64,000 nucleotides of DNA from Pedobacter cryoconitis (GTDB lineage: Bacteria > Bacteroidota > Bacteroidia > Sphingobacteriales > Sphingobacteriaceae). This document shows positions 1-64,000 of the stretch, in pieces; positions within the stretch are counted from its first letter, which is position 1, and each line of letters begins with the position of its first letter. Both the position numbers and the translations under genes were made by a program. Under the pieces are notes generated by a model that saw nothing but the letters and a program-made list of their open reading frames with translations, was not told where the DNA came from and did no database searches. The stretch is from assembly GCF_014200605.1 (NCBI RefSeq), contig NZ_JACHCE010000001.1:1404702-1468701 (forward strand), written 5' to 3'.

Positions 1-267
1 GCAGCCTTAAGCGTAGATAATCAGCAGGCTTTCAGGGACGCAATTTTACAAGAAAGACGTGTAGAGCTGGCTTTTGAAAATCACCGCTGGTATGATCTGG
101 TACGTTCAGGTAAAGCAGTAGAAGTAATGACTGCACATGGACTATATGAAATTGCACACCGGACAAATATCCCATCGGGTTCTTACCTGCTCAATGCTAA
201 TAAACTATTGTTGCCTATCCCTCAAAGAGAGGTGAATCTGGATAATCTAACTCAAAACCCTCAATAA
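1..267 (+). CDS. SusD/RagB-type outer-membrane lipoprotein, C-terminal end only
   Basis: Only the last 88 residues are in the window; the frame is open from base 1 to the TAA at 265-267. The segment ILQERRVELAFENHRWYDL is the typical C-terminal signature of SusD/RagB nutrient-binding lipoproteins, which sit on a SusC-type TonB receptor at the cell surface and capture oligosaccharides. The next gene, a rhamnosidase, starts 7 bases later, so both belong to a polysaccharide utilisation operon probably acting on rhamnose-containing glycans. The substrate is inferred from the neighbour only. Confidence 0.9.
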   Translation, partial: AALSVDNQQAFRDAILQERRVELAFENHRWYDLVRSGKAVEVMTAHGLYEIAHRTNIPSGSYLLNANKLLLPIPQREVNLDNLTQNPQ

Positions 268-274
268 TTTGATT

Positions 275-3010
275 ATGAGAAATTACTATTTAGGAATTGT
301 ACTTAGTTGTACGATCATGAATTTACCGGCCGCTGGCCAAACTTTAAGCGTGACCGGTTTAAGAACAGAATATCAGAAAAACCCAATGGGAATAGATGCG
401 GCTGCGCCACGTTTAAGCTGGAAAATCAATTCTTCGGAGCGTAATGTCATGCAGCGTGCCTATCAGATCAGGGTCGGTACTGATTCGGCTGCCTTATTAA
501 CAGGCAAGTCTGTGGTGTGGGATAGTGGAACACAGCAAAGTGATGCTTCTGTCTTTTTGCGTTATGCAGGCTCGGCGCTTCAATCTAATACCCGCTATTA
601 CTGGCAGGTAAAAGTGAAAGATAATCAGGATCATGAGTCTGCATGGAGTGCTGTTAATTCCTGGCATACCGGTTTGTTTAATCCAGCCGAATGGTCAGCG
701 CAATGGATTACCAGTTCAATGGCAGATACCTTAGTAGGGCCAAGCCCTATATTCAGAAAAGTATTCTCTACTGAAGGCAGGGTAAAATCGGCCATGCTGT
801 ATATTACCGCGCATGGCTTATATGAAGCACAATTAAATGGAAAACGTGTGGGGCAGGATCATCTGGCACCAGGCTGGACAAGCTATGAAAAGCGTCTGCT
901 TTACCAGAGTTATGACGTAACTGGCTTACTGAAAAATGGACAGAATGCTATTGGATTTACTTTAGGGGATGGCTGGTATCGCGGTTATCTGGCTTTTGAA
1001 GGTAAACGCGGCTTTTATGGCAAACATTTGAGTGGCCTGGTACAGTTAGTCGTTGAATATACAGACGGTACAAAGAAAGTGATCAATAGTGATCAAAGCT
1101 GGAAATATAGTACAGGGCCTGTACGTTTCTCAGATCTTTATAATGGAGAAGTCTATGATGCCAAATATGAAAAACCAGGCTGGTCGACAGTGAATTATAA
1201 GGATGCAGACTGGAAAAATGTACAGGTTATCCCGGCAGGAAAAGAAGCTTTGGAAAGCAGTATCAGCCCGCTGGCACGTAAACATGAAGAGTTTAGTGTG
1301 GTTAAATTAATTAAAACACCAAAGGGGGAGACTGTGCTTGATTTTGGCCAGAATGTAGTTGGCTGGGTATCTTTTAAACTGAGTGGTAAAGCAGGGACTT
1401 ATATTCAGCTGGAGCATGGCGAAGTACTTGATAAAGCAGGAAATTTTTATGATGCCAATCTCAGAAAAGCGAAACAGCATGTCAAATACATCTTTAAAGG
1501 CAGCGGACTGGAAAGTTATGAACCGCATTTTACTTACCAGGGATTCCGTTATGTGAAGTTAACAGGGAATATAGCTAAAATTGACCCTTCATCTTTTAAA
1601 GCCATTGCTGTGTATTCAGATATGGACCCTACGGGTACCTTTAAAACTTCAAATCCTTTGTTAAATCAGTTACAGCATAACATACAATGGGGGCAGAAAG
1701 GTAATTTTATGGATGTGCCAACAGATTGTCCTCAGCGTGACGAACGTTTAGGCTGGACAGGAGATGCACAGGTATTTTTCCGTACTGCAGCTTTCAATAT
1801 GGACGTAGCCGGATTTTTTACCAAATGGATGAAAGATGTAGCTTCCGATCAATTGGCTAATGGAAGTGTACCTTTTGTTGTCCCTAATGTGTTGGGTGAA
1901 GGTGCGGCCGGTTCAACAGGCTGGGGGGACGTGGCTACGATAATCCCGTGGAATATGTATGTCGCTTATGGCGATCAGCAAATACTGGCTACGCAGTATC
2001 CAAGCATGAAAAGCTGGGTTGATTTTATGACCGGTAAAAGTAAAAATGATTTGTGGAACACAGGTTTCCATTTTGGTGACTGGTTGTTTTATCATCCCGA
2101 AGATGATAACGATGGCCGTGCAGCAATTACTGATAAATACCTGATTGCGCAAGCTTTTTACGCACATTCTACCCAGCTGCTGATTAATTCGGCCAAAGTT
2201 TTGGGCAAAAAAGCAGATGAAGAAAAATATACTGAATTGCTGGACCGCATAAAAAAAGCGTTTCTTAAAGAATATATCACACCAAACGGCAGAATGGTAT
2301 CGGGCTCTCAAACTGCCTATGTATTAGCCTTGAATTTTGATATGCTTCCTGAAAATTTAAGACAGCAGGCCGTAGATTTCCTGGTGACCAATATAGAAAG
2401 TTATGGTAATCACCTGACCACAGGGTTTTTAGGTACTCCGTATTTATGCCATGTGCTGACCCGCTTTGGCCGTACAGATGTAGCTTATAAATTGTTATTG
2501 CAAGAGACTTATCCTTCGTGGTTATATCCGGTAAAAATGGGCGCAACTACAATCTGGGAACGCTGGGATGGGATCAAACCTGATGGCAGCTTTCAGACTA
2601 CAGGTATGAATTCATTTAACCACTATGCTTATGGTGCAATTGGTGATTGGATGTACAGAGTGATGGCAGGGTTGGATACCGATGAGTCGGCACCAGGCTA
2701 CAAGAAAATCATCATTTCTCCGCAACCAGGAGGGAAGATTACCCATGCTGCTGCACAGCTTGAAACTTTATACGGCTTAACTGTAAGTGACTGGAAAATA
2801 GAAAATGGAGTTTTTAAATTGAAGGTGGTTATTCCTCCAAACACCACTGCAAAGATTAAGTTACCAGGAGCTGCCGGAACTATGGTCACTGAAAGCGGAA
2901 CTGCATTAAAGAATATTAAAGCACTGGGCAAGATCTCCAATCAGGGTAATGATATTGAATTTAATGCTGGTTCGGGAACCTATCAATTTGAGTATGCAAT
3001 AAAATTATAG
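275..3010 (+). CDS. Alpha-L-rhamnosidase, GH78 family
   Basis: A secreted or periplasmic enzyme removing terminal alpha-L-rhamnose from glycans. I place the start at ATG 275, giving 911 residues with a hydrophobic signal sequence; the TTG six bases upstream is less likely. Visible order: Fn3-like region (about 25-130), two beta domains (about 160-440), an (alpha/alpha)6 catalytic barrel (about 445-800) and a C-terminal beta domain. The GH78 hallmark DCPQRDERLGWTGD lies near residue 485 and carries the acidic catalytic residues; a second acidic motif, TTIWERWDG, lies near 760. The length is normal for the family. It follows SusD with almost no gap, consistent with one operon. Confidence 0.93.
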   Translation: MRNYYLGIVLSCTIMNLPAAGQTLSVTGLRTEYQKNPMGIDAAAPRLSWKINSSERNVMQRAYQIRVGTDSAALLTGKSVVWDSGTQQSDASVFLRYAGSALQSNTRYYWQVKVKDNQDHESAWSAVNSWHTGLFNPAEWSAQWITSSMADTLVGPSPIFRKVFSTEGRVKSAMLYITAHGLYEAQLNGKRVGQDHLAPGWTSYEKRLLYQSYDVTGLLKNGQNAIGFTLGDGWYRGYLAFEGKRGFYGKHLSGLVQLVVEYTDGTKKVINSDQSWKYSTGPVRFSDLYNGEVYDAKYEKPGWSTVNYKDADWKNVQVIPAGKEALESSISPLARKHEEFSVVKLIKTPKGETVLDFGQNVVGWVSFKLSGKAGTYIQLEHGEVLDKAGNFYDANLRKAKQHVKYIFKGSGLESYEPHFTYQGFRYVKLTGNIAKIDPSSFKAIAVYSDMDPTGTFKTSNPLLNQLQHNIQWGQKGNFMDVPTDCPQRDERLGWTGDAQVFFRTAAFNMDVAGFFTKWMKDVASDQLANGSVPFVVPNVLGEGAAGSTGWGDVATIIPWNMYVAYGDQQILATQYPSMKSWVDFMTGKSKNDLWNTGFHFGDWLFYHPEDDNDGRAAITDKYLIAQAFYAHSTQLLINSAKVLGKKADEEKYTELLDRIKKAFLKEYITPNGRMVSGSQTAYVLALNFDMLPENLRQQAVDFLVTNIESYGNHLTTGFLGTPYLCHVLTRFGRTDVAYKLLLQETYPSWLYPVKMGATTIWERWDGIKPDGSFQTTGMNSFNHYAYGAIGDWMYRVMAGLDTDESAPGYKKIIISPQPGGKITHAAAQLETLYGLTVSDWKIENGVFKLKVVIPPNTTAKIKLPGAAGTMVTESGTALKNIKALGKISNQGNDIEFNAGSGTYQFEYAIKL

Positions 3011-3081
3011 GTTTTAAATCCTTGAACTAATCAGGTTAGTGTTTTATTTTAGCTAAAAGCGTTTATATTTATTGATTACAA

Positions 3082-4116
3082 ATGATGAAGACATCCGATT
3101 TTTTTAAGTTTATACATATTGACGAATACTCTGCAACACCTAAGTATTTACAGCTCAGTGATTCTATTGTTGAAGCTATAGAAGATGGGAAGTTAAACAG
3201 GAATGATATCCTGCCTTCCATTAATGAGCTGAGCTGTGAACTGGAAATATCGAGGGACACCGCAGAAAAAGGGTATAAATATCTGAAAAAACAAGGTGTA
3301 ATCTTATCTGTACCCGGTAAAGGCTTTTATATTAATAATACAGAATTCAAGAAAAAGATAAAAATCTTTCTGCTCTTTAATAAACTGTCTTTTCATAAAA
3401 AGATTATCTATGATGCCTTTGTAGCTGCTTTGGGTGAAGATGCATTGATTGATTTTTATATTTATAACAATGACTTTTCGATATTCAAAAAGCTGATCCT
3501 GAATAAAAGAACGGAGTATTCTCATTATGTGATTATCCCGCATTTTGTAGAAGGAGGGGAAGAGGCTTACAAAATTATCAATACTATCCCCGCCGAAAAA
3601 CTAATTCTGCTTGATAAAAAAGTACCGGGTGTGACAGGTAATTATTCTGCAGTTTATGAGAACTTTGAGAAAGATATCTACAGGGCGCTGGTTCAGGCCA
3701 GGGAACAGCTGGAAAAGTATCATACGATCAAGCTGGTTTTTCCTCAGAAGAGTTATTTTCCGGGTGAAATCAAAGAGGGGTTCAAAAGGTTCTGTCAGCA
3801 GTATGCCTTTAATTATTTTGTGGTGAGTAATGTAGCCAATGAGAATATTCAGGCCGGTGAGGTTTATATCAATCTGATGGAAGATGATCTGGTAGTTTTG
3901 ATTGAAAAGATCTTCTCTCTGGATCTGAAAATCGGGAAAGATGTAGGTGTAATCTCTTACAATGAAACCCCACTTAAAAAGATTCTGCTAAATGGGATTA
4001 CTACCATATCAACTGATTTTAAGATGATGGGTACACTTGCAGCAGAAATCATTAAAAGTCAGAACAGACAGGATCAGGAGGCGCCGTTTTATCTGACGCT
4101 GAGGCCTTCGATATAA
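3082..4116 (+). CDS. GntR-family regulator with LacI-like ligand-binding domain
   Basis: 344 residues. Residues about 12-80 form a GntR winged helix (sequence around LSDSIVEAIEDGKLNRNDILPSINELS, shown here only by its key part LPSINELS). The rest resembles a periplasmic-binding-protein/LacI-type sensor, ending in a segment like IGKDVGVISYNETPL. This is the layout of Bacteroidota regulators placed next to sugar utilisation genes, so it probably controls the rhamnosidase/SusD locus upstream. ATG codons at 3082 and 3085 are both possible. A strong terminator follows. Confidence 0.82.
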   Translation: MMKTSDFFKFIHIDEYSATPKYLQLSDSIVEAIEDGKLNRNDILPSINELSCELEISRDTAEKGYKYLKKQGVILSVPGKGFYINNTEFKKKIKIFLLFNKLSFHKKIIYDAFVAALGEDALIDFYIYNNDFSIFKKLILNKRTEYSHYVIIPHFVEGGEEAYKIINTIPAEKLILLDKKVPGVTGNYSAVYENFEKDIYRALVQAREQLEKYHTIKLVFPQKSYFPGEIKEGFKRFCQQYAFNYFVVSNVANENIQAGEVYINLMEDDLVVLIEKIFSLDLKIGKDVGVISYNETPLKKILLNGITTISTDFKMMGTLAAEIIKSQNRQDQEAPFYLTLRPSI

Positions 4117-4163
4117 GGTACATAACCTATAGCCGGATTTTTTTACAGGATAAATTATACATC

Positions 4164-4189
4164 AAAAGGGGGCTTGATTGCCCCCTTTT
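4164..4189 (+). terminator. Rho-independent terminator after the GntR gene
   Basis: A perfect 10-bp stem, AAAAGGGGGC with GCCCCCTTTT, closes on the loop TTGATT and is followed by a T-run. It separates the sugar locus from the efflux/iron cluster. Confidence 0.9.
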
Positions 4190-4207
4190 TACTATTTAAC
4201 AACCGTG

Positions 4208-4297
4208 AATAGTCCTATCATTACGGCGAACCCGCTATTTCAAGGGGTTTAAAAAGCAGGTTTCTTTGCATCGTTAAAAAACAAGATGCATGGAAAC
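4208..4297 (+). promoter_or_regulatory. Upstream control element, copy A (shared with 7576-7665)
   Basis: These 90 bases run into the start of the MFS gene. They align without gaps to the 90 bases before the second flavoprotein gene, 67 of 90 identical by hand count. The most conserved blocks are AATAGTCCTA, TTACG, CTATTTCA, AAAAGC and GTTTCTTT, and both end in ATGGAAAC. The adjacent AraC regulator is the obvious candidate to bind both copies; that is inference. Confidence 0.6.
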
Positions 4298-5849
4298 AGG
4301 TTTCAGGAAATGGATTATAGTCGCTACAATCATCACTTCAACTATTATTGAACTGATTGATACGACTATCGTTAACGTATCCATCAATACGATGAGCGGT
4401 AATTTAGGTGCTTCTTTAGAAGATACCGCGTGGGTGATTACGTCCTATGCGATTGCGAACGTGATCATTATCCCCATGACCAGCTTTTTAGCAGAGAAGA
4501 TTGGCAGGAAGCAATATTACATCGGGTCTATTATCTTGTTTACGCTGGCATCGGCTATGTGCGGGTTCTCCAATAATTTATGGGAACTGGTCGCATTCCG
4601 CTTCTTCCAGGGAATTGGCGGCGGTGCATTGCTCTCTACTTCGCAATCAATCTTGTTTGAAACTTTCCCTGCTAAAGAACGTGCAACAGCAAGCGGGATA
4701 TTCAGTCTGGGTATTATCATCGGCCCATCTATCGGGCCGGTACTGGGTGGTTTTATCGTAGATAACCTATCCTGGCAATGGATCTTTTATGTAAATATCC
4801 CTATCGGAATTTTAGCGGCCCTGCTGTCTTATATCTATCTTAAGCCAACTAAAAAGTCGGATGATGGGCGAAGTATCGACTGGCCCGGCATTTTTCTGCT
4901 GGCGGTAGGTGTAGGCGCATTGCAGGTTGTACTGGAACGCGGTGAAACAGATGACTGGTTCTCGGCAACTTATATCATCGTGCTAACTATATTATCGGTT
5001 GTCTCCTTAGCTATTCTGGTCTGGTGGGAACTCAGAATACCTTTTCCGGTAATCAATTTACGGGTATTGAAGAGTACGACTTTATCCATCTCAGCTATTA
5101 TGACATTTGTTTTGGGTTTCGGCCTTTTCAGTGCGGTATTTGTTTTTCCGCTTTATGCACAGCGCATCATTGGCTATTCAGCTTTCCAAACCGGAACCAT
5201 GTTACTGCCGGGTACCCTGATGGCAGCTATTATCTCCCCGTTTTTGGGTAAAATGCTGCAAAGTGGCCTTCGTCCGCAATACCTGATCATTTTGGGTTTC
5301 GGCATGTCGGCAATATTCGGCTATATGATGTCGGGGTCGAACCTGGAAACTGGTGACGCTTACTTTTTTATCCCTTTAGTTTGCAGAGGGCTGGGGGCTG
5401 CCTTACTGATTGTTCCCTTAACAGCTCTTGCAGTATCAGAACTTAAACCCTCTGAGATTCCACAAGGTGCAGCTTTGAATAATATGATGCGGCAAATGGG
5501 CGGTTCATTCGGTATTGCTTTAATTAACACCTATATCGCACATCGCGAGGCCGCTAACCGCACTGCATTAATCACACATGTTACGGCTTCAGACCCGCAC
5601 ACTATGGCACGGCAGGAAATCTATATCCGCAATTTCATGGCACATGGTTCTACTTATCTGCGTGCGGTACAGCAATCTCTTGGTGCGCTTGAAAATACAG
5701 TGGTCAGGCAGAGTTTCCTGATGAGCTATATGGATGCATTTTTACTGTTAGCGATATTAAATGCCTGCTGTATACCACTGGTAATGATTACGATGAAGAA
5801 AAGGGCAAAAGTTAAAGCCGGAAAAATAGCCTTGCCCGATGCACATTAG
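4290..5849 (+). CDS. MFS efflux pump, DHA2 family (EmrB/QacA type)
   Basis: A 519-residue inner-membrane protein with about 14 hydrophobic segments, the DHA2 (14-helix) layout. Family signs: TTIVNVSINTM at the end of helix 1, FLAEKIGRKQ in the 2-3 loop and the helix-5 motif SLGIIIGPSIGPVLGGF. These pumps expel drugs, bile-salt-like compounds or siderophores with proton antiport. It leads a cluster with a siderophore-interacting flavoprotein and an AraC regulator, so export of a siderophore or toxic ligand is plausible but unproven. The ATG at 4290 lies inside the conserved 90-bp element, in the context ATGGAAAC. Confidence 0.9.
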   Translation: METGFRKWIIVATIITSTIIELIDTTIVNVSINTMSGNLGASLEDTAWVITSYAIANVIIIPMTSFLAEKIGRKQYYIGSIILFTLASAMCGFSNNLWELVAFRFFQGIGGGALLSTSQSILFETFPAKERATASGIFSLGIIIGPSIGPVLGGFIVDNLSWQWIFYVNIPIGILAALLSYIYLKPTKKSDDGRSIDWPGIFLLAVGVGALQVVLERGETDDWFSATYIIVLTILSVVSLAILVWWELRIPFPVINLRVLKSTTLSISAIMTFVLGFGLFSAVFVFPLYAQRIIGYSAFQTGTMLLPGTLMAAIISPFLGKMLQSGLRPQYLIILGFGMSAIFGYMMSGSNLETGDAYFFIPLVCRGLGAALLIVPLTALAVSELKPSEIPQGAALNNMMRQMGGSFGIALINTYIAHREAANRTALITHVTASDPHTMARQEIYIRNFMAHGSTYLRAVQQSLGALENTVVRQSFLMSYMDAFLLLAILNACCIPLVMITMKKRAKVKAGKIALPDAH

Positions 5850-5890
5850 TTAAAACAGAAATTTTTAAAAATGATCTTAAATAAAAAGAA

Positions 5891-6697
5891 ATGATACCAA
5901 CAGATGAAGTAAAAAAGCCAGGGGCAGTCTATATGAATGCACGTGTTTATGCTATTCAGGATACTACACCTCATTTAAGGCGGATTAGCCTGAAACATGA
6001 ATTACTTAAAGAAATTGGCCCTTTGGCTCCGGGTGCCCACTTTAAGATCTTTATCCCGCCCGCTCATGATGCACAAGTTACTTTGCCAGACTTGTTAAGT
6101 GGAAGACCAGTCTGGCCGGCCGGGAAGGATAAACCTTTTATTCGTACCTATACTGTAAGAAATTTAGACCGGGTAACCGGAATCCTGGATGTAGAGTTTG
6201 TTCTTCATGGAGATAGCGGACCTGCATCTGCCTGGGCAGAGCGTGTTGCAATCGGTAATCACGTAGGGATAGGCCTGAAAAAGACAGGAAAGGTACATGT
6301 ACAGGCCGACTGGTATTTACTTGCTGGCGATGAAACAGCCACGCCTGCTATCACTGCTATGCTGGAAGCATTACCGGCAACAACAACAGGAATTGCGCTA
6401 TTAGAAGCCGGGAGCGATGCAGATATTTTTCCAATAAAAACTGATAGTGCTATCGAAATACGCTGGTTAATCAGGAATGGGAAACTACCTGAACAATCGG
6501 ATCTGATTATTGATGCGGTAAAAAACATAGTCCTGCCAGATGCGCTGTTAAATACCAGGTTGGTTTGGGTTGCGGGAGAGGAAAATATGGTAAAGGCCAT
6601 GCGGAAATATGCATCAGAACAGCTTGGGTTAGACCGTGAGGAGCTGCGGGCTACAGTTTACTGGAAGGCCGGACTGAGCGAAGATGATGATCAATAA
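5891..6697 (+). CDS. Siderophore-interacting protein (FAD/NAD(P)H ferric reductase family)
   Basis: 268 residues, the size of ViuB/YqjH-type ferric-siderophore reductases, which free iron from imported siderophores in the cytoplasm. An N-terminal FAD-binding barrel carries the RTYTVR signature (about residue 87). A C-terminal SIP domain carries ADWYLLAGDETATPAI, LVWVAGE and the terminal YWKAG. It lies 41 bases after the efflux gene and 28 bases before the AraC regulator on the same strand, so they are probably co-transcribed. Exact substrate unknown. Confidence 0.87.
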   Translation: MIPTDEVKKPGAVYMNARVYAIQDTTPHLRRISLKHELLKEIGPLAPGAHFKIFIPPAHDAQVTLPDLLSGRPVWPAGKDKPFIRTYTVRNLDRVTGILDVEFVLHGDSGPASAWAERVAIGNHVGIGLKKTGKVHVQADWYLLAGDETATPAITAMLEALPATTTGIALLEAGSDADIFPIKTDSAIEIRWLIRNGKLPEQSDLIIDAVKNIVLPDALLNTRLVWVAGEENMVKAMRKYASEQLGLDREELRATVYWKAGLSEDDDQ

Positions 6698-6725
6698 ATT
6701 AACGGTAAATGATTAATTTTGAATA

Positions 6726-7580
6726 ATGAAGAATATCCCTCTGCATATATTACAGGATAGAACGAGCTCTGGTTTACAGATCAAAAGGTTTAATAATCAT
6801 GATAGTTATTTACATGAAGAGGGGCCTGAAGGCGCACACCGTGACGATCATTATGTTTTCTTCTTACTGGAGAAAGGTGAAGGCAATCTGATGATCGATT
6901 TCAATGAAATCCGATTATTGGGGGGTATGCTTTATTACGTCCTTCCAACACAGATACACCACAAAATCCACAATTTGGGTGTAGATGGCTGGTTCATTGC
7001 CGTTGATGTTTCCCTGATCCCCCAGGATTACAGAAATGTATTTGAGAATGGGTTATTACTTCAGCGGCCATATGAACTGAGTGAGTTACAACTTCAGCAA
7101 TGTAATTCACTGATGATGCTGCTCTATGAAAAATACAAAGAGACTGATGACAGCCCGTTTTACGTACCTGTTATTCATGCTTTACTGAAATCATTTTTAG
7201 CCATTGCTGCCGGTTACTATAATGAACACTCCGGGCTTAATTTAAAAGTATCAAGAAGGGCCGAACTTGCTGGTCAGTTCAAAAATCTGCTGACCACAGA
7301 ATTGCGGTCTATTAAAAGGCCTATAGACTATGCAGCGAGGCTAAATGTGTCAGAGTCCTATCTGAACGAAGTGCTCAGGAAAACCACAGGTTATCCGGTA
7401 AGCTATTGGATACATCAGGAAGTGATGACCGAAGCCAAACGTCTGTTATATTATAGCCAGCTTACCGTTAAGGAGATTGCGCATAACCTGGGCTATGCTG
7501 ATCATTCTTATTTTTCACGTTTGTTTCGTAAACTGACTGGTACTTCTGCAATTGCCTTTCGTAGTAAATACCGGAAATAG
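6726..7580 (+). CDS. AraC-family transcription regulator
   Basis: 284 residues: an N-terminal cupin-like sensor (about 1-150) and a C-terminal pair of helix-turn-helix motifs (about 185-284). The C-terminus reads YSQLTVKEIAHNLGYADHSY then FSRLFRKLTG, the usual AraC signature. It sits between two flavoprotein genes whose clusters share a 90-bp upstream element, so it most likely controls both transcripts. Copy B of that element starts at base 7576, overlapping this gene's stop codon. Confidence 0.88.
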   Translation: MKNIPLHILQDRTSSGLQIKRFNNHDSYLHEEGPEGAHRDDHYVFFLLEKGEGNLMIDFNEIRLLGGMLYYVLPTQIHHKIHNLGVDGWFIAVDVSLIPQDYRNVFENGLLLQRPYELSELQLQQCNSLMMLLYEKYKETDDSPFYVPVIHALLKSFLAIAAGYYNEHSGLNLKVSRRAELAGQFKNLLTTELRSIKRPIDYAARLNVSESYLNEVLRKTTGYPVSYWIHQEVMTEAKRLLYYSQLTVKEIAHNLGYADHSYFSRLFRKLTGTSAIAFRSKYRK

Positions 7581-7665
7581 TCCTATAGTTACGCCGATGT
7601 ATCTATTTCATTTGCTTTGAAAAGCTTGTTTCTTTGTATGAATCAAAAATATGATACATGGAAAC
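7576..7665 (+). promoter_or_regulatory. Upstream control element, copy B (shared with 4208-4297)
   Basis: Same 90-bp layout as copy A, at the same distance from the start codon (82 bases before ATG). It begins with AATAGTCCTA, overlaps the stop of the AraC gene, and ends in ATGGAAAC. The least conserved stretch is bases 21-40 of the element. Interpreted as AraC operator plus core promoter. Confidence 0.6.
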
Positions 7666-8344
7666 GTCTATTTTACAACAAGTCAAAAAGAAAGCCGGAA
7701 GGTTCATTGAACTCCAGTTACTCAAAACTGGACGGGTGCTTGACGTACGTGTCTGGGAATCATCAGACATGATTGAGATTGACCTGCATTTGCCATTTGC
7801 TAATGTAGAACAATGGATCGAAGTGCCTTATATCAGGTTCTGGGTTGATAACCTTTGTTTCAGGGATTATACACCATTTGGCTGGGATGCGGAAACAAAT
7901 ACCTGTTCTATTCTTATCGATACAGTACATGAAGGGGCCGGTAGCCGCTGGGCTAAACAACTTGAAACCGGAGATTATATTCAATATCTGAAAATAGAGA
8001 GTACACATCACTCACCTGATCCTACCAATTTTATCGTAGCCCTGGGTGATGCCAGTAGTTTGGGATATGTACTGGCTATGCAGCAGCTTACACTGCCTGG
8101 CAGCCGTTTTGACGGTGCAGTGTTGTTGGAAAATCAGCATACAGGACAATTGTTTAAAGAATATTTTTCTTCGCCTGTAAATGCGCTGGCTAATTTTGAT
8201 GAAATGGCTTTTTGGCTGAAAGAACAGGGCTATTGCAATAGGCATACCTGGTTTTATCTGGCAGGAAATGAAGAGCTGGTTGCCGGGTTGTACAGGTTGT
8301 TAAAAAGTATGGGTTTAATGAATGTGCGGGTAAAAGGGTTTTAA
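7658..8344 (+). CDS. Divergent siderophore-interacting/FAD-binding protein
   Basis: 228 residues. An N-terminal flavin-type barrel includes RDYTPFGWD (position of the RxYT FAD motif) and HEGAGSRWAKQLETGD (equivalent of the HGxxGPxxxWA motif); the C-terminal part has WFYLAGNEELVAGLYR, matching the pyridine-nucleotide end of SIP proteins. It is more divergent and shorter than the 5891 gene. It follows the AraC gene by 77 bases and has its own copy of the shared control element. Probably an accessory ferric or quinone reductase; substrate unknown. Confidence 0.7.
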   Translation: METSILQQVKKKAGRFIELQLLKTGRVLDVRVWESSDMIEIDLHLPFANVEQWIEVPYIRFWVDNLCFRDYTPFGWDAETNTCSILIDTVHEGAGSRWAKQLETGDYIQYLKIESTHHSPDPTNFIVALGDASSLGYVLAMQQLTLPGSRFDGAVLLENQHTGQLFKEYFSSPVNALANFDEMAFWLKEQGYCNRHTWFYLAGNEELVAGLYRLLKSMGLMNVRVKGF

Positions 8345-8398
8345 GGATCAGTTTTTTGAATTCTTATGTTTTAAATTAACTTTAAGTATAAAAAAGAG

Positions 8399-8617
8399 AT
8401 GATGAACCTTGAAGCAATTGAAGAATTTAAACGGCTTTTCAGAGCTGAGACTGGTTTGGATGCAGAAGAAAATGCAGCAGATTTTGCAGGCTGGTTGTTT
8501 TTGAAAAGACAGACCGCAATCATAGAAATTATTAAAGACCTGAATGATAGGAATCAGAATCAACCTGCTACGGTGAAATTGTTAAAAAGCGTGATGAACA
8601 GGCTTTTGCTGGGTTAA
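8399..8617 (+). CDS. Small hypothetical protein, 72 aa
   Basis: A 72-residue, largely helical, soluble protein without signal peptide or recognised domain (ATG ATG start at 8399). It follows the flavoprotein gene by 54 bases on the same strand and ends 11 bases before the convergent FecR gene. Function not recognised. Confidence 0.5.
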   Translation: MMNLEAIEEFKRLFRAETGLDAEENAADFAGWLFLKRQTAIIEIIKDLNDRNQNQPATVKLLKSVMNRLLLG

Positions 8618-8628
8618 GTCTTTTATTC

Positions 8629-9642
8629 TTATTCAGTTTTAACAGTGTTTGGAGAGGCTGAAAAAAACAGGATAATGTTATTTGATCTGGTATAACGTGA
8701 CCCTGTTAAGGTGGCCAGGGTTTTTAACATCTGGTCCAGAGGTGTTTTATTGAATGATGTGGTTACTTTAATGTTTGCAAGTGCCGGGTCTTCGAGTTCT
8801 ATGTCGAGTTTATAGGTCCTTTCTAAAGTGGATGCGATTTCTTTAAGTGTGGCATTGCAGAAGACCATTCTATAGCTTCTCCAGTCGGAAATTTCTTCTG
8901 CATTGATCCCGGTTTTAATTGTTTTTCCTGTTTTGGTGTCTATCTGGAGCTGTTGGTTTGGTAAAAGGGAACCGGTTATTGCAGGGCGGTTATTTTCTTT
9001 GAATACTATATCTGCTTTTCCTGTTTTTACGGTTATAGCAATGTGATTTTCTTTAGGAAAGGCTTTGACATTGAATGATGTACCAGAAGCGGTTGTACTT
9101 ACTTTTCCTGTCTGGATGATGAAAGGTTGTGCGGCTGCATGTCTGATTTCAAAAAAGGCTTCTCCTTCCAGCTGGACAATTCTTTTATTTTTTGCAAAGT
9201 GTATAGGGTATTTGAGTTTACTGCCGGCGTTAAGGTAGACAATAGAACTGTCTGGCAGAATGAAACTGGTTTGCTGACCATAGGGAATAGTAATTTCGGC
9301 AAAATGGTTTGCCGGATTGGCCCTGTAGTTTCTGTAGTGATTAATTCCAAGGCCAATTATGAGTAGTAGCAAAGCTGCCATAGCTAACCTGACGAATGGA
9401 AATTTGCGTTTAACAGGTTGTTTGTGCTGCCTGATATGTGCCGCTATTCTATTCCAGTTGTTGTCCTGGTTTTTTGGATCTCTGTAATAGAGTTTTGCAG
9501 CATCCAGGATTAAGATAACTTCTCTGAACTCTGTTTCATGTAGAGAGTCACTTGCTACCCACTCTTGCAGGATCGTCAGGTCTCTGTCGGTAATCGTTTG
9601 ATGATAGTATTCAGTAATCAGTTGATAGTATAGTTCTTCCAT
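8629..9642 (-). CDS. FecR-family anti-sigma factor with DUF4974-type C-terminus
   Basis: 337 residues: cytoplasmic N-terminal anti-sigma region (1-85), one transmembrane helix (about 88-105, AMAALLLLIIGLGI), a periplasmic FecR domain (IPYGQQTSFILPDSSIVYLNAGS begins it, key part LPDSSIVYLNAGS) and a C-terminal secretin/TonB-like domain (CNATLKEIASTLERTY). Such proteins hold the partner ECF sigma factor until a TonB receptor signals. The sigma gene lies just upstream on the same strand. Usually a SusC-like receptor follows; here none does. Confidence 0.92.
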   Translation of the reverse strand: MEELYYQLITEYYHQTITDRDLTILQEWVASDSLHETEFREVILILDAAKLYYRDPKNQDNNWNRIAAHIRQHKQPVKRKFPFVRLAMAALLLLIIGLGINHYRNYRANPANHFAEITIPYGQQTSFILPDSSIVYLNAGSKLKYPIHFAKNKRIVQLEGEAFFEIRHAAAQPFIIQTGKVSTTASGTSFNVKAFPKENHIAITVKTGKADIVFKENNRPAITGSLLPNQQLQIDTKTGKTIKTGINAEEISDWRSYRMVFCNATLKEIASTLERTYKLDIELEDPALANIKVTTSFNKTPLDQMLKTLATLTGSRYTRSNNIILFFSASPNTVKTE

Positions 9643-9722
9643 GGTTTTCTTATCTGCAAGACAAGATTAACGGGGTTGTTTACGTAGCGGAAAAGGTTAA
9701 GGTTATATTAATGTTTTGTTAA

Positions 9723-10286
9723 CTAGATCTTCTTTCCAGAAGTGAACAGCAGTGTGCGTAGTGATTTTATAGCCTGGTAAAGGGTAGTTTCTACCGTACG
9801 GACGGTAATGCCAAGGAGGGGGGCGATATTGGTTTTTTCGATCTGTTCAATACGGCTCATTAAGAGGACTTCTCTTTGTCTTTCCGGAAGCAGATTGATT
9901 AGAGAAAGGATACGTTGCTGAGATTCTTTGTTGGTCAGAATTTCAAAAGGGGTAAGGTGTTCTGATGGACGTGTCTGGAGGTTTTCGAAGGTGTCGAGCT
10001 TGGGTTTATGCTTTTTTAGATGGTTTAAGGACAGGTTTTTAGCAGATTGGAACAGGTAAGGTTTGAGTAAACGGATTTCGAGTTGTTTGCGGTTGTCCCA
10101 GAGTTTGATGAACAGATCTGCGATCAGGACTTCACTGGTAGTGATGTCTTTGGTGAATATGGTGGAGAAATGGGCAAGGGGGGTATAGTAGCGGGTGAAA
10201 ATAGTTTGTAGGGATAAGGTATCGTCCTGATGGAGTAAGGCGAGTAGTTCTTCGTCTGAAAAAACGTTGTAGTTATTGGTTTTCAT
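9723..10286 (-). CDS. ECF sigma-70 factor (Bacteroides expansion type)
   Basis: 187 residues with region 2 (about 20-90; DLFIKLWDNRKQLEI) and region 4 (about 125-180; LPERQREVLLMSRIEQI then ITVRTVETTLYQAIKSLR). Length and motifs are those of Bacteroidota ECF sigma factors paired with FecR. It precedes fecR on the minus strand with an 80-base gap. Expected to drive a surface-nutrient receptor locus that is not in this window. Confidence 0.92.
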   Translation of the reverse strand: MKTNNYNVFSDEELLALLHQDDTLSLQTIFTRYYTPLAHFSTIFTKDITTSEVLIADLFIKLWDNRKQLEIRLLKPYLFQSAKNLSLNHLKKHKPKLDTFENLQTRPSEHLTPFEILTNKESQQRILSLINLLPERQREVLLMSRIEQIEKTNIAPLLGITVRTVETTLYQAIKSLRTLLFTSGKKI

Positions 10287-10479
10287 CGCGAGGCAAAGGT
10301 ACGGGTCTAGTGTTAGGGGATTGTTAAGTTTGAGGGGGGGCTGATTTGTGATTAATAACTTTCATATTGTATTTGATAGTTATTAATAATTTAAGTTAAA
10401 AAGATAGATAATAAATTAAGATATGTAATTTGGGTGGCAATCACCGTAAATATTTACATTTCATCCTGATCATATAATT

Positions 10480-10713
10480 ATGAAAACGGCACTCCTATTC
10501 ATTTATACTTTTCTCAGTTTAAACTTAACCATGGCTCTTCCTTCGCATCAGAAAGCGACAGGAGAATCAGTATATATCTGTATCAGCAGGGGAGCGAAAA
10601 AATATCATAGTCATAAATGTCATGGGTTGCTGAGATGTACGCATGAGATCAAAGCAGTAACCAGAGCAGAAGCTTTGAAGAGAAAATATACAGCTTGTAA
10701 AATCTGTTATTAG
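10480..10713 (+). CDS. Small secreted cysteine-containing protein, 77 aa
   Basis: A signal peptide (1-19, ending ALP or MALPS) is followed by a compact domain with ordered cysteines and histidines: YICIS, YHSHKCHGLLRC, then ACKICY at the end. This pattern is found in small Bacteroidota proteins and may bind metal; function unknown. It stands alone, 234 bases before the tubulin operon leader. Confidence 0.6.
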   Translation: MKTALLFIYTFLSLNLTMALPSHQKATGESVYICISRGAKKYHSHKCHGLLRCTHEIKAVTRAEALKRKYTACKICY

Positions 10714-10870
10714 CTATTTATATTTAACATTTATACATTTTTCTTATAGAAGATAACGACTATAATTTAGTCTCTTATTTGATATATTATACTTGTTCAT
10801 CTACCATTGAGGGCCACCTCATCATTCCACTATCAATAGGTATAATACAGGATAATGAAATTTCCGGGTT

Positions 10871-10886
10871 TTACGGTTAACCGTAA
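10871..10886. promoter_or_regulatory. Perfect 16-bp palindrome, probable operator
   Basis: TTACGGTTAACCGTAA is its own reverse complement. It lies 61 bases before the first gene of the nine-gene operon. A copy with one mismatch lies at 37084-37099, also 61 bases before the DUF3892 gene. Both copies are followed by the same context (AATTAAT, then GTTTAATTGACAA). A dimeric regulator binding here would control both loci; the regulator is not identified. Confidence 0.65.
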
Positions 10887-10947
10887 TTAATAGTACTGTT
10901 TAATTGACAATTTGCGCTATAATTATTAGCAACATAAACACACTATT

Positions 10948-11106
10948 ATGGCAAATTTTAAAGTTATCTGCATCATTAAACCCATTGTACACAGCTTTCA
11001 TTACCGTATCACACATATTGGATATAATGACACTAGTCAGGAAAAAACAATCAATAAGCAATATTTGAAATTGATTTCTTTTAATAACTCATACAATCAT
11101 TTTTAA
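10948..11106 (+). CDS. Short DUF3892-like leader protein, 52 aa
   Basis: Starts at ATG 10948 and stops 3 bases before the lipoprotein gene. The first 27 residues (MANFKVICIIKP then ITHIGYND) match the start of the 93-residue DUF3892 protein at 37161 (MASFKVICITKP, ITHIGYYD). The C-terminal half is unlike it and shorter, so it is either a truncated paralogue or a shortened family member used as operon leader. It shares promoter and operator with the gene at 37161. A degenerate second copy lies at 22473. Confidence 0.65.
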   Translation: MANFKVICIIKPIVHSFHYRITHIGYNDTSQEKTINKQYLKLISFNNSYNHF

Positions 11107-11109
11107 CTG

Positions 11110-12546
11110 ATGAAAAATAATTGTACAAGTTATATTCTGGTATTATTATCAGTTATTTTTTTTATCGGGTGCGTATCTTTCGATCTGCAGAAAAAAATCA
11201 AATCAGCTTCACTGGACCACGATGTTTCCAAATCTGAATTTCTTGATATACAAGCGGAACTTAAAGAACAAAAAGATTCCAAATACGATCGGTTTAAAAA
11301 TTCCGAAGTCTTGTATGAATATATAAAGGAGTCGTTAAGAAAGCAGCATATCACTGCCGAAGTCTGGAACCCTAAACCTTTGGCCGCATTGAAACCATTT
11401 AATGTGAATGTTTATTTAGAAAATTCAGTTAGTATGGACGGATACGTGGAAGGGGTAACGGATTTCGAAAACACTATATATGATATGCTTGCCCGTTTTA
11501 AAATGAACAGATTGGGCAATAGTTTAAATCTAAGTTATATAAATAATAAAATACCTTTTACTTATAAAAATGCTGGATCTGAGGATATTGACAGTTTTAT
11601 AAAGGATTTGAATCCCCTGACATTTGCGAAAAAGGGAGGTAATAGATCGAGCTCAGATTTAGCAGCAGTGATTAAAACTGTGCTGAATAAAACTGATGAC
11701 CAGAATTTATCTATACTCATATCCGATTTCGTCTTCTCGCCCGGAAGTGGCACTAATGCTAATCTTTATTTGAGCAGACAAAAAACCAACATTACATTAA
11801 GTTTCAGAGAGAAATTAGAGAAGACAAATCTTTCAATGATTGTATATCGGATGGCATCTGATTTTACAGGTATGTACTTTGATTTGAATAACAAGCCTAC
11901 CAGATATAATGGGAAACGGCCATATTATATCTGGATAATTGGTACAGAAAATCAATTGAGATCTGTATTAAGTCAGCAGGTTATTCATCAGTCCAATAAA
12001 AATTTCCTGGATAAAACTGGCTTTAAAAGCACTAAAAATCCTGAAAATATTCCATATAAAATCTTATTAAATGGTAGAACAGGTGATTTTAGTCCTGGTG
12101 TTCATAGTGATGAACTTATAAATGTAAAAGCATTGAATGGTCAATTTGGATTTTCATTAGCTTTAAATTTTAAGGATAATATCAGAGGTGATGACTACTT
12201 TCTTGATCCTGAAAATTTCAAAATAAATGATGGTTATCATATCATTTCAAGATTGCTTACTGAAAAGGAAAAAGAGAGCCCATCCTTAAAAGGGTTTACT
12301 CACCTGCTCAGTGTAAAAACTAATAAGTTTAATAATCAAAATATAGATATCATTATTCAGTCGAAATTACCCTCCTGGGTTGATCGTTCGACATCATCAG
12401 ACGATACCAATATCAAAGTCAATAAGGACGAGCAATTAAAAACTTTTGGCCTTAAATATCTAATTGAAGGGGTTTCTGATGCTTTTAAATTCTATCCTGA
12501 TGAGCAGCAGAACGTAATTTCCAAAATCAGAATTAAAATTAAATAA
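11110..12546 (+). CDS. vWA-like lipoprotein of the tubulin-actin-motor operon
   Basis: 478 residues. A lipoprotein signal ends FFIGC with the lipidated cysteine at 21. Residues about 95-300 look like a von Willebrand A fold: a first beta strand NVNVYLENSVSMDGY (ExSxS at 104-108 where MIDAS proteins have DxSxS), a GGNRSSSDLAAVI loop near 177 and an ILISDFVF strand near 202-209 supplying the second acidic residue. Metal binding may be altered by the D-to-E change. The remaining third is beta-rich and unrecognised. It should face the periplasm. Four bases separate it from the leader stop. The vWA call is by eye, not by search. Confidence 0.62.
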   Translation: MKNNCTSYILVLLSVIFFIGCVSFDLQKKIKSASLDHDVSKSEFLDIQAELKEQKDSKYDRFKNSEVLYEYIKESLRKQHITAEVWNPKPLAALKPFNVNVYLENSVSMDGYVEGVTDFENTIYDMLARFKMNRLGNSLNLSYINNKIPFTYKNAGSEDIDSFIKDLNPLTFAKKGGNRSSSDLAAVIKTVLNKTDDQNLSILISDFVFSPGSGTNANLYLSRQKTNITLSFREKLEKTNLSMIVYRMASDFTGMYFDLNNKPTRYNGKRPYYIWIIGTENQLRSVLSQQVIHQSNKNFLDKTGFKSTKNPENIPYKILLNGRTGDFSPGVHSDELINVKALNGQFGFSLALNFKDNIRGDDYFLDPENFKINDGYHIISRLLTEKEKESPSLKGFTHLLSVKTNKFNNQNIDIIIQSKLPSWVDRSTSSDDTNIKVNKDEQLKTFGLKYLIEGVSDAFKFYPDEQQNVISKIRIKIK

Positions 12547-12553
12547 CATTATT

Positions 12554-12997
12554 ATGAAAGAGTTTATTGCAATGATTTATGAGTGGTTTGGTTACGCAAC
12601 CGACCTGGGTGATCATTTAAGAGGTATGGATACTACGTGTACTCCATCTTTAGGTCCTGATCTTTACTTTCAGGTATTTATAACAATGCTGGTCCTGAAT
12701 TTAGTTCTATTCATTATGATGTACATTTTGATTGACAAGTTTACGACCAGGTTTAGCTATAAATCTTCGTGGTGGATTACAGCTATAATTGGGATGCTGA
12801 TAAATTTTGGAATTGCATCTTCACTTCCCCGTACAATTAGCATGTGTGATCAGTTACATATTGGATCGAGCGATTTAATGCTCTATGGTATCGCGAATGC
12901 AGTATGGAGCCTTGTCTTTTTTGCGTTGCTAACTTCTTTTCCATTCCCAAGGAACTTTAGCACAAACTGCAGACTTACTACTTTTTGGAAACCCTAA
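12554..12997 (+). CDS. Small polytopic membrane protein of the operon
   Basis: 147 residues with three clear hydrophobic segments (about 39-60, 72-93 and 112-130; the first reads FITMLVLNLVLFIMMYIL). No family recognised. It lies 7 bases after the lipoprotein gene and 11 bases before the tubulin-like gene, so it is almost certainly translated with them. It may anchor cytoplasmic subunits at the inner membrane; that is inference. Confidence 0.65.
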   Translation: MKEFIAMIYEWFGYATDLGDHLRGMDTTCTPSLGPDLYFQVFITMLVLNLVLFIMMYILIDKFTTRFSYKSSWWITAIIGMLINFGIASSLPRTISMCDQLHIGSSDLMLYGIANAVWSLVFFALLTSFPFPRNFSTNCRLTTFWKP

Positions 12998-13008
12998 TTT
13001 AATTCTAG

Positions 13009-14496
13009 ATGGCTAAATTATTTATATTCGGTATCGGTGGTACCGGTTCCCGGGTGATTAAATCACTGACAATGCTTTTGGCAAGCGGGATAAAATCATT
13101 TAATGATTTTGATATCATTCCAATCATTATTGACCCACATAAGGATAATGAAGATTTAAAGAGAACAGTTTCTATTTTAGATCATTATCAGAAAATAAAG
13201 GACAAAATAGGTACTAATAATGAATTCTTTGGTACTAAAATTACCACTCTGCAGTCTTTAGACAGTAAAAGAAGAATGGGAGGAACTTATTCTTTTACTT
13301 TGAAAGCAGTTTCCAATACAAAATTTAAGGATTATTTTTCTTACAGCTCTTTAAATGATGAAAATAAGAGCCTTGCTGAACTTTTATTTTCTGGAAAATC
13401 TATAGATACAAACAAAAAAGAAATAGATCTTCTGGATATTCCTATGGATATCGGATTTGTTGGGAACCCTAATATAGGCAGCGTGGTTTTGAATCAGTTT
13501 CGTGATTCAGATGAGTTCAAAGACTTTGCTAATAATTTCAGTGAAGGTGATAGAATATTTATAATAAGTTCAATTTTCGGCGGGACTGGTGCTGCTGGTT
13601 TCCCAATTGTTTTGAAAAACATTCGTAATGCAGTAAATAATAAAGAGCTTGCCAATGGTGGATACCTGCAAAATTCAGCGATAGGCGCACTAACTGTACT
13701 ACCTTATTTCAATATTGAAACGGATAAAGATAGCCCTATAAAAAGAGGTGATTTTATCGAAAAAACGAAAGCAGCTTTAGGCTATTATCAAAACAACGTC
13801 AATCCGATACTCAATGCAATGTATTATGTTGGAGATGATTATAGTGGGAAACCTTATAAGAATGATGCTGGTCAGGGTGGACAGAAAAATGATGCCCATT
13901 TCATAGAAATTGCCGGTGCCTTAGCTATCATAGACTTCATGAATACAGATTCAGATAGTTTATTATGCGAAGGCGGGAAGCCACTTTTAAATATCTGTAA
14001 AGAGTATAGTATCAAAGAAGATGCTGCTTTATTGAATTTTAAACATCTTAATGATTACTCCAACACTATTCTGAGAAGGAATCTGGTTCAATTCACTCTT
14101 TTTAAGAAATATCTTGATAAGCAGTTTGAGCAATCTATTGGAAATAAGACATGGAGCACTGATACGCCGGCTATTGATCATAGTTTTAAAAATAATCAGT
14201 TTTTTAATTCTAACCTGAAATCTTTCCTGAAAGCGTATGAGGACTGGTTGACCGAGCTAAATCAAAATTCAAGAGGCTTCGCTCCATTTAATCTTAGTTC
14301 TGATATAAACACCACTGTAAATGGTTTTGAAATGAGCAAGAGCATGTTTGGTCTGGGGAAATTTGACTTCGATAAGTTTGATATGGAATTAAATAGAACG
14401 GTGAGAAATGAAGTTTACTCTTCTGCTGATCAGAAGCTTATTCAGCTTTTCTTTAAAGCTACAAGTGCTATTGTGTCCAATAGATATGGATTTTAG
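13009..14496 (+). CDS. Tubulin/FtsZ-superfamily GTPase-like protein (Tubulin_2-like)
   Basis: 495 residues. The N-terminus FIFGIGGTGSR (residues 5-15) is the nucleotide-binding Rossmann loop, and SIFGGTGAAGFP (188-199) is the tubulin signature equivalent to GGGTGSG of FtsZ. The segment FDIIPIIIDPHKDNE (34-48) fits the second strand and ribose-binding loop. It is longer than FtsZ and lacks the FtsZ C-terminal tail, so it is not the division protein. It resembles the tubulin-like families placed by Makarova and Koonin (2010) in gene neighbourhoods with vWA and OmpA proteins. It probably polymerises with GTP near the inner membrane. Located third among the main subunits, between a membrane protein and the actin-fold gene. 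Confidence 0.78.
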   Translation: MAKLFIFGIGGTGSRVIKSLTMLLASGIKSFNDFDIIPIIIDPHKDNEDLKRTVSILDHYQKIKDKIGTNNEFFGTKITTLQSLDSKRRMGGTYSFTLKAVSNTKFKDYFSYSSLNDENKSLAELLFSGKSIDTNKKEIDLLDIPMDIGFVGNPNIGSVVLNQFRDSDEFKDFANNFSEGDRIFIISSIFGGTGAAGFPIVLKNIRNAVNNKELANGGYLQNSAIGALTVLPYFNIETDKDSPIKRGDFIEKTKAALGYYQNNVNPILNAMYYVGDDYSGKPYKNDAGQGGQKNDAHFIEIAGALAIIDFMNTDSDSLLCEGGKPLLNICKEYSIKEDAALLNFKHLNDYSNTILRRNLVQFTLFKKYLDKQFEQSIGNKTWSTDTPAIDHSFKNNQFFNSNLKSFLKAYEDWLTELNQNSRGFAPFNLSSDINTTVNGFEMSKSMFGLGKFDFDKFDMELNRTVRNEVYSSADQKLIQLFFKATSAIVSNRYGF

Positions 14497-14510
14497 AAAT
14501 TAAAAAAAAT

Positions 14511-17500
14511 ATGAGCAAAGTATTAGGATATACAAATAATGGAGGAGAAGATTGGTTTGTTTCTTCTAACTACGGAAATATTGAGATTCAGGGTATTTCT
14601 GACCCCGAAGGAGGACATACACTTGATGCGCCTACTTCTATTCCAAGTCCTTTCGCAAGGATGGACCTGGTAAGAAAGGCCTTTGAAAATATAGTGTCAG
14701 ATCCATCCCTTAGTTTTTCTCAGCAAGGAAATAAGATATTAGTTAGTAAAGAAGATGAAAGATTAGTTTCTCAATGTTTTGATCTGGCTGAAATATTATT
14801 CTTTTATAATAACTATAAAGATAGTATAGAGATCATTGAATGGGAGAAATCAACTCAACTCAACAAGCTTAAATCGAGTGCAGAACCGGGACATAAAATG
14901 TTGGGTGAGGCTCTTGAGTTATATCTGCAGCAGGATGAAGCTACTTTCAATTTTAACAGGATGAAAAATATTTATATCATCAAATATAATCATCAGGTAA
15001 TTGGCGGCACATCTCCATTAACCCTGTTTTTCCCTACTGCTAATGATATTTCAGGTTTTGGTTTAAAAAGTAATAAAGGAAAAACTTTTTTTAAAGATGT
15101 TGTACCCTTGTATGAAAGAGATGATGACTTTCAGAAGTACATCTACTTGCTTTTTGATATTGATGAAAAAAAAGGTTCTGATGGGCCCGAAATAAATCTG
15201 CTTGCATCCAATATGAAGGAATTGGTTGCATATCTGGACAAGAACCTGAAATTTTTAAAGGTAATCAACAAGAATGCGCTGTATGATGATCTGAATAGAT
15301 TAAACAAATCAGACCTCAATAATAATTATATCGATCTTAACTCTAATAACGCCAGTCATACTGTTGAGGTTTTAGGTGTTCCGTTAAAAACGATTGATCC
15401 GGAAGTAGTTATAAATTCAATTAAGAAGAGTGATTTTGTTATTTTCTCTTCTAAAACCACCAATGAAAAGAAACCCCTGGTATTAGCACAGGGTGCTAAT
15501 AATTCATTAATGTATGTTAACTCAATTTGGGATAGCAATACCAGGGTGCCTTATTTCAATCCAGAAACAAATCTTGATTTGAGAAAGTTGCCTGGACATG
15601 ATATCATTTATCCTTATCTGACTGTAAGTGATTTCCTGGAGCCAGGTATTATAAGATTAGTTTACCCTATAAATAACGAAAAGTATTTTAATGGTAATCT
15701 GGTACTTAAGAATCCTGAAAGTACAAAAGGTTACTTGTTACCACTTAAACCATTGTTTTTTGAATATTTTGATGTTGAGGAATTAGTGAATGGAGGGATG
15801 GGTAAACCTGTTATATCTATTCAGGAAACTTCAATTGCATCCGCGGTCAGGGTATTGTTAAAAATACCAATTAACAATGGAAGAGCATATATTACATTTG
15901 AAAGAACATATCATAATGATAAAAATGTAGATCTCGCCACAAACAAAGGAATTATCAATGAACATCAATTTGGTGTTACGCTGTTCCCATTTATAAAATA
16001 TGAAGATTCTACGACTCCATTTTATAAAATCCAATTAATAGACCGGGATGTTACCGGTGATTTTATTGATGCAGAATACAACTTGAAATTTTACAGCAAT
16101 ACTTCAAAAACAGCTCTGAATGTTGATAATGAATGTTTAAGAAGTAAAAAGCAAAAGGGAGAGGTCACTAAGATCACATCCAAAAGTTTTAGTGTGAATT
16201 CAACTTTTGACTATATCCAGGTTGATAATAAATTTTCTAAAGGTATAATTATTCCAAAGTGGTATCCATTCTCAAATGCCGGAGATTCATTCACTTTTGC
16301 TGTAGATTTTGGAACAACGAACAGCCATATTGAGTTTTCAAAGAATAACTCAGCACCCCGGCCATTTGAAATAACAGAAGCAGAAATTCAGGCTGTACCT
16401 CTTTTTAGTAATAAAACAGATCATAATTTCTCTGGATCAGCTGCAATAGACATTAGAACTGCTATCATAAAGGAATTCATTCCAGATACAATTGGAAAAA
16501 ATACACCCTATAGCTTTCCCCATAGAACTGCTATTTCACAAAGTAAAACGCATGCTCCTTCAAATGGCGGTATTGTATTAAATGAATTTAATATCCCCTT
16601 TATATTCGAGAAGACAATTGATAATAACAATAATTTCTTTACCAATCTGAAATGGAATAGTAAGGAGCCTAATAATGAATCCCGTGTTACTGCATTCATA
16701 GAGCAAATATTATTTATGATTAGAAACAAGGTGATCATTAGCGGTGGAAATCTGGAAACCACGAAAATCATCTGGACATATCCTACAAGTATGTCTCCAG
16801 CCAGAAAAAGCCATTTTAAGTCTACCTGGGATAAATTATTTAAGAAATATATTAATACCCACGATGAACCTGTTGATGTAAGTGAGTCGGTAGCGCCATA
16901 TTATTATTTCCTGGGTAATTCTATGTTAGAAGGACTTGGAAACGGTGTGAGTGTACTTATGGATATCGGTGGCGGAACCTCTGATGTTGTTGTTTATGAA
17001 AGCAATATTCCTAAACTCTTATCATCTTATAAATTTGCTGGTAATACCATTTTTGGTGATGGCTATAAAGATTTTGGGGATATTCAAAATAATCAGCTGG
17101 TTAACAGGTATAAAGAAGATTATACTGATTTGTTAAATGAACACAATAAGAATCTGTCTTCTATTGCCAATGATATTTATTCGCGTCAAAAGTCATCAGA
17201 TTATAATGCGCTATTGTTTTCGCTTTCTGGTAATTATGAAATAAAACAGAAGGAATTGTTTGATTATAACAAGAAACTATCCTCAGATCAGGATTTGAAA
17301 ATTATCTTTCTTTATTTCTATTCGGCCAAGATATATCACATGGCCCAATTAATGAAAGTTAATCAGGTTGAGCTGCCTATGAACATTATTTTTAGTGGAA
17401 ATGGTTCAAAAATTATAAGCATAATCACTTCTGATAAAAATCTGATCAGTGACCTGACTAAAAATATATTTTCAAAGGTTTATGGTATAACATCATATCC

Positions 17501-17975
17501 TTCTTCGGGTCTTAAAATAAATCTTGAAAAAGAATTTCCAAAGGAAGTTACCTGTAAAGGTGCCTTGATGTATCAAAAATTGGGTAAACAGAATATAAAT
17601 GTAGCTGATCTTAAGCGAACATTAACTTGTGTAGAAGATATTGGAATATTTAAATTAACGAATGGGCAGATAGATGATACTGTTCAGGACAAAGTCGTTG
17701 CTCAGGTTAAAGACTTCAACAAACTATTTATTGAGTTAAATAATTCATTGAATTTCGAAGATTACTTTGATATATCGCAAGCCTCATTTGCCAAATTTAA
17801 AGAGATTGCAGATCTGCATTTAAAGGCCTTTCTTAAAGCTGGTATTGCATTTAATAATAGAATGGATGGCGTTTCTACTGAAGCTGATGTCCCTATTTCA
17901 GAAACATTATTCTTTTATCCAATAGTGGAGACCATTCAACAACTAATCAATGAAATTGCTGTATTAAGAAGCTAA
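14511..17975 (+). CDS. Actin/Hsp70-fold ATPase with large unknown N-terminal half
   Basis: 1154 residues. The C-terminal half has the phosphate motifs of the actin/Hsp70/MreB fold: FAVDFGTTNSHIEF (about 598-611, phosphate 1), VLMDIGGGTSDVVVYE (about 811-826, phosphate 2) and IIFSGNGSKI (about 960, adenosine motif). The N-terminal 590 residues are beta-rich and I recognise no family. No transmembrane segment is visible, so it should be cytoplasmic. It starts 14 bases after the tubulin-like gene and ends 7 bases before the next. An actin-fold and a tubulin-fold filament candidate in one operon is uncommon. Confidence 0.78.
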   Translation: MSKVLGYTNNGGEDWFVSSNYGNIEIQGISDPEGGHTLDAPTSIPSPFARMDLVRKAFENIVSDPSLSFSQQGNKILVSKEDERLVSQCFDLAEILFFYNNYKDSIEIIEWEKSTQLNKLKSSAEPGHKMLGEALELYLQQDEATFNFNRMKNIYIIKYNHQVIGGTSPLTLFFPTANDISGFGLKSNKGKTFFKDVVPLYERDDDFQKYIYLLFDIDEKKGSDGPEINLLASNMKELVAYLDKNLKFLKVINKNALYDDLNRLNKSDLNNNYIDLNSNNASHTVEVLGVPLKTIDPEVVINSIKKSDFVIFSSKTTNEKKPLVLAQGANNSLMYVNSIWDSNTRVPYFNPETNLDLRKLPGHDIIYPYLTVSDFLEPGIIRLVYPINNEKYFNGNLVLKNPESTKGYLLPLKPLFFEYFDVEELVNGGMGKPVISIQETSIASAVRVLLKIPINNGRAYITFERTYHNDKNVDLATNKGIINEHQFGVTLFPFIKYEDSTTPFYKIQLIDRDVTGDFIDAEYNLKFYSNTSKTALNVDNECLRSKKQKGEVTKITSKSFSVNSTFDYIQVDNKFSKGIIIPKWYPFSNAGDSFTFAVDFGTTNSHIEFSKNNSAPRPFEITEAEIQAVPLFSNKTDHNFSGSAAIDIRTAIIKEFIPDTIGKNTPYSFPHRTAISQSKTHAPSNGGIVLNEFNIPFIFEKTIDNNNNFFTNLKWNSKEPNNESRVTAFIEQILFMIRNKVIISGGNLETTKIIWTYPTSMSPARKSHFKSTWDKLFKKYINTHDEPVDVSESVAPYYYFLGNSMLEGLGNGVSVLMDIGGGTSDVVVYESNIPKLLSSYKFAGNTIFGDGYKDFGDIQNNQLVNRYKEDYTDLLNEHNKNLSSIANDIYSRQKSSDYNALLFSLSGNYEIKQKELFDYNKKLSSDQDLKIIFLYFYSAKIYHMAQLMKVNQVELPMNIIFSGNGSKIISIITSDKNLISDLTKNIFSKVYGITSYPSSGLKINLEKEFPKEVTCKGALMYQKLGKQNINVADLKRTLTCVEDIGIFKLTNGQIDDTVQDKVVAQVKDFNKLFIELNNSLNFEDYFDISQASFAKFKEIADLHLKAFLKAGIAFNNRMDGVSTEADVPISETLFFYPIVETIQQLINEIAVLRS

Positions 17976-17982
17976 AATTAAC

Positions 17983-18753
17983 ATGAGAATATATTTAATA
18001 ATAGTGTGTTTCTTACTGATTTCACAAGAGACATTTGCGCAAAAAAATACGGTCCCTACTGAAAATGTTCATCACTGGTGGTCAAATTTATATTTTATCC
18101 TGGCTTTCGTGGGCGGTTGTATGATAACGGCAGCAATTCAGTTTGCTTTTAGAAAAGGTTCGGTAAATCACTTTGAGAAACAAGGGAGTGAAAAGCTTAA
18201 TAATAGATTGAATTTGGTTGTGGATGACAATAAAAGGTTGAAAAAGGAAAATAGGGATCTTGAAGCTGAATGCAGAACGTTAAGATTAAAATTTGATAAT
18301 CCTTTGGTTGAAGAGCTTGCTAAGGATGATGTTAGTAACAATAATGAATTACCGGTATATGACGAAAAGCCCAGGCAAGTAGAGTTTGACATAGTAAATA
18401 AACTCCCGGGTCTGACCCATACTAAGGAATCTTTAGCTGTTCTATATTTTCCAAATCCAAATCTGGACGGAGAATTTAAAAATAGCGAAGGCTCAAACAG
18501 CTTTATTGAGGGGGCTTCGATTTATAAATTTTCTCTTAAATCTTCTACCGAAGCATATTTTGAATTTTGTGAGGATAGGTCAGCAGTTAGTATGGCGCTG
18601 AATCATAGAAATGAATCCATATTGGCCGTGGCTCAGGAAGCCAATGCATATAATTCTGGTGCAACAAAAATTGCTAGTGATCAAAGAGGAGAGGCAGTGC
18701 TGGAAGGCGCAAATTGGATAGTAAAAAATAAGGCTAAAATAAAATATATATAA
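17983..18753 (+). CDS. Membrane-anchored coiled-coil protein
   Basis: 256 residues. An N-terminal signal-like helix (1-19), a transmembrane helix (about 34-52), a charged coiled coil (about 68-105, rich in KKENRDLEAEC) and a C-terminal globular part (about 135-256, ending KNKAKIKYI). No family recognised. Its stop is followed after one base by the ATG of the MotA-like gene, so the two are translationally coupled and probably stay together in a complex. Confidence 0.62.
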   Translation: MRIYLIIVCFLLISQETFAQKNTVPTENVHHWWSNLYFILAFVGGCMITAAIQFAFRKGSVNHFEKQGSEKLNNRLNLVVDDNKRLKKENRDLEAECRTLRLKFDNPLVEELAKDDVSNNNELPVYDEKPRQVEFDIVNKLPGLTHTKESLAVLYFPNPNLDGEFKNSEGSNSFIEGASIYKFSLKSSTEAYFEFCEDRSAVSMALNHRNESILAVAQEANAYNSGATKIASDQRGEAVLEGANWIVKNKAKIKYI

Positions 18754-18754
18754 T

Positions 18755-20401
18755 ATGATTGTCGACCTGATAGAATATACTGTTTTCCTGATAATTGTTG
18801 GAATCCAGATATCCTCCTTTATAAAAACGCGTGCTAAGATTAATGAGTTTAAAATGTCGGTTCCGGATCTTGACAATATTGTGATTACGGATGTTGAAAT
18901 CACAGATAACCAAATTGATTCATTTATCGATAAAGGGAGTTTTGAAGAAATAGAAAACCTTAAGGTTGATTCTTCAAATTTGATTCGATCGGAAGAGGAA
19001 TCTTACGATGAGTCTTATGATGAAGAACGTTATGATGATGAACCTGGTGAAGAGGAATATGACGATGAGACGCCGGCTGCTGATCAGGAAATCAGGAAAC
19101 ATAAAGTCAGAGTTGTTGGCTGTTCCAGATTAGATAGCAAAGTATTTGGGAAAATCCTTAGTTCTTTGAACAAATACTTAGTCAGGAATAAACACTCGGT
19201 AGCAGATTTTACGCTAATAAAGGATATTGTAGAAAGAAACATCAATACGGTTGAAGATGAAGTGCATTTAACGTTATCAACGCCACTTTATCTTGGCCTG
19301 ATGGGGACTATGCTTGGTATTGTTATCGGTTTATTTAGTATGTCGGATATGTTAAATACGACTATGACAGATAAAGAACTTAGTTCGGCTATAGGAATGT
19401 TATTAGGAAGTGTTAAGGTTGCTATGATAGCAAGTTTTATCGGACTTGCATTAACCATTTATAACTCTTCTATTGTTTTTAAGGGTACAAAATATAATCT
19501 GGAAGCGAAGAAGAATGAGTTTTATACGTTTATTCAGGTTGAATTATTGCCATCGCTTAATCAGGGAATTGGGGCTACTCTAGAATCCTTGCAACGCAAC
19601 CTATCGGGATTTAATGAGAAATTTGATACAAATTTAGATAGGCTTTCCACTGTGTTTGATAAAAACTATGATTCTATTGTTCTGCAGAAAAAGTTGCTGG
19701 ATCAATTGGATAAAAATAAGGTGTCCGAAATGACAAAATATAATCTTCAGGTATTTAAGGATTTAAATGTTTCATTAGGACAGTTTGAGAAATTTAACGA
19801 GCTGTTTGCAAATGTAAATCATTACCTCAATGGTACTTACAGGTTAACAGATAAGACAAATGAACTTCTGGAGAGAACAGAGAATTTTCAGACAATTGCT
19901 AACAATATATCTGAAACTGTACAATCCAGTACCCATTTAACGGACTATTTGACTAAACATTTCAAAGATTTAGATAATCATAAACAAAAGGTAGATGAAG
20001 CTATCGTTAATATTGGCTTTGGAATTAAAGATACATTTGATGAATTAAAAACTAATCTTGAATCCTCAAGTCAACGATTAAATGAAGAAGCTATTAATCG
20101 GAACATCGCTAGCCAGAAGGTTTTTGAATCTTTTACTGAAGAATTAAAGACATCTTTCTCAACCCAGCTGGAAACATTTAATACTGTGATAGAAGAGAAA
20201 AAGTCGAACCTGGATTATCTAAAACATCTTGAGCCTCTTCTGAATGAGGTTAAATCTCATAAAACGAGTAAGAACTCAGATCAATTGTATGAGCAAATTG
20301 TAGAATTGACAAACATTATGTCTTCATCAAATCAGATGCTGAAACATATTGAAGCAGATGTCAAAACTCCTCTATTAAGAAAGTTATTCCAGATAAAGTA
20401 G
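18755..20401 (+). CDS. MotA/TolQ/ExbB-like proton-channel subunit with long coiled coil
   Basis: 548 residues, about twice the length of MotA or ExbB. It has an N-terminal helix (about 7-24), an acidic low-complexity stretch (about 82-112, EEE and DDE repeats), two core helices (LYLGLMGTMLGIVIGLFSM about 184-202; GSVKVAMIASFIGLALTIY about 220-238) and a long coiled coil from about 270 to 520. The core helices match the TolQ/MotA pore pair. Long coiled coils after the pore are also found in ZorA of Zorya. It directly precedes the MotB-like partner, so they should form a proton-driven stator-type complex. Confidence 0.75.
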   Translation: MIVDLIEYTVFLIIVGIQISSFIKTRAKINEFKMSVPDLDNIVITDVEITDNQIDSFIDKGSFEEIENLKVDSSNLIRSEEESYDESYDEERYDDEPGEEEYDDETPAADQEIRKHKVRVVGCSRLDSKVFGKILSSLNKYLVRNKHSVADFTLIKDIVERNINTVEDEVHLTLSTPLYLGLMGTMLGIVIGLFSMSDMLNTTMTDKELSSAIGMLLGSVKVAMIASFIGLALTIYNSSIVFKGTKYNLEAKKNEFYTFIQVELLPSLNQGIGATLESLQRNLSGFNEKFDTNLDRLSTVFDKNYDSIVLQKKLLDQLDKNKVSEMTKYNLQVFKDLNVSLGQFEKFNELFANVNHYLNGTYRLTDKTNELLERTENFQTIANNISETVQSSTHLTDYLTKHFKDLDNHKQKVDEAIVNIGFGIKDTFDELKTNLESSSQRLNEEAINRNIASQKVFESFTEELKTSFSTQLETFNTVIEEKKSNLDYLKHLEPLLNEVKSHKTSKNSDQLYEQIVELTNIMSSSNQMLKHIEADVKTPLLRKLFQIK

Positions 20402-20407
20402 CAGGAT

Positions 20408-21085
20408 ATGAGAAAAGATAAAAGTGATTTTTTTTGGCCGAGTTTTTCCGACCTGATGACAAGCTTGTTTTTTATTATGCTGGTGCTTTATGTGCTTACC
20501 TATGTTAAACTTAAGCTAAGTAATAAAGTTTTAGAACAACAATTACAAATAATTAAAACTGTAGAAGCGAACTTGCAGCCTCTTAAAAATGATAAAGAGC
20601 TATTCGAATATGAAGAGAATTACAACAGGTTTAAACTGGCTTTTGATGTTAAATTTGAGGCCGACAAGTTTGCAATATTACAGGATGGCCATCTTATAAA
20701 TGCCGTAGCTACACGAGCTAAAATTACTCAGGCAGGTGAAAAATTGAAAGCTGTAATTGATAGGCTAAAACTAGAAAAGGAAAAAGATCCTGCACTAAGT
20801 AAGGTCTCTTATATCTTAGTAATTGCAGGTTATGCTTCTAAAGACTTTAATCCTAAGCGCATGGTCCATAATTATGAGTTAAGTTACTTTAGGGCATTAA
20901 GCCTTTGGTCATATTGGAAAAATAATGTGGGTATTGATTTTGAATCCCCGGAGTATAAAAACCTGATTGATTTGCAGATTTCTGGTAATGGATGGGGAGG
21001 AGTAGGTCGTTTACCTGGAAACCAGGAGTCTGATAATCAAAGATTTTTAATACAGATCTTTCCAAAGATTGGCGATATTAAATAA
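20408..21085 (+). CDS. MotB/OmpA-like motor partner
   Basis: 225 residues: a short cytoplasmic start, one transmembrane helix with FSDLMTSLFFIMLVLYVL (about 13-30), a helical linker (35-60) and a C-terminal OmpA-like region (ILVIAGYASKDFNPKR, then ELSYFRALSLWSYW and a final basic GVGR). Asp15 in SDLMT sits where MotB/ExbD/ZorB carry the proton-accepting aspartate. It follows the MotA-like gene by 6 bases. Its stop overlaps the start of the next gene (TAATG). Confidence 0.78.
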   Translation: MRKDKSDFFWPSFSDLMTSLFFIMLVLYVLTYVKLKLSNKVLEQQLQIIKTVEANLQPLKNDKELFEYEENYNRFKLAFDVKFEADKFAILQDGHLINAVATRAKITQAGEKLKAVIDRLKLEKEKDPALSKVSYILVIAGYASKDFNPKRMVHNYELSYFRALSLWSYWKNNVGIDFESPEYKNLIDLQISGNGWGGVGRLPGNQESDNQRFLIQIFPKIGDIK

Positions 21086-21228
21086 TGAAGTGGGCAAGTC
21101 TATGTATAAGCTGTATACTTTCAATATTGATTTTCTTAAGCTGTTCCAGATCTGGGAAAAGGAGGTTTAGAGAAGATCATATTAATAATGAAGCGACCAG
21201 GTACACTGGAATTGCAACAATAAAGTAG
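21085..21228 (+). pseudogene. Lipoprotein truncated by the IS3 element
   Basis: The ATG at 21085 overlaps the preceding stop codon. The product would be 47 residues: a lipoprotein signal with lipobox ILIFLSC (Cys20), then a basic stretch. After base 21206 the frame runs into the left border of the IS, reads TGIATIK and stops. The original gene was therefore the last member of the operon and has lost its 3' part. Whether the shortened product works is unknown. Confidence 0.75.
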
Positions 21229-21236
21229 ACATTCTG

Positions 21237-22067
21237 TTAAGCTGCAATATTTTGTTTGTTTAATTTTCTTCCAAATTCCTCTGGGGACAAGTATCCCAGA
21301 GCAGAATGTAGTCTTTTACGGTTATACCAAGTCTCAATATATTCGAAAACGACGCGGGCTGCTTGCTCTTTGTCAGTAAACTTGTGCTGATATGCACATT
21401 CCGCCTTTAGTGTTTTGAAGAAGCTTTCTGCTACTGCGTTGTCCCAACAATTACCTTTCCTACTCATACTTCTGGTGATCAATGGATATTTTTCCAGCAA
21501 CCATCGAAATTCATTGCAGGCATATTGAACACCACGATCAGAATGAAAAATAAGCTCCTGAGTAACTGGTCGTCTTGATTGGGCCATTTTAAAGCCAGGG
21601 ATTACTGTATCATTTGCTTTCATCGTTGTGCTTAACGCCCAGCCGATGATTTTTCTATCACCCAGATCGATCACTATTGTCAGATAGAGCCAGCCTTGCC
21701 GAGTCCTGATATAGGTAATGTCTGATACCCACACAGCATCCAATATTCCTGGCTTGAAATCACGGTCTAATACATTGTCCGGCACAGGAAATTTATGACT
21801 AGAGTCTGTAGTGACTTTAAATTTCTTCTTCACAACGCTTCTAAGCTTTGCTTTTCTCATGATTCTGGCAACCCTTGGCCTGGAAATCCTAATCGCTTTT
21901 TTACGGAGCTCCAGGGTAATTCTGGGACTGCCATATATCTTTTTGCTGTTTTCAAAAGCTTGTAACACCTCCGCTTCAATCATTTGATTTTCAATACTTC
22001 TATTTGATGGACTACTGATGGTCCATTTGTAAAATCCAGCTCTACTTACTCTAAAAACTGAACACAT
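21237..22067 (-). CDS. IS3-family transposase OrfB (DDE integrase)
   Basis: 276 residues with an HTH_21-type N-terminus (VSRAGFYKW) and the rve/DDE core: WVSDITYIRTRQGWLYL (first Asp), FHSDRGVQYA (second Asp) and NCWDNAVAESFFKTLK (Glu). It probably starts further upstream or by frameshift from orfA, because the frame is open through residues equivalent to FIKNHSK. Catalyses transposition of its own element; appears intact. Confidence 0.92.
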   Translation of the reverse strand: MCSVFRVSRAGFYKWTISSPSNRSIENQMIEAEVLQAFENSKKIYGSPRITLELRKKAIRISRPRVARIMRKAKLRSVVKKKFKVTTDSSHKFPVPDNVLDRDFKPGILDAVWVSDITYIRTRQGWLYLTIVIDLGDRKIIGWALSTTMKANDTVIPGFKMAQSRRPVTQELIFHSDRGVQYACNEFRWLLEKYPLITRSMSRKGNCWDNAVAESFFKTLKAECAYQHKFTDKEQAARVVFEYIETWYNRKRLHSALGYLSPEEFGRKLNKQNIAA

Positions 22068-22099
22068 CTTCCCAACTAAAGATATCTTGCTATGATTCT

Positions 22100-22414
22100 T
22101 TATGAACCTGAATATTTGTTGTCGCCCTTGGAGAAGATGTTGATAGCCTTTTTTAGAATGTCACGCTCTATCTGTGTTTCCCGTAATTCTTTCTTCAATA
22201 AAGCTAGTTCTTACTCAGCTGCGCTGAGGATAACTTTACCATTCCCAGGAAAGCTATTGCCTTGTTTACTCGAAAATTCTTTCCGCCAGCGGTACAACAA
22301 CGCAGAACTAACATCTAGTTCTTTGGCAAGGGCACTCAGATCTGTGCGGGTGTTACTCAGTTCAACACTCATCATCTTGAACTCTTTCGGGTATGCTTTT
22401 CGTTCTCTTGACAT
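22100..22414 (-). pseudogene. IS3-family OrfA with in-frame nonsense codon
   Basis: The likely start is the ATG at 22414 (MSRERKAYPKEFK). An HTH reading DLSALAKELDVSSALLYRW follows. The frame is stopped by TAA at 22211-22213 (GAG TAA GAA) and then continues open as [22 protein letters not shown] to 22100, the usual leucine-zipper end. A CAA-to-TAA change would explain this, so the element is probably not autonomous. Confidence 0.75.
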
Positions 22415-22472
22415 AATTTCTGTTAAGTTATCAAATTCACTTAACTTGTTGTCCACTCAAATGTAGCAACTC

Positions 22473-22707
22473 CAAATTTTAAAGTTATCTGCATCATTAA
22501 ACCCATTGTACACAGCTCTCATTACCGTATCACACACATATTGGATATAATGACACTAGTCAGGAAAAAACAATCAATAAGCAATATTTGAAATTGATTT
22601 CTTTTAATAACTCATACAATCATTTTTAACTGATGAAAAATAATTGTACAAGTTATATTCTGGTATTATTATCAGTTATTTTTTTTAGAAAATTCAGTTA
22701 GTATGGA
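22473..22707 (+). repeat. Degenerate second copy of the operon start
   Basis: Bases 22473-22688 repeat 10952-11167 almost exactly (most of the leader gene and the first codons of the vWA-like lipoprotein), with one substitution and a 2-base insertion (CACACACATATT against CACACATATT). It then jumps, at a short shared TTTA, to the equivalent of 11417-11438 and ends. The copy therefore has a deletion of about 250 bases and begins exactly at the IS border. It encodes nothing intact. Confidence 0.88.
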
Positions 22708-22742
22708 AGTGTAACCCATATTGAATTACTATTTGTAACTGT

Positions 22743-22783
22743 TTAAATCCGATCGAATACTTAAAACACCTGATCGGATTTAA
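22743..22783. terminator. 12-bp perfect hairpin, possible terminator
   Basis: TTAAATCCGATC (22743-22754) pairs perfectly with GATCGGATTTAA (22772-22783) around a 17-base loop. No strong T-run follows on either side. It lies downstream of the minus-strand gene at 22876 and may end that transcript. The rest of 22708-22875 is AT-rich and I see no gene in it. Confidence 0.5.
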
Positions 22784-22875
22784 CTAAAATATGAAAGTCT
22801 AAAAAAGCAAAGTATAATATTTCATAATATGAGATTCAATAAAAGGTGCAGCGTTTAAAGTATCCAATGAATGAA

Positions 22876-23316
22876 TTATTTTATTCTTTTAAAGGTTCTG
22901 CTCAATTTAACAAGATCAGCAGCGGATGTGAGAGTACCAAGAATCAATGTGTCTTTATTCAATTTTACTATTTTAACTAGGGTGGTTTCTTCTTTTTGAA
23001 ATGGGGAATTGAAAATATAAAATGCATGTTCATCACGATCCATTCCTGGGCGTTTTTTTACATAATAAACGTTAAAACTTTTTGGAAAAATCCCTTTTGT
23101 ATAATCAAAGTATTTCCCGAATTTAAAACGAAAAGGTTCATTAATACTATTATCAAAAAAACCATGCTTTTCTACCAAGTCCCAATTTCCTTCTAGCTTT
23201 TCACGCATGGAAGTTACTTTACTATCATCCACTATGATGCTTTGTATTGTTTGGTTGTAATATATTAAGCAACTAATGGCAATAATGATTGTTATTCTGA
23301 TTATGTTTTTCTTCAT
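22876..23316 (-). CDS. Small membrane-anchored lipocalin-like protein, candidate immunity protein
   Basis: 146 residues. One N-terminal hydrophobic helix (about 4-20) is followed by an exported domain beginning LEGNWDLVEKHG and ending DLVKLSRTFKRIK, with strand pattern and LxGxW/FxR ends like small lipocalin-type domains. It begins 5 bases after the stop of the double-glycine precursor gene, on the same strand, so the two are co-expressed. Position next to a secreted peptide-like product suggests immunity; this is inference. Confidence 0.5.
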   Translation of the reverse strand: MKKNIIRITIIIAISCLIYYNQTIQSIIVDDSKVTSMREKLEGNWDLVEKHGFFDNSINEPFRFKFGKYFDYTKGIFPKSFNVYYVKKRPGMDRDEHAFYIFNSPFQKEETTLVKIVKLNKDTLILGTLTSAADLVKLSRTFKRIK

Positions 23317-23321
23317 TTTAG

Positions 23322-24641
23322 TTAGTTAATTAGTGACATCGGAGAAGCAGTTTCACTAAGTTTTCTCTTCATTAATATTCTTTCTACATCAGGACCACTT
23401 TGCCATTTAGCATCATGCATGTTTTCACAGTAAACTAAAAGATACATAGTCCCATCTGGCATTGTTAAAATATTATCAGTAATATGACCACTCATTCCGT
23501 CATATTCCGTCATTACATCAGGAGTTGAGGAAATAGAATTACCTGTATCAGTGGGGGCTTCATAATAAAAATAAAACTCAGGAGTATTGAATGGTTGAAC
23601 TGTTCCGGTTGTAGGTGTCTGGTCTGGAGCTGGGAAATATCCAGAATTTGCCGGATTTGTTGTTGGAGATGGATTTCCGCCGATTTCAGTACTGCCATCA
23701 GGAGATTCCGCTTCTAGATTGTATGCTGATCTATTAGATTTACCTCCAAGTCTATTAATCAAATCTCCTATACTGGTAGAACCATTAGTCAAATCTTTAA
23801 AGTATTTACCATATGCCGCTGCTTGTCCCGGATTAATTCCGCCGTTACCGTCACCATAACCTTTAGCATCCATATTAGCTCGAATAGCAGTAGCTAAATC
23901 ATGCATGTCAATGGTTGTCCCCATACCTGAAACATCAGAATTATTAAATTTAATCTTTCCACCATTACCTACGTTTGATGTGTATACGGCAAGGCCGTTA
24001 TCTACAAGGCTACTGATGATTAAATCATTACGAGCCATATTGAAATCAGTGTTGGCGGCATTTGAGAATGTTGGAACAATACCTCCTATTAATCCGCCGG
24101 CTGTTCCACCACCAATTGGTCCGAAGTATTTAGTCAGACCAACACCTCCAAGAGTTTCGCCTGTAACAACTCCAAGAAGTGCATTATTAACACCATTCCA
24201 AAAATTTTCATAAGTTATATCAGAACTGCTTTTGATGCCCATTGCATACCCATCTCTATCGAAAAAAGCTTTAGATGAGGAATCTAAGTATATTTTAGCT
24301 GCATTATTCAAAGTACCATTAATTCCAACCCAAGTTGAATTAATGGTTACCCCTGGCAATGATCCGGTAGTAGTATTACCAGCAGATACTGAACCGGATG
24401 TTGCCCAAAAACCCCAGCTTCCATTATGTTGAACGATGTCCATACTGGTTAACCCACCCTGCCCGGATAATTCCCAGTGTGTATTTTGAATCGCATCGGT
24501 AATCCCATTCTTAGCTATATATTGCATTAGCTCCATCCAGGTTAAAAAAGTTATTCCCCCTAGAATACTGGACAGATTTTTTTTTGGAATCAGTTCGAAT
24601 TCTTTTTCGATTTGATTTAATGAAAGTACATTTTTCTTCAT
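23322..24641 (-). CDS. 439-aa secreted precursor with double-glycine leader
   Basis: The first 29 residues form a leader ending NLSSILGG, with the acidic/hydrophobic spacing of GG-type leaders (LNQIEKEFEL). A peptidase-containing ABC transporter is encoded divergently, so cleavage after GG is expected. The mature part of about 410 residues is far longer than a bacteriocin. It contains a glycine-rich hydrophobic segment (about 150-195, GGGTAGGLIGGIVP) and an aromatic/acidic C-terminus with cysteine. No known enzymatic domain is recognised. It could be a toxin, bacteriocin-like effector or surface protein. Confidence 0.65.
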   Translation of the reverse strand: MKKNVLSLNQIEKEFELIPKKNLSSILGGITFLTWMELMQYIAKNGITDAIQNTHWELSGQGGLTSMDIVQHNGSWGFWATSGSVSAGNTTTGSLPGVTINSTWVGINGTLNNAAKIYLDSSSKAFFDRDGYAMGIKSSSDITYENFWNGVNNALLGVVTGETLGGVGLTKYFGPIGGGTAGGLIGGIVPTFSNAANTDFNMARNDLIISSLVDNGLAVYTSNVGNGGKIKFNNSDVSGMGTTIDMHDLATAIRANMDAKGYGDGNGGINPGQAAAYGKYFKDLTNGSTSIGDLINRLGGKSNRSAYNLEAESPDGSTEIGGNPSPTTNPANSGYFPAPDQTPTTGTVQPFNTPEFYFYYEAPTDTGNSISSTPDVMTEYDGMSGHITDNILTMPDGTMYLLVYCENMHDAKWQSGPDVERILMKRKLSETASPMSLIN

Positions 24642-24909
24642 AGAGGTTGTTTTTTATCCTTTTAGGTTAAAATATATTAATTAAATATCTATTCTGTTGT
24701 AGTTATAAAAGTATATTTAATAAAGGTAGTTAAAAAAAATATTTTACATATTTACGACGCAAAAATAGATTTGATTATTTCTAACCTTTTTACTATAATT
24801 ATGATTTTGCGAATTAGCACCAATATAGGTATTAAACATGCCAGGTTTTTAATAAGTAATTCAGTTATTAACTCATTTAAATATTCCTTATTAAACTAAT
24901 AATTTTTAC
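24642..24909. promoter_or_regulatory. Divergent promoter region of the export cassette
   Basis: These 268 AT-rich bases separate the precursor gene (minus) from the transporter gene (plus) and must hold both promoters. On the minus strand TATTTTTG (24767-24760) fits the Bacteroidota -7 consensus TAnnTTTG; I do not find a convincing -33 match. No coding frame is seen. Confidence 0.35.
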
Positions 24910-27195
24910 ATGAAATTCTCGGGCTTTCCTAATGACAGGCAATTAGATATGATGGATTGTGGGCCTGCCTGCTTAAAGATGATAGCAAAGCATTATAATA
25001 GGTTCTATTCTTTACAATATCTTCGTGATAAATGTGGAATAACCAAAGAAGGCGTATCATTTGCTGATATAAGCTATGCCGCTGAGGATATTGGATTACG
25101 TACACTCTCCATCAAATGCACGCTTAATGACTTAATGCTCAAAATACCTTTGCCAGTTATTGTGCACTGGGATAATAGTCATTTTGTTGTTGTTTATAAA
25201 ACAAAGCCCAAGTCCGTAAAGACCACAAAAGCTAAATTGATTTTCGGAGAAATCTCTGAGACGATAAATGGAGACATTTATGTTTCTGACCCAGCAAAAG
25301 GTTATGTTAAGTATTCAACTGCTGAATTTGCTACTAAATGGGTGAAAGAAGGCAGTGATAAAGGAATCTTGATGGCTATTGAGCCACAGGCAGATTTTTA
25401 CGAAAAACAAGAAAAGGAAAATCATTTGCGAAGGCAAACCTTCAATAGTTTCTTAGGTTATTTTGCACCTTATAAAAAGAGCTTTGTTAATCTTTTTATA
25501 GTCATGCTCCTGGTAACTATTCTACAAGGGCTACTGCCATTTATTAGTAAGGCAGTTATTGATGTAGGTATACAAACTCATGATATTGATTTTATAAACA
25601 TTGTTTTGGCTGCTAATATCGCTATTGTAGTTAGTGTGCTATTGAGTAATATGGCAAGAGACTGGATACTTTTACATGTTACTTCAAGAGTAAACATCGC
25701 TTTGATTTCCGATTACCTGATTAAATTAATGCGTTTGCCTATCACTTTCTTTGAGAATAAAATGACAGGTGATATATTACAAAGGGCCCAGGACCATGAA
25801 CGAATAAGATCGTTCATTATGAACAATTCATTGAATATGCTCTTTTCTACATTGACATTTGTCGTGTTTGCTATTATAATGTTTGTATATAATCCGGTTA
25901 TATTCTACCTATTTATAGGAGGCAGTGTAATATATGTGATATGGGTGATGGCCTTTTTGAAAATCCGGAAAAAACTAGATTGGGAATATTTTGAACTTGT
26001 TTCCAAAAATCAAAGTTATTGGGTAGAAACCATTGGGAGCATTCAGGATATTAAAATAAATAACTATGAAAAGCATAAACGTTGGAAGTGGGAGAATATA
26101 CAAGCCCGTTTATACAAAGTTAATCTTCGTGTTTTAAGTGTAACAAATACCCAGAATCTGGGTGCTCAATTTATAGACAGCCTTAAGAATTTATTTATTA
26201 CTTTTTATTGTGCGAAAGCAGTGATTTCGGGTGAAATTACTTTTGGGGTGATGATTTCAATACAGTTTATTATAGGTATGCTAAATGCACCAGTTGTGCA
26301 GTTTATACAATTTATAATCTCTTTCCAGTTCGCTAAAATTAGCTTTTTACGCCTGAATGAAATCCACCAGCTAGATGATGAACATGAACAAGTTGGACAG
26401 AATAGCATAGAATTACCTCAAAATAAAAGTTTGGTAATTAATAATGTTGCATTTCAGTATACTCCAAATGGGAAGTTAGTCTTACAAGGAATCAGGCTGA
26501 TTATCCCAGAAGGCAAGGTTACAGCCATTGTAGGGGATAGCGGAAGTGGCAAATCGACATTACTAAAACTTTTGTTAAGATTATATAAACCTAGCTATGG
26601 TGAGATTAGTATTGGTGATATGAATATTAATAATGTTAGTCTTCGCCAATGGAGAGATAAATGCGGGGCTGTTATGCAGGATGGGAAGATTTTCAACGAT
26701 ACTATTCTGAATAACATTGTACTTGATGATGAGAAAATTGATTATGAAAGATTAAAAAAAGCGTTGGATACTGCTAATATTTCACAGGAAATTGAGCAAT
26801 TGCCCATGGGATATCAAACTGTCATGGGAGAGCAGGGAAGAGGGCTCAGTGGTGGACAAAAACAACGTGTCTTGATTGCGCGTGCATTATATAAAGATCC
26901 AGATTATCTATTTTTCGATGAAGCTACTAATTCACTTGACACTATTAATGAGCAAAAAATCACTGCTGCATTAGACAATGTTTTTAAGGATAAGACAGTA
27001 ATTGTCGTAGCCCATCGTTTAAGTACGATCCGTAAGGCTGATCAAATTGTAGTAATGCGCCAGGGCTCTATTGTTGAAGTCGGTAATCATCAAAGTCTAA
27101 TGAATAGTAAAGGTCGTTATTATCAGTTAGTACAATCTCAAGTAGAATTAGTCAGCGTAATTGCAGAGCCAATAACTTCAATATCTGGTCATTAA
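24910..27195 (+). CDS. Peptidase-containing ABC transporter (C39, PCAT type)
   Basis: 761 residues. An N-terminal C39 cysteine peptidase (1-150) has the catalytic Cys in MMDCGPACLKM and the His in HWDNSHFVVVY, which cuts double-glycine leaders. Six transmembrane helices follow (about 185-470), then an ABC ATPase with Walker A GDSGSGKST (about 541-549), signature LSGGQKQR and Walker B YLFFDEATNSLD. It processes and exports the GG-leader product across the inner membrane, working with the HlyD-like adaptor 14 bases downstream. All key residues are present. Confidence 0.93.
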   Translation: MKFSGFPNDRQLDMMDCGPACLKMIAKHYNRFYSLQYLRDKCGITKEGVSFADISYAAEDIGLRTLSIKCTLNDLMLKIPLPVIVHWDNSHFVVVYKTKPKSVKTTKAKLIFGEISETINGDIYVSDPAKGYVKYSTAEFATKWVKEGSDKGILMAIEPQADFYEKQEKENHLRRQTFNSFLGYFAPYKKSFVNLFIVMLLVTILQGLLPFISKAVIDVGIQTHDIDFINIVLAANIAIVVSVLLSNMARDWILLHVTSRVNIALISDYLIKLMRLPITFFENKMTGDILQRAQDHERIRSFIMNNSLNMLFSTLTFVVFAIIMFVYNPVIFYLFIGGSVIYVIWVMAFLKIRKKLDWEYFELVSKNQSYWVETIGSIQDIKINNYEKHKRWKWENIQARLYKVNLRVLSVTNTQNLGAQFIDSLKNLFITFYCAKAVISGEITFGVMISIQFIIGMLNAPVVQFIQFIISFQFAKISFLRLNEIHQLDDEHEQVGQNSIELPQNKSLVINNVAFQYTPNGKLVLQGIRLIIPEGKVTAIVGDSGSGKSTLLKLLLRLYKPSYGEISIGDMNINNVSLRQWRDKCGAVMQDGKIFNDTILNNIVLDDEKIDYERLKKALDTANISQEIEQLPMGYQTVMGEQGRGLSGGQKQRVLIARALYKDPDYLFFDEATNSLDTINEQKITAALDNVFKDKTVIVVAHRLSTIRKADQIVVMRQGSIVEVGNHQSLMNSKGRYYQLVQSQVELVSVIAEPITSISGH

Positions 27196-27209
27196 CATTA
27201 ATCATTGTC

Positions 27210-28532
27210 ATGGAAATAACTAATTTAAATAACGCACTACATTCAGAACGTACAGAAGAAGTACAGCATATTATAGAGCGTATGCCTACAAGATTCGGGT
27301 TTTGGATAACAATGATTGTAGCTTTTCTCTTTGCCCTAATGGCCATTTTTGGCTGGCTTATCCGTTATCCTGATGTTGTAACAGGACAAATTGTGATTAA
27401 TGCAAATGCAGCCCCTGTTAAACTAATTGCTAATGCCTCCGGTAAACTTAAACTATTACATATTAAATCTATGGGAGACGTTAAAGAGGGTGAGGTAATT
27501 GGCTATGTAGAAAATTCTTCTAATTTGCGAAACGTAATTTATTTGGACAGTTTAATCAAAAAATATAACCCAAATAGTAATGGTATACTTGAGCTTAGTC
27601 AGAAACTTCCAAATAAGTTCTCACTAGGAGAATTAAATGTGAAATATTTCTCCTTCACTTCTGCTTTGCAATTGTTTAAAAATTATAAGCAAGATCATTT
27701 ATTCGAACAACAGCAGCAGAACTTGCAGGAAATATTAAAAGAGCAACAAAAAGCTATATTAGCTGCGGAGAAACGAATAGAAATGAGTATGAAAATGCTG
27801 ATTTTTGCTGGTAAATTTTATTCTCGTGACTCTTTGTTATTTGTGAAAAAGGTAATCAGTGAAACGGAGCTTGATAAATCTCAATTGGCTCATATCAATG
27901 CTAAGGATAATTATCAAAGTGCTTTAAATAATCTAATCAATTCGAAACAGCAGTTGCAGCAAACTCAAAGTAAATCACAAGAACTTGATATTACTAAGCC
28001 TGAGAAAGAAAAGGAATTACAAATCGCCTTAATCTCTACTTATAATGATTTAGTTGACAATATTAAAAGCTGGGAACAGAAATATATTTTTAAAGCACCA
28101 TTTGGTGGAAAAGTTCAATTTCTGAAATTTTATACTGAAAATCAATTTGTTCAGAGCGGGGAAGAGATATTTACTGTTATACCTCAGCAAGGTCTTGCTC
28201 TGGGACAGGTTATTTTACCAGCTATTGGTGCGGGTAAAATAAAAAGTGGTCAGGAAGTTATAGTAAAACTAGATAACTATCCATATAGAGAATATGGATC
28301 TGTAACAGGAACTGTAAATTCTATTTCTTTAACCACGAGTACTACCAAAACAGAAAAAAATAATATTGACACTTATCAGATTTTGGTTGACTTTCCAAAT
28401 CAGCTAAAAACAAATTATGGATCTATCCTTGCGTTTAAAGCAGAGTCAAAAGGAAGCGCCGAAATTATTACTAGCGATAGAAGGCTGATTCAAAGATTAT
28501 TTGATAATTTAAAGTATGTCATAAAGAAATAG
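27210..28532 (+). CDS. HlyD-family membrane fusion protein
   Basis: 440 residues with one N-terminal transmembrane helix (about 31-52, FWITMIVAFLFALMAIFGWL), a split lipoyl/barrel-sandwich domain (VKLIANASGKL near 70 and YIFKAPFGGKVQFL near 290), a long coiled-coil hairpin between (about 135-270) and a C-terminal beta domain. It links the ABC transporter to an outer-membrane channel. No outer-membrane TolC gene is nearby. It ends 10 bases before an IS fragment. Confidence 0.9.
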   Translation: MEITNLNNALHSERTEEVQHIIERMPTRFGFWITMIVAFLFALMAIFGWLIRYPDVVTGQIVINANAAPVKLIANASGKLKLLHIKSMGDVKEGEVIGYVENSSNLRNVIYLDSLIKKYNPNSNGILELSQKLPNKFSLGELNVKYFSFTSALQLFKNYKQDHLFEQQQQNLQEILKEQQKAILAAEKRIEMSMKMLIFAGKFYSRDSLLFVKKVISETELDKSQLAHINAKDNYQSALNNLINSKQQLQQTQSKSQELDITKPEKEKELQIALISTYNDLVDNIKSWEQKYIFKAPFGGKVQFLKFYTENQFVQSGEEIFTVIPQQGLALGQVILPAIGAGKIKSGQEVIVKLDNYPYREYGSVTGTVNSISLTTSTTKTEKNNIDTYQILVDFPNQLKTNYGSILAFKAESKGSAEIITSDRRLIQRLFDNLKYVIKK

Positions 28533-28542
28533 AGCAGACCGT

Positions 28543-28596
28543 TGGAGTTGCTATATTTGAGTGGACAGTATATATATCTTAACAGAAATTATGTCA
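28543..28596 (+). mobile_element. Left-end fragment of the IS3-family element of 21207-22474
   Basis: TGGAGTTGCTATATTTGAGT repeats the IS left inverted repeat with one change; after a 12-base-shorter spacer, CTTAACAGAAATTATGTCA matches the bases leading into orfA. Homology stops there. It faces opposite to the intact copy, so the export cassette is flanked by two IS left ends whose outer edges point inward. Confidence 0.75.
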
Positions 28597-28713
28597 CGAG
28601 GTACTGTCATCAAAGTCAAGTTTTATTTGTAATATTTTTGTTTTAATCTGCTGTTTAAAAATGTCTCAAATACTTTTTGATAGAAATGGAACTTTTACAG
28701 GGTGATTATATGA

Positions 28714-29787
28714 TCATATTTTATGAACCTGGGTTTCTTGTTCGGCTGCATAATACGGTGCTGTAGAATCACTTTTTAATGCGACCCATTGGGCTTGAGG
28801 CTTAAATTCCTCATTCTTTTGCCACAAAGTATAAATTAACGCTAATAGCTTTTTCTGTACTGCGACATAAGCTTTCATTTTTTTGTTATGCCGTGCAAGA
28901 ATACGGTCGAAGAAAATCTTCATATTACCTACGTCATATCGTATCATATTAAATGCTGGCATATGTAGCACCCGACGGATATGACTACTACCTTTTTTTG
29001 ATATTTTGGTTTTCCCTTTGTGGTTGCCAGACTGATTTTCGATCACATCGTAACCTGCATAACTGATCAATTGTGAAATGGACTTGAACAAGAGAAAGCC
29101 ATTTGTTTCGCCCAGCACAGTGGCAACGGTCATGTGGCCTATACCTTTAATAGCTACGATATGATCTACCCTCTCAGCTATTTTATCGTCGCTATAAAGA
29201 TGGGCATGAACGTTTTTCTCAGTTTCCCTAAGTTGCTTGTTGATGTTGAGAATTAACGTTCTAAGCTGTTTTTTTACTTTTTTGTTACTGTAAATGCTAT
29301 TTTCATCAGCATGTAACTGGTTGTTAAGACTTGTCTTAAGTTCCTGAAGGCTTTGATGGTGACGAGTTAGAGCCCTTAATGTATAAAAAAATGCATCCAA
29401 TGGTTTCCACAACTCAAGGCATTGTTGAGCGCCCATACAGGCGAGTCCAACAGAATCCATCTTATCGTTCTTAGTTTTAAAACCCAATGCCTGCATGTAC
29501 TTCTTTGCTTTTGTAGGTAATACTACCGCAGTCTCGAAACCAGCTTTAAATAAAAAAAAGGCACACTCTTCATAATATACGCCGGTAGCTTCCATAACAC
29601 ATATTAAAGGAATCTCATCCTCTTTTTTATGCCGATTGAGCCATACGAGCATTGCTTTAAATCCGTGTTCATTATTATCAAACTTTTTTGTAGCTTGAAC
29701 TTTTACCTGTTGCCTGTTATCGATCACAGATAAACATGTATGAATATCTTTCATAGATATATCCATACCAAAAGAGTATTTTAACAT
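28714..29787 (-). CDS. IS110-family transposase/recombinase
   Basis: 357 residues. The N-terminal DEDD RuvC-like domain shows YSFGMDISMKDIHTC (Asp), VMEATGVYYEECAFFL (Glu) and KNDKMDSVGLA (Asp pair). The C-terminal transposase_20 domain has IKGIGHMTVATVLGE and the serine-containing KGSSHIRRVLHMPAF. Elements of this family use a structured bridge RNA to pair donor and target DNA. The gene appears intact. Its upstream noncoding region (29788-30049) directly meets the terminal repeat of another IS. Confidence 0.92.
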   Translation of the reverse strand: MLKYSFGMDISMKDIHTCLSVIDNRQQVKVQATKKFDNNEHGFKAMLVWLNRHKKEDEIPLICVMEATGVYYEECAFFLFKAGFETAVVLPTKAKKYMQALGFKTKNDKMDSVGLACMGAQQCLELWKPLDAFFYTLRALTRHHQSLQELKTSLNNQLHADENSIYSNKKVKKQLRTLILNINKQLRETEKNVHAHLYSDDKIAERVDHIVAIKGIGHMTVATVLGETNGFLLFKSISQLISYAGYDVIENQSGNHKGKTKISKKGSSHIRRVLHMPAFNMIRYDVGNMKIFFDRILARHNKKMKAYVAVQKKLLALIYTLWQKNEEFKPQAQWVALKSDSTAPYYAAEQETQVHKI

Positions 29788-29799
29788 ATTTTTTGATTT

Positions 29800-30049
29800 A
29801 ATAAATATTAATACAGAAATCCTTTTATACTGCCTTCTCTCATATTTTATGCAGGATTATTGAATAGTATTCGATATCCTTAAGTACTGTTCTGGCTTTG
29901 TAAAAAGAAACTAACGGCAGGTTTACCTCGTGAACGATATCCATAAATGGTATCTGAAAGAACCTAATCAAAGTGCTGCCATTAGTTCTGTTTTTTATCT
30001 AATTTAAAGATATGAGAAAGAAAGTCGTACCCGAAGGAGTTTAAGCTGA
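29800..30049 (-). ncRNA. Structured IS110 leader, candidate bridge RNA
   Basis: This noncoding stretch lies upstream of the recombinase, where the IS110 group encodes bridge RNA. A 12-bp stem pairs AACTAACGGCAG (29909-29920) with CTGCCATTAGTT (29976-29987), one wobble. Inside it GATA/CCAT pairs with ATGG/TATC (29936-29954), giving a nested hairpin. On the minus strand the structure is followed by TTTCTTTTTAC. The fold is visible; the bridge RNA role is inferred from family knowledge, and loop-to-target pairing was not tested. Confidence 0.45.
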
Positions 30050-30067
30050 TGACCTCCTCCCTGTTAT

Positions 30068-30922
30068 TCAGACTGTCAAAAGTGGAGTTTTCGATGTTTT
30101 TACCTGCAAGTTAATAAATTCTTTGGGAGTCAGATCATTAAGGCTGCTATGCGGTCTGTAGTGATTATACTCCCATCTAAAATTCTCAATTTTTTCTCTG
30201 GCATCTTCCAAAGAAAGGAACCAATTCACCGATAAACACTCATCTCTGAATTTACCATTGAAAGATTCAACGTAGGGATTATCAGTAGGTTTTCCAGGTC
30301 TCGAGAAGTCCAGGGTGACCTGGTTCTGGTATGCCCACATGTCTACATCTCTGGATATAAATTCACTCCCGTTATCGCACTGAATCCTTTCAGGAAAGCA
30401 GCCTTCCACCAGACATGCCCTGGTCGATTCGCCCACAACATCTGACCCCTTGAGTGATTTTCCAACCAGCAACCCATGACATATTTTACTACAGTTATCC
30501 ACTATAGTTAAGATTCTGAAACGCTCCCCATTGAATAAAGCATCCTGCACAAAGTCCATGCTCCATACCTTATTTATTGCTTGAGTCTCCAGCCGTTCCA
30601 GACGATGTGCCGCACTTCTGCTACGTCTGGGCCGTTTGGTACGCAGATTCAATCCACAGGCTTTATAAATACGATAAACCCTTTTATGATTGTCAAGAAA
30701 ACCTTCACGCCGCAGCAAAACAAAAATCCGCTCAAAGCCATATCTCACACGTGTCTGCGCGATTTCATTGATCCGCATTTTCAGCAAGCCTTCATCACGG
30801 CGATGATGAAGGTAATAATACATAGATTTCGGCAGCCGCACACATCGGCAGGCCCTTTGTACCGATACCCGATAATTATTAACCATCCAACTTGCCATTT
30901 CTTTTTTATAAGGCGACTTCAC
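30068..30922 (-). CDS. IS3-family (IS407-like) transposase OrfB
   Basis: 284 residues from a GTG at 30922. DDE core: [20 protein letters not shown] (first Asp), [11 protein letters not shown] (second Asp) and [16 protein letters not shown] (Glu), then [15 protein letters not shown] at the end. It overlaps orfA by 4 bases. In practice it is probably made as an OrfAB fusion by -1 slippage on the A-run in orfA near 30924-30932. Confidence 0.93.
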
Positions 30923-31185
30923 AACTTTTTTTTTATCACATCCTGAAGCATTTGCTTATCCAAACTCAGATCAGCTACCAGCTTTTTGAGCTGAGCGTTT
31001 TCCTCTTCCAGTTGCCGTAATTTCCTCAATTCAGGAATTCCTAATCCACCATATTTTTTCTTCCAATTGAAAAATGTAGCCTGTGAAACACCCATCTGCC
31101 GACAGATTTCCTCTACGCGTGTACCCGTCTCAGATTGACGCAGGGCAAAGGTGATCTGCGCCTCAGTAAACTTTGATTTTTTCAT
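30919..31185 (-). CDS. IS3-family (IS407-like) transposase OrfA
   Basis: 88 residues: an HTH ([19 protein letters not shown], then [17 protein letters not shown]) followed by a leucine zipper ([20 protein letters not shown]). It ends DVIKKKL within a run of nine A (minus-strand reading, bases about 30924-30932) followed by G, a classic -1 frameshift site leading into orfB. Confidence 0.92.
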
Positions 31186-31263
31186 TATGTCAATTTAAGT
31201 ATTTTATCTTTTTGACACCGAAAATCTCTACTTTATAAAAGTCCGCTTTTGTGGGAGGAGGTC

Positions 31264-31509
31264 AAGTTACAAGTTGTTGTATAATCATAACCTAAAATAG
31301 ATGTTGAACAACCACCATCACTACCACCAGCGCAAATTGTTCCATATAATGGTGAAGCAGTAATAGAACAATTATCATTTTCTGTCGTAACATTATTACT
31401 AATTATAAGTTGCTCCGGTCTAATTGCCCTGCTTATTTTTCCGTTGGCGTAAACCCATCCATTTAAATACTTTCCAGATATTCCATAATATATTCTCTCA
31501 GAAGATCCT
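31264..31509 (-). pseudogene. Fragment of a secreted cysteine/glycine-rich protein related to the 60226 gene
   Basis: An open frame without start codon, preceded in frame by TAA and cut at its 3' side by the IS407-like element. It reads ISGKYLNGWVYANGKISRAI, then NCSITASPLYGTICAGGSDG. The same pattern (FSGHMFIENWFSPNISVVS, then CYTATETACVGAGGGETC) is found in the peptidase lipoprotein near 61 kb. So this is a remnant of a paralogue. Both ends are lost. Confidence 0.6.
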
Positions 31510-31513
31510 TAGT

Positions 31514-34500
31514 TTAAGAATTTTTATCAAGTTTGCCTTCTACCTGTCGCTCATAAAGTGTCTTTAACTCTCTTGTAATTCCTCCATTTTTGCCCGGATC
31601 CAGCTCCTTTTCTATCATAATTTTAATACATATGGAAATCATATTCCAGGCCATATTCTCGTCATTATAATCGCTTACAGGTTTGGCCTGAAAAGGCAAA
31701 GCAGAAAAAGTTTGTAGATTATATTTACCATTTCTTCCCCACGGATAAGGGACTAAGATAATTGGCACCACTTTGACAGATTTATTCTCTAAATAACGAT
31801 CTATAATTTTGGGGATTTCTTGTTTTACAATATAGTCTGTATCGAAAAAATGATCGCTAATCATAAAAAAAACAATATCAGCATTATCGAAATTTTCTTC
31901 GATTTCCGAGTTCCAATTACTACCTGCCTCTAAGTCAGAACAATACCATGGAAGTTCTATTAGGTCATTATCTACTAGTGGCTTTAAATATCTAATAAAC
32001 GTATCCACTCGTACAAGGTCTTTTTTGGAATATGAAATCGCAACCTTTCTTTTCTTTATATCGTTATTTAAATACATTGTATAATCTTTTAATTTAAAAA
32101 TTTTTTCTTCTAATTTGTTTGATTTTGAATAGTCAGGTAAACGAGTTTCAGTAAACTCGAATCTTCCAATTTTAGCATATTCATTCAATAAATCAATAGC
32201 AATAAAGTTTTCTCCATCGAGAGTTACTAGTTCAACAATTTCATAATCTTTGTTTATTTCTTTGATATACTCAATAACTTCTTTTATAAATATGCTTTTT
32301 GGGCCACTAATGTGATAAACATCTATATGAGCATTTCCATCGTCACTACCCAAATTGAATTTAATCATAACTATCTCGTGAGTAATTTGTCCTTTTATAA
32401 TTAATCCATTTTTCCAGTAATAATAATGTCCATAATATGAATCCTGTTCTTCATCAAGAATCATTTTTCCATATCGTTGAAATAGACTGAGAATAACACT
32501 TTTATGTATAAAACCTGAATATTCGAATCTCCTAATGGGGATTATATTCTCATTAAGAAATAAATTAACATTATTTCCAGGATGATCTTCCAAATATAGT
32601 GGTGCAATATATTTGTTATTATAAGGATGTTTGAAAATAATCTTGAACTCTGTCATAACTTCAATTAAAGCTAATGCTTCTTGTTTATCTTTACTCTCCA
32701 GAGAGTTAACAAGGTCTTCGAGTTTAAATTCTCCGTTTTTTTCAGATAAGTCATTTAATGCATAATAAATATTGTCAATAACCCATCGCTTTTTAGCGTA
32801 TATCTTATCTTCTGGTAAACCTTTAGGGAACCATAGAATAACACCAATTTGTTTCAAGTAACTGGCAAGATATTTTGTTCGATTAAGATCTATTTTTTCA
32901 TTTAGAATACTATTGCAGTAGGCTTGAAATTCAATCAGACTTAAAATTGGTTTACCTGAATATTCTAGAAGATTATCTTTGACTTTCTCATAAAACCTAG
33001 GTAGTTCTGCACCAATAAGTTTTGTTTCATTTAACATTTCTGTTATTATTGAATCAAAATAATCAAGGTTTCTACCCGTTGTTATAGCTAAATTAAGAAA
33101 CTCATAGACGAATGGGTATTTTTTCTTTATCGCTTCGTTGTTTAGTGACCTGACCAAATTTGGATTATCTACTTTATTCTGAATTATGAGTAATGAGCTA
33201 TTATATTGTTGTTGTTTGACGATTTCAAATCCAAAATTATCTGATTCAGCTTCTTTTGTAAAGTACTTTACTGAATCTAGCCAATATTTTATTGGAAAAT
33301 CTTGTGTTTGTATTTCTACCTCTGATCCCTTATTATTAATTTGTTTTGTCTTCCTCGATTTCATTAAATTAGTGTCGACCTCCCATAATAAAATGTATAT
33401 GGTATTTACACCAAAGAATAAGTGGTGAGTGTCATGGAAATAATCATGACCCCCAAAGTCAAATAACCGAATAACGCAATTTTTACCAATAGATTTTATC
33501 TCGTATTTGCTATTAATTATTTGCTCATGCATCCAATGTGTGGCAGCATGTGGCTTTTCCAGATCTTTTTTGTGATTGAGATATTTGGCTAGTGTAGTTT
33601 TACCAGCTTCACTGTTTCCGACTAATATTACTTTAATGTCCTTATTTATGTAGGTATCACCATCTCTAATGTCTTCAAAATAGCTTAGTACTGCATCTCT
33701 CCCTGTATTAATAGTTTGAATAGGAGGTTGTTCAAGTGGGTTGTTGGCAATATTGATAGTATCTAATCTCCATTTTGAATTCTTAATATCTAAGTTTAAA
33801 ATTAATTCTTCAATTGGTCTTAAATCTCTAATCCCATTTGTATGCAGATCAAGAGTACTTATATTCAACACTCCTTTTAAAAATGAAATATCCTCAATTA
33901 AATTATTACTGAGATATAATTCTTTTAAATTGATCAATGAATTTAGCGATTCTATTCTATTAATCTTATTGTTATTAAGATGAATAACAATAAGATTCTT
34001 CAGTGAGCTAAGATTTGGTACTTCTTGGATGTTATTATTACTAACATTAATATGTTCTAAGTTTTTTAAACTTAATAATTCATTTATGCTTTTGATGCCC
34101 CATTTGTTCCAAGCTTTTTCACCGTCATTCCAATCACCACCACATATTAATTTTTTTAGCTTTTTAAGCCTTTTTATTTCATTAGGTATGGATTGTAATC
34201 TATTCCTAGAACCAGTATTAATACTTTCACGTCTCTGCCACTTACCATTCTTGAATTCTGACCATTCGTTACTGATAGTTAACTCTTCGAGATTTGTGCA
34301 TTCAAAAAGCTCTGGCAATAATGATAAGTCAGTTATTCCACATCTTCCTAAATCCAGTGATTTCGATTCCTCTAAGAAGCATTTAAATATAAGCTCGAAA
34401 GCTTTTTGTATATCTGTATTTAACGAAAGTGGTTCAGTTATTTGATTACTATCATTTTTTCTTTTTTTTGAAGTCCATAAGGGTCTAATCATGGGATGGT

Positions 34501-35617
34501 ATAATACTCTGCTATAGAGCGCATTATTGTTTTTTCGATTTAGACAAGAGATGCCAAGGTTTTGAAAATAATCAAAAAGGATATGTAATGAATCTTTGCT
34601 CTTATACTCTTGTAATAGTATTTTTTTAAATACCGAACGCCTATGTTCTTCAGATAACATTGGTAAATTATCATAGGGATTATCCAGATAGCTAAGAGCA
34701 TTTCTAATATTTGAAGCAGTAATCAAATCAATGTTTCCCGTTTCTTTGAATTTTATCAAGTTATTGATCCAATTATTCTGATAAACGCCGGATTTGGCTA
34801 AAACCCGTTTATCAGGATATGCATTCCATAAGTTTTTTAGATATGCATTAAAATCTATATATGCGACTAATTCTCCGCATAATTTTAAAAGATCATGTTC
34901 TTTGGAATCTGGATCTACATTTATTAAATATTCTCTGAAATTAATTTTAGGATCTGAAAGCCGTTTGCGGATATTCTCATATGAGATACGATCTAAATGG
35001 TTCCAATTTTTAAATTCTGCATATTTATCTTCGGCTAATTGATAGTAATAATTGTCAGAAGATAGAATTTGATTAATTTGAGAATCATTCATAACTATTT
35101 CAATACTTGCTTCAAAAACAAGCTGTGTACTGGTTTCGTTACGAGTGTCATAAGCTCCAGAATAGTTATTATAGAAGCCTATGTCATTAGTATATAAGTC
35201 AAAAGAAATATCTGGAGTTTCTTGCTCATAAAAAGCTTTTATAAGAATATTATGGCTTTGGAAATGTAGAAGTCTCCCCGCACCAGTAGCCAAAAATGGG
35301 CTAGCAATAGTTTTAATGTCTTTAAGTTTTTTTACGGTCTTTCCTATTTGTGTGCCTATTTCTTTGATAGCTGCATAACTACTACCTATCATTTCATCGT
35401 AGGTACAGGCAAACGCTATAAATTTTGTCCTTGAAGTCGAATTAGTTTTAACAACAACAACTTCGCCAAGTTCAAATCTTACATCATAAGGAATTTCAAC
35501 GCCTAATTTATCAAGTCCAGATGAAAAGTGAAATGAGATTGCACCGTCAGTATCTACTGGAACTATAATAAGATCAGCCTTAGATGCAAAGACATCTGCA
35601 TATTTAATGTGAAGCAT
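31514..35617 (-). CDS. Macro-LRR-ROC/COR-TIR multidomain protein, candidate immune receptor
   Basis: 1367 residues, no signal peptide. Order: macro-like domain (1-160; ADLIIVPVDTDGAISFHFS and IASPFLATGAGRL), a helical region (170-410), leucine-rich repeats (about 430-640), ROC GTPase (P-loop VILVGNSEAGKTT about 658, DFGGH about 721, NKVD about 814), COR-like region (about 850-1150) and a C-terminal TIR domain (about 1187-1330; VAISYSKKDLVRVDTFIRYL, then GSNWNSEIEENFDNADIVFF). A glutamate in VKQEIPK (about 1265) sits where NAD-cleaving TIRs have the catalytic Glu. TIR domains often make ADP-ribose signals and macro domains bind ADP-ribose. An antiviral role is inference. Confidence 0.8.
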   Translation of the reverse strand: MLHIKYADVFASKADLIIVPVDTDGAISFHFSSGLDKLGVEIPYDVRFELGEVVVVKTNSTSRTKFIAFACTYDEMIGSSYAAIKEIGTQIGKTVKKLKDIKTIASPFLATGAGRLLHFQSHNILIKAFYEQETPDISFDLYTNDIGFYNNYSGAYDTRNETSTQLVFEASIEIVMNDSQINQILSSDNYYYQLAEDKYAEFKNWNHLDRISYENIRKRLSDPKINFREYLINVDPDSKEHDLLKLCGELVAYIDFNAYLKNLWNAYPDKRVLAKSGVYQNNWINNLIKFKETGNIDLITASNIRNALSYLDNPYDNLPMLSEEHRRSVFKKILLQEYKSKDSLHILFDYFQNLGISCLNRKNNNALYSRVLYHPMIRPLWTSKKRKNDSNQITEPLSLNTDIQKAFELIFKCFLEESKSLDLGRCGITDLSLLPELFECTNLEELTISNEWSEFKNGKWQRRESINTGSRNRLQSIPNEIKRLKKLKKLICGGDWNDGEKAWNKWGIKSINELLSLKNLEHINVSNNNIQEVPNLSSLKNLIVIHLNNNKINRIESLNSLINLKELYLSNNLIEDISFLKGVLNISTLDLHTNGIRDLRPIEELILNLDIKNSKWRLDTINIANNPLEQPPIQTINTGRDAVLSYFEDIRDGDTYINKDIKVILVGNSEAGKTTLAKYLNHKKDLEKPHAATHWMHEQIINSKYEIKSIGKNCVIRLFDFGGHDYFHDTHHLFFGVNTIYILLWEVDTNLMKSRKTKQINNKGSEVEIQTQDFPIKYWLDSVKYFTKEAESDNFGFEIVKQQQYNSSLLIIQNKVDNPNLVRSLNNEAIKKKYPFVYEFLNLAITTGRNLDYFDSIITEMLNETKLIGAELPRFYEKVKDNLLEYSGKPILSLIEFQAYCNSILNEKIDLNRTKYLASYLKQIGVILWFPKGLPEDKIYAKKRWVIDNIYYALNDLSEKNGEFKLEDLVNSLESKDKQEALALIEVMTEFKIIFKHPYNNKYIAPLYLEDHPGNNVNLFLNENIIPIRRFEYSGFIHKSVILSLFQRYGKMILDEEQDSYYGHYYYWKNGLIIKGQITHEIVMIKFNLGSDDGNAHIDVYHISGPKSIFIKEVIEYIKEINKDYEIVELVTLDGENFIAIDLLNEYAKIGRFEFTETRLPDYSKSNKLEEKIFKLKDYTMYLNNDIKKRKVAISYSKKDLVRVDTFIRYLKPLVDNDLIELPWYCSDLEAGSNWNSEIEENFDNADIVFFMISDHFFDTDYIVKQEIPKIIDRYLENKSVKVVPIILVPYPWGRNGKYNLQTFSALPFQAKPVSDYNDENMAWNMISICIKIMIEKELDPGKNGGITRELKTLYERQVEGKLDKNS

Positions 35618-35761
35618 GGTGGTTTAAATTGAGAGAGTTAAAAAAGTAAAGATATTTATTGCAAATGAAATTAATATATGTTAATAGAATTTCTTTATGT
35701 GAATTTGCTATGGTATATATGGAATAATATATTATATAACATTATGCTGAAGGATAAGACC

Positions 35762-36823
35762 TTAATACATATACTCAAACCCATTATTACCAGCTATAGT
35801 AATCAAAGGATGAATATTATCTGTAAATCTATTTTTAAGATCTTCCTTACTTAAACTATTCAGCAATGATAGATCGGGGAGAATGGTTAAATAGTCTTGA
35901 AGTAACTTATTTTTAGGAGAGCTATTAAATACAGTTTTCAATGCTAATTCTTGAAGATCAAAGTAATCATCAAAATATCTATCAAAAACAGGAAGTTTAT
36001 CAGATTTACTATAATTGAAGATTTTATCCGCAGGAATCAGGTTCCAAATCATATCATGGGACACAAATGCAAATGGTACAAAATGGTCAATAGCATATTC
36101 ATTTATATGGAGAGAGTTTTTCGTATATATACACTTTATAGGCCCTGTTTGTTTAATAACAATATCCCAAAACTCTTTTCTTGGTTTTAATAAACTATTT
36201 CTATGCGGAGGTTTAAATAGTTTGTTTGCGATATTAGGTACGTTTGGATTTCGCTTTTGAACATAAAGACACAGGTGCCAATAACAAAATGCTTTTAAGA
36301 TTCCACTGTTTTTAGTTAAATAAGTGCTCCATTTAGGATTGATAATTATAGAGCGCTCATCTACAGCATAAAGACAATCGTTCGTAAACAATTGAGATGA
36401 TTTATAAATATCTTGTTTATTACCTTTAATACTGATAAACCAAGGGCTCAGGAAGCAATAAGGTACTTCTCCGTCAAAATGTCTTAATGTTTTGATTGTT
36501 TGTCTTATATCGGAGGATATTAGCTTTTGGACTATTCTATCTTTCTTCTCATCTATAGCCAGTCCTTCTACTTCAATAATTAACTTAATAGCATTTTGGA
36601 ACTGATCCTGCACACCAAAAGATAGATTGAAATAGTTAACCGTATACCAGGCATTTGCAACCATACGAGCAAAAAGAGACTGCTTATCAATTATATAATT
36701 ACCTTTTTCAATTGATTCAATAATTGAAATGAACCAATAAAATTTATATGTGGCTATAGTATTTTTGAAACAAGAAGAAAGGATGTGAATAGGCAGACTC
36801 TTATCAGCAGGTAAATTATTCAT
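35762..36823 (-). CDS. HNH-endonuclease-type protein upstream of the ROCO-TIR gene
   Basis: 353 residues. A helical N-terminal half is followed by an HNH-like motif around residue 246: AIDHFVPFAFVSHDMIWNLI, then PADKIFNYSKSDKLP (His, Asn and a second Asn/Lys as in DHFxPW...WNLxP...N..KSD proteins). It lies on the same strand as the macro-ROCO-TIR gene with 144 bases between, so they may form one two-gene unit. It may be a DNA-cleaving effector or a nuclease sensor; target unknown. Confidence 0.65.
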   Translation of the reverse strand: MNNLPADKSLPIHILSSCFKNTIATYKFYWFISIIESIEKGNYIIDKQSLFARMVANAWYTVNYFNLSFGVQDQFQNAIKLIIEVEGLAIDEKKDRIVQKLISSDIRQTIKTLRHFDGEVPYCFLSPWFISIKGNKQDIYKSSQLFTNDCLYAVDERSIIINPKWSTYLTKNSGILKAFCYWHLCLYVQKRNPNVPNIANKLFKPPHRNSLLKPRKEFWDIVIKQTGPIKCIYTKNSLHINEYAIDHFVPFAFVSHDMIWNLIPADKIFNYSKSDKLPVFDRYFDDYFDLQELALKTVFNSSPKNKLLQDYLTILPDLSLLNSLSKEDLKNRFTDNIHPLITIAGNNGFEYMY

Positions 36824-37160
36824 TAAAGTGTATGAGGTTAACGCTAATTTGTGAAGATAATCAAAATTTTAGTCTGTCTTACGCACTTATCCTTGTTCTT
36901 CCTCTTTTTTCTCAACTCCTAAAAGGGTAACGGTGCGGCTTTATCCATGTCTAATTGATCTCACATCAAGATAATTCAACTTAAATCTCTTTGCTTCTTT
37001 AATGTGAAATATTATTACATTAAACAAAATCGGTGGTAAATAGCTTATTCCACATACACAGATATTTCCGTAATTTTTAGGCTTTACGGTTAACCATAAT
37101 TAATGACCCTGTTTAATTGACAAATTGCATCTTAAATATTAATCAATTAAATAAATTATT
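36824..37160 (+). promoter_or_regulatory. Intergenic region with operator copy at 37084-37099
   Basis: Between the divergent HNH and DUF3892 genes. TTACGGTTAACCATAA (37084-37099) differs at one base from the perfect palindrome at 10871-10886, and the next 40 bases are also similar (TTAATGACCCTGTTTAATTG against TTAATAGTACTGTTTAATTG). Both copies are 61 bases from the start codon. I see no gene in the remainder. Confidence 0.65.
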
Positions 37161-37442
37161 ATGGCAAGTTTTAAAGTTATCTGTATTACCAAACCAAATG
37201 TTAATAGTTCTCATGAGCATATTACTCACATTGGTTATTATGATTCTAATTTAAAAAAAGTAATTATTACTGTAAAAGATGCGATTAAGCGTATTGATGC
37301 AAATTCATTAGAGTTTTATGTTCAAACTGGAAGTGATAAAGCTTATGTAAAAGTTGTGAGAGTGCAAGGGCATGAGGCTTTTATAAAAACCATTCCTGAC
37401 AATACTAAAAGAGATAATTTGTTGAGTCTGCCTCAGTGCTAA
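37161..37442 (+). CDS. DUF3892-family protein, 93 aa
   Basis: A small soluble protein beginning MASFKVICITKP and carrying ITHIGYYD, AIKRIDA and FYVQTGSDKAYVKV, the usual DUF3892 strand pattern. Family function is not known. The first third matches the 52-aa leader of the tubulin operon, and both have the same upstream palindrome. It is followed by a strong terminator, so it is transcribed alone. Confidence 0.8.
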   Translation: MASFKVICITKPNVNSSHEHITHIGYYDSNLKKVIITVKDAIKRIDANSLEFYVQTGSDKAYVKVVRVQGHEAFIKTIPDNTKRDNLLSLPQC

Positions 37443-37460
37443 TCGATAAATTAAGCACTG

Positions 37461-37494
37461 GTAATAAAGTCCGATATAATTCGGGCTTTATTAC
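37461..37494 (+). terminator. Terminator after the DUF3892 gene
   Basis: GTAATAAAGTCCGA (37461-37474) pairs with TCGGGCTTTATTAC (37481-37494) over 14 bp with one G-T pair and a 6-base loop. The T-run is short. Confidence 0.8.
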
Positions 37495-37661
37495 TATAAA
37501 TTGACCAAAAATAGCATAAGCGGATAAATTAAATAAGTCTTGTTATCTTATCGCTAGATATTTGGTAGGGGGTATATTAAACGAGCTAAAAGTCTTTAGT
37601 AATAGAAGTTTCACACGCATTAGCCATTTCCAGGTTTATTCTCCAATACGTTATGAATACT

Positions 37662-38015
37662 TTATAAGTGTTTCCCCTTACTCTCCCGATACAAACGATC
37701 TTTTAGTTTGAATGCTTCCAGTTTTTCTTTTAAAGCAGCAACCTTGAGTGAGTATTGAATAGCTTCATTCATGATCTGTTTTTCTCCGGCTGCAATACCT
37801 GAAGATGCATGCCTGATAATTGTATTCTCAAGCAATTGATCAATATCATGATTACATAAAGCTTGCGAATTGTAATACTCCTCGAATTCTTCAGGTGTCC
37901 ACCATTTGCCTGTAGGCTTGTGATACAACCATGCTCCAGCAAGTAGCGCATCTTTCACTAATGGCCTTAACCTTACCCAATCTCCTTTCTGTTTGCCATA
38001 ATGACTTATACCCAT
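37662..38015 (-). CDS. Hypothetical protein, 117 aa
   Basis: A soluble protein with an N-terminal part rich in Trp/Tyr (KQKGDWVRLRPLV, AGAWLYHKPTGKWWTPEEF) and a helical C-terminus (LKVAALKEKLEAFKLKDRLY). No signal peptide and no recognised family. It stands alone between the DUF3892 gene and the AhpD-like gene. An alternative frame on the same strand is a shadow. Confidence 0.6.
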   Translation of the reverse strand: MGISHYGKQKGDWVRLRPLVKDALLAGAWLYHKPTGKWWTPEEFEEYYNSQALCNHDIDQLLENTIIRHASSGIAAGEKQIMNEAIQYSLKVAALKEKLEAFKLKDRLYRESKGKHL

Positions 38016-38210
38016 GCAAACAAAACTAATAACTAATATTTTGAATTACTAAAAATATTAGTAAACTGTTTTAGTAGTAGAGATTTTAAACTTTAGAGAG
38101 GAGATTTTTACCATACTGGGCCATCCTTTATTCTGAATCTGGTATATTTAATACCCATACCATTGCTCTAATTTTGCAGTCAACAAATAAATCTTGTAAA
38201 TCATCAAAAA

Positions 38211-38645
38211 ATGAAAACACGAATTAACATTGAAAAAGTAGAACCAGCAGGATACAAAGCTATTCTTGGATTAGAAAAGTTCATTGAAAGTACTCCGCTT
38301 ACCAGAATACATAAAGACCTGATTAAGATCAGGGCTTCTCAAATAAACGGATGTGCTTTTTGTATTAATATGCATACTAAAGATGCCCGTAAAGCTGGCG
38401 AAACAGAACAACGCATTTATGCGCTGAATGCCTGGCGTGATACCCCGTTTTTCTCAGAAGAAGAGCGTGCAATTCTAGCCCTGACAGAAGAAGTTACTTT
38501 AATTAGCAATCATGTAAAAGATGAAACTTATGAACAGGCTGCTAAAATATTAGATGAAACTTATCTTGCGCAAGTGATCTTAGCGATTATTACTATTAAT
38601 GCATGGAATAGAATCGGTATTTCTACTAACCTAATTCCAGCTTAG
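38211..38645 (+). CDS. Carboxymuconolactone decarboxylase/AhpD-like protein
   Basis: 144 residues with the alkylhydroperoxidase motif CAFCINMHTKDARKAGE (CxxC...H), the redox-active cysteine pair of AhpD-like proteins, and the family end AWNRIGIS. Cytoplasmic, likely reducing peroxides or acting as antioxidant partner. Standard length. It stands alone with its own upstream region and a terminator at 38713. Confidence 0.9.
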   Translation: MKTRINIEKVEPAGYKAILGLEKFIESTPLTRIHKDLIKIRASQINGCAFCINMHTKDARKAGETEQRIYALNAWRDTPFFSEEERAILALTEEVTLISNHVKDETYEQAAKILDETYLAQVILAIITINAWNRIGISTNLIPA

Positions 38646-38712
38646 ATCTGAGATAGGAGATTAAATAATTTAGCACAGAATTATATTGGAGTTTTAAAAT
38701 TTATTGTTCTAC

Positions 38713-38739
38713 AAAAGCCTTCATCCCGAAGGCTTTTTT
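38713..38739 (+). terminator. Terminator after the AhpD-like gene
   Basis: AAAAGCCTTC and GAAGGCTTTT form a perfect 10-bp stem with loop ATCCC, followed by TTT. Confidence 0.9.
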
Positions 38740-38862
38740 GATTTATAACCGCCAAAGGAACAGCGGATAAATAATCTATAAACTATTAAAAATAACTCTT
38801 TGCAGTGAAGAATAAATTGTGTTATTTCGCGGCTAATTAGAATTAGTATAAATAAATAGTAC

Positions 38863-41304
38863 ATGAAAAAACCTTTACACCCTAATAATTTATTCCACAA
38901 CTTACAAACGGAAAAATCACTACTTGGTTTAAGTACGTTCTGGACCTTAAGTTGTTTAACCATACTCTTAATGTTCTGTTGTTCCCAGAATGTTCAGGCT
39001 CAGAAAATAAAGACAGGTACTGGAGAAATAACCGGTCTCATTACCACTAATGAAGGAACAGAAGCTCAGGGTGTCACTGTAAAGCTAAAGGAGCTTAACA
39101 AAAGTACAAAGACAAATTCTGCAGGTGGTTTTGAGTTTAAAAAACTCCCTTTAGGAAATTATACAGTAGAAGTCCTGATGATTGGTTATAAAACCAACAG
39201 TACTAAGGTTATTCTTACTGAAAGTAAACCAACTGACACAGTCGAAATCAAGTTAAATTCATCAACAGAGAATCTTGAAGAAGTAATTATCCAGACTGGA
39301 GGAAACCGCTTTGCTAAAAAAGAGAGTGACGATGTTTCTAAAATGCCATTAAAAAACATAGAAAATCCGCAGGTATATACTATCGTAAGTAAAGAACTTA
39401 TGAAAGAGCAGATTGTAACAGATTACAATAGTGCTTTTAAAAATGTTCCGGGAGCAGGTATTGCAGAAGTAAGAAATCAGGGGAGAACAACTTCTATTTC
39501 AAGAGGATTTCCTACGCCTCAGTTAGTGCGGAACGGGGTAGGTAGTTTTACCTATACAACTGTGGACCCAGCCAACCTGGAGCGTATTGAAGTAATTAAA
39601 GGCCCTTCGGCTACTTTATTTGGAAGTACGTTATCTTCATTTGGAGGATTATTCAATAGGGTTACCAAAAAACCTTTCGATACCTTCAAAGGTGAAATTT
39701 CTTATTCGGGAGCAAGCTGGGATTTGAACCGTTTAACTGCTGATATCAACACACCTTTAAATGCTGATAAGACTGCCTTATTAAGAATTAACACTTCTTT
39801 ACATAGTGAAAGAAGCTTTCAGGATGCAGGATTTAATAAGAACTTCTTATTTGCACCAAGCTTTTCTTATGCTGTCAATGATAGGATGACTATTTTAGTT
39901 GATATTGAATGGGGTGGGTTTAAAGGAACTTCACCTACACGTTTAACACCTTTTATCAATCCAAAAGCAAAAGCAAGGAGTATTACAGATATGAATATTC
40001 CTTATAACTTGTCTTTTGCGAATAATACAGTCAATTATACCAGTCAGCAATATAATATCTTCACACAGTTGAAGTATAAAATTTCTGAACAATGGAATTC
40101 GCAAACAGTAATCTCACGCACCAGATCTTCATCTGATGGTTATGTTGTATCACTTACTGCGGTGAGTGATTCGACATTAAGACAATCAGTTACCAACCAG
40201 GAATATCCTTTTTATGGAACTGATATTCAGCAGAATTTCATAGGTAATTTTAAAATAGGTAAACTTAGAAACAGAGTAGTTGCAGGTCTTGATTTTTACA
40301 GCTTACGCGCAACAAGAAACGATGCTATAGTTAACATGCCCGATTTGAACTATAGAAAACCAGGTCTTGCATACAATAACTTTAATTATTCTAAAATATC
40401 GCCGTTATTCTCGGCAATTGATGTGAAAAAAGTAACCAATTTTGTGACCAATAATGAGAATACATATAGTGCTTATGTTTCTGATGTATTGAATGTTACT
40501 GATAGGTTATTAGCCATGGCGAGTTTACGTGTCGACAGATATTTCAATAAAGGAAGTTATTATCCAAACGTAGATTCTACTGCGGGTAAATTCAATCAGA
40601 CAGCTCTTTCTCCAAAATTCGGATTAGTTTACCAGATCGTGAAAGACAAGGTGTCCTTATTTGGTAATTACATGAATGGTTTTAACAATGTGAGCGGTTC
40701 AGACTTTAATGGCAATACTTTTAAACCTAACCAGGCTAATCAAATGGAAGGTGGTTTAAAACTTGATTTGAGTAAGATCACAGCGACATTCAGTTACTAT
40801 GATATCAAAGTGACGAATATGCTTATTGATGACCTTAATCACCCTAATTTCTCTGTACAGGATGGAACACAGGTGAGTAAAGGGTTTGAGGCCGAAATTA
40901 TTGCCAATCCTTTCCCCGGTTTTAATATCGTAGCCGGATATACTTATAACAATAGCAAATTCACAAATGCCAGTGCAGCTATTCAAGGATTACGTCCATC
41001 AACAGCGGGTTCTCCTACAACAGCGAATTTTTGGGCAAGTTACCGGATAATCAGAGGGCCGGTTCAAGGTTTAGGATTCGGGATTGGTGGAATTTATGGT
41101 AGTGAATATTATCAAACTAATACCGCAACTTTTAAATTTAGTATTCCTTCTTATACTGTGCTTGATGCTTCTGTGTTTTACGACAGACCAAAGTTTAGAA
41201 TTGGTATGAAAGTGGACAATTTGACCAACGAAAAATACTGGTCTTATAGACTAGCGGCTCAGAATCCTACAAGGGTTACTGGAAATATAACGTTGAAATT
41301 TTAA
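38863..41304 (+). CDS. TonB-dependent siderophore receptor
   Basis: 813 residues. A long N-terminal export signal ends near QNVQAQK. A CarboxypepD_reg-like domain follows (about 55-140; GEITGLITTNEGTEAQGVTV), then a plug (VIIQTGGNRFAKKE to about 270, with ERIEVIKGPSATLFGS) and a beta barrel to the C-terminus (IGMKVDNLTNEKYW and the final aromatic VTGNITLKF). It imports a ferric siderophore across the outer membrane with TonB energy. No sigma/FecR pair adjoins it. It could serve with the flavoproteins at 5.9-8.3 kb, an inference from function only. Confidence 0.92.
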   Translation: MKKPLHPNNLFHNLQTEKSLLGLSTFWTLSCLTILLMFCCSQNVQAQKIKTGTGEITGLITTNEGTEAQGVTVKLKELNKSTKTNSAGGFEFKKLPLGNYTVEVLMIGYKTNSTKVILTESKPTDTVEIKLNSSTENLEEVIIQTGGNRFAKKESDDVSKMPLKNIENPQVYTIVSKELMKEQIVTDYNSAFKNVPGAGIAEVRNQGRTTSISRGFPTPQLVRNGVGSFTYTTVDPANLERIEVIKGPSATLFGSTLSSFGGLFNRVTKKPFDTFKGEISYSGASWDLNRLTADINTPLNADKTALLRINTSLHSERSFQDAGFNKNFLFAPSFSYAVNDRMTILVDIEWGGFKGTSPTRLTPFINPKAKARSITDMNIPYNLSFANNTVNYTSQQYNIFTQLKYKISEQWNSQTVISRTRSSSDGYVVSLTAVSDSTLRQSVTNQEYPFYGTDIQQNFIGNFKIGKLRNRVVAGLDFYSLRATRNDAIVNMPDLNYRKPGLAYNNFNYSKISPLFSAIDVKKVTNFVTNNENTYSAYVSDVLNVTDRLLAMASLRVDRYFNKGSYYPNVDSTAGKFNQTALSPKFGLVYQIVKDKVSLFGNYMNGFNNVSGSDFNGNTFKPNQANQMEGGLKLDLSKITATFSYYDIKVTNMLIDDLNHPNFSVQDGTQVSKGFEAEIIANPFPGFNIVAGYTYNNSKFTNASAAIQGLRPSTAGSPTTANFWASYRIIRGPVQGLGFGIGGIYGSEYYQTNTATFKFSIPSYTVLDASVFYDRPKFRIGMKVDNLTNEKYWSYRLAAQNPTRVTGNITLKF

Positions 41305-41312
41305 TCTTTAAC

Positions 41313-41357
41313 AGATACCTTCATTGATTAGTTATGTTCTGATCAATGAAGGTATCT
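41313..41357. terminator. Bidirectional terminator between receptor and DoxX genes
   Basis: A perfect 16-bp stem, AGATACCTTCATTGAT (41313-41328) with ATCAATGAAGGTATCT (41342-41357), lies between convergent genes and is flanked by A/T-rich sequence. Confidence 0.85.
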
Positions 41358-41365
41358 TATTTGTT

Positions 41366-41644
41366 TTAATTTGCAGCTAACCTCGTTTTATATCCAATAA
41401 GCAGGAGAATCCCTATTATAGCTTCAGCTAAAGTGGCAATGCTACCCATAATGTTCACAGCTGGTCTATTCAGAAAAGGCATAAGTGTCGCTGTATATTT
41501 TATAAAGTTATCCCAGTTACCCCATTCGATATTGTTAGTTCCCATCTGGCCTAAAAGACCTGATCTGTCTGCTACGGTGGTTAAGAAACCTATGCCTAAT
41601 GCAATACGTAAAAGAAGCTGAGGGACTGTAAATGAGTTTTTCAT
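41366..41644 (-). CDS. Short DoxX-family membrane protein
   Basis: 92 residues with two or three hydrophobic segments and DoxX-type features (LLLRIALGIGFLTTVADRSG, then ATLAEAIIGILLLIGYKTRLAA). DoxX proteins usually have four helices and about 130 residues; this one stops right after YKTRLAAN, so it may be C-terminally shortened. It is divergent from the MocR-type regulator gene, which probably controls it. Confidence 0.75.
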   Translation of the reverse strand: MKNSFTVPQLLLRIALGIGFLTTVADRSGLLGQMGTNNIEWGNWDNFIKYTATLMPFLNRPAVNIMGSIATLAEAIIGILLLIGYKTRLAAN

Positions 41645-41821
41645 GTGTTATAACATTAATAATTTATAGTACAAATTTAGTTCAATGCCAGGCTGTTTTT
41701 ACAGACCAGTTTTGAGAAATATACCAGCCCGGATTTAACTGTTCAAATGCCGTTATGGTAATATTATATGAAAATATTGGGGTAGATTTGTATTCCTATT
41801 TTCATGTAAACCACGGCCCGG

Positions 41822-43285
41822 ATGTTACCTTACAAATCATTAATTCAGGTTGATCGGAAATCTTCTGTAACACTATATATTCAGGTGTGCAATACTTTTA
41901 TATCGTTGATTACAAATGGTACGCTTAAGCCATCTGATATATTACCAAGCTCCCGTGTACTTGCAGAATTGATAGGTATTAATAGAAATACGGTGAAGTT
42001 GGCATATGAGGAATTAATTAGCCAGGGATGGGCTGAATCTATTGAGCGCCAGGGAGTGTTTGTCCTTTCTAAATTACCTGTGCTTTCTAAAACCAGAATA
42101 CCCGAAGTCAATAAAAATAATAGTTCTCAGGAGTCTTTTATCTGGATTAATCATTTTGAAAAAGCAATACCCAGTGATAATTTTCAGAAAACTATTCTAA
42201 CTATTGATGATGGTTTTCCTGATGTGCGCTTAGCTCCGGTAGATAATTTGATGCGTGAGTATCGTAGCCTTTCCAGAAAATTCTTCGGTAAAAACTTTCT
42301 GAAATATGGCAGCTCCAAAGGATCAGAGCATCTTCGTGAATCTATTGCTAATTATCTCTCGAATACCAGGGGATTAGTTGTTCCTTCTGAAAATATAATG
42401 ATTACAAAGGGCAGCCAGATGGGTATCTATTTAGCAGCTCAATTGTTGCTCGGGCCTTCTGACAATATCGCAGTTGGAGTTTCAAATTATCGTTCTGCTG
42501 ATGATACTTTCATTTATGCTGGTGCTAACCTTATACGGATTCCTGTAGATGAGAATGGGATGGATATTAATTATCTCGAAGAGGTTTTAAAGAAGAAGAG
42601 TTTAAAGGCGGTATATATTATACCGCATCATCACTTTCCAACAACTGTAACAATGAGCATGGAAAGAAGGTTAAAACTGTTAAATCTGGCTAAAGAATAC
42701 CGTTTTGCAATTATTGAAGACGACTATGATTTTGATTTCCATTATGATAATAAGCCTTATGTACCGTTGGCAAGTATTGATCACAATCATAATGTAATTT
42801 ATATTGGTTCGATTACGAAAACTTTTGCCCCTGGGTTGCGAACTGGGTTTATGATTGGGCCTTTGGCTTTTGTTGATGCTGCATCTTCATTGAGACAGCT
42901 AATAGATAAGCAAGGGGATACATTGTTGGAAGAAGCTTTTGCCGTATTGTTTGACAATGGGGAAATGGAAAGGCATTTCAGGAAGTCATTGAAGATTTAT
43001 AAGCAGCGGAGAAATCTTTTATGTGAGCTACTTAAGTCTGATTTTAGTGAGGAAATAGAGTTTGAAATTCCGGAAGGAGGGCTGGCAGTGTGGACGAGCT
43101 TTAATAAAAAGATAGATCTGATCAAAATGTCTGAAGAAGCATTGAAAAAGGGGTTATATATTGGCAATGGGAGTTTTTATAAAAATGAGTTATTTCTTAC
43201 CAATGGGTTGAGGATGGGATTTGCATCGCTGGAGGAAAATGAGATGGTCAAAGCAATGGAGATTCTCAAACAGGCAGTGCGTTAG
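41822..43285 (+). CDS. MocR/PdxR-type GntR regulator with aminotransferase domain
   Basis: 487 residues. A GntR winged helix (about 10-80; LPSSRVLAELIGINRNTVKL) is fused to a type I PLP aminotransferase domain (about 115-487). The PLP lysine is in GSITKTFAPGLRTGF and the Asp in IIEDDYDFDFHYD. Such proteins sense PLP or amino-acid aldimines and regulate adjacent genes. The divergent DoxX gene is the likely target. Length is normal. Confidence 0.9.
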   Translation: MLPYKSLIQVDRKSSVTLYIQVCNTFISLITNGTLKPSDILPSSRVLAELIGINRNTVKLAYEELISQGWAESIERQGVFVLSKLPVLSKTRIPEVNKNNSSQESFIWINHFEKAIPSDNFQKTILTIDDGFPDVRLAPVDNLMREYRSLSRKFFGKNFLKYGSSKGSEHLRESIANYLSNTRGLVVPSENIMITKGSQMGIYLAAQLLLGPSDNIAVGVSNYRSADDTFIYAGANLIRIPVDENGMDINYLEEVLKKKSLKAVYIIPHHHFPTTVTMSMERRLKLLNLAKEYRFAIIEDDYDFDFHYDNKPYVPLASIDHNHNVIYIGSITKTFAPGLRTGFMIGPLAFVDAASSLRQLIDKQGDTLLEEAFAVLFDNGEMERHFRKSLKIYKQRRNLLCELLKSDFSEEIEFEIPEGGLAVWTSFNKKIDLIKMSEEALKKGLYIGNGSFYKNELFLTNGLRMGFASLEENEMVKAMEILKQAVR

Positions 43286-43490
43286 TTTTCAAGCGTAGCT
43301 ATGTTTTGCAATTGTTTTATTCAGTATTAACTATATATAATTAACTATAAAATTATATATTGGGAAGTATACAGCGGTGATTTTGTGTTTTTGAAATTGT
43401 AATGTTTTTAATAGATTTCTTATTAATAATACTTTAAATGACATTATTGTTTAATTTGCAATACAATGTATAAACTTAGTAATTATTAAT

Positions 43491-43979
43491 ATGAAAAAAA
43501 TATTAGTTGCGATTTGCCTTTTATCCTTAGTTTGTCTGGGAAATAACGTTTCTGCCCAGCTAAAAGTGGGAAGAACTAAAGAACAAATTAATGAAGATAA
43601 AAAAAACATAACGCCCCAATTAATTGGATCGAACAATCCTATAACGCCAACATTTCAGTTATATCGCTTAGGAAAGACAGTTGAAATTTTATCATTTACT
43701 GACGATATAAATGCAACCCGCAAAGTAGCATTTGCTTCTGTTAAAGATGAAAAAGATTTTTATGATTATGTATTAGGGCTTTTTGATGATTTCAAAAATA
43801 ATGAATTTTCGATAGGAAAAACACGTATCGTTCCATTAAAAATGGGCAAAATATTGGGTACAAAAAATTTAGCATTTGATTTTTATATAGACGGTGACAC
43901 TCACGCTTACAAATCATTGGTTATTGGGAAATCAGGTTGGGAAAGACTGTTTAAAAAATCAATAATTAACGAGAAATAA
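43491..43979 (+). CDS. Hypothetical exported protein, 162 aa
   Basis: A signal peptide (1-23, ending VSAQ) is followed by a soluble mixed alpha/beta domain. No recognised family. Promoter-like AT-rich sequence precedes it and a strong terminator follows, so it is monocistronic. Function unknown. Confidence 0.65.
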   Translation: MKKILVAICLLSLVCLGNNVSAQLKVGRTKEQINEDKKNITPQLIGSNNPITPTFQLYRLGKTVEILSFTDDINATRKVAFASVKDEKDFYDYVLGLFDDFKNNEFSIGKTRIVPLKMGKILGTKNLAFDFYIDGDTHAYKSLVIGKSGWERLFKKSIINEK

Positions 43980-44001
43980 AAGACCAGCGTATATAAATTT
44001 T

Positions 44002-44052
44002 AAAGGTGTAAGGAATTAGGTTTTTTAACCTTTTACCTTACACCTTTTTTAT
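44002..44052 (+). terminator. Terminator after the exported protein
   Basis: AAAGGTGTAAGG (44002-44013) pairs perfectly with CCTTACACCTTT (44036-44047), followed by a T-run. Confidence 0.9.
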
Positions 44053-44224
44053 TAATTTGTAAGATTTTTTCAGAACGGGACATTACCCGGAGGCACCGCT
44101 TTTATCTGATTTTTGGACTTAAGTGTTTGATTAATCCGGATGCTTATTTAAGGGGGATTGTTATCTGTTTAAACAATTATTTAGTCTGTATGTTGGATTG
44201 GTATTTGACCTTATAATTAGCTTT

Positions 44225-44689
44225 ATGAAATCTATCAGTGCGGGAATATTATTATATCGTATTAATTCTGAGCTGACTGAGGTATTTTTGGTTCATCCTG
44301 GTGGTCCTTTTTTTCGACATAAGGATAAGGGCTACTGGACAATTCCTAAGGGGGAACCTGTTGCGCAGGAGGAATTGCTATCTACTGCTTTGCGTGAGTT
44401 TTATGAGGAAACTGGTTATTCACCGGCAGGTGATTTTAAGGAGTTGAAATCTATTGTACAGAAAGCAGGAAAAGTAGTGCATTGCTGGGCGGTAGCTGGA
44501 GATTTAAATCCTTCAAGTATGGTTTGTAATACTTTCGCTTTGGAGTGGCCACCCCGGTCTGGGAAAATTGTGGATTTTCCTGAAGTTGATAAAGGAAATT
44601 GGTTTTCTTTGGATCAGGCGAGACTGCTTATCAATTCAAGGCAAATCAGCTTTTTGGATGAACTGGAAGATATGCTGACAACTGGCTGA
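44225..44689 (+). CDS. NUDIX hydrolase
   Basis: I choose ATG 44225 (MKSISAGILLYRINSE), 154 residues, because the nine upstream codons do not resemble the family. The NUDIX box spans GEPVAQEELLSTALREFYEET with the REFxEExG core (REFYEETGYS). It hydrolyses a nucleoside-diphosphate-linked substrate; the LVHPGGPFFRHKDKGYWTIPKG start is like diadenosine-polyphosphate-type enzymes (key part WTIPKG). Monocistronic. Confidence 0.9.
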   Translation: MKSISAGILLYRINSELTEVFLVHPGGPFFRHKDKGYWTIPKGEPVAQEELLSTALREFYEETGYSPAGDFKELKSIVQKAGKVVHCWAVAGDLNPSSMVCNTFALEWPPRSGKIVDFPEVDKGNWFSLDQARLLINSRQISFLDELEDMLTTG

Positions 44690-44763
44690 TGGGATAAGCC
44701 AGGATGTTTTAAAACATTCTTTCCTGGACTGTGTTTAGTAGAAATTAACCAATTTTATATAGG

Positions 44764-45051
44764 ATGGACAGGAAAGATTTTAATTTAAATGCAGAGCATT
44801 CTGATGCTGTTGGGAAAAATGATCTTAACCAGGGAATTAAAGACATTGTTGTTGACCAAATTCCCGGACCGGCTGGTACTGACGTTAATTTAGATGGTGT
44901 TCAGCAAAGTTCTAACTTGTATCCGCTTGAGCAGGAGTTGGACAGGGAGGGGGCAACTGGTCATGAAGATGAAGATTTAGGCATCAATTCTGATGGAACC
45001 AATCCTGGTACTGAATATTTTCCACCTTTGAATGAGCCTTCAGCGGATTGA
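44764..45051 (+). CDS. Small acidic protein, 95 aa, unknown
   Basis: An acidic, hydrophilic and probably disordered protein (EHEDEDLG-like stretch GHEDEDLGINSDG; ends FPPLNEPSAD). No signal or domain seen. Asp/Glu/Gly/Pro-rich proteins of this type are common in Sphingobacteriaceae, sometimes stress-linked, but I cannot assign a role. Confidence 0.6.
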   Translation: MDRKDFNLNAEHSDAVGKNDLNQGIKDIVVDQIPGPAGTDVNLDGVQQSSNLYPLEQELDREGATGHEDEDLGINSDGTNPGTEYFPPLNEPSAD

Positions 45052-45109
45052 TGCTAGTGTGTTAAATTAGTGCTGGCAGGATCAATGGTCTGAGTTATGA
45101 GCCCTGGCT

Positions 45110-45274
45110 TTAGTCGTTTTTGACATGAAGCAGGTTTTCTGTCTGCTTTTTAAGCTCCTGGAGTTTTTCATTGACTTTTGCAGTTTTCACTTTTAGCTCA
45201 GCTGATTTTTCTAAAAGCGCTTCAGTCAACTTTTTATTTTGGATTGAAGCTGAATTGTCTTGTTGATTTTCCAT
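45110..45274 (-). CDS. Small coiled-coil protein, 54 aa
   Basis: A short frame from ATG 45274 to TAA 45110-45112. It reads KKLTEALLEKSAELKVKTAK, then VNEKLQELKKQTENLL, a regular heptad coiled coil with charged residues. It faces the acidic-protein gene. Codon use is ordinary, so I consider it real but unassigned. Confidence 0.5.
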   Translation of the reverse strand: MENQQDNSASIQNKKLTEALLEKSAELKVKTAKVNEKLQELKKQTENLLHVKND

Positions 45275-45355
45275 GTTATTAGCTTTTAGTGTGGTATAAT
45301 TAATAACGTCTTTATCTGTTAATTATTGGGATGGTCTATTTTAGTATTTGCTGTT

Positions 45356-46117
45356 ATGGGGAAAAATAATGTTCCTGCTTACTATTCAGGTACCAGCGGC
45401 TTGCTATTGCCTGTGCGTAATAAGCTTTTTTATCCGGACGAATTTAAAGAAAAAAGCAGGTTATGTTTTTACTCTTCGATGATGAACAGTATCGAGATCA
45501 ATAGTTCTTTTTATAAAATACCAATGGCATCAACTGTTGCGAAGTGGGCTAAGGATGTTCCGGAAAATTTTAGATTTACCTTTAAGCTTTCTAAGATGAT
45601 CACACACAATAAGGGGCTTGCTTTTGATCCTGAATCTGTAAAAAAATTTATGCAGGTTATTTCTTTGGCAGGTGATAAGAAGGGTTGTTTGCTGGTGCAA
45701 TTTCCCCCTGGTGTACGTATTGGAAACTTAAATCAGCTGACTTTATTAATGGCTTGTCTGCGTGAATGTGATAAAGCTGGCGACTGGAATATTGCGCTGG
45801 AGTTTCGCCATGTGTCTTTGTATTGCGAGCAGGTTTATCGCTTGCTTGATGAATATGGTTTGGGAATGGTGATACAGGATAAACCACCTGCCAATACGCC
45901 AATGCTGGATACAGATCTCAACTTTGTGTACTTGCGTTTTCACGGGCCTGGAGGAAGTTACAGGGGAAGTTATCAGGATGATTTAATGTCTGAATACGCA
46001 GCTTATATCCGGGAATGGATGGCCGAAGGAAAAACTGTGTATACTTATTTCAATAATACTATGGGTGAGGCAATTGCTAATTTATTTACGTTGAAAGATT
46101 TGGTTACTGGACTATAA
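45356..46117 (+). CDS. DUF72-family protein (YecE-like)
   Basis: I place the start at ATG 45356 (MGKNNVPAYYSGTSGLLLP), 253 residues; the earlier possible ATG at 45326 adds an unrelated stretch. Family signs: YSSMMNSIEINSSFYKIPM, LLVQFPPGVRI, ALEFRHVSLYCEQVY, FVYLRFHGPGG and a C-terminal YFNNTMGEAIANL. A TIM-barrel-like family of unknown biochemical role, possibly linked to DNA-repair genes. Confidence 0.88.
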   Translation: MGKNNVPAYYSGTSGLLLPVRNKLFYPDEFKEKSRLCFYSSMMNSIEINSSFYKIPMASTVAKWAKDVPENFRFTFKLSKMITHNKGLAFDPESVKKFMQVISLAGDKKGCLLVQFPPGVRIGNLNQLTLLMACLRECDKAGDWNIALEFRHVSLYCEQVYRLLDEYGLGMVIQDKPPANTPMLDTDLNFVYLRFHGPGGSYRGSYQDDLMSEYAAYIREWMAEGKTVYTYFNNTMGEAIANLFTLKDLVTGL

Positions 46118-46210
46118 GAGATGATATCTCAATACGAAGATGAGGGGCGGCAGAAGAAGCTGCTAATTACTGAACGGAGAACCAGTTAATTTAATGGAAA
46201 ACATTCAAAT

Positions 46211-46480
46211 GTGAAGGTTGAAGGCAGGCAGATTGACTTGAATATTCATCCCCAATTGGGTGATAATTTTAAAGTGATTTATCATGGTGGCTTAATCGGT
46301 GAAATGTTCCTGCATAATGGCTTTTGGCAGGCGGTTTCTGCTGATGATTTGAATTCAGATGGCTATGCTATTTATGAGTATAATGAGAACTCCGGACATG
46401 TGGATATTTTATTCGATCAAACTGTAATTGCGCAAATTGGGAGGGAAATTGATGTGGTGCTGAGTAGAGCATCTAGTTGA
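46211..46480 (+). CDS. Hypothetical protein, 89 aa
   Basis: Starts with GTG at 46211; a short ATG frame at 46194 ends before it. A small soluble protein with KVIYHGGLIGEMFLHNGFWQ and SGHVDILFDQTVIAQIGREI, suggesting a compact beta-rich fold. Not recognised. It follows the DUF72 gene by 93 bases. Confidence 0.55.
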   Translation: MKVEGRQIDLNIHPQLGDNFKVIYHGGLIGEMFLHNGFWQAVSADDLNSDGYAIYEYNENSGHVDILFDQTVIAQIGREIDVVLSRASS

Positions 46481-46881
46481 TTTGTTTCCTTTCGATTACT
46501 CAAACGAAACGTGCTTGATTTTGAATAATCTTCTGTTTTCGTATATCATTATTTACACAATTTTTTCTTTATAACTGTCTATAGAAAAGCCAGTTTTCAA
46601 CCCTTCTCACTTGATATAAGTCATCCTGATCGAACTAATGGTTTTGACCTATCCGGGTACTGCCTGAGTACTGCCTGAGTACTCGTTAGGGTAAGAGCAA
46701 TGCTGAAGTAACGCGAGAGCATGGCAACTCTAAGTCAAAACAACTAGTTGAAATGACTTAGAGTACCTACGCTTAAAAGCAGTTTAAAGCTTGGTCTTAC
46801 TCCGACCACCATTCAGGCACAAACAATGCATGACTAGTTGAAGACTGATGAACTTTTTAATTTTTCCTTTGACCAGAACAT
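46481..46881. other. Structured noncoding region before the DUF6266 block
   Basis: No gene seen. Contains TACTGCCTGAG twice in tandem (about 46662-46683), and an 11-bp perfect inverted repeat ACTCTAAGTCA/TGACTTAGAGT (46727-46737 and 46754-46764) enclosing a 10-bp palindrome CAACTAGTTG (46741-46750); ACTAGTTGAA recurs near 46832. It could encode a small RNA or mark the edge of an inserted block. Confidence 0.4.
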
Positions 46882-46931
46882 GGACAATTACGGACAATTG
46901 CAGACAGCTGCGGACAATTATGGACATTGCC
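46882..46931 (+). repeat. Array of five phased 10-bp repeats, consensus GGACAATTGC
   Basis: Units in register: GGACAATTAC, GGACAATTGC, AGACAGCTGC, GGACAATTAT, GGACATTGCC. The 10-bp period matches one DNA helical turn. The array ends 59 bases before the gene at 46991. A second, six-unit array lies at 47862-47921 before the next gene. Confidence 0.8.
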
Positions 46932-46990
46932 TGCTTAGGATGATACTCTTTAGCACAAATCCTTTACATTGATAAAAAAAGCAAATATTT

Positions 46991-47770
46991 ATGGCAATTT
47001 TCGACGGTAAATTTTTAAAGGGAATCCTGGGCGATTTCATTTTTAAAGTAGTAGATGGGGTACAGATTGTTTCAAAAAGACCTGTGCCAGGCACAATGAA
47101 ACAAACATTGGAAACCAAAAAGGCATCAGAGAATTTTCGTAAAAGTAGCATGCTTGGAAAACATGTTAGAGGCATATTTCATAATACCAACGGTGGAATG
47201 AACGAAACAAGTTATGTTTTTCGATTCACCAGTGCGCTGACTACAGCCCTTACAACATGTGAGAATCCCACAAAAACGGGATACCTTTTTAAGCGAAACA
47301 GTTTTGGTAATTTGGCCGGTTTTGAATTTAATATTAAATCTCCTGTAAAAAAGATTTTGAATTTAAAACCGAAAATCGAACTCAATCAGGGAATTATGAA
47401 GATTGTTTATTATGAGTCAGATAACGCGCCAAAATTGCGTTTTCCAAAGCATGCAACTCAATGCAAACTAACATTCGTAGTCGGATTAATCCGGCTGAAA
47501 GACGGTAAAAGAATTCTTAATCCGGAAAAATATAGCATTACCCTTAAAAAAAACGAAGAATTAATAAATCTGATTGATTTTTCTTTTAAAATTCCAGACG
47601 GTTGTCTAAGTATCGCTGTACTTTTTTTGGGTTTCTATAATGGTATTACCTTGTTAAATAGTAAATCATTTAATCCTGCTGTCATATGTGATGCAATCTT
47701 AAGTCCCGGCACTTTTACCAATCAGGATAATCATTCATGGATGGAAATGCCAGGTTTGGACTTCGATTAA
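46991..47770 (+). CDS. DUF6266-like protein, divergent, 259 aa
   Basis: Begins MAIFDGKFLKGILGDFIFKV, a divergent form of the GILGGFSGKVG start of the second gene at 48026. The N-terminal region continues VVDGVQIVSKRPVPGTMKQT, and the C-terminal half is beta-rich. No signal peptide or membrane segment. DUF6266 has no assigned function. It is preceded by a decamer array and followed by a terminator and a second array. Confidence 0.6.
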   Translation: MAIFDGKFLKGILGDFIFKVVDGVQIVSKRPVPGTMKQTLETKKASENFRKSSMLGKHVRGIFHNTNGGMNETSYVFRFTSALTTALTTCENPTKTGYLFKRNSFGNLAGFEFNIKSPVKKILNLKPKIELNQGIMKIVYYESDNAPKLRFPKHATQCKLTFVVGLIRLKDGKRILNPEKYSITLKKNEELINLIDFSFKIPDGCLSIAVLFLGFYNGITLLNSKSFNPAVICDAILSPGTFTNQDNHSWMEMPGLDFD

Positions 47771-47789
47771 TTTTGCAGCAGCTATTATC

Positions 47790-47825
47790 AAAGGCTCTCC
47801 TTAACTGGGGGGCCTTTCTTGTTTT
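47790..47825 (+). terminator. Terminator after the first DUF6266-like gene
   Basis: AAAGGCTCTCC (47790-47800) pairs with GGGGGGCCTTT (47807-47817) with one mismatch and a short loop, then CTTGTTTT. Confidence 0.7.
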
Positions 47826-47861
47826 AACCCTTTTTTTAATAAATAAAGCTTTTTCAGTGCT

Positions 47862-47921
47862 GGACAATTACGGTCAAATCCGGTCAATTGCGGACAATAA
47901 CGGACTATTGCGGTCAATTTA
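47862..47921 (+). repeat. Array of six phased 10-bp repeats, consensus GGWCAATTGC
   Basis: Units: GGACAATTAC, GGTCAAATCC, GGTCAATTGC, GGACAATAAC, GGACTATTGC, GGTCAATTTA. Each is exactly 10 bp, as in the first array. It lies 104 bases before the DUF6266 gene at 48026. Confidence 0.8.
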
Positions 47922-48025
47922 TTTTTGAGCTAATTTATTAATATACTTTCGTTTAACGAGTTTAAGCGGCCGGCATGCTATTGACTTGAATTAATAGAAT
48001 AATTCATTGTTTAAAATTAAAGAAA

Positions 48026-48688
48026 ATGGGGAAAATCAGAATAGGAATCCTTGGAGGATTCTCAGGAAAAGTAGGAACAGTAATCGGTGCCAGGTGGCGT
48101 ACGTTGGATCTAATGAAAAGTTTGCCCAAAAAAACCAGTAAGCTACCAGTCAGATCACAAATTGATCAACGTAATAAATTTGGCTTAATAACCCGTTTTT
48201 TAGGTTCTATCAGTGATATTGTGAGTAAAGGATATCAATCTGGCAACAAACTGTCTGGCCCGATGAATGAAGCGGTTAAATTCAATCTGAAGGAAGCTAT
48301 CTCAGGTATGTCTCCATTATTTACGATCAATTATGCTAAGTTAAAACTGACCCTTGGAAAGCTGGACAGTCCGCAAGACCTTTTAGCAGTGCCAGTTTTA
48401 GGCCGTAAAGTAGGAATCAGCTGGACCTATGATCCTTTGGATTTTAATACAGAAGATGAACGTTTGGAGCGTTCTACGGATAGAGCTAGCGTAATAATTT
48501 ATGATGAAACGAAGGATTATTTTCTAATTCCATCAACCGCGGTACGAACCGCTGGTAAATTAGAAGTACGTATGCTGTCTAAAACTATCGTCGGTAACAT
48601 TTTACATTGCTGGTTTTACTTTTCTTCTTTAGATGGTAAAAAGGTAAGTACCAGTGTTTATCTGGGGCCTGTCAAAGCTATTGCATAG
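48026..48688 (+). CDS. DUF6266-family protein, 220 aa
   Basis: The N-terminus GKIRIGILGGFSGKVGTVIG followed by ARWRTLDLMKSLPKK is the family signature. An FGLITRFLGSISDIV stretch and a beta-rich C-terminus follow. No signal peptide. Function unknown; members are often found in several copies in Sphingobacteriaceae. Preceded by the second decamer array and followed by a terminator. Confidence 0.85.
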   Translation: MGKIRIGILGGFSGKVGTVIGARWRTLDLMKSLPKKTSKLPVRSQIDQRNKFGLITRFLGSISDIVSKGYQSGNKLSGPMNEAVKFNLKEAISGMSPLFTINYAKLKLTLGKLDSPQDLLAVPVLGRKVGISWTYDPLDFNTEDERLERSTDRASVIIYDETKDYFLIPSTAVRTAGKLEVRMLSKTIVGNILHCWFYFSSLDGKKVSTSVYLGPVKAIA

Positions 48689-48695
48689 GATTTGA

Positions 48696-48729
48696 ATAAA
48701 CCGGCAGGCTGACGAGTTTGCCGGTTTAT
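48696..48729 (+). terminator. Terminator after the second DUF6266 gene
   Basis: ATAAACCGGCA (48696-48706) pairs perfectly with TGCCGGTTTAT (48719-48729); loop GGCTGACGAGTT. Confidence 0.85.
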
Positions 48730-48776
48730 ATAATAAGACTTCTAATAACTGATAAATTCTTAAAATTTAAAATGTG

Positions 48777-49172
48777 ATGAATATAAAAACTATAGAATTG
48801 CCGGGTATAATTAAATTATCGCCGGTTGTCAATACCTCCTTAAAAAGATCGGAACCTGGAATGATCTTCGCAGTTTTGCTGTTAATGTGGTGCTTTGCGC
48901 CAGGATTTCTCAACTTGTTTGATGAAAGGGTAGGTAGCATAGATCAAAGTATCTGGCTATTGATTTTATTGAGCATGATTAGCTTTCTTTTAATAACCGC
49001 TTTATCGTGGTGGTTATTACAATGGTTTTGGCTACTTATGAAGTTACCCTCTCTAACATTTATGGTTTCACAATTTAATTTTTTACCGTCATGGCAACAA
49101 TTAGGCTTTTACTGGGTATCCTTTGCTTTGTTATTATTAGTGGCTTCGGCCTGCTTGATCGCAATCTGTTAA
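48777..49172 (+). CDS. Small membrane protein overlapping a cysteine peptidase gene (holin-like by position)
   Basis: 131 residues from ATG 48777 (a GTG codon directly precedes it). Three hydrophobic segments (about 35-50, 60-82, 108-130), the second reading LLILLSMISFLLITALSWWL. It overlaps the next gene by 82 bases in another frame, so both are expressed together. Size, topology and the peptidase partner resemble holin/endolysin pairs, but I recognise no holin family. Confidence 0.5.
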   Translation: MNIKTIELPGIIKLSPVVNTSLKRSEPGMIFAVLLLMWCFAPGFLNLFDERVGSIDQSIWLLILLSMISFLLITALSWWLLQWFWLLMKLPSLTFMVSQFNFLPSWQQLGFYWVSFALLLLVASACLIAIC

Positions 49173-49645
49173 ATAACAAATTTAGCTTCAACGCTCTGGA
49201 GTGTCAAAAAAGAGAGCTTCTTGTTCGTATTGCGGAAAAAGAAATAGGAGTGAGGGAAATAACCGGAAACAATGACGGATTTCGCGTAGAGACTTATTTG
49301 ACTAGTGTAAGTTTAAAAAAAGGGCAGCCCTGGTGCGCAGGTTTTGTGAGCTGGGTTTTTGCAAAGGCTGGATATAATAAACCACGATCAGGGTGGACAC
49401 CAGATCTTTTCCCTTTATCCCGTTTAGCACGTTCTGCTTTACCAGGTAATTTGCTGGGTATATACTTTGTTAAATTAAAAAGAATAGCTCATGTTGGGTT
49501 GATAGTTAATCAAAAAGGAAATTGGGTAAATAGTGTAGAAGGTAATACGAATATTCAGGGCAGCAGGGAAGGTGATGGGGTTTATAGAAAAAAGAGACAT
49601 ATCAGGACTATTTATAGGATTTCTGATTGGGTAAAAGTTGACTAG
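49091..49645 (+). CDS. CHAP/NlpC-like cysteine peptidase (peptidoglycan hydrolase type)
   Basis: 184 residues with an N-terminal hydrophobic helix (about 5-22), then a domain with ELLVRIAEKEIGVREITGNN, the nucleophile motif PWCAGFVSWVF (Cys about 80), a His in IAHVGLIV and the polar EGNTN. This is the amidase/endopeptidase fold used to cut cell-wall peptides. It overlaps the upstream membrane-protein gene. With that gene it could form a lysis or secretion-related pair of phage origin; inference. Confidence 0.75.
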   Translation: MATIRLLLGILCFVIISGFGLLDRNLLNNKFSFNALECQKRELLVRIAEKEIGVREITGNNDGFRVETYLTSVSLKKGQPWCAGFVSWVFAKAGYNKPRSGWTPDLFPLSRLARSALPGNLLGIYFVKLKRIAHVGLIVNQKGNWVNSVEGNTNIQGSREGDGVYRKKRHIRTIYRISDWVKVD

Positions 49646-49887
49646 TGTAAATTTTTGGCAATTACACTTAATTGTGTAATTATACAATTATTATTAAAAT
49701 AGATATTTACTTATCGTTTTGATAAATAATATTTATTATATTGTTGTATTATTAAACCTATTTCTTTTGAAAAACGTAAAATTATTCTGCAAAAGAGTTA
49801 TACATACTTTTTTGATTATTCCTCCCTAATGTGACTATTTAACAATCGTTGAATAATTCAGATAGTTTAAAATTTAATCATGTGAAT

Positions 49888-50154
49888 ATGGAAATGAACG
49901 ATAAAGTGAATTTGTTGATAAATGTCCTGGCTGAAATGATGAGTACGAAGAAGCAGGAGAAATTTGTTACTCATGAAAGAAATTTGTTAGATACCAATGA
50001 TGTAAAATCTATGTTCCGTATTAGCGACCGTACTTTAAGAAGATGGCGAAATAAAAAGTTATTGAAGTCTGTGATTATTGTCGGCTGTCTTTATTACAGA
50101 AGAGAAGATGTGATGAGCTTGATGGTAAGTAAATTCAGAGATGAGATAAAATGA
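49888..50154 (+). CDS. Helix-turn-helix (HTH_17/MerR-like) DNA-binding protein
   Basis: 88 residues from the ATG at 49888 (a TTG-started form would reach back to 49849). The C-terminal half is a winged helix: LDTNDVKSMFRISDRTLRRW, then YYRREDVMSLM. Such proteins are common on Bacteroidota mobile elements as excisionase-like or accessory regulators. Its place at the end of the DUF6266/peptidase block supports a mobile origin. Followed by a terminator. Confidence 0.8.
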   Translation: MEMNDKVNLLINVLAEMMSTKKQEKFVTHERNLLDTNDVKSMFRISDRTLRRWRNKKLLKSVIIVGCLYYRREDVMSLMVSKFRDEIK

Positions 50155-50192
50155 AGATTAGATTTCCACCAACAAAGAATCTAAAAAGAAAA

Positions 50193-50219
50193 AAGGATCT
50201 AAGTTTACCTTAGATCCTT
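50193..50219 (+). terminator. Terminator after the HTH gene
   Basis: AAGGATCTAAG and CTTAGATCCTT form a perfect 11-bp stem with loop TTTAC. Confidence 0.85.
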
Positions 50220-50263
50220 CCTGTAATATAGTTTGTTATTTAATAGAGCCAACTAAGTATGTT

Positions 50264-50818
50264 TTATTGAATGTTTACAATTTTAATAAAATATGGAGTT
50301 AAAAAGACCTTATTAGGGTCAAAATCTTGTTCTGCTACATAATTCTTAGATTTATATTCTTTCATAAAGTGAGATATTAGCCTCTTTTCGGTTATCATAT
50401 TTATCGTTGAATATACTGCAAAAGCTGCGTTAACAGCTGCATTCATGTCAATCAAATCACTTCCGTCATTTTTTATGTATGGGTCGCCAGGCTGATCTGA
50501 TTTAGCGTGATGGACATGATGTGAAATCACATATATTTCTTCTGGGATTACATTTATTGTTAGATTTTGTGTAAAAAATCGCCAGAATGCATTTTTGAAT
50601 TTATAGGCGCCATGGGTGCAATACCTATGGTGCCAAATGGTTCTGCGGGTTCCCATAATGATCATGCTGTAGAAAAATGCAGCCAATATTTATGTATGTC
50701 AAATCGAGGTGCAATTATGATATTGTACCGTAGCCCCATGGTCTTTTTCAATGACCACTCGCGGAAGGTTGTGATTCTTCACCGTTCTCTTTTTCGGGCT
50801 GGAATGAATTTTTGACAT
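50264..50818 (-). pseudogene. Fatty acid desaturase with at least two frameshifts
   Basis: Conceptual reading starts at ATG 50818 (MSKIHSSPKKRTVKNHNLPR, then VVIEKDHGATVQYH), switches frame (APRFDIHKYWLHFSTA) and switches again into a 3' frame with WHHRYCTHGAYKF and SHHVHHAKSDQPGDPY, the histidine boxes of membrane acyl-lipid/acyl-CoA desaturases. Each frame ends in a stop shortly after the switch. The gene is therefore inactive unless these are sequencing errors. Confidence 0.8.
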
Positions 50819-50979
50819 TTAGACCTGAAATTTTTTCATTTTTTCTGCAAAATTTTCAGCTGTTCCGGGGCGAAATAGCTTTGGCATTTGATTCGATATA
50901 GCCAGTATGAACACGAAGTTCGGTATTTAATTAATTGTAAGTTTTAATCATTAAAAATTAAATTAAGGAGGACAGACCT

Positions 50980-51426
50980 ATGACACTGGTTAAATTTAAT
51001 CCAAATGGCAATGTGAAGAAAAATGGCCTGATGACTGGCTTTGATGGCGTTTTCGATTCTATTTTCAATGACACTTTCTTTTCTGATCGCATGACGGCGC
51101 GTGTGCCTGCTGTCAATATCAGTGAGAGTAAAGATCACTATCATGTGGAGCTTGCAGCTCCGGGTTTGAAAAAGGAGGATTTTAAGCTTTCTTTGGAAAG
51201 AAATGTGCTGAGCATTTCTGTGGAGCGGAGTTCGGAGAATGGTGCTCAGGAGCGCAATTATAACAAACGGGAGTTTAGTTATAGTTCGTTTGTGCGTTCT
51301 TTCACGCTGCCCGATGCTGCCGATGAAAATGGAATTGAAGCGAAGTATATGGATGGGGTGTTGTGCATTGATATTGCTAAAAGGGAGGAGGCTAAAATCC
51401 AGAGCCGCCAGATTGAAATCAAGTAA
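50980..51426 (+). CDS. Small heat shock protein, Hsp20/alpha-crystallin family
   Basis: 148 residues with a short N-terminal arm, the alpha-crystallin domain (about 45-140; ISESKDHYHVELAAPGLKKE, then the conserved AxxxxGVL as YMDGVLCIDIAK) and no C-terminal extension beyond SRQIEIK. An ATP-independent chaperone binding unfolding proteins. It has a strong Shine-Dalgarno AAGGAGG 8-9 bases before the ATG, which is unusual for this phylum. A terminator follows. Confidence 0.93.
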   Translation: MTLVKFNPNGNVKKNGLMTGFDGVFDSIFNDTFFSDRMTARVPAVNISESKDHYHVELAAPGLKKEDFKLSLERNVLSISVERSSENGAQERNYNKREFSYSSFVRSFTLPDAADENGIEAKYMDGVLCIDIAKREEAKIQSRQIEIK

Positions 51427-51453
51427 TGTTTTTTTGATTTATACCAATACCAT

Positions 51454-51480
51454 GAGCTGCCTTCGGGCGGCTCTTTTATT
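51454..51480 (+). terminator. Terminator after hsp20
   Basis: GAGCTGCC/GGCGGCTC stem (one G-T pair) around a TTCG tetraloop, then TTTTATTTC. Confidence 0.85.
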
Positions 51481-51502
51481 TCATTTTGTTTATTGTAGTA
51501 TT

Positions 51503-51790
51503 ATGGAAACCAGCTATGAAATATCTCTGAACATGAAAACACTTAAAGGCATCGAAACTTATGGTTGTTTTCACCTTGGTCATGATGAGGCTTTTGCACG
51601 GAGGCTTTACGCTTCCCTGGTTGCGGGCGAGGAAGTCTCTGTAGATTCGGTGATTACTATAGATATGGTCAAGCGTGAGGGTGGTGTACCTTTCCCTCAG
51701 GGTCTGAGGCATTGTAGTTATGAACAGCTGGCTGTCAATATTCGTTTGATTACAAAGGAGCTCTTTAAACACTTGAACCTGGAGAATTAG
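51503..51790 (+). CDS. Hypothetical protein, 95 aa
   Basis: I choose ATG 51503 (METSYEISLNMKTLKGIETYG); the longer frame from 51239 is a shadow of hsp20. A small soluble protein with CFHLGHDEAFARRLYASLVAG and a helical C-terminus. No family recognised. It lies 76 bases after hsp20, behind a terminator. Confidence 0.6.
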   Translation: METSYEISLNMKTLKGIETYGCFHLGHDEAFARRLYASLVAGEEVSVDSVITIDMVKREGGVPFPQGLRHCSYEQLAVNIRLITKELFKHLNLEN

Positions 51791-51874
51791 GTCGAATTTG
51801 ATCTCAAAAAAATATTTTGAAATTGTGTTATCGATGTTTATCACCTACTTTTGAAGCTAAAGGGAACATGAATT

Positions 51875-52867
51875 TTACACCCTTACTTTCCCCGGCGGTA
51901 CAGCAAATTTCTTCCTGAATGCATTGCTGAAATGCTGAACGGAAGAATAACCCAATTGAAAAGCTACAGCCTTTATAGGTATGCCCTCTAGCAGAAGCTG
52001 CCTGGCGTAGTTGAGTTTGTGGTCACTTAAATAACCAAATATGCTTTTATCAAATAAGCACTTAAATCCTTTTTTTAACTTAAATTCATTAATGCCGCAT
52101 ACCTTTGCCAGTTGTGCAATAGAGGGGGGGTGCTGGATGTTCTGAATCAGGTAATCTCTGGCATGATAAATACAATCTTTGTCATATGCAGATTTTATGG
52201 GCGAATTTTCATTTTTAAAAACATCACTTTCAAAAGCCTCGGCCTGAAGCACAAGCAATTCTGTACATTTTGACTCGATAAATAAGAGTCGTAGTCCTTC
52301 TGTATAATTACAATTGAGGATTTCCTGCATACAATTTTGCATAGCCCAGGAGATCGGCAGGTTCTGTTCGGCCATTTGTGAATAACGTCCAGCATCTAGA
52401 TGGTCAGCTAAAACCTGCAGCGCCGTAGTTGAGTTTTCGGCGAGTTGTAGAAATTTGTCTTTAGCAAAATGGACCTCAAAGAAGCGGTAATTACTGTCCG
52501 TATCATATTCACCTGTACCATCCAGTTCTGGCATATAAATGATGTTTTGCTGATTAGAACTAAAGATATATTGCTGCTTGTTCACTGCATTATATATAGT
52601 TCCATTGCCAGATAAAGTAAAGCGCAATTTAATCATATCCGGCAGATCGTTAGTTGGTCTGAAATAGATTTGACGCCGTTTGAATGAAATGTCGCCGTAT
52701 ACGATATAAAGATCCGGAGTATTGATTTGCCAGAGTTCAGCATCACTAAAAGAAAAATGATATTTGTCCCTGCTTTCTTTAACGAATTGCCCCTGATTAG
52801 CAAAAGGCTCAAAATTCCCACCTACCTTTTTCAAGGCATCATAATCCTTACCAACATTAATTGCCAT
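51875..52867 (-). CDS. AraC-family transcription regulator
   Basis: 330 residues. The N-terminal two thirds form an unrecognised ligand-sensing region with beta strands; the C-terminus (about 225-330) is a paired AraC HTH with PSIAQLAKVCGINEFKLKKG, then IKAVAFQLGYSSVQHFSNAF and RKKF near the end. Adjacent on the other strand, starting 10 bases away, is a fragment resembling another AraC N-terminus. Target unknown. Confidence 0.88.
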   Translation of the reverse strand: MAINVGKDYDALKKVGGNFEPFANQGQFVKESRDKYHFSFSDAELWQINTPDLYIVYGDISFKRRQIYFRPTNDLPDMIKLRFTLSGNGTIYNAVNKQQYIFSSNQQNIIYMPELDGTGEYDTDSNYRFFEVHFAKDKFLQLAENSTTALQVLADHLDAGRYSQMAEQNLPISWAMQNCMQEILNCNYTEGLRLLFIESKCTELLVLQAEAFESDVFKNENSPIKSAYDKDCIYHARDYLIQNIQHPPSIAQLAKVCGINEFKLKKGFKCLFDKSIFGYLSDHKLNYARQLLLEGIPIKAVAFQLGYSSVQHFSNAFRKKFAVPPGKVRV

Positions 52868-52877
52868 AAAGGCAATA

Positions 52878-53135
52878 ATGATAAAAAAAATGGATGTTTT
52901 CTGTAAAGATTTTCAAAAATTACATTTTTTTGCAAAAGAAAATCCGTTTTGTGTAAATCTCCGGAATAGCTATTTCTCACTTTTGTGGATTAAAGAAGGT
53001 CAAGGGAAATTGAGACCATTTATAGAATTTATCTGGAAAGAGATTTTAGAAAGCAAAACATGGAAGAGCAGATATATTTTAAAGAAACAAGTACGCAGGC
53101 GCGTCGTCCTGATGACATACTATACAAAAAAATAG
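52878..53135 (+). pseudogene. AraC-type N-terminal fragment
   Basis: The frame reads FCKDFQKLHFFAKENPFCVN, then LRNSYFSLLWIKEGQGKL, which is the typical start of another Bacteroidota AraC regulator's cupin domain. Homology ends after about 45 residues, and the rest overlaps the methyltransferase gene in another frame. A truncated remnant is the simplest reading. Confidence 0.5.
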
Positions 53136-53719
53136 AGCGTGAAGTTTCACCTCTTTGCCGTACCATGATTTCCCAAACTGTGGATCAGCTGAGATTGGCC
53201 AACCATTCTTTGGTGTTAGAGATTGGTTTTAAAAGTAGGGAATACCTTCCATTTCTTTTTCAAAAAGTGATGGGGATTCGTTATTATGGAAACAATATTT
53301 CTGAGACAGTGGTACTCGGGGCACTGTCCGCCCCCGCATTAAAAATAAATGAAGGTACTGCCCAATTTAGTCTGGCAAAAGAAAACGGTACATTAGCTAT
53401 TGGAAACGATTTCTTTGATGGTTGCTTTACGGTAAATACCATTTATTTCTGGAAAGACCCCGTAGCCCATTTAAAGGAAATATATCGTGTGTTACGGCCT
53501 GGAAGAAAATTTAGCCTATCCTTTATGGAAAAAAATATCGGAATAGATTTGCCCTGGACACACTCTGATTTTACTTTTTACGATACTAATGAAGTAAAAA
53601 CATTTTTCAGCAAAGTAGGTTTCATAGATGTTAAAGTAAAACAAATGACCGAAGAGATCACTGGTCAGAATGGCAAAGGGACCGTTAGGCCTTTTGTAAA
53701 TGTAGTTGGAAGGAAGTAA
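53060..53719 (+). CDS. SAM-dependent methyltransferase, class I
   Basis: 219 residues. Motif I is LVLEIGFKSREYLP (about 53-66), a degenerate form of LDxGxG; later DFFDGCFTVNTIYFWKDPVA (the post-I/IV region) and LKEIYRVLRPGRKFSLSFME are typical of class I Methyltransf_11 enzymes. Substrate unknown. The start codon lies inside the AraC-fragment frame. Confidence 0.8.
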   Translation: MEEQIYFKETSTQARRPDDILYKKIEREVSPLCRTMISQTVDQLRLANHSLVLEIGFKSREYLPFLFQKVMGIRYYGNNISETVVLGALSAPALKINEGTAQFSLAKENGTLAIGNDFFDGCFTVNTIYFWKDPVAHLKEIYRVLRPGRKFSLSFMEKNIGIDLPWTHSDFTFYDTNEVKTFFSKVGFIDVKVKQMTEEITGQNGKGTVRPFVNVVGRK

Positions 53720-53931
53720 CGGCAGGAGAGGGGCGAACTATTAGTATCCAGGTACATCAGTGTCGTTTTATAGATAATGTTACCGCAGATGGACACCACT
53801 CCGTCCAAAACCGTCATAAAGGACGCGTTTTCCTTCAAGCAAGTTTACCTCAATTGTAAAACTACCTTCTTCAATGAGATACACTCACCAAACATTTTTG
53901 TTTAATCTTAGTTGGTGCTTTCACTTTTATA

Positions 53932-56667
53932 TCAACCGAATACGGACTTCGCCTTTGTCACTGCTTTGGCCAGATCTATTCCTTTACCTAATACACCTTT
54001 AAAAAGATCACCAGTTTCTTTAAGCCTGGAAACTGCATTGAAGATATTGAAATCTTTCATTTGCATTCCAGTTTTAACTTCGTCCCAATCCAGCGGCATA
54101 GAAACTGTTGCTCCAGGCTTTGGCCTCAATGAGTATGGGCAGGCGATTGTAGCACCGGGTCTATTCTGCAAAAAATCGAGGTACATTTTTCCATGACGAT
54201 TGGCTATCATCCGTTCCAGACTGGTGAATTCAGGAGCTTGTTGATGGATAAGTCCAACGATTAACTTTGCAAATAGTTGCGATTGATCATAAGAGTACTT
54301 TGCACCAAGAGGAATATATATATGTATACCAGTAGAACCAGAAGTTTTTGGGTAGCATGGTACATCTATCTGATCCAGGACTGTTTTAACCATTTTTGCG
54401 ACTTGGATCACCTGATCGAAGGTGTTTTTATCCGGATCCAGGTCGATCACACAATAATCAGGATTGTCAGGGGATATGCTTCTTGAGAACCACGGATTCA
54501 TTTCGATGCAACCCAATGAAGCCATCCATAGTAATGCAGCCTCATCATTACCCAGTAGATACTCCTTGTGTTCACCGTCACTCGTGGTGTAAGGAAAAGT
54601 ATCCGCCCAATCGGGCGCTTTGTCTTTCACATCTTTTTGATAAAAACTCTTGCTATGAATCCCCCCGGGATACCTGTTTAAGGACATTGGCCTATCTATT
54701 AAATAAGGCATGATAAATTCAGCTACCTGGTAATAATAATTGAACATATCCCTTTTACTTACCTTATCCTCTGGCCAGTATAATTTACTTAAATGCGTAA
54801 ACTTCAGTTCACGACCGCCGACTTTACGAACCTGAGTTTCATCTTTTGGATTGAGTAAAGTTTTGCGGCCACCATGCTTTGGAGGGGCAATCGCCCCGGC
54901 ATGCCTGTCTGTACTCACTGGTCGTGTATCTGATTCTTCAGCAGATTTATGTTCGACTATTGCTTTAGTTTCAATCTCAGTTTCCCGAATTACCTCTTTT
55001 GATTTTTTGTCAATCCTCATTCCCTGGAAAGACGGGTGGCGGAAAACCCCATCGGTGGTTACTTCAGAGAAAGTTACTTCGCAGACCAGCTCTGGCTTTA
55101 ACCACGTAGCTTTAGCTTTAGGTGGATTTGGTCTGAACCTTGATGGCTTATTCACATCAGGGACTTCTGAGAATGGACTTTTATCGATGATCAATGGCCT
55201 AAACTGTGCTATCATGTCTTTCTGGTCCTGATGATTAAAACCTGTGCCCACTTTACCAACATATTGAAGGTGTCCATTCTCGTATACCCCCAAAAGTAGG
55301 GAGCTGAACTCTTTAGATGTGCCTTGATTTTTTGTGTAGCCAGCAATTACGACTTCCTGGCGCTTGTGAACTTTGATCTTTAGCCAGTCACTCGAACGGT
55401 TATTTTCTGTATAGGTGCTATTGGACTTTTTTGCGATGATGCCTTCTAACCCCATTTTCTCAGCTGCATGAAAAAACCCGGTTCCCTTAGCATTGAATAC
55501 TTTGCTTAATCTCACCCGGTCATCATCCTGTGGTAATACCGCTGCCAGGATTTCCTGCCTTGATGATAGTGGAAGATCAGTGAGATCCTTACCATTATAC
55601 CAAATTAAATCGAACACGTAATAAACTAACTCGCCGTCTGCCTCGCTACGCCAGTTTTGTAATTTACCAAAGTTTGATACGCCTTTATCGTCCAAGACTA
55701 AAATCTCGCCATCAACGACTATGTCTAATTTCCAGTTTTGCAGGATCTGGTAAATAGGATAAAATTTCTCATTGAATGGTTTATTATTACGGGATAATAC
55801 CTGAACATCCCCATTTTTTAGTGAAAAACCTAATGCCCGGTAGCCATCCCATTTAACCTCGTATATCCAATCCGGATCATCAAAAGGATCGTCGACAAGT
55901 GTCGCCAACATTGGTTTCATTCCAATAGGAATTTTCGATTTTTTGCCGTTTTTGATTAATGCTGTAATTTCGCCTGAAAGCTTTTTAGGTTGATCAGCTA
56001 CAGTATCATCTTCCAAAACTTGAGTTGTCTTTCTATTATTTTTATGAGTTTCCAGCTTTTCGGTCTGCCCATGCTGCCAGACCTGGTCACTGGTCTTTTG
56101 CATCTGCGCTATAGTCTTTTCAGAAAGTACAGATTTATCTTTTTTAGTGATGTCACTTGAGGCTGCATATTCATCCTTATGTTTAATAAGTAACCAGCCA
56201 TTTTCACCCATTCCATGAGTTTTTACTAATGCGAATTCCCCCTTTAGCTTTTTACCATGCAGAATAATCTTCAGTGAGCCAGATTTTAATTGCGCTAACA
56301 AATGTTTTTCCTGTGCTTTTTTACCTCTAATCTTTTCGATTGGTTCGTACGTTCCTTCATCCCAGACAATTACCATACCTCCACCATATTCACCCTTTGG
56401 AATAATCCCCTCGAAGTCTTTATAATCAAAAGGATGATCTTCCACCATCATAGCCAGTCGCTTGGTCTTAGGGTCTGTCGATGGTCCTTTAGGAACAGCC
56501 CAGCTTTTCAGCACTCCTTCCATTTCAAGACGAAAGTCATAATGGAGTCTTGAGGCATCATGCTTTTGAATTACAAATTGGAGTTTACCACTGGGCTTTG
56601 GTTTGCCAGATTTAGGTTCAGCGGTCTTGTTAAAATCACGTTTTTCGTTGTATTTTTTTAGACTCAT
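53932..56667 (-). CDS. ligD: ATP-dependent DNA ligase D (PE-ligase-polymerase)
   Basis: I choose ATG 56667 (MSLKKYNEKRDF), 911 residues. Order: 3'-phosphoesterase domain (1-190; FVIQKHDASRLHYDFRLEM and WAVPKGPS), ligase (about 250-560; adenylation lysine in YEVKWDGYRAL), then primase-polymerase (about 620-911; LNRYPGGIHSKSFYQKD, VIDLDPD). LigD repairs double-strand breaks by non-homologous end joining with Ku. No ku gene is in this window. Exonuclease III lies immediately upstream on the same strand. Confidence 0.95.
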   Translation of the reverse strand: MSLKKYNEKRDFNKTAEPKSGKPKPSGKLQFVIQKHDASRLHYDFRLEMEGVLKSWAVPKGPSTDPKTKRLAMMVEDHPFDYKDFEGIIPKGEYGGGMVIVWDEGTYEPIEKIRGKKAQEKHLLAQLKSGSLKIILHGKKLKGEFALVKTHGMGENGWLLIKHKDEYAASSDITKKDKSVLSEKTIAQMQKTSDQVWQHGQTEKLETHKNNRKTTQVLEDDTVADQPKKLSGEITALIKNGKKSKIPIGMKPMLATLVDDPFDDPDWIYEVKWDGYRALGFSLKNGDVQVLSRNNKPFNEKFYPIYQILQNWKLDIVVDGEILVLDDKGVSNFGKLQNWRSEADGELVYYVFDLIWYNGKDLTDLPLSSRQEILAAVLPQDDDRVRLSKVFNAKGTGFFHAAEKMGLEGIIAKKSNSTYTENNRSSDWLKIKVHKRQEVVIAGYTKNQGTSKEFSSLLLGVYENGHLQYVGKVGTGFNHQDQKDMIAQFRPLIIDKSPFSEVPDVNKPSRFRPNPPKAKATWLKPELVCEVTFSEVTTDGVFRHPSFQGMRIDKKSKEVIRETEIETKAIVEHKSAEESDTRPVSTDRHAGAIAPPKHGGRKTLLNPKDETQVRKVGGRELKFTHLSKLYWPEDKVSKRDMFNYYYQVAEFIMPYLIDRPMSLNRYPGGIHSKSFYQKDVKDKAPDWADTFPYTTSDGEHKEYLLGNDEAALLWMASLGCIEMNPWFSRSISPDNPDYCVIDLDPDKNTFDQVIQVAKMVKTVLDQIDVPCYPKTSGSTGIHIYIPLGAKYSYDQSQLFAKLIVGLIHQQAPEFTSLERMIANRHGKMYLDFLQNRPGATIACPYSLRPKPGATVSMPLDWDEVKTGMQMKDFNIFNAVSRLKETGDLFKGVLGKGIDLAKAVTKAKSVFG

Positions 56668-56761
56668 ACTCTTAAAGATTAGCAACTATTCTAACATCTT
56701 TACAACTATAAAGTTTGGAAAATCCAGGTAAATCTCGAGCTATGAGGCTGATTTACATGGA

Positions 56762-57538
56762 TTACAGTTCATCTAGCAATATCCAGACAGGTGCGTGATC
56801 GCTAGAATGTGGCCATCCACGGACTTCCTTATCGACACCTGCCGCCTTTAAACGTGAGGAAAGCGAATCGTTTAATAAGAAATGGTCTAAACGTAACCCA
56901 GCGTTCCTATCAAAGGCATGACGAAGGTAGTCCCAAAAGGTATAGACTCTTTGGCCTGGATATAATTTGCGGAGCGCGTCTACCCAGCCCGTTTTTTTTA
57001 GTGATGAGAACTGCTTGCGTACTTCTGGACGAAAAAGTGCATTTTCAACATATTTTTCGGGCTTGTAAGTATCCAGGTCAGTGGGAATAATATTATAATC
57101 GCCGATAAGGGCAACTGGTAAATCAAAACTTTGGAGCTTCTTTGCATGTTTAGAAAACCGTTTGATCCATTTGAGTTTATAGTCAAACTTCGGTCCAGGA
57201 CAGGGATTCCCGTTAGGCAAATATAAACAGCCAATCACAACCCCATTAATGAAAGCTTCAATATAACGGCTATGTAAATCCTCGGGATCACCATCTAGTC
57301 CTCTGCGGGTTTCTTTAATTTCTCCATACCGGGAAAGGATCGCAACACCGTTCCAGCTTTTTTCTCCATGCCAAATCGAATGATAGCCAGCTTCCAGAAG
57401 GGCTTGCTCCGGAAATTTTTCGTCTGGCGCTTTCAGTTCCTGAAGGCAAACTACATCGGGTGAAGCAATTTTCAACCACTGCAATAAAACAGGCAAGCGT
57501 CCATTGATGCCATTAATATTATAGGTTGCAATTTTCAT
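56762..57538 (-). CDS. xth: Exodeoxyribonuclease III
   Basis: 258 residues of the exonuclease-endonuclease-phosphatase fold. Motifs: MKIATYNINGINGR at the start, DVVCLQELKAPDEKFPE (Glu), IGDYNIIPTDLD (Asp/Asn) and SSDHAPVWILL (His) at the end. It cuts at abasic sites and removes 3' blocks. It shares strand and neighbourhood with ligD (76 bases apart). Confidence 0.93.
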   Translation of the reverse strand: MKIATYNINGINGRLPVLLQWLKIASPDVVCLQELKAPDEKFPEQALLEAGYHSIWHGEKSWNGVAILSRYGEIKETRRGLDGDPEDLHSRYIEAFINGVVIGCLYLPNGNPCPGPKFDYKLKWIKRFSKHAKKLQSFDLPVALIGDYNIIPTDLDTYKPEKYVENALFRPEVRKQFSSLKKTGWVDALRKLYPGQRVYTFWDYLRHAFDRNAGLRLDHFLLNDSLSSRLKAAGVDKEVRGWPHSSDHAPVWILLDEL

Positions 57539-57675
57539 AGGTCTAACTTAATCTGGATAAGTTTATAAATCACTCGTTTGAATGTGATTGTCCGAGTCAA
57601 TCCATATATCAAAGCAATGATCAAAAGTTGACTGTACCGAACGAGAATTTGCGTGCATGGTTAGGAAAAACCAAT

Positions 57676-57722
57676 TAGACGCTAATTTATTTTCGTATCA
57701 TCGTCCAATAAATTAGCGTCTA
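57676..57722 (-). terminator. 16-bp perfect hairpin, terminator of the DUF3606 gene
   Basis: TAGACGCTAATTTATT (57676-57691) pairs perfectly with AATAAATTAGCGTCTA (57707-57722). On the minus strand it follows the DUF3606 stop and is followed by TTGGTTTTT. Confidence 0.8.
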
Positions 57723-57754
57723 TATTCACAATATTAATTATTGACTGAGGTCGT

Positions 57755-57934
57755 TTACTTTACGTTTTTCAGGTATTTCTCCACTTCATCTGCTGATGTC
57801 CCGGCTGCTTTAACGGCTTTCCTCAATTCGTCTTGCGTGACGTTAAATTTCTTAGACCAATATTCTAGTTCATAACTTTCGTTCACATTGATTCTGTCTC
57901 TGTCAGGACTTCCTGTTTTCTGTTTGTTATCCAT
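57755..57934 (-). CDS. DUF3606-family protein, 59 aa
   Basis: A short frame from ATG 57934 to TAA 57755. It reads YELEYWSKKFNVTQDELRKA, then VKAAGTSADEVEKYL, the DUF3606 pattern of a small helical protein. No function assigned to the family. Found near repair genes here, which may be chance. Confidence 0.8.
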   Translation of the reverse strand: MDNKQKTGSPDRDRINVNESYELEYWSKKFNVTQDELRKAVKAAGTSADEVEKYLKNVK

Positions 57935-58060
57935 AATTAGAAGTTTTTCATCCTATAACATCTTTGTATTAAAGTTGTTTTCTCAAAAGAACCAAGGCTG
58001 TCAGATCAAGCCTTAAAACAATCTAACTGTCTATTAATCATTTTTTTTGCAGAACAAGCT

Positions 58061-58486
58061 CTATTTGAAGTTCAGTTCTCCATAAAAGGTCTCTTTAACA
58101 TCTTCTCGCACTTGAGTCTTTTTATTTTGCGAAGAGTAAGGCGGATTTTTTTCATCTGCAAGCGATAAGGTTAGTACTGGCAAGTCATCATTTGCTCTTT
58201 AAACCAATTTACCTAATATCTTTGTTAGATCCGCACATTTACTTACGATCACATGTACGCCTTGTCCTTCACGCTGCAATCGGCCTTCAACCATTAGTAA
58301 TTTAGCATGCAAAATTTCTTTTCTATATTTTTCGAAAAGCTTTTCAAAAACAACCAGATTGGTGAATCTAGTCTCGTCTTCAATGGTAATGAAGCAAACC
58401 CCTCCAGCTGTTCCAAGTCGTTGCCTTACTAATACGAGGCCAGCAACCCATATCTGTAGGATAAGCAAGTAAACTCGGACCATCAA
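58061..58486 (-). pseudogene. C-terminal remnant of error-prone DNA polymerase DnaE2
   Basis: The frame reads VAGLVLVRQRLGTAGGVCFI and later LLMVEGRLQREGQGVHVIVSK, the OB-fold end of DnaE2. A TAA at 58199-58201 interrupts it; the frame then continues as RANDDLPVLTLSLADEKNPP to 58061, a normal DnaE2 tail. The upstream two thirds or more of the gene are missing. DnaE2 with imuB carries out damage-induced mutagenesis; this copy cannot. Confidence 0.85.
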
Positions 58487-58640
58487 GTAAATCCGACTGA
58501 CAGGAAGGAATAAAGGTTGACCTTCAACTAACTGATTTGAACAGAAAGGATGTGTTGCACGGCTGGATAATTTTAACCGATGGGAGGGGGTAGATGTTCA
58601 GATCGTATTTATATGAGTAGTTTGGAGGGGTAGGTAGGGG

Positions 58641-58674
58641 AAAGAGCATACAAAGATGGTTTAGTATGCTCTTT
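58641..58674. terminator. 11-bp hairpin
   Basis: AAAGAGCATAC (58641-58651) pairs with GTATGCTCTTT (58664-58674). It lies between the DnaE2 remnant and the next gene. The rest of 58487-58726 holds nothing I recognise. Confidence 0.65.
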
Positions 58675-58726
58675 CGCTTTATACTTATAATAATTCATTA
58701 CATTTAGGTAATAAAAACGATAAATA

Positions 58727-58936
58727 ATGTTACAGTCGGAAAATAAGCAGGTAAAATATAAGTCAGATAAAGTATTGTATCCACTTTTAGCTCTTTGGTT
58801 CATTGTAAACTTAGGTCTGCACTTTCTTTCAAATCAGATTTTCGGTTTAATTTCAGTTATATTATGGGGTAGTACGATATTCGGTGTTAATATCTATCGC
58901 AGTTTTAAGGAACCCTTTGCCTTACCAGGTACATAA
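58727..58936 (+). CDS. Small 2-helix membrane protein, 69 aa
   Basis: Two hydrophobic segments (about 18-34 and 40-56; LISVILWGSTIFGVNIY) after a basic N-terminus. Length and topology fit small 2TM-domain proteins of Bacteroidota, but no family is certain. An IS21-type fragment follows without a gap. Confidence 0.5.
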   Translation: MLQSENKQVKYKSDKVLYPLLALWFIVNLGLHFLSNQIFGLISVILWGSTIFGVNIYRSFKEPFALPGT

Positions 58937-59052
58937 GCAAAGTCACAGTCAACAAAACTGGTTATGTTCGTCTGGGCGAGGATATTCATCACTATAGTGT
59001 ACCATACACCTACATAGGAAAAAAAGTAAAGCTGTTAAGTATTCTTATCTAA
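58936..59052 (+). pseudogene. IS21-type transposase (IstA) fragment
   Basis: The frame reads SKVTVNKTGYVRLGEDIHHY, then SVPYTYIGKKVKLLS, matching the segment of IS21 IstA transposases after the integrase core. It has no start and ends at TAA 59050. A relic of a vanished element. Confidence 0.65.
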
Positions 59053-59287
59053 ATAGACTTTAACCAAAATGCTCTAAACGGAACCCCCTTCAGAATAGGC
59101 CATTTATTTTTCTTATATTTGTTTTATTCAAAATCATAGCGGGTCCGCTACAATTTATTTCTAAGAATTTTATAATTGTATATATACTTCCTGATCTAAC
59201 AATCAGCGGAATTCTCTTACTATAGTATTTTGTCGGCTCACGAGGTACGGCCGTTTGTACCAATTAACTTTTATAAATTTTTCAATT

Positions 59288-59515
59288 ATGACAATCAATT
59301 TAAGCCAATTTATTTTTAATCACCTTCTTGCTAGAAATCAGCATCATTTAGCTATTAATGATCAAATTGTAGTTGATTATGGGTCTCGTTTTCATGACAT
59401 GGATGACTTCAAAAGCTTAATGGACAAATATTATCACTTCTTACTTGTTTTTGGACAAGAGAAATTAGGCCATTATGCATGGTATAAAATTACTTCTTTA
59501 AAGAAGTTAGAATAA
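59288..59515 (+). CDS. Hypothetical protein, 75 aa
   Basis: ATG 59288 (MTINLSQFIFNHLLARNQ). A small soluble protein with DMDDFKSLMDKYYHFLLVFG. No family recognised. Regions either side (59053-59287 and 59516-59682) are AT-rich; an imperfect hairpin AACAATAC/GTATTGTT near 59530-59564 may end its transcript. Confidence 0.5.
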   Translation: MTINLSQFIFNHLLARNQHHLAINDQIVVDYGSRFHDMDDFKSLMDKYYHFLLVFGQEKLGHYAWYKITSLKKLE

Positions 59516-59682
59516 AACCCTTCATAATTAACAATACCACGCTAATTTCAGTCGCGTATTGTTTGGTTCAAAAATCATTTAGCTAAAAGAGCATAAGGCT
59601 GTTATTTTTAGTATAATTACTAATTATTTTAGTTTTTTTTATCTATTTGTGTTTAGCTTTATCTAACTAATTATTCACAGAT

Positions 59683-60048
59683 ATGCAAACACGTGCCATA
59701 GACTACTCTGATGTTGTAGAGTTACTACAGCATAAAATCATCACTTATATCAGGCTTAATCCAAGCTTGAATAAACATGTTCAATATAAAAAACGCTTTG
59801 TAGACAATACACTGGAGGCTATAACATTTAACTTCCATGAATTTAGTGATCCATATAGGGCTGCACACATTGATCCTGATTTTGAAGATTACTGCATAAA
59901 ATTTATCGACAAAATCGTTAAACCAGTTTTAGTTGACTTCATAAAGGAGGTGAAGTATGGTGGATATGGTTTTTACGTACTTATTCGGTACAAGGGAGAG
60001 AAATTTGAAAAGAGATTCACAATTTTAAATAAGACAGAAGATGAATAG
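59683..60048 (+). CDS. Hypothetical protein, 121 aa
   Basis: Soluble alpha/beta protein (SDVVELLQHKIITYIRLNPS; VKYGGYGFYVLIRYKGEKFE). No signal peptide, no recognised domain. Independent gene with a 167-base upstream gap. Confidence 0.55.
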   Translation: MQTRAIDYSDVVELLQHKIITYIRLNPSLNKHVQYKKRFVDNTLEAITFNFHEFSDPYRAAHIDPDFEDYCIKFIDKIVKPVLVDFIKEVKYGGYGFYVLIRYKGEKFEKRFTILNKTEDE

Positions 60049-60225
60049 GCATTGGAAAGATAGGATGAGCAATTTGATTCTTATTATAATTTAAAACCGC
60101 GATAATTAGTAGATATGATTACCGCTTTCCGTAATTGCCCGAAATTCACCACGACAAAACCTGATTTGATGTAAAAAAAAATTCCATTCGGCTTATTATT
60201 TATACTTGATCAATCTAAATTAAGT

Positions 60226-61761
60226 ATGAAAAAAATAATAAAAAATCGTTCAGTTAAATTAGTTTTCTCACTAGTTTTTCTTACGTTAGCTTATACTTCC
60301 TGTAAAAAGGATAAGACGGAAACGCCAATTAATTCTGTTGTAGCTGGAACGTCTATTTCTAGTGCGAAAGAAAGTTTTGAAAAGAACTCAAAAATTATTG
60401 AGCCTAATTACACAGGTTAATCATTTCTTTCAAAAGAATTATTGGGAAAAAGAAAGTTAGATTGGGATAATGCCTTTTTACAAAGTAATGGCGATACAGT
60501 TGCAGTATTCGTGCCCGTTAAACTTGATGCAAGAATTACACTGGTAGATGGAGGTCTGCCTGGCGCTCGTATAGACAACCTCTTATATCTGAGACTTATG
60601 ACAACCTCCAAAGCATTTGATGGTAGTAAAGCAGAAATGATTTCAATGATTCCAGATCAAATTTGGGAAAAAGGAAAGAATTTCAGTGGTCACATGTTTA
60701 TAGAAAACTGGTTTTCACCAAACATTTCAGTGGTCTCCAGAACTAAAAACTCAACGATCCCAAAAAACATTAATTCTAAAAATCCAGGTGATAAAGTTGT
60801 TAATGGCTTCATGGATTGTTATACAGCTACAGAAACGGCATGTGTTGGTGCTGGTGGTGGAGAAACTTGTGTTACTAATACAACAACTGTCTGTGTAGGT
60901 GGCGGTGGCGGCAATCCGGGCGGCGGTGGTGGCGGAGGTGATGGTGGTGGAAGTACCGGTACACCAGGAGGCGCGGGTGGCAGTGGCGGCGGCGGTGGTA
61001 ATGGTAACAATAATGGCCCTAAGGTTCTTAGTCCAAATATTATAATAAATATTAATACTAGATCTTGCGTTGGCAGTATTATAAACCAAATTCTGAATAA
61101 CTATGACACAATGATTTCAAATTCAGTTGCAGATGTAGCAGGAATAAGAAATAATGACAAAACAAACGCGATGGAAGCGATAGCTTATCTTCAAAGCTTA
61201 AAAACCTTTACAATTGGAATCACTGAAGGAACAATCGAAGATAAAATTTCAACAGATCAGAATGGAAATATTTTAAGTGTTGCAGAAACACATGGTAGTA
61301 CTGATCCAAAGACAGGAAATATAACTCTAAATAGTCAAATGCTAAACAAAGCAACAGATCTTGCAGTAGCATCAACAGTTATTCATGAATTAATGCACTC
61401 ATATTTAGTTTATGGTACCCAGCACCTAACTGGAGAACAAAAAATGGCATTTGAAGATGTTAATAGATTTATCTTTAGTCCTGAAGATAATTCACCAATT
61501 TCCGGAGGTGCCGCACAACATTTTCAAATGGCTTCCACATACGTTGAATCAATGGCAGTAATATTAACAAATTACGCCCAAGCTAATGGTATCCAATCCC
61601 CAGATGATTCAGTACCTTTAAAAGATTATTGTGAAGATATATTTTGGAGCTCACTTCAACAATCTTCTGGATTATTACCAAAAAACCCTGAGAGATCTAA
61701 GAAAACTGGTAGTCAAGAGTTCAATAATGAAACGAAATCAACTAAGAAAAAAGGATGTTAG
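60226..61761 (+). pseudogene. Zinc-metallopeptidase-type lipoprotein interrupted by an in-frame stop
   Basis: A lipoprotein signal (VFLTLAYTSC, Cys26) starts a frame that stops at TAA 60418-60420 and continues in the same frame (FLSKELLGKRKLDWDNAFLQ) to 61761; the two parts must have been one gene of about 511 codons. The second part contains a Gly-rich linker (about 60898-61010, GGGGG blocks), then a helical domain with the zinc motif STVIHELMHSY (HExxH) near 61390. A substitution creating TAA, or stop readthrough, are the alternatives. A paralogue fragment lies at 31264-31509. Substrate unknown. Confidence 0.75.
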
Positions 61762-61762
61762 T

Positions 61763-62272
61763 ATGAAAAAAATGTTATTAACTCTACTTGTAGTAGGAAG
61801 TTCTATTTATTCGTGTTTCGCACAAAACTGGAATAATAATGACAAGGCTATTTATACGCAGGTGCTTGATTCATTAAAAATTGGAAATTTATATACAAAA
61901 AAATATGGAATAGACTCTAACCTGTTTCTTAATGTTTTTTACTATACAAATGAAACAGCAGCGATCCCACCATTGGTCAAATATATTAATGATGGAGATT
62001 GGAAGTTCGTTACAAATTATAAATCGTTTGTAAAAAGCTCATTAAAAATTTATAGTACGAAAAATCTAATTCCTAATGCCAGGATAAATTACAAAGAAGG
62101 GTTTAATCGTTTAAGTCCTATAATTTATTCTGAGGATAATGTTCGGGCTATTGTTATTTTTGAAACCCATATGCATAAGGATATGGACAAAACTGGTTTC
62201 CTGTTTTTAAACAAAGTCGAGAATCAATGGAAAATTTTGAAAGAGATCGAAACTACCCAAATTATAAATTAA
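61763..62272 (+). CDS. Small exported protein, paralogue 1 (169 aa)
   Basis: ATG 61763 lies one base after the peptidase stop. Signal peptide (1-20, YSCFAQ), then a soluble domain: DKAIYTQVLDSLKIGNLYTK, LVKYINDGDWKFVTNYKSFV and a C-terminal TGFLFLNKVENQWKILKEIE. No family recognised. Position directly after a secreted peptidase gene, plus duplication, suggests an inhibitor/immunity function; inference only. A longer frame from 61631 is a shadow. Confidence 0.65.
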   Translation: MKKMLLTLLVVGSSIYSCFAQNWNNNDKAIYTQVLDSLKIGNLYTKKYGIDSNLFLNVFYYTNETAAIPPLVKYINDGDWKFVTNYKSFVKSSLKIYSTKNLIPNARINYKEGFNRLSPIIYSEDNVRAIVIFETHMHKDMDKTGFLFLNKVENQWKILKEIETTQIIN

Positions 62273-62330
62273 CAAGATCAAGTTAAACATCATAGTATCT
62301 CTTGCATTAAACCTTAATGTTATAAAAAAT

Positions 62331-62360
62331 TAGGCCAGTTAGTTAATTCAGACTGGCCTA
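62331..62360 (+). terminator. Terminator after paralogue 1
   Basis: TAGGCCAGT (62331-62339) and ACTGGCCTA (62352-62360) form a perfect 9-bp stem. The same hairpin after paralogue 2 is cut at 63060. Confidence 0.8.
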
Positions 62361-62467
62361 TTATCAAAAAGAAAACCCTTCAACCAAAAAACCTGATAGG
62401 GCTAAGAAGGCTGGTAGTCAAGAGTTCAATAATGAAACGAAATCAACTAAGAAAAAAGGATGTTAGT

Positions 62468-62977
62468 ATGAAGAAAATGTTATTAACACTCCTTGTAGTA
62501 GGAAGTTCTATTTATTCGTGTTTCGCACAAAACTGGAATAATGATGACAAGGCTATTTATACGCAGGCGCTTGATTCATTAAAAATTGGAAATTTATATA
62601 CAAGAAGATATGGAATAGACTCTAGTTTGTTCTATAACGTTATTTTTTATACCCATAAAAATCAAGCTAGCCCCCCATTGGTCAAATATATTAATGATGG
62701 AGATTGGAGTTTCATTACAAATTATAAATCGTTTATAAATGGTTCAGAAAAAATCTATAAAACCAAAAAACTAATTCCTGATGGCCTGATAAATTATAAA
62801 GAAGGATTTAATAATTTAAGTCCCATTATTTATTCTGGTGATAATATGCGGGCTATAGTTCTTTTTGAAACCCATCGTAATATGACTATTGAAAATACTG
62901 GTTTCCTGTTTTTAAGTAAAGTCAATAATCAATGGAGAATTTTAAGAAAAATAGGGACAAATCAAATTATAAATTAA
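62468..62977 (+). CDS. Small exported protein, paralogue 2 (169 aa)
   Basis: ATG 62468, same start context as paralogue 1. Same signal peptide and domain; differences cluster in the middle (SSLFYNVIFYTHKNQASPP against SNLFLNVFYYTNETAAIPP) and near the C-terminus (NMTIENTGFLF). Its upstream DNA is a copy of the peptidase gene's end. Divergence is compatible with duplication followed by selection. Confidence 0.65.
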   Translation: MKKMLLTLLVVGSSIYSCFAQNWNNDDKAIYTQALDSLKIGNLYTRRYGIDSSLFYNVIFYTHKNQASPPLVKYINDGDWSFITNYKSFINGSEKIYKTKKLIPDGLINYKEGFNNLSPIIYSGDNMRAIVLFETHRNMTIENTGFLFLSKVNNQWRILRKIGTNQIIN

Positions 62978-63050
62978 CAGGATCAAGTTAAGCACGATAG
63001 CATTCCTTGGATTAAATCTTGATGTTATAAAAAATTAGGCCAGTTAGTTA

Positions 63051-63100
63051 ATTCAGACTGTCAAAAGTGGAGTTTGCAATGCTTTGACCTCCTATGTGAT
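63051..63100. mobile_element. Fragment of an IS407-like end
   Basis: ATTCAGACTGTCAAAAGTGG and the next five bases are identical to 30065-30089, the orfB end of the IS407-like element; weaker similarity continues to about 63100. The fragment starts inside the terminator of the duplicated gene, at a shared ATTCAGACTG. Confidence 0.7.
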
Positions 63101-63114
63101 TAGAAATCTATGTT

Positions 63115-63612
63115 TTACCAGAAATAGCCTCCAGAACCATTTGAATCTGTTAATTTTAATCCAACTGGGGCTTTTAGATAATTGAGTAATTTGTTGAATT
63201 GTCCAAGTCTTAAATTGACTTTTAGTATTAAGATATTATTGCTAAAGTCGGGTCCTTCGCTTAAAATAATCGTGTCATAAGGGTATCTTAATAAATTCAT
63301 AAACCCTTTTTCTCTTTCAGAGACAAGATTATAAAATCCTCTTCCGTAATCAAAATATTTAAAGTTTTTTAAATCAATATGTATATCCTTATTCCAGGGC
63401 ATTAGATATTTAATATGGAGTATACTACCATCGATATCAAGCTTGCAGCTATATCTTGATAAGAAGAAATAAAAGGCAATCACTATAAGAGTGAGATAGA
63501 ATATGAATCCTAATGTATGCTCCCGAATAGATTCAAGATTTGAGAAAACACATGCTATTATAAATACTATAATTAAATAAATTGTGATGGAATACGAAAG
63601 TTTTAACTTCAT
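63115..63612 (-). CDS. Hypothetical membrane protein, 165 aa
   Basis: Two N-terminal transmembrane helices (about 5-22 and 33-50; LGFIFYLTLIVIAFYFFLS) precede a soluble C-terminal domain (SILHIKYLMPWNKDIHIDLK). It resembles PH-like/EbsC-type small membrane proteins in outline only. Its ATG overlaps the stop of the upstream frame (TAATG), so it is coupled to it. Confidence 0.6.
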   Translation of the reverse strand: MKLKLSYSITIYLIIVFIIACVFSNLESIREHTLGFIFYLTLIVIAFYFFLSRYSCKLDIDGSILHIKYLMPWNKDIHIDLKNFKYFDYGRGFYNLVSEREKGFMNLLRYPYDTIILSEGPDFSNNILILKVNLRLGQFNKLLNYLKAPVGLKLTDSNGSGGYFW

Positions 63613-63899
63613 TATCGATAAGATAGAGGATTATTACATAAACGGGTCAGCTGTTTTTTAGTCTCATCTTGTATTGATTCTACCGTAATCATGTTAGGGG
63701 AGTTGACGCTTAATATTTCATAATAAGTCATTATAGTCCCAGATCTATTTAAATTTTTGACAGCAATACCCAATGTTTTTTCTGAGACCTTATTAAATTT
63801 TCCAAAAAAACTTAGCTCTCTTATATATGTGCTACTCCGTAAATATTTATCTGGCCTGTTATTGAATTTATTCAGGTGGGGATATCCATTCAGTTTTGA
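63612..63899 (-). pseudogene. Open frame of unrecognised gene, no start codon
   Basis: The frame is open for about 95 codons to TAA 63612-63614 (GYPHLNKFNNRPDKY near the start; ESIQDETKKQLTRLCNN at the end) but is preceded by TGA at 63900 and has no early ATG. It overlaps the next gene's start. Either a 5'-truncated gene or one with a frameshift. Bases 63900-64000 hold no clear gene. Confidence 0.4.
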
Positions 63900-64000
63900 T
63901 CAAACTGTAACCCTCCCTTTTTTCGAACCGGTTTAGGAGGCGAGAATTCAAATTTATATATTATTTTTCATCTCTCAGCATGGAGTCAGCTCCGTAGGGG

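What the first reader, a model, noticed from the sequence alone, without database searches (positions are those of the whole stretch)
10948..21228. Nine-gene operon joining tubulin-like and actin-like NTPases with a MotA/MotB-type motor
Gaps of 1-14 bases or overlaps link a DUF3892-like leader, vWA-like lipoprotein, membrane protein, tubulin-fold protein (GGTGSR and FGGTGAAGFP), actin/Hsp70-fold protein (DFGTTNSH and DIGGGTSD), coiled-coil membrane protein, MotA-like channel, MotB/OmpA-like partner and truncated lipoprotein. Makarova and Koonin (2010) described FtsZ-like families near vWA and OmpA proteins; the actin-fold protein and MotA-like subunit here make a fuller machine spanning cytoplasm to outer membrane. 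Possible roles: envelope remodelling, phage defence or contact-dependent function.
Basis: partly seen in the sequence, partly recalled or inferred. Interest (0 to 1): 0.95.

Follow-up and report, generated by a model that had tools for sequence, protein, structure and literature searches.

The report
Tubulin-actin-motor operon with periplasmic hydrolases
A bacterial gene cluster found in many Bacteroidota pairs a tubulin-like and an actin-like protein with a flagellar-motor-type channel and cell-envelope lipoproteins; it is predicted to form one machine across the inner membrane that likely controls proteases and nucleases in the envelope, possibly against stress or invaders.

Summary
The operon is as described: a short leader, seven full-length genes and one truncated gene, 10948-21228, spacing -1 to 14 bases. 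The tubulin-like protein passes Pfam Tubulin_2's cut-off; the 1154-aa partner carries five actin/Hsp70 motifs in order and matches FtsA by profile (E about 1e-7, 39 columns). The MotA/MotB-type pair keeps the membrane aspartate and a peptidoglycan-binding motif. In relatives the actin-like gene follows the tubulin-like gene in 93 of 93 loci; vWA lipoprotein 82/87, MotA 29/70, MotB 25/70, so the motor is a module, not the core. The ninth gene, cut here beside an IS3-like element, corresponds in relatives to a lipoprotein protease, in seven loci followed by an SNase. Unrelated hydrolases share an N-terminal C-x-SG tag (7 of 8 SNases at the operon's end, 0 of 14 elsewhere; post hoc). Phage defence is not established: no enrichment of known defence genes at a recurrent site, and the tubulin-like family is in 36/36 and 81/81 sampled genomes of two genera but 9/89 in the window's genus. 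Best reading: a proton-driven, cytoskeleton-coupled envelope machine controlling periplasmic hydrolases; a new variant of FtsZl1/vWA/OmpA and tubulin/Hsp70 conflict systems. No structure could be predicted.

The parts
10860..10920 (+). palindrome TTACGGTTAACCGTAA (10871-10886) and conserved block upstream of the leader, shared only with 37086 in this genome
   Evidence: 2 hits in the window, 0.06 expected; 2 in the whole genome, 3 mismatches allowed
10948..11106 (+). 52-aa leader ORF, DNA similar to the start of the ORF at 37162
   Evidence: no Pfam match
11110..12546 (+). vWA-like lipoprotein (MIDAS-like ExSxS, Glu in place of Asp)
   Evidence: E 29, S 29, S 29 of 30, second Asp 30 of 30, lipobox Cys invariant in 30; no Pfam VWA match for the window protein
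12554..12997 (+). small membrane protein (two hydrophobic stretches here, 2-4 in relatives)
   Evidence: upstream of the tubulin-like gene in 75 of 87 loci
13009..14496 (+). tubulin/FtsZ-like protein (Tubulin_2)
14511..17975 (+). actin/Hsp70-like protein with a long N-terminal region of unknown fold
17983..18753 (+). membrane protein, coiled-coil type by eye (no predictor run)
   Evidence: family in 63 of 70 loci
18755..20401 (+). MotA/ZorA-like channel subunit with a long C-terminal tail
20408..21085 (+). MotB/ZorB-like subunit, membrane Asp15 and OmpA-type N-x-x-L-S-x-x-R motif
21085..21228 (+). truncated lipoprotein with the tag CSRSGKRR; relatives at this place are proteases
21229..22470 (-). 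IS3-like element, ends approximate (two transposase-type ORFs, minus strand; family by motif, recalled)
22473..22687 (+). second copy (99%) of the leader and first bases of the vWA gene

Best explanation
The operon encodes a conserved set of proteins predicted to form an envelope-spanning machine in which a tubulin-like and an actin-like NTPase would assemble in the cytoplasm and be coupled through a likely proton-driven MotA/MotB-type channel to lipoproteins of the periplasm. The periplasmic side would consist of a vWA-like lipoprotein and a terminal hydrolase, in relatives a retropepsin-like or trypsin-like lipoprotein protease, sometimes with a nuclease. The most likely working: MotB grips peptidoglycan, ion flow turns or strains MotA, whose long cytoplasmic tail engages the actin/tubulin assembly, and this deploys or activates the tagged hydrolases when the envelope is disturbed by stress or an invader. 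Shown: gene order, families, motifs, distribution, shared tag. Inferred: complex formation, polymerisation, ion flow, direction of signalling, location of the products, and purpose.
For: Actin-like gene follows tubulin-like gene in 93/93 loci, vWA lipoprotein upstream in 82/87; the pair is also kept in a second subfamily at about 30% identity. Glycine loops of the tubulin-like protein invariant in 47 sequences, phosphate-2 Asp residues of the actin-like protein in 57. MotB: Asp15 in the membrane helix and the N, L, S, R of the motif invariant in 18 of 18; MotA matches ZorA (E 1.2e-5) and MotB matches ZorB1 (E 1.3e-13). Terminal genes: gag-asp_proteas E 2.5e-14, Trypsin_2 E 2.8e-26, SNase E 2.2e-27, Exo_endo_phos E 1.5e-6, and a PHROG nuclease in a viral contig. 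Shared lipoprotein tag: 7/8 operon-end SNases against 0/14 other SNases, two loci holding one of each. For ZorAB, passages of PMC11890865 report that the membrane aspartate, peptidoglycan binding and the ZorA tail are needed for function.
Against: 41 of 70 loci lack a recognisable MotA and 45 of 70 a MotB, so the core can do without the motor; Spirosoma loci without the motor still carry the tag, so the tag does not follow the motor. No experiment or structure. The tubulin-like family does not match FtsZ significantly by profile (0.5%). The tag pattern was refined after reading sequences, and some loci are close relatives. In the window the terminal gene is broken. No enrichment of known defence genes was found.
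Confidence: 0.42

Rival explanations
1. A constitutive envelope-maintenance or lipoprotein-handling machine: the NTPases and the motor place or turn over a class of tagged lipoproteins during growth, with no role against invaders.
For: The tubulin-like family is in 36 of 36 genomes of the genus that includes Spirosoma and in 81 of 81 sampled genomes of another genus; a fixed upstream neighbour in 12 Spirosoma loci and purK/purE-like neighbours in four other loci (gene names recalled). Tag shared by different folds, with and without the motor.
Against: Patchy in the window's genus (9 of 89 close members), where several lie beside a TPR-histidine kinase, a response regulator and a HSDR_N restriction-type gene. 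In a few genomes of the two genera the gene is split or has a stop (G558, G564, G566, G625).
Confidence: 0.3
2. A Zorya-like phage defence system in which the actin/tubulin pair replaces the ZorC/D/E effectors and periplasmic nucleases attack incoming DNA.
For: ZorA/ZorB matches; terminal nucleases of two folds (SNase, Exo_endo_phos) and a PHROG nuclease of unchecked fold; accessory in the window's genus; the site c22-c11-c14 also holds a DO-GTPase1-like operon with protease and SNase genes of the same families in L153.
Against: No ZorC, ZorD or ZorE among seven operon proteins; scores far under NCBIfam Zorya cut-offs; 28 PADLOC families among 135 genes of the site against 79 among 135 control genes; found in every sampled genome of two genera; no hit in 50,697 phage records, and two weak ones (under 60% identity) in 72,556 plasmid records.
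Confidence: 0.18
3. A motility or secretion apparatus in which the motor drives surface movement or export.
For: MotA/MotB relatives power gliding and type 9 secretion (passage in PMC11890865).
Against: No outer-membrane channel or TonB-type partner was recognised in the operon; the motor is often absent.
Confidence: 0.06

Closest known systems
FtsZl1/vWA/OmpA predicted membrane-remodelling systems (Makarova and Koonin 2010, PMC2875224)
   Same: Tubulin_2-type protein, vWA-type gene, OmpA-type peptidoglycan-binding protein in one predicted operon
   Different: No P-loop GTPase or kinase was recognised among the operon proteins; an actin/Hsp70-like gene is constant; MotA-type channel; terminal protease/nuclease lipoproteins. 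The main text names no MotA and no actin-like partner; part 1 of 5 and passages were read, supplementary files were not.
GTPase-centric (DO-GTPase/GAP1-N2) conflict systems with tubulin, vWA and HSP70 (Kaur et al. 2020, PMC7159879)
   Same: Tubulin, vWA and HSP70-type parts; a trypsin fusion in some; membrane and peptidoglycan-binding parts
   Different: [quoted passage not shown] here no DO-GTPase or GAP1 was found, the tubulin- and actin-like genes go together, and a MotA/MotB pair occurs
Zorya (ZorA/ZorB)
   Same: MotA/MotB-type pair, long A-subunit tail, peptidoglycan-binding-type B subunit
   Different: No ZorC/D/E; tubulin-like and actin-like proteins instead; sequence scores low
FtsA/FtsZ division pair
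   Same: Actin-like beside tubulin-like protein
   Different: FtsZ and FtsA of this genome are on another contig; matches of this family in 17 of 196 sampled genera only; large extra N-terminal region; no FtsZ C-terminal domain match

Membership tests
Tubulin_2 (PF13809, FtsZl1) | profile match over the curated cut-off | tested here: met
   28.9 bits against 27; 43 of 47 sequences match at E 0.01. In a six-frame search of 61 genomes with the Pfam model the window's own genome gave no match at E 0.001, so the match is marginal
Tubulin_2 (PF13809, FtsZl1) | vWA gene in the operon | tested here: inconclusive
   MIDAS-like ExSxS in 29 of 30 at each position and Asp in 30 of 30, but no Pfam VWA match for the window protein
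Tubulin/FtsZ fold | profile similarity to FtsZ or solved tubulins | tested here: inconclusive
   PF00091 E 6.7e-4 below cut-off, 42 of 47 at E 0.01; hhalign to FtsZ 0.5%; no PDB sequence match; structure tool off
Actin/Hsp70 ATPase superfamily | five nucleotide-site motifs in order | tested here: met
   Present, with small variations, in the 15 of 57 rows shown (motif names recalled); FtsA profile 94%, E about 1e-7 over 39 columns, DnaK 4.8%. PDB matches weak: MreB E 0.017, behind a designed protein at 0.013
MotA/MotB-type stator | membrane Asp and peptidoglycan-binding domain in the B subunit | tested here: met
   Asp15 and N, L, S, R of the motif invariant in 18 of 18; Pfam OmpA only E 0.0097, under its cut-off
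Zorya | ZorA and ZorB at curated cut-offs | tested here: not met
   21.8 bits against 500, 16.9 against 400
Zorya | ZorC/ZorD or ZorE | tested here: not met
   none listed for seven operon proteins
GTPase-centric conflict system | DO-GTPase and GAP1 | tested here: not met
   no such Pfam match among nine operon proteins at E up to 1
Anti-phage defence | protection against phage | not testable with these tools
   needs plating assays

The most novel reading that the evidence does not exclude
Bacteroidota carry a machine that joins a tubulin-type and an actin-type NTPase to a proton-driven, peptidoglycan-anchored rotary stator and uses it to handle its own class of lipoprotein hydrolases (proteases and nucleases) marked by a C-x-S-G-R/K address tag, swapped like cartridges between lineages.
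Probability: 0.3. Interest if true: 0.92.

Novelty: new variant of a known kind. Interest (0 to 1): 0.72.

Why it matters
A constant tubulin-actin gene pair tied to a rotary-type stator would be a cytoskeletal device unlike division or plasmid segregation; its tubulin-like member is in every sampled genome of two genera, and none of the papers seen assigns it a function. The shared tag on unrelated hydrolases gives a directly testable handle on what the machine moves or controls.

Tried and rejected
Structure prediction of both NTPases: both jobs failed and the tool was then off; replaced by Pfam scans of relatives and hhalign against FtsZ, FtsA and DnaK. Defence-island idea: 135 of 209 eligible genes from 20 loci at the c22-c11-c14 site, chosen for having no close tubulin-like hit at that place, against 135 of 271 from 20 other stretches of the same or other genomes of the genus; 28 against 79 PADLOC families at E 1e-5, so no enrichment. 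Limits: the tool shows only the first 25 families and counts families, not genes; one of the 20 loci (L140) turned out to hold part of a second-subfamily operon, G019 and G063 have that subfamily elsewhere, and G643, G645 and G647 were not searched for the tubulin-like gene; the window's own operon is not at this site. Phage and plasmid origin: no phage record, two plasmid records, two viral contigs at 33% identity. Rfam and tRNA scans of the window: nothing. Promoter- and terminator-like sites were 71 against 57.6 (sd 6.8) and 6 against 5.8 in shuffles, not informative. Counts leave out L001-L029 (short or duplicate), L110/L111 (viral) and L048 (tubulin-like gene split); the second subfamily counts among the upstream misses; and most loci are the best 80 of at least 582 relatives, so close relatives are over-represented. 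Tag: three patterns were used, so the Fisher value 4.7e-5 is descriptive only and ignores relatedness.

Full report
Observation. The nine ORFs lie as described, one strand, spacing -1 to 14 bases. The window belongs to a genome of the genus that includes Pedobacter: handles G053, G072 and G014 coincide in contig length and position with Pedobacter loci L030, L031 and L032.

Tubulin-like protein. Pfam Tubulin_2 at 28.9 bits (cut-off 27) and PF00091 at E 6.7e-4, under its cut-off. Of 47 sequences, window included, 43 match Tubulin_2 and 42 PF00091 at E 0.01. GGTG-x-R and GGTGA-x-G are invariant in 47 sequences. Against: hhalign to 22 Bacteroidia FtsZ proteins is not significant (0.5%), although its best stretch includes the second glycine loop; no PDB sequence matches; and a six-frame search with the Pfam model over 61 genomes did not find the window's own copy at E 0.001.

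Actin-like protein. The second half holds phosphate-1 (DFGTTN), connect-1, an ESxAP element, phosphate-2 (DIGGGTSD) and the adenosine motif (FSGxGSK) in order, with small variations, in the 15 of 57 rows shown (motif names recalled). The profile of 57 sequences matches FtsA at 94%, E about 1e-7 over 39 columns, DnaK at 4.8%, and not the two unrelated profiles used as controls. PDB matches are weak: MreB E 0.017, FtsA 0.17, behind a designed protein at 0.013. The first 560 residues match nothing tested.

Motor pair. MotA-like: PADLOC ZorA E 1.2e-5, Pfam MotA_ExbB E 0.0018 under cut-off, long C-terminal tail with an Apolipoprotein-type (coiled-coil-like) match under cut-off. MotB-like: ZorB1 E 1.3e-13; Asp15 in the membrane helix and N, L, S, R of the OmpA-type motif invariant in 18 sequences. 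Zorya membership is not met (no ZorC/D/E).

Neighbourhood. One genome-contig scan kept the best 80 loci of at least 582 relatives. With loci, 101 tubulin-like loci were considered: actin-like gene downstream 93/93, vWA lipoprotein upstream 82/87, small membrane protein 75/87, coiled-coil-type protein 63/70, MotA 29/70, MotB 25/70, denominators being loci with enough sequence. Loci named Spirosoma and Prevotella mostly lack the motor. So the core is vWA-membrane-tubulin-actin-coiled coil, and the motor is a module.

Terminal genes. After the core or motor often comes a lipoprotein. In relatives it is retropepsin-like (cluster c7, 23 loci by similarity clustering, of which L039 and L070 are longer proteins outside the operon; Pfam E 2.5e-14 for one member) or trypsin-like (c23, 5 loci; E 2.8e-26 for one member). 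An SNase-type gene (c13, 8 loci; E 2.2e-27 for one member) follows the protease in seven loci and MotB in L032. L126 has an Exo_endo_phos protein after MotB, the viral contig L110 a PHROG nuclease. In the window the gene is truncated beside an IS3-like element; which enzyme it encoded cannot be told. No base was restored.

Tag. Behind the lipobox cysteine these unrelated hydrolases share C-(x)-S-G-(R/K/N): window CSRSGKRR; L030 trypsin-like CSRSGKK and SNase CSDSGNPK; L036 protease CTQSGRRK and SNase CNSNSGNRK. First test: 20 of 28 terminal lipoproteins, against 1 of 53 vWA lipoproteins and 2 of 87 others; these two are both in L117, its terminal gene and its vWA lipoprotein. SNases: 7 of 8 at the operon's end against 0 of 14 elsewhere, with L031 and L035 holding one of each. 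Retropepsin-like relatives in five Prevotella-type loci lack it, whereas those of Spirosoma, also without the motor, have it, so the tag goes with the operon family rather than with the motor. It differs from the acidic surface-export signal C-x-K-(D/E)2 of Bacteroidetes (passages of PMC5080379).

Distribution. 9 of 89 genomes of the window's genus have a close member (E up to 1e-60, 37-100% identity) and 15 more a second subfamily. In the class 22 of 395, in 17 of 196 genera. All 36 genomes of the genus of G377 (Spirosoma by coincident contig places of L050, L052 and L054) and all 81 sampled of the genus of G457 (unnamed); only the tubulin-like gene was searched there, and it is split or holds a stop in G558, G564, G566 and G625. 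Of five loci read in the second genus, three have MotA and MotB, one is cut off after MotA, and a more distant one carries a DnaK-like gene instead. The second subfamily (L121-L123) joins the tubulin- and actin-like genes to TerD-type proteins (PF02342 E 2.5e-58 for one) and, in L121 and L122, a TerC-like protein (recalled).

Defence association. In the window's genus several members lie beside a TPR-histidine kinase (c11), a response regulator (c14) and a HSDR_N gene (c30). c11 has close relatives (E up to 1e-80) in 71 of 99 genomes. In 20 loci at that site other operons occur, one with a DO-GTPase1-like protein (25 bits, cut-off 27) plus untagged retropepsin- and SNase-type genes (L153). Known defence genes were not enriched there. 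The window's own operon is not at this site.

Literature. Makarova and Koonin 2010: part 1 of 5 and passages read. Kaur et al. 2020: passages and section 29 read. PMC11890865, PMC12505986, PMC9871819 and PMC5080379: passages only. Searches listed no paper that, by title and abstract start, joins these parts; preprints and most subscription papers are not held.

Verdict.

Noticed in passing
window 31514-35617 (-) and 35762-36823 (-): LRR-Roc-COR-TIR protein of 1367 aa (a ROCO GTPase with a TIR end) beside a HNH endonuclease gene: a likely conflict system of its own.
   Followed up: partly
window 37086-37442 (+): Longer, intact relative of the leader ORF with the same upstream palindrome block as the operon; these are the only two sites in the genome.
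   Followed up: partly
window 22473-22687 (+): 99% copy of the operon's leader and first bases of its vWA gene behind the IS-like element, suggesting an IS-linked rearrangement.
   Followed up: partly
window 23322-28532: Protein with a GG-type leader (by eye), C39-peptidase ABC transporter and HlyD protein: a bacteriocin-type export cluster.
   Followed up: no
L121, L122, L123: Second subfamily: tubulin-like and 1300-aa actin-like genes with two TerD-type proteins, an OmpA/MotB-like protein and, in two of them, a TerC-like protein.
   Followed up: partly
L110, L111 (viral contigs): Divergent tub-act-MotA-MotB operon on contigs filed as viral, in L110 followed by a nuclease gene; whether they are truly viral was not settled.
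   Followed up: partly
L116: Variant with a separate DnaK-like gene after the actin-like gene (by eye).
   Followed up: no
L153:7641-12517: DO-GTPase1-like operon ending in untagged retropepsin- and SNase-type genes at the same site as some tub-act operons.
   Followed up: partly
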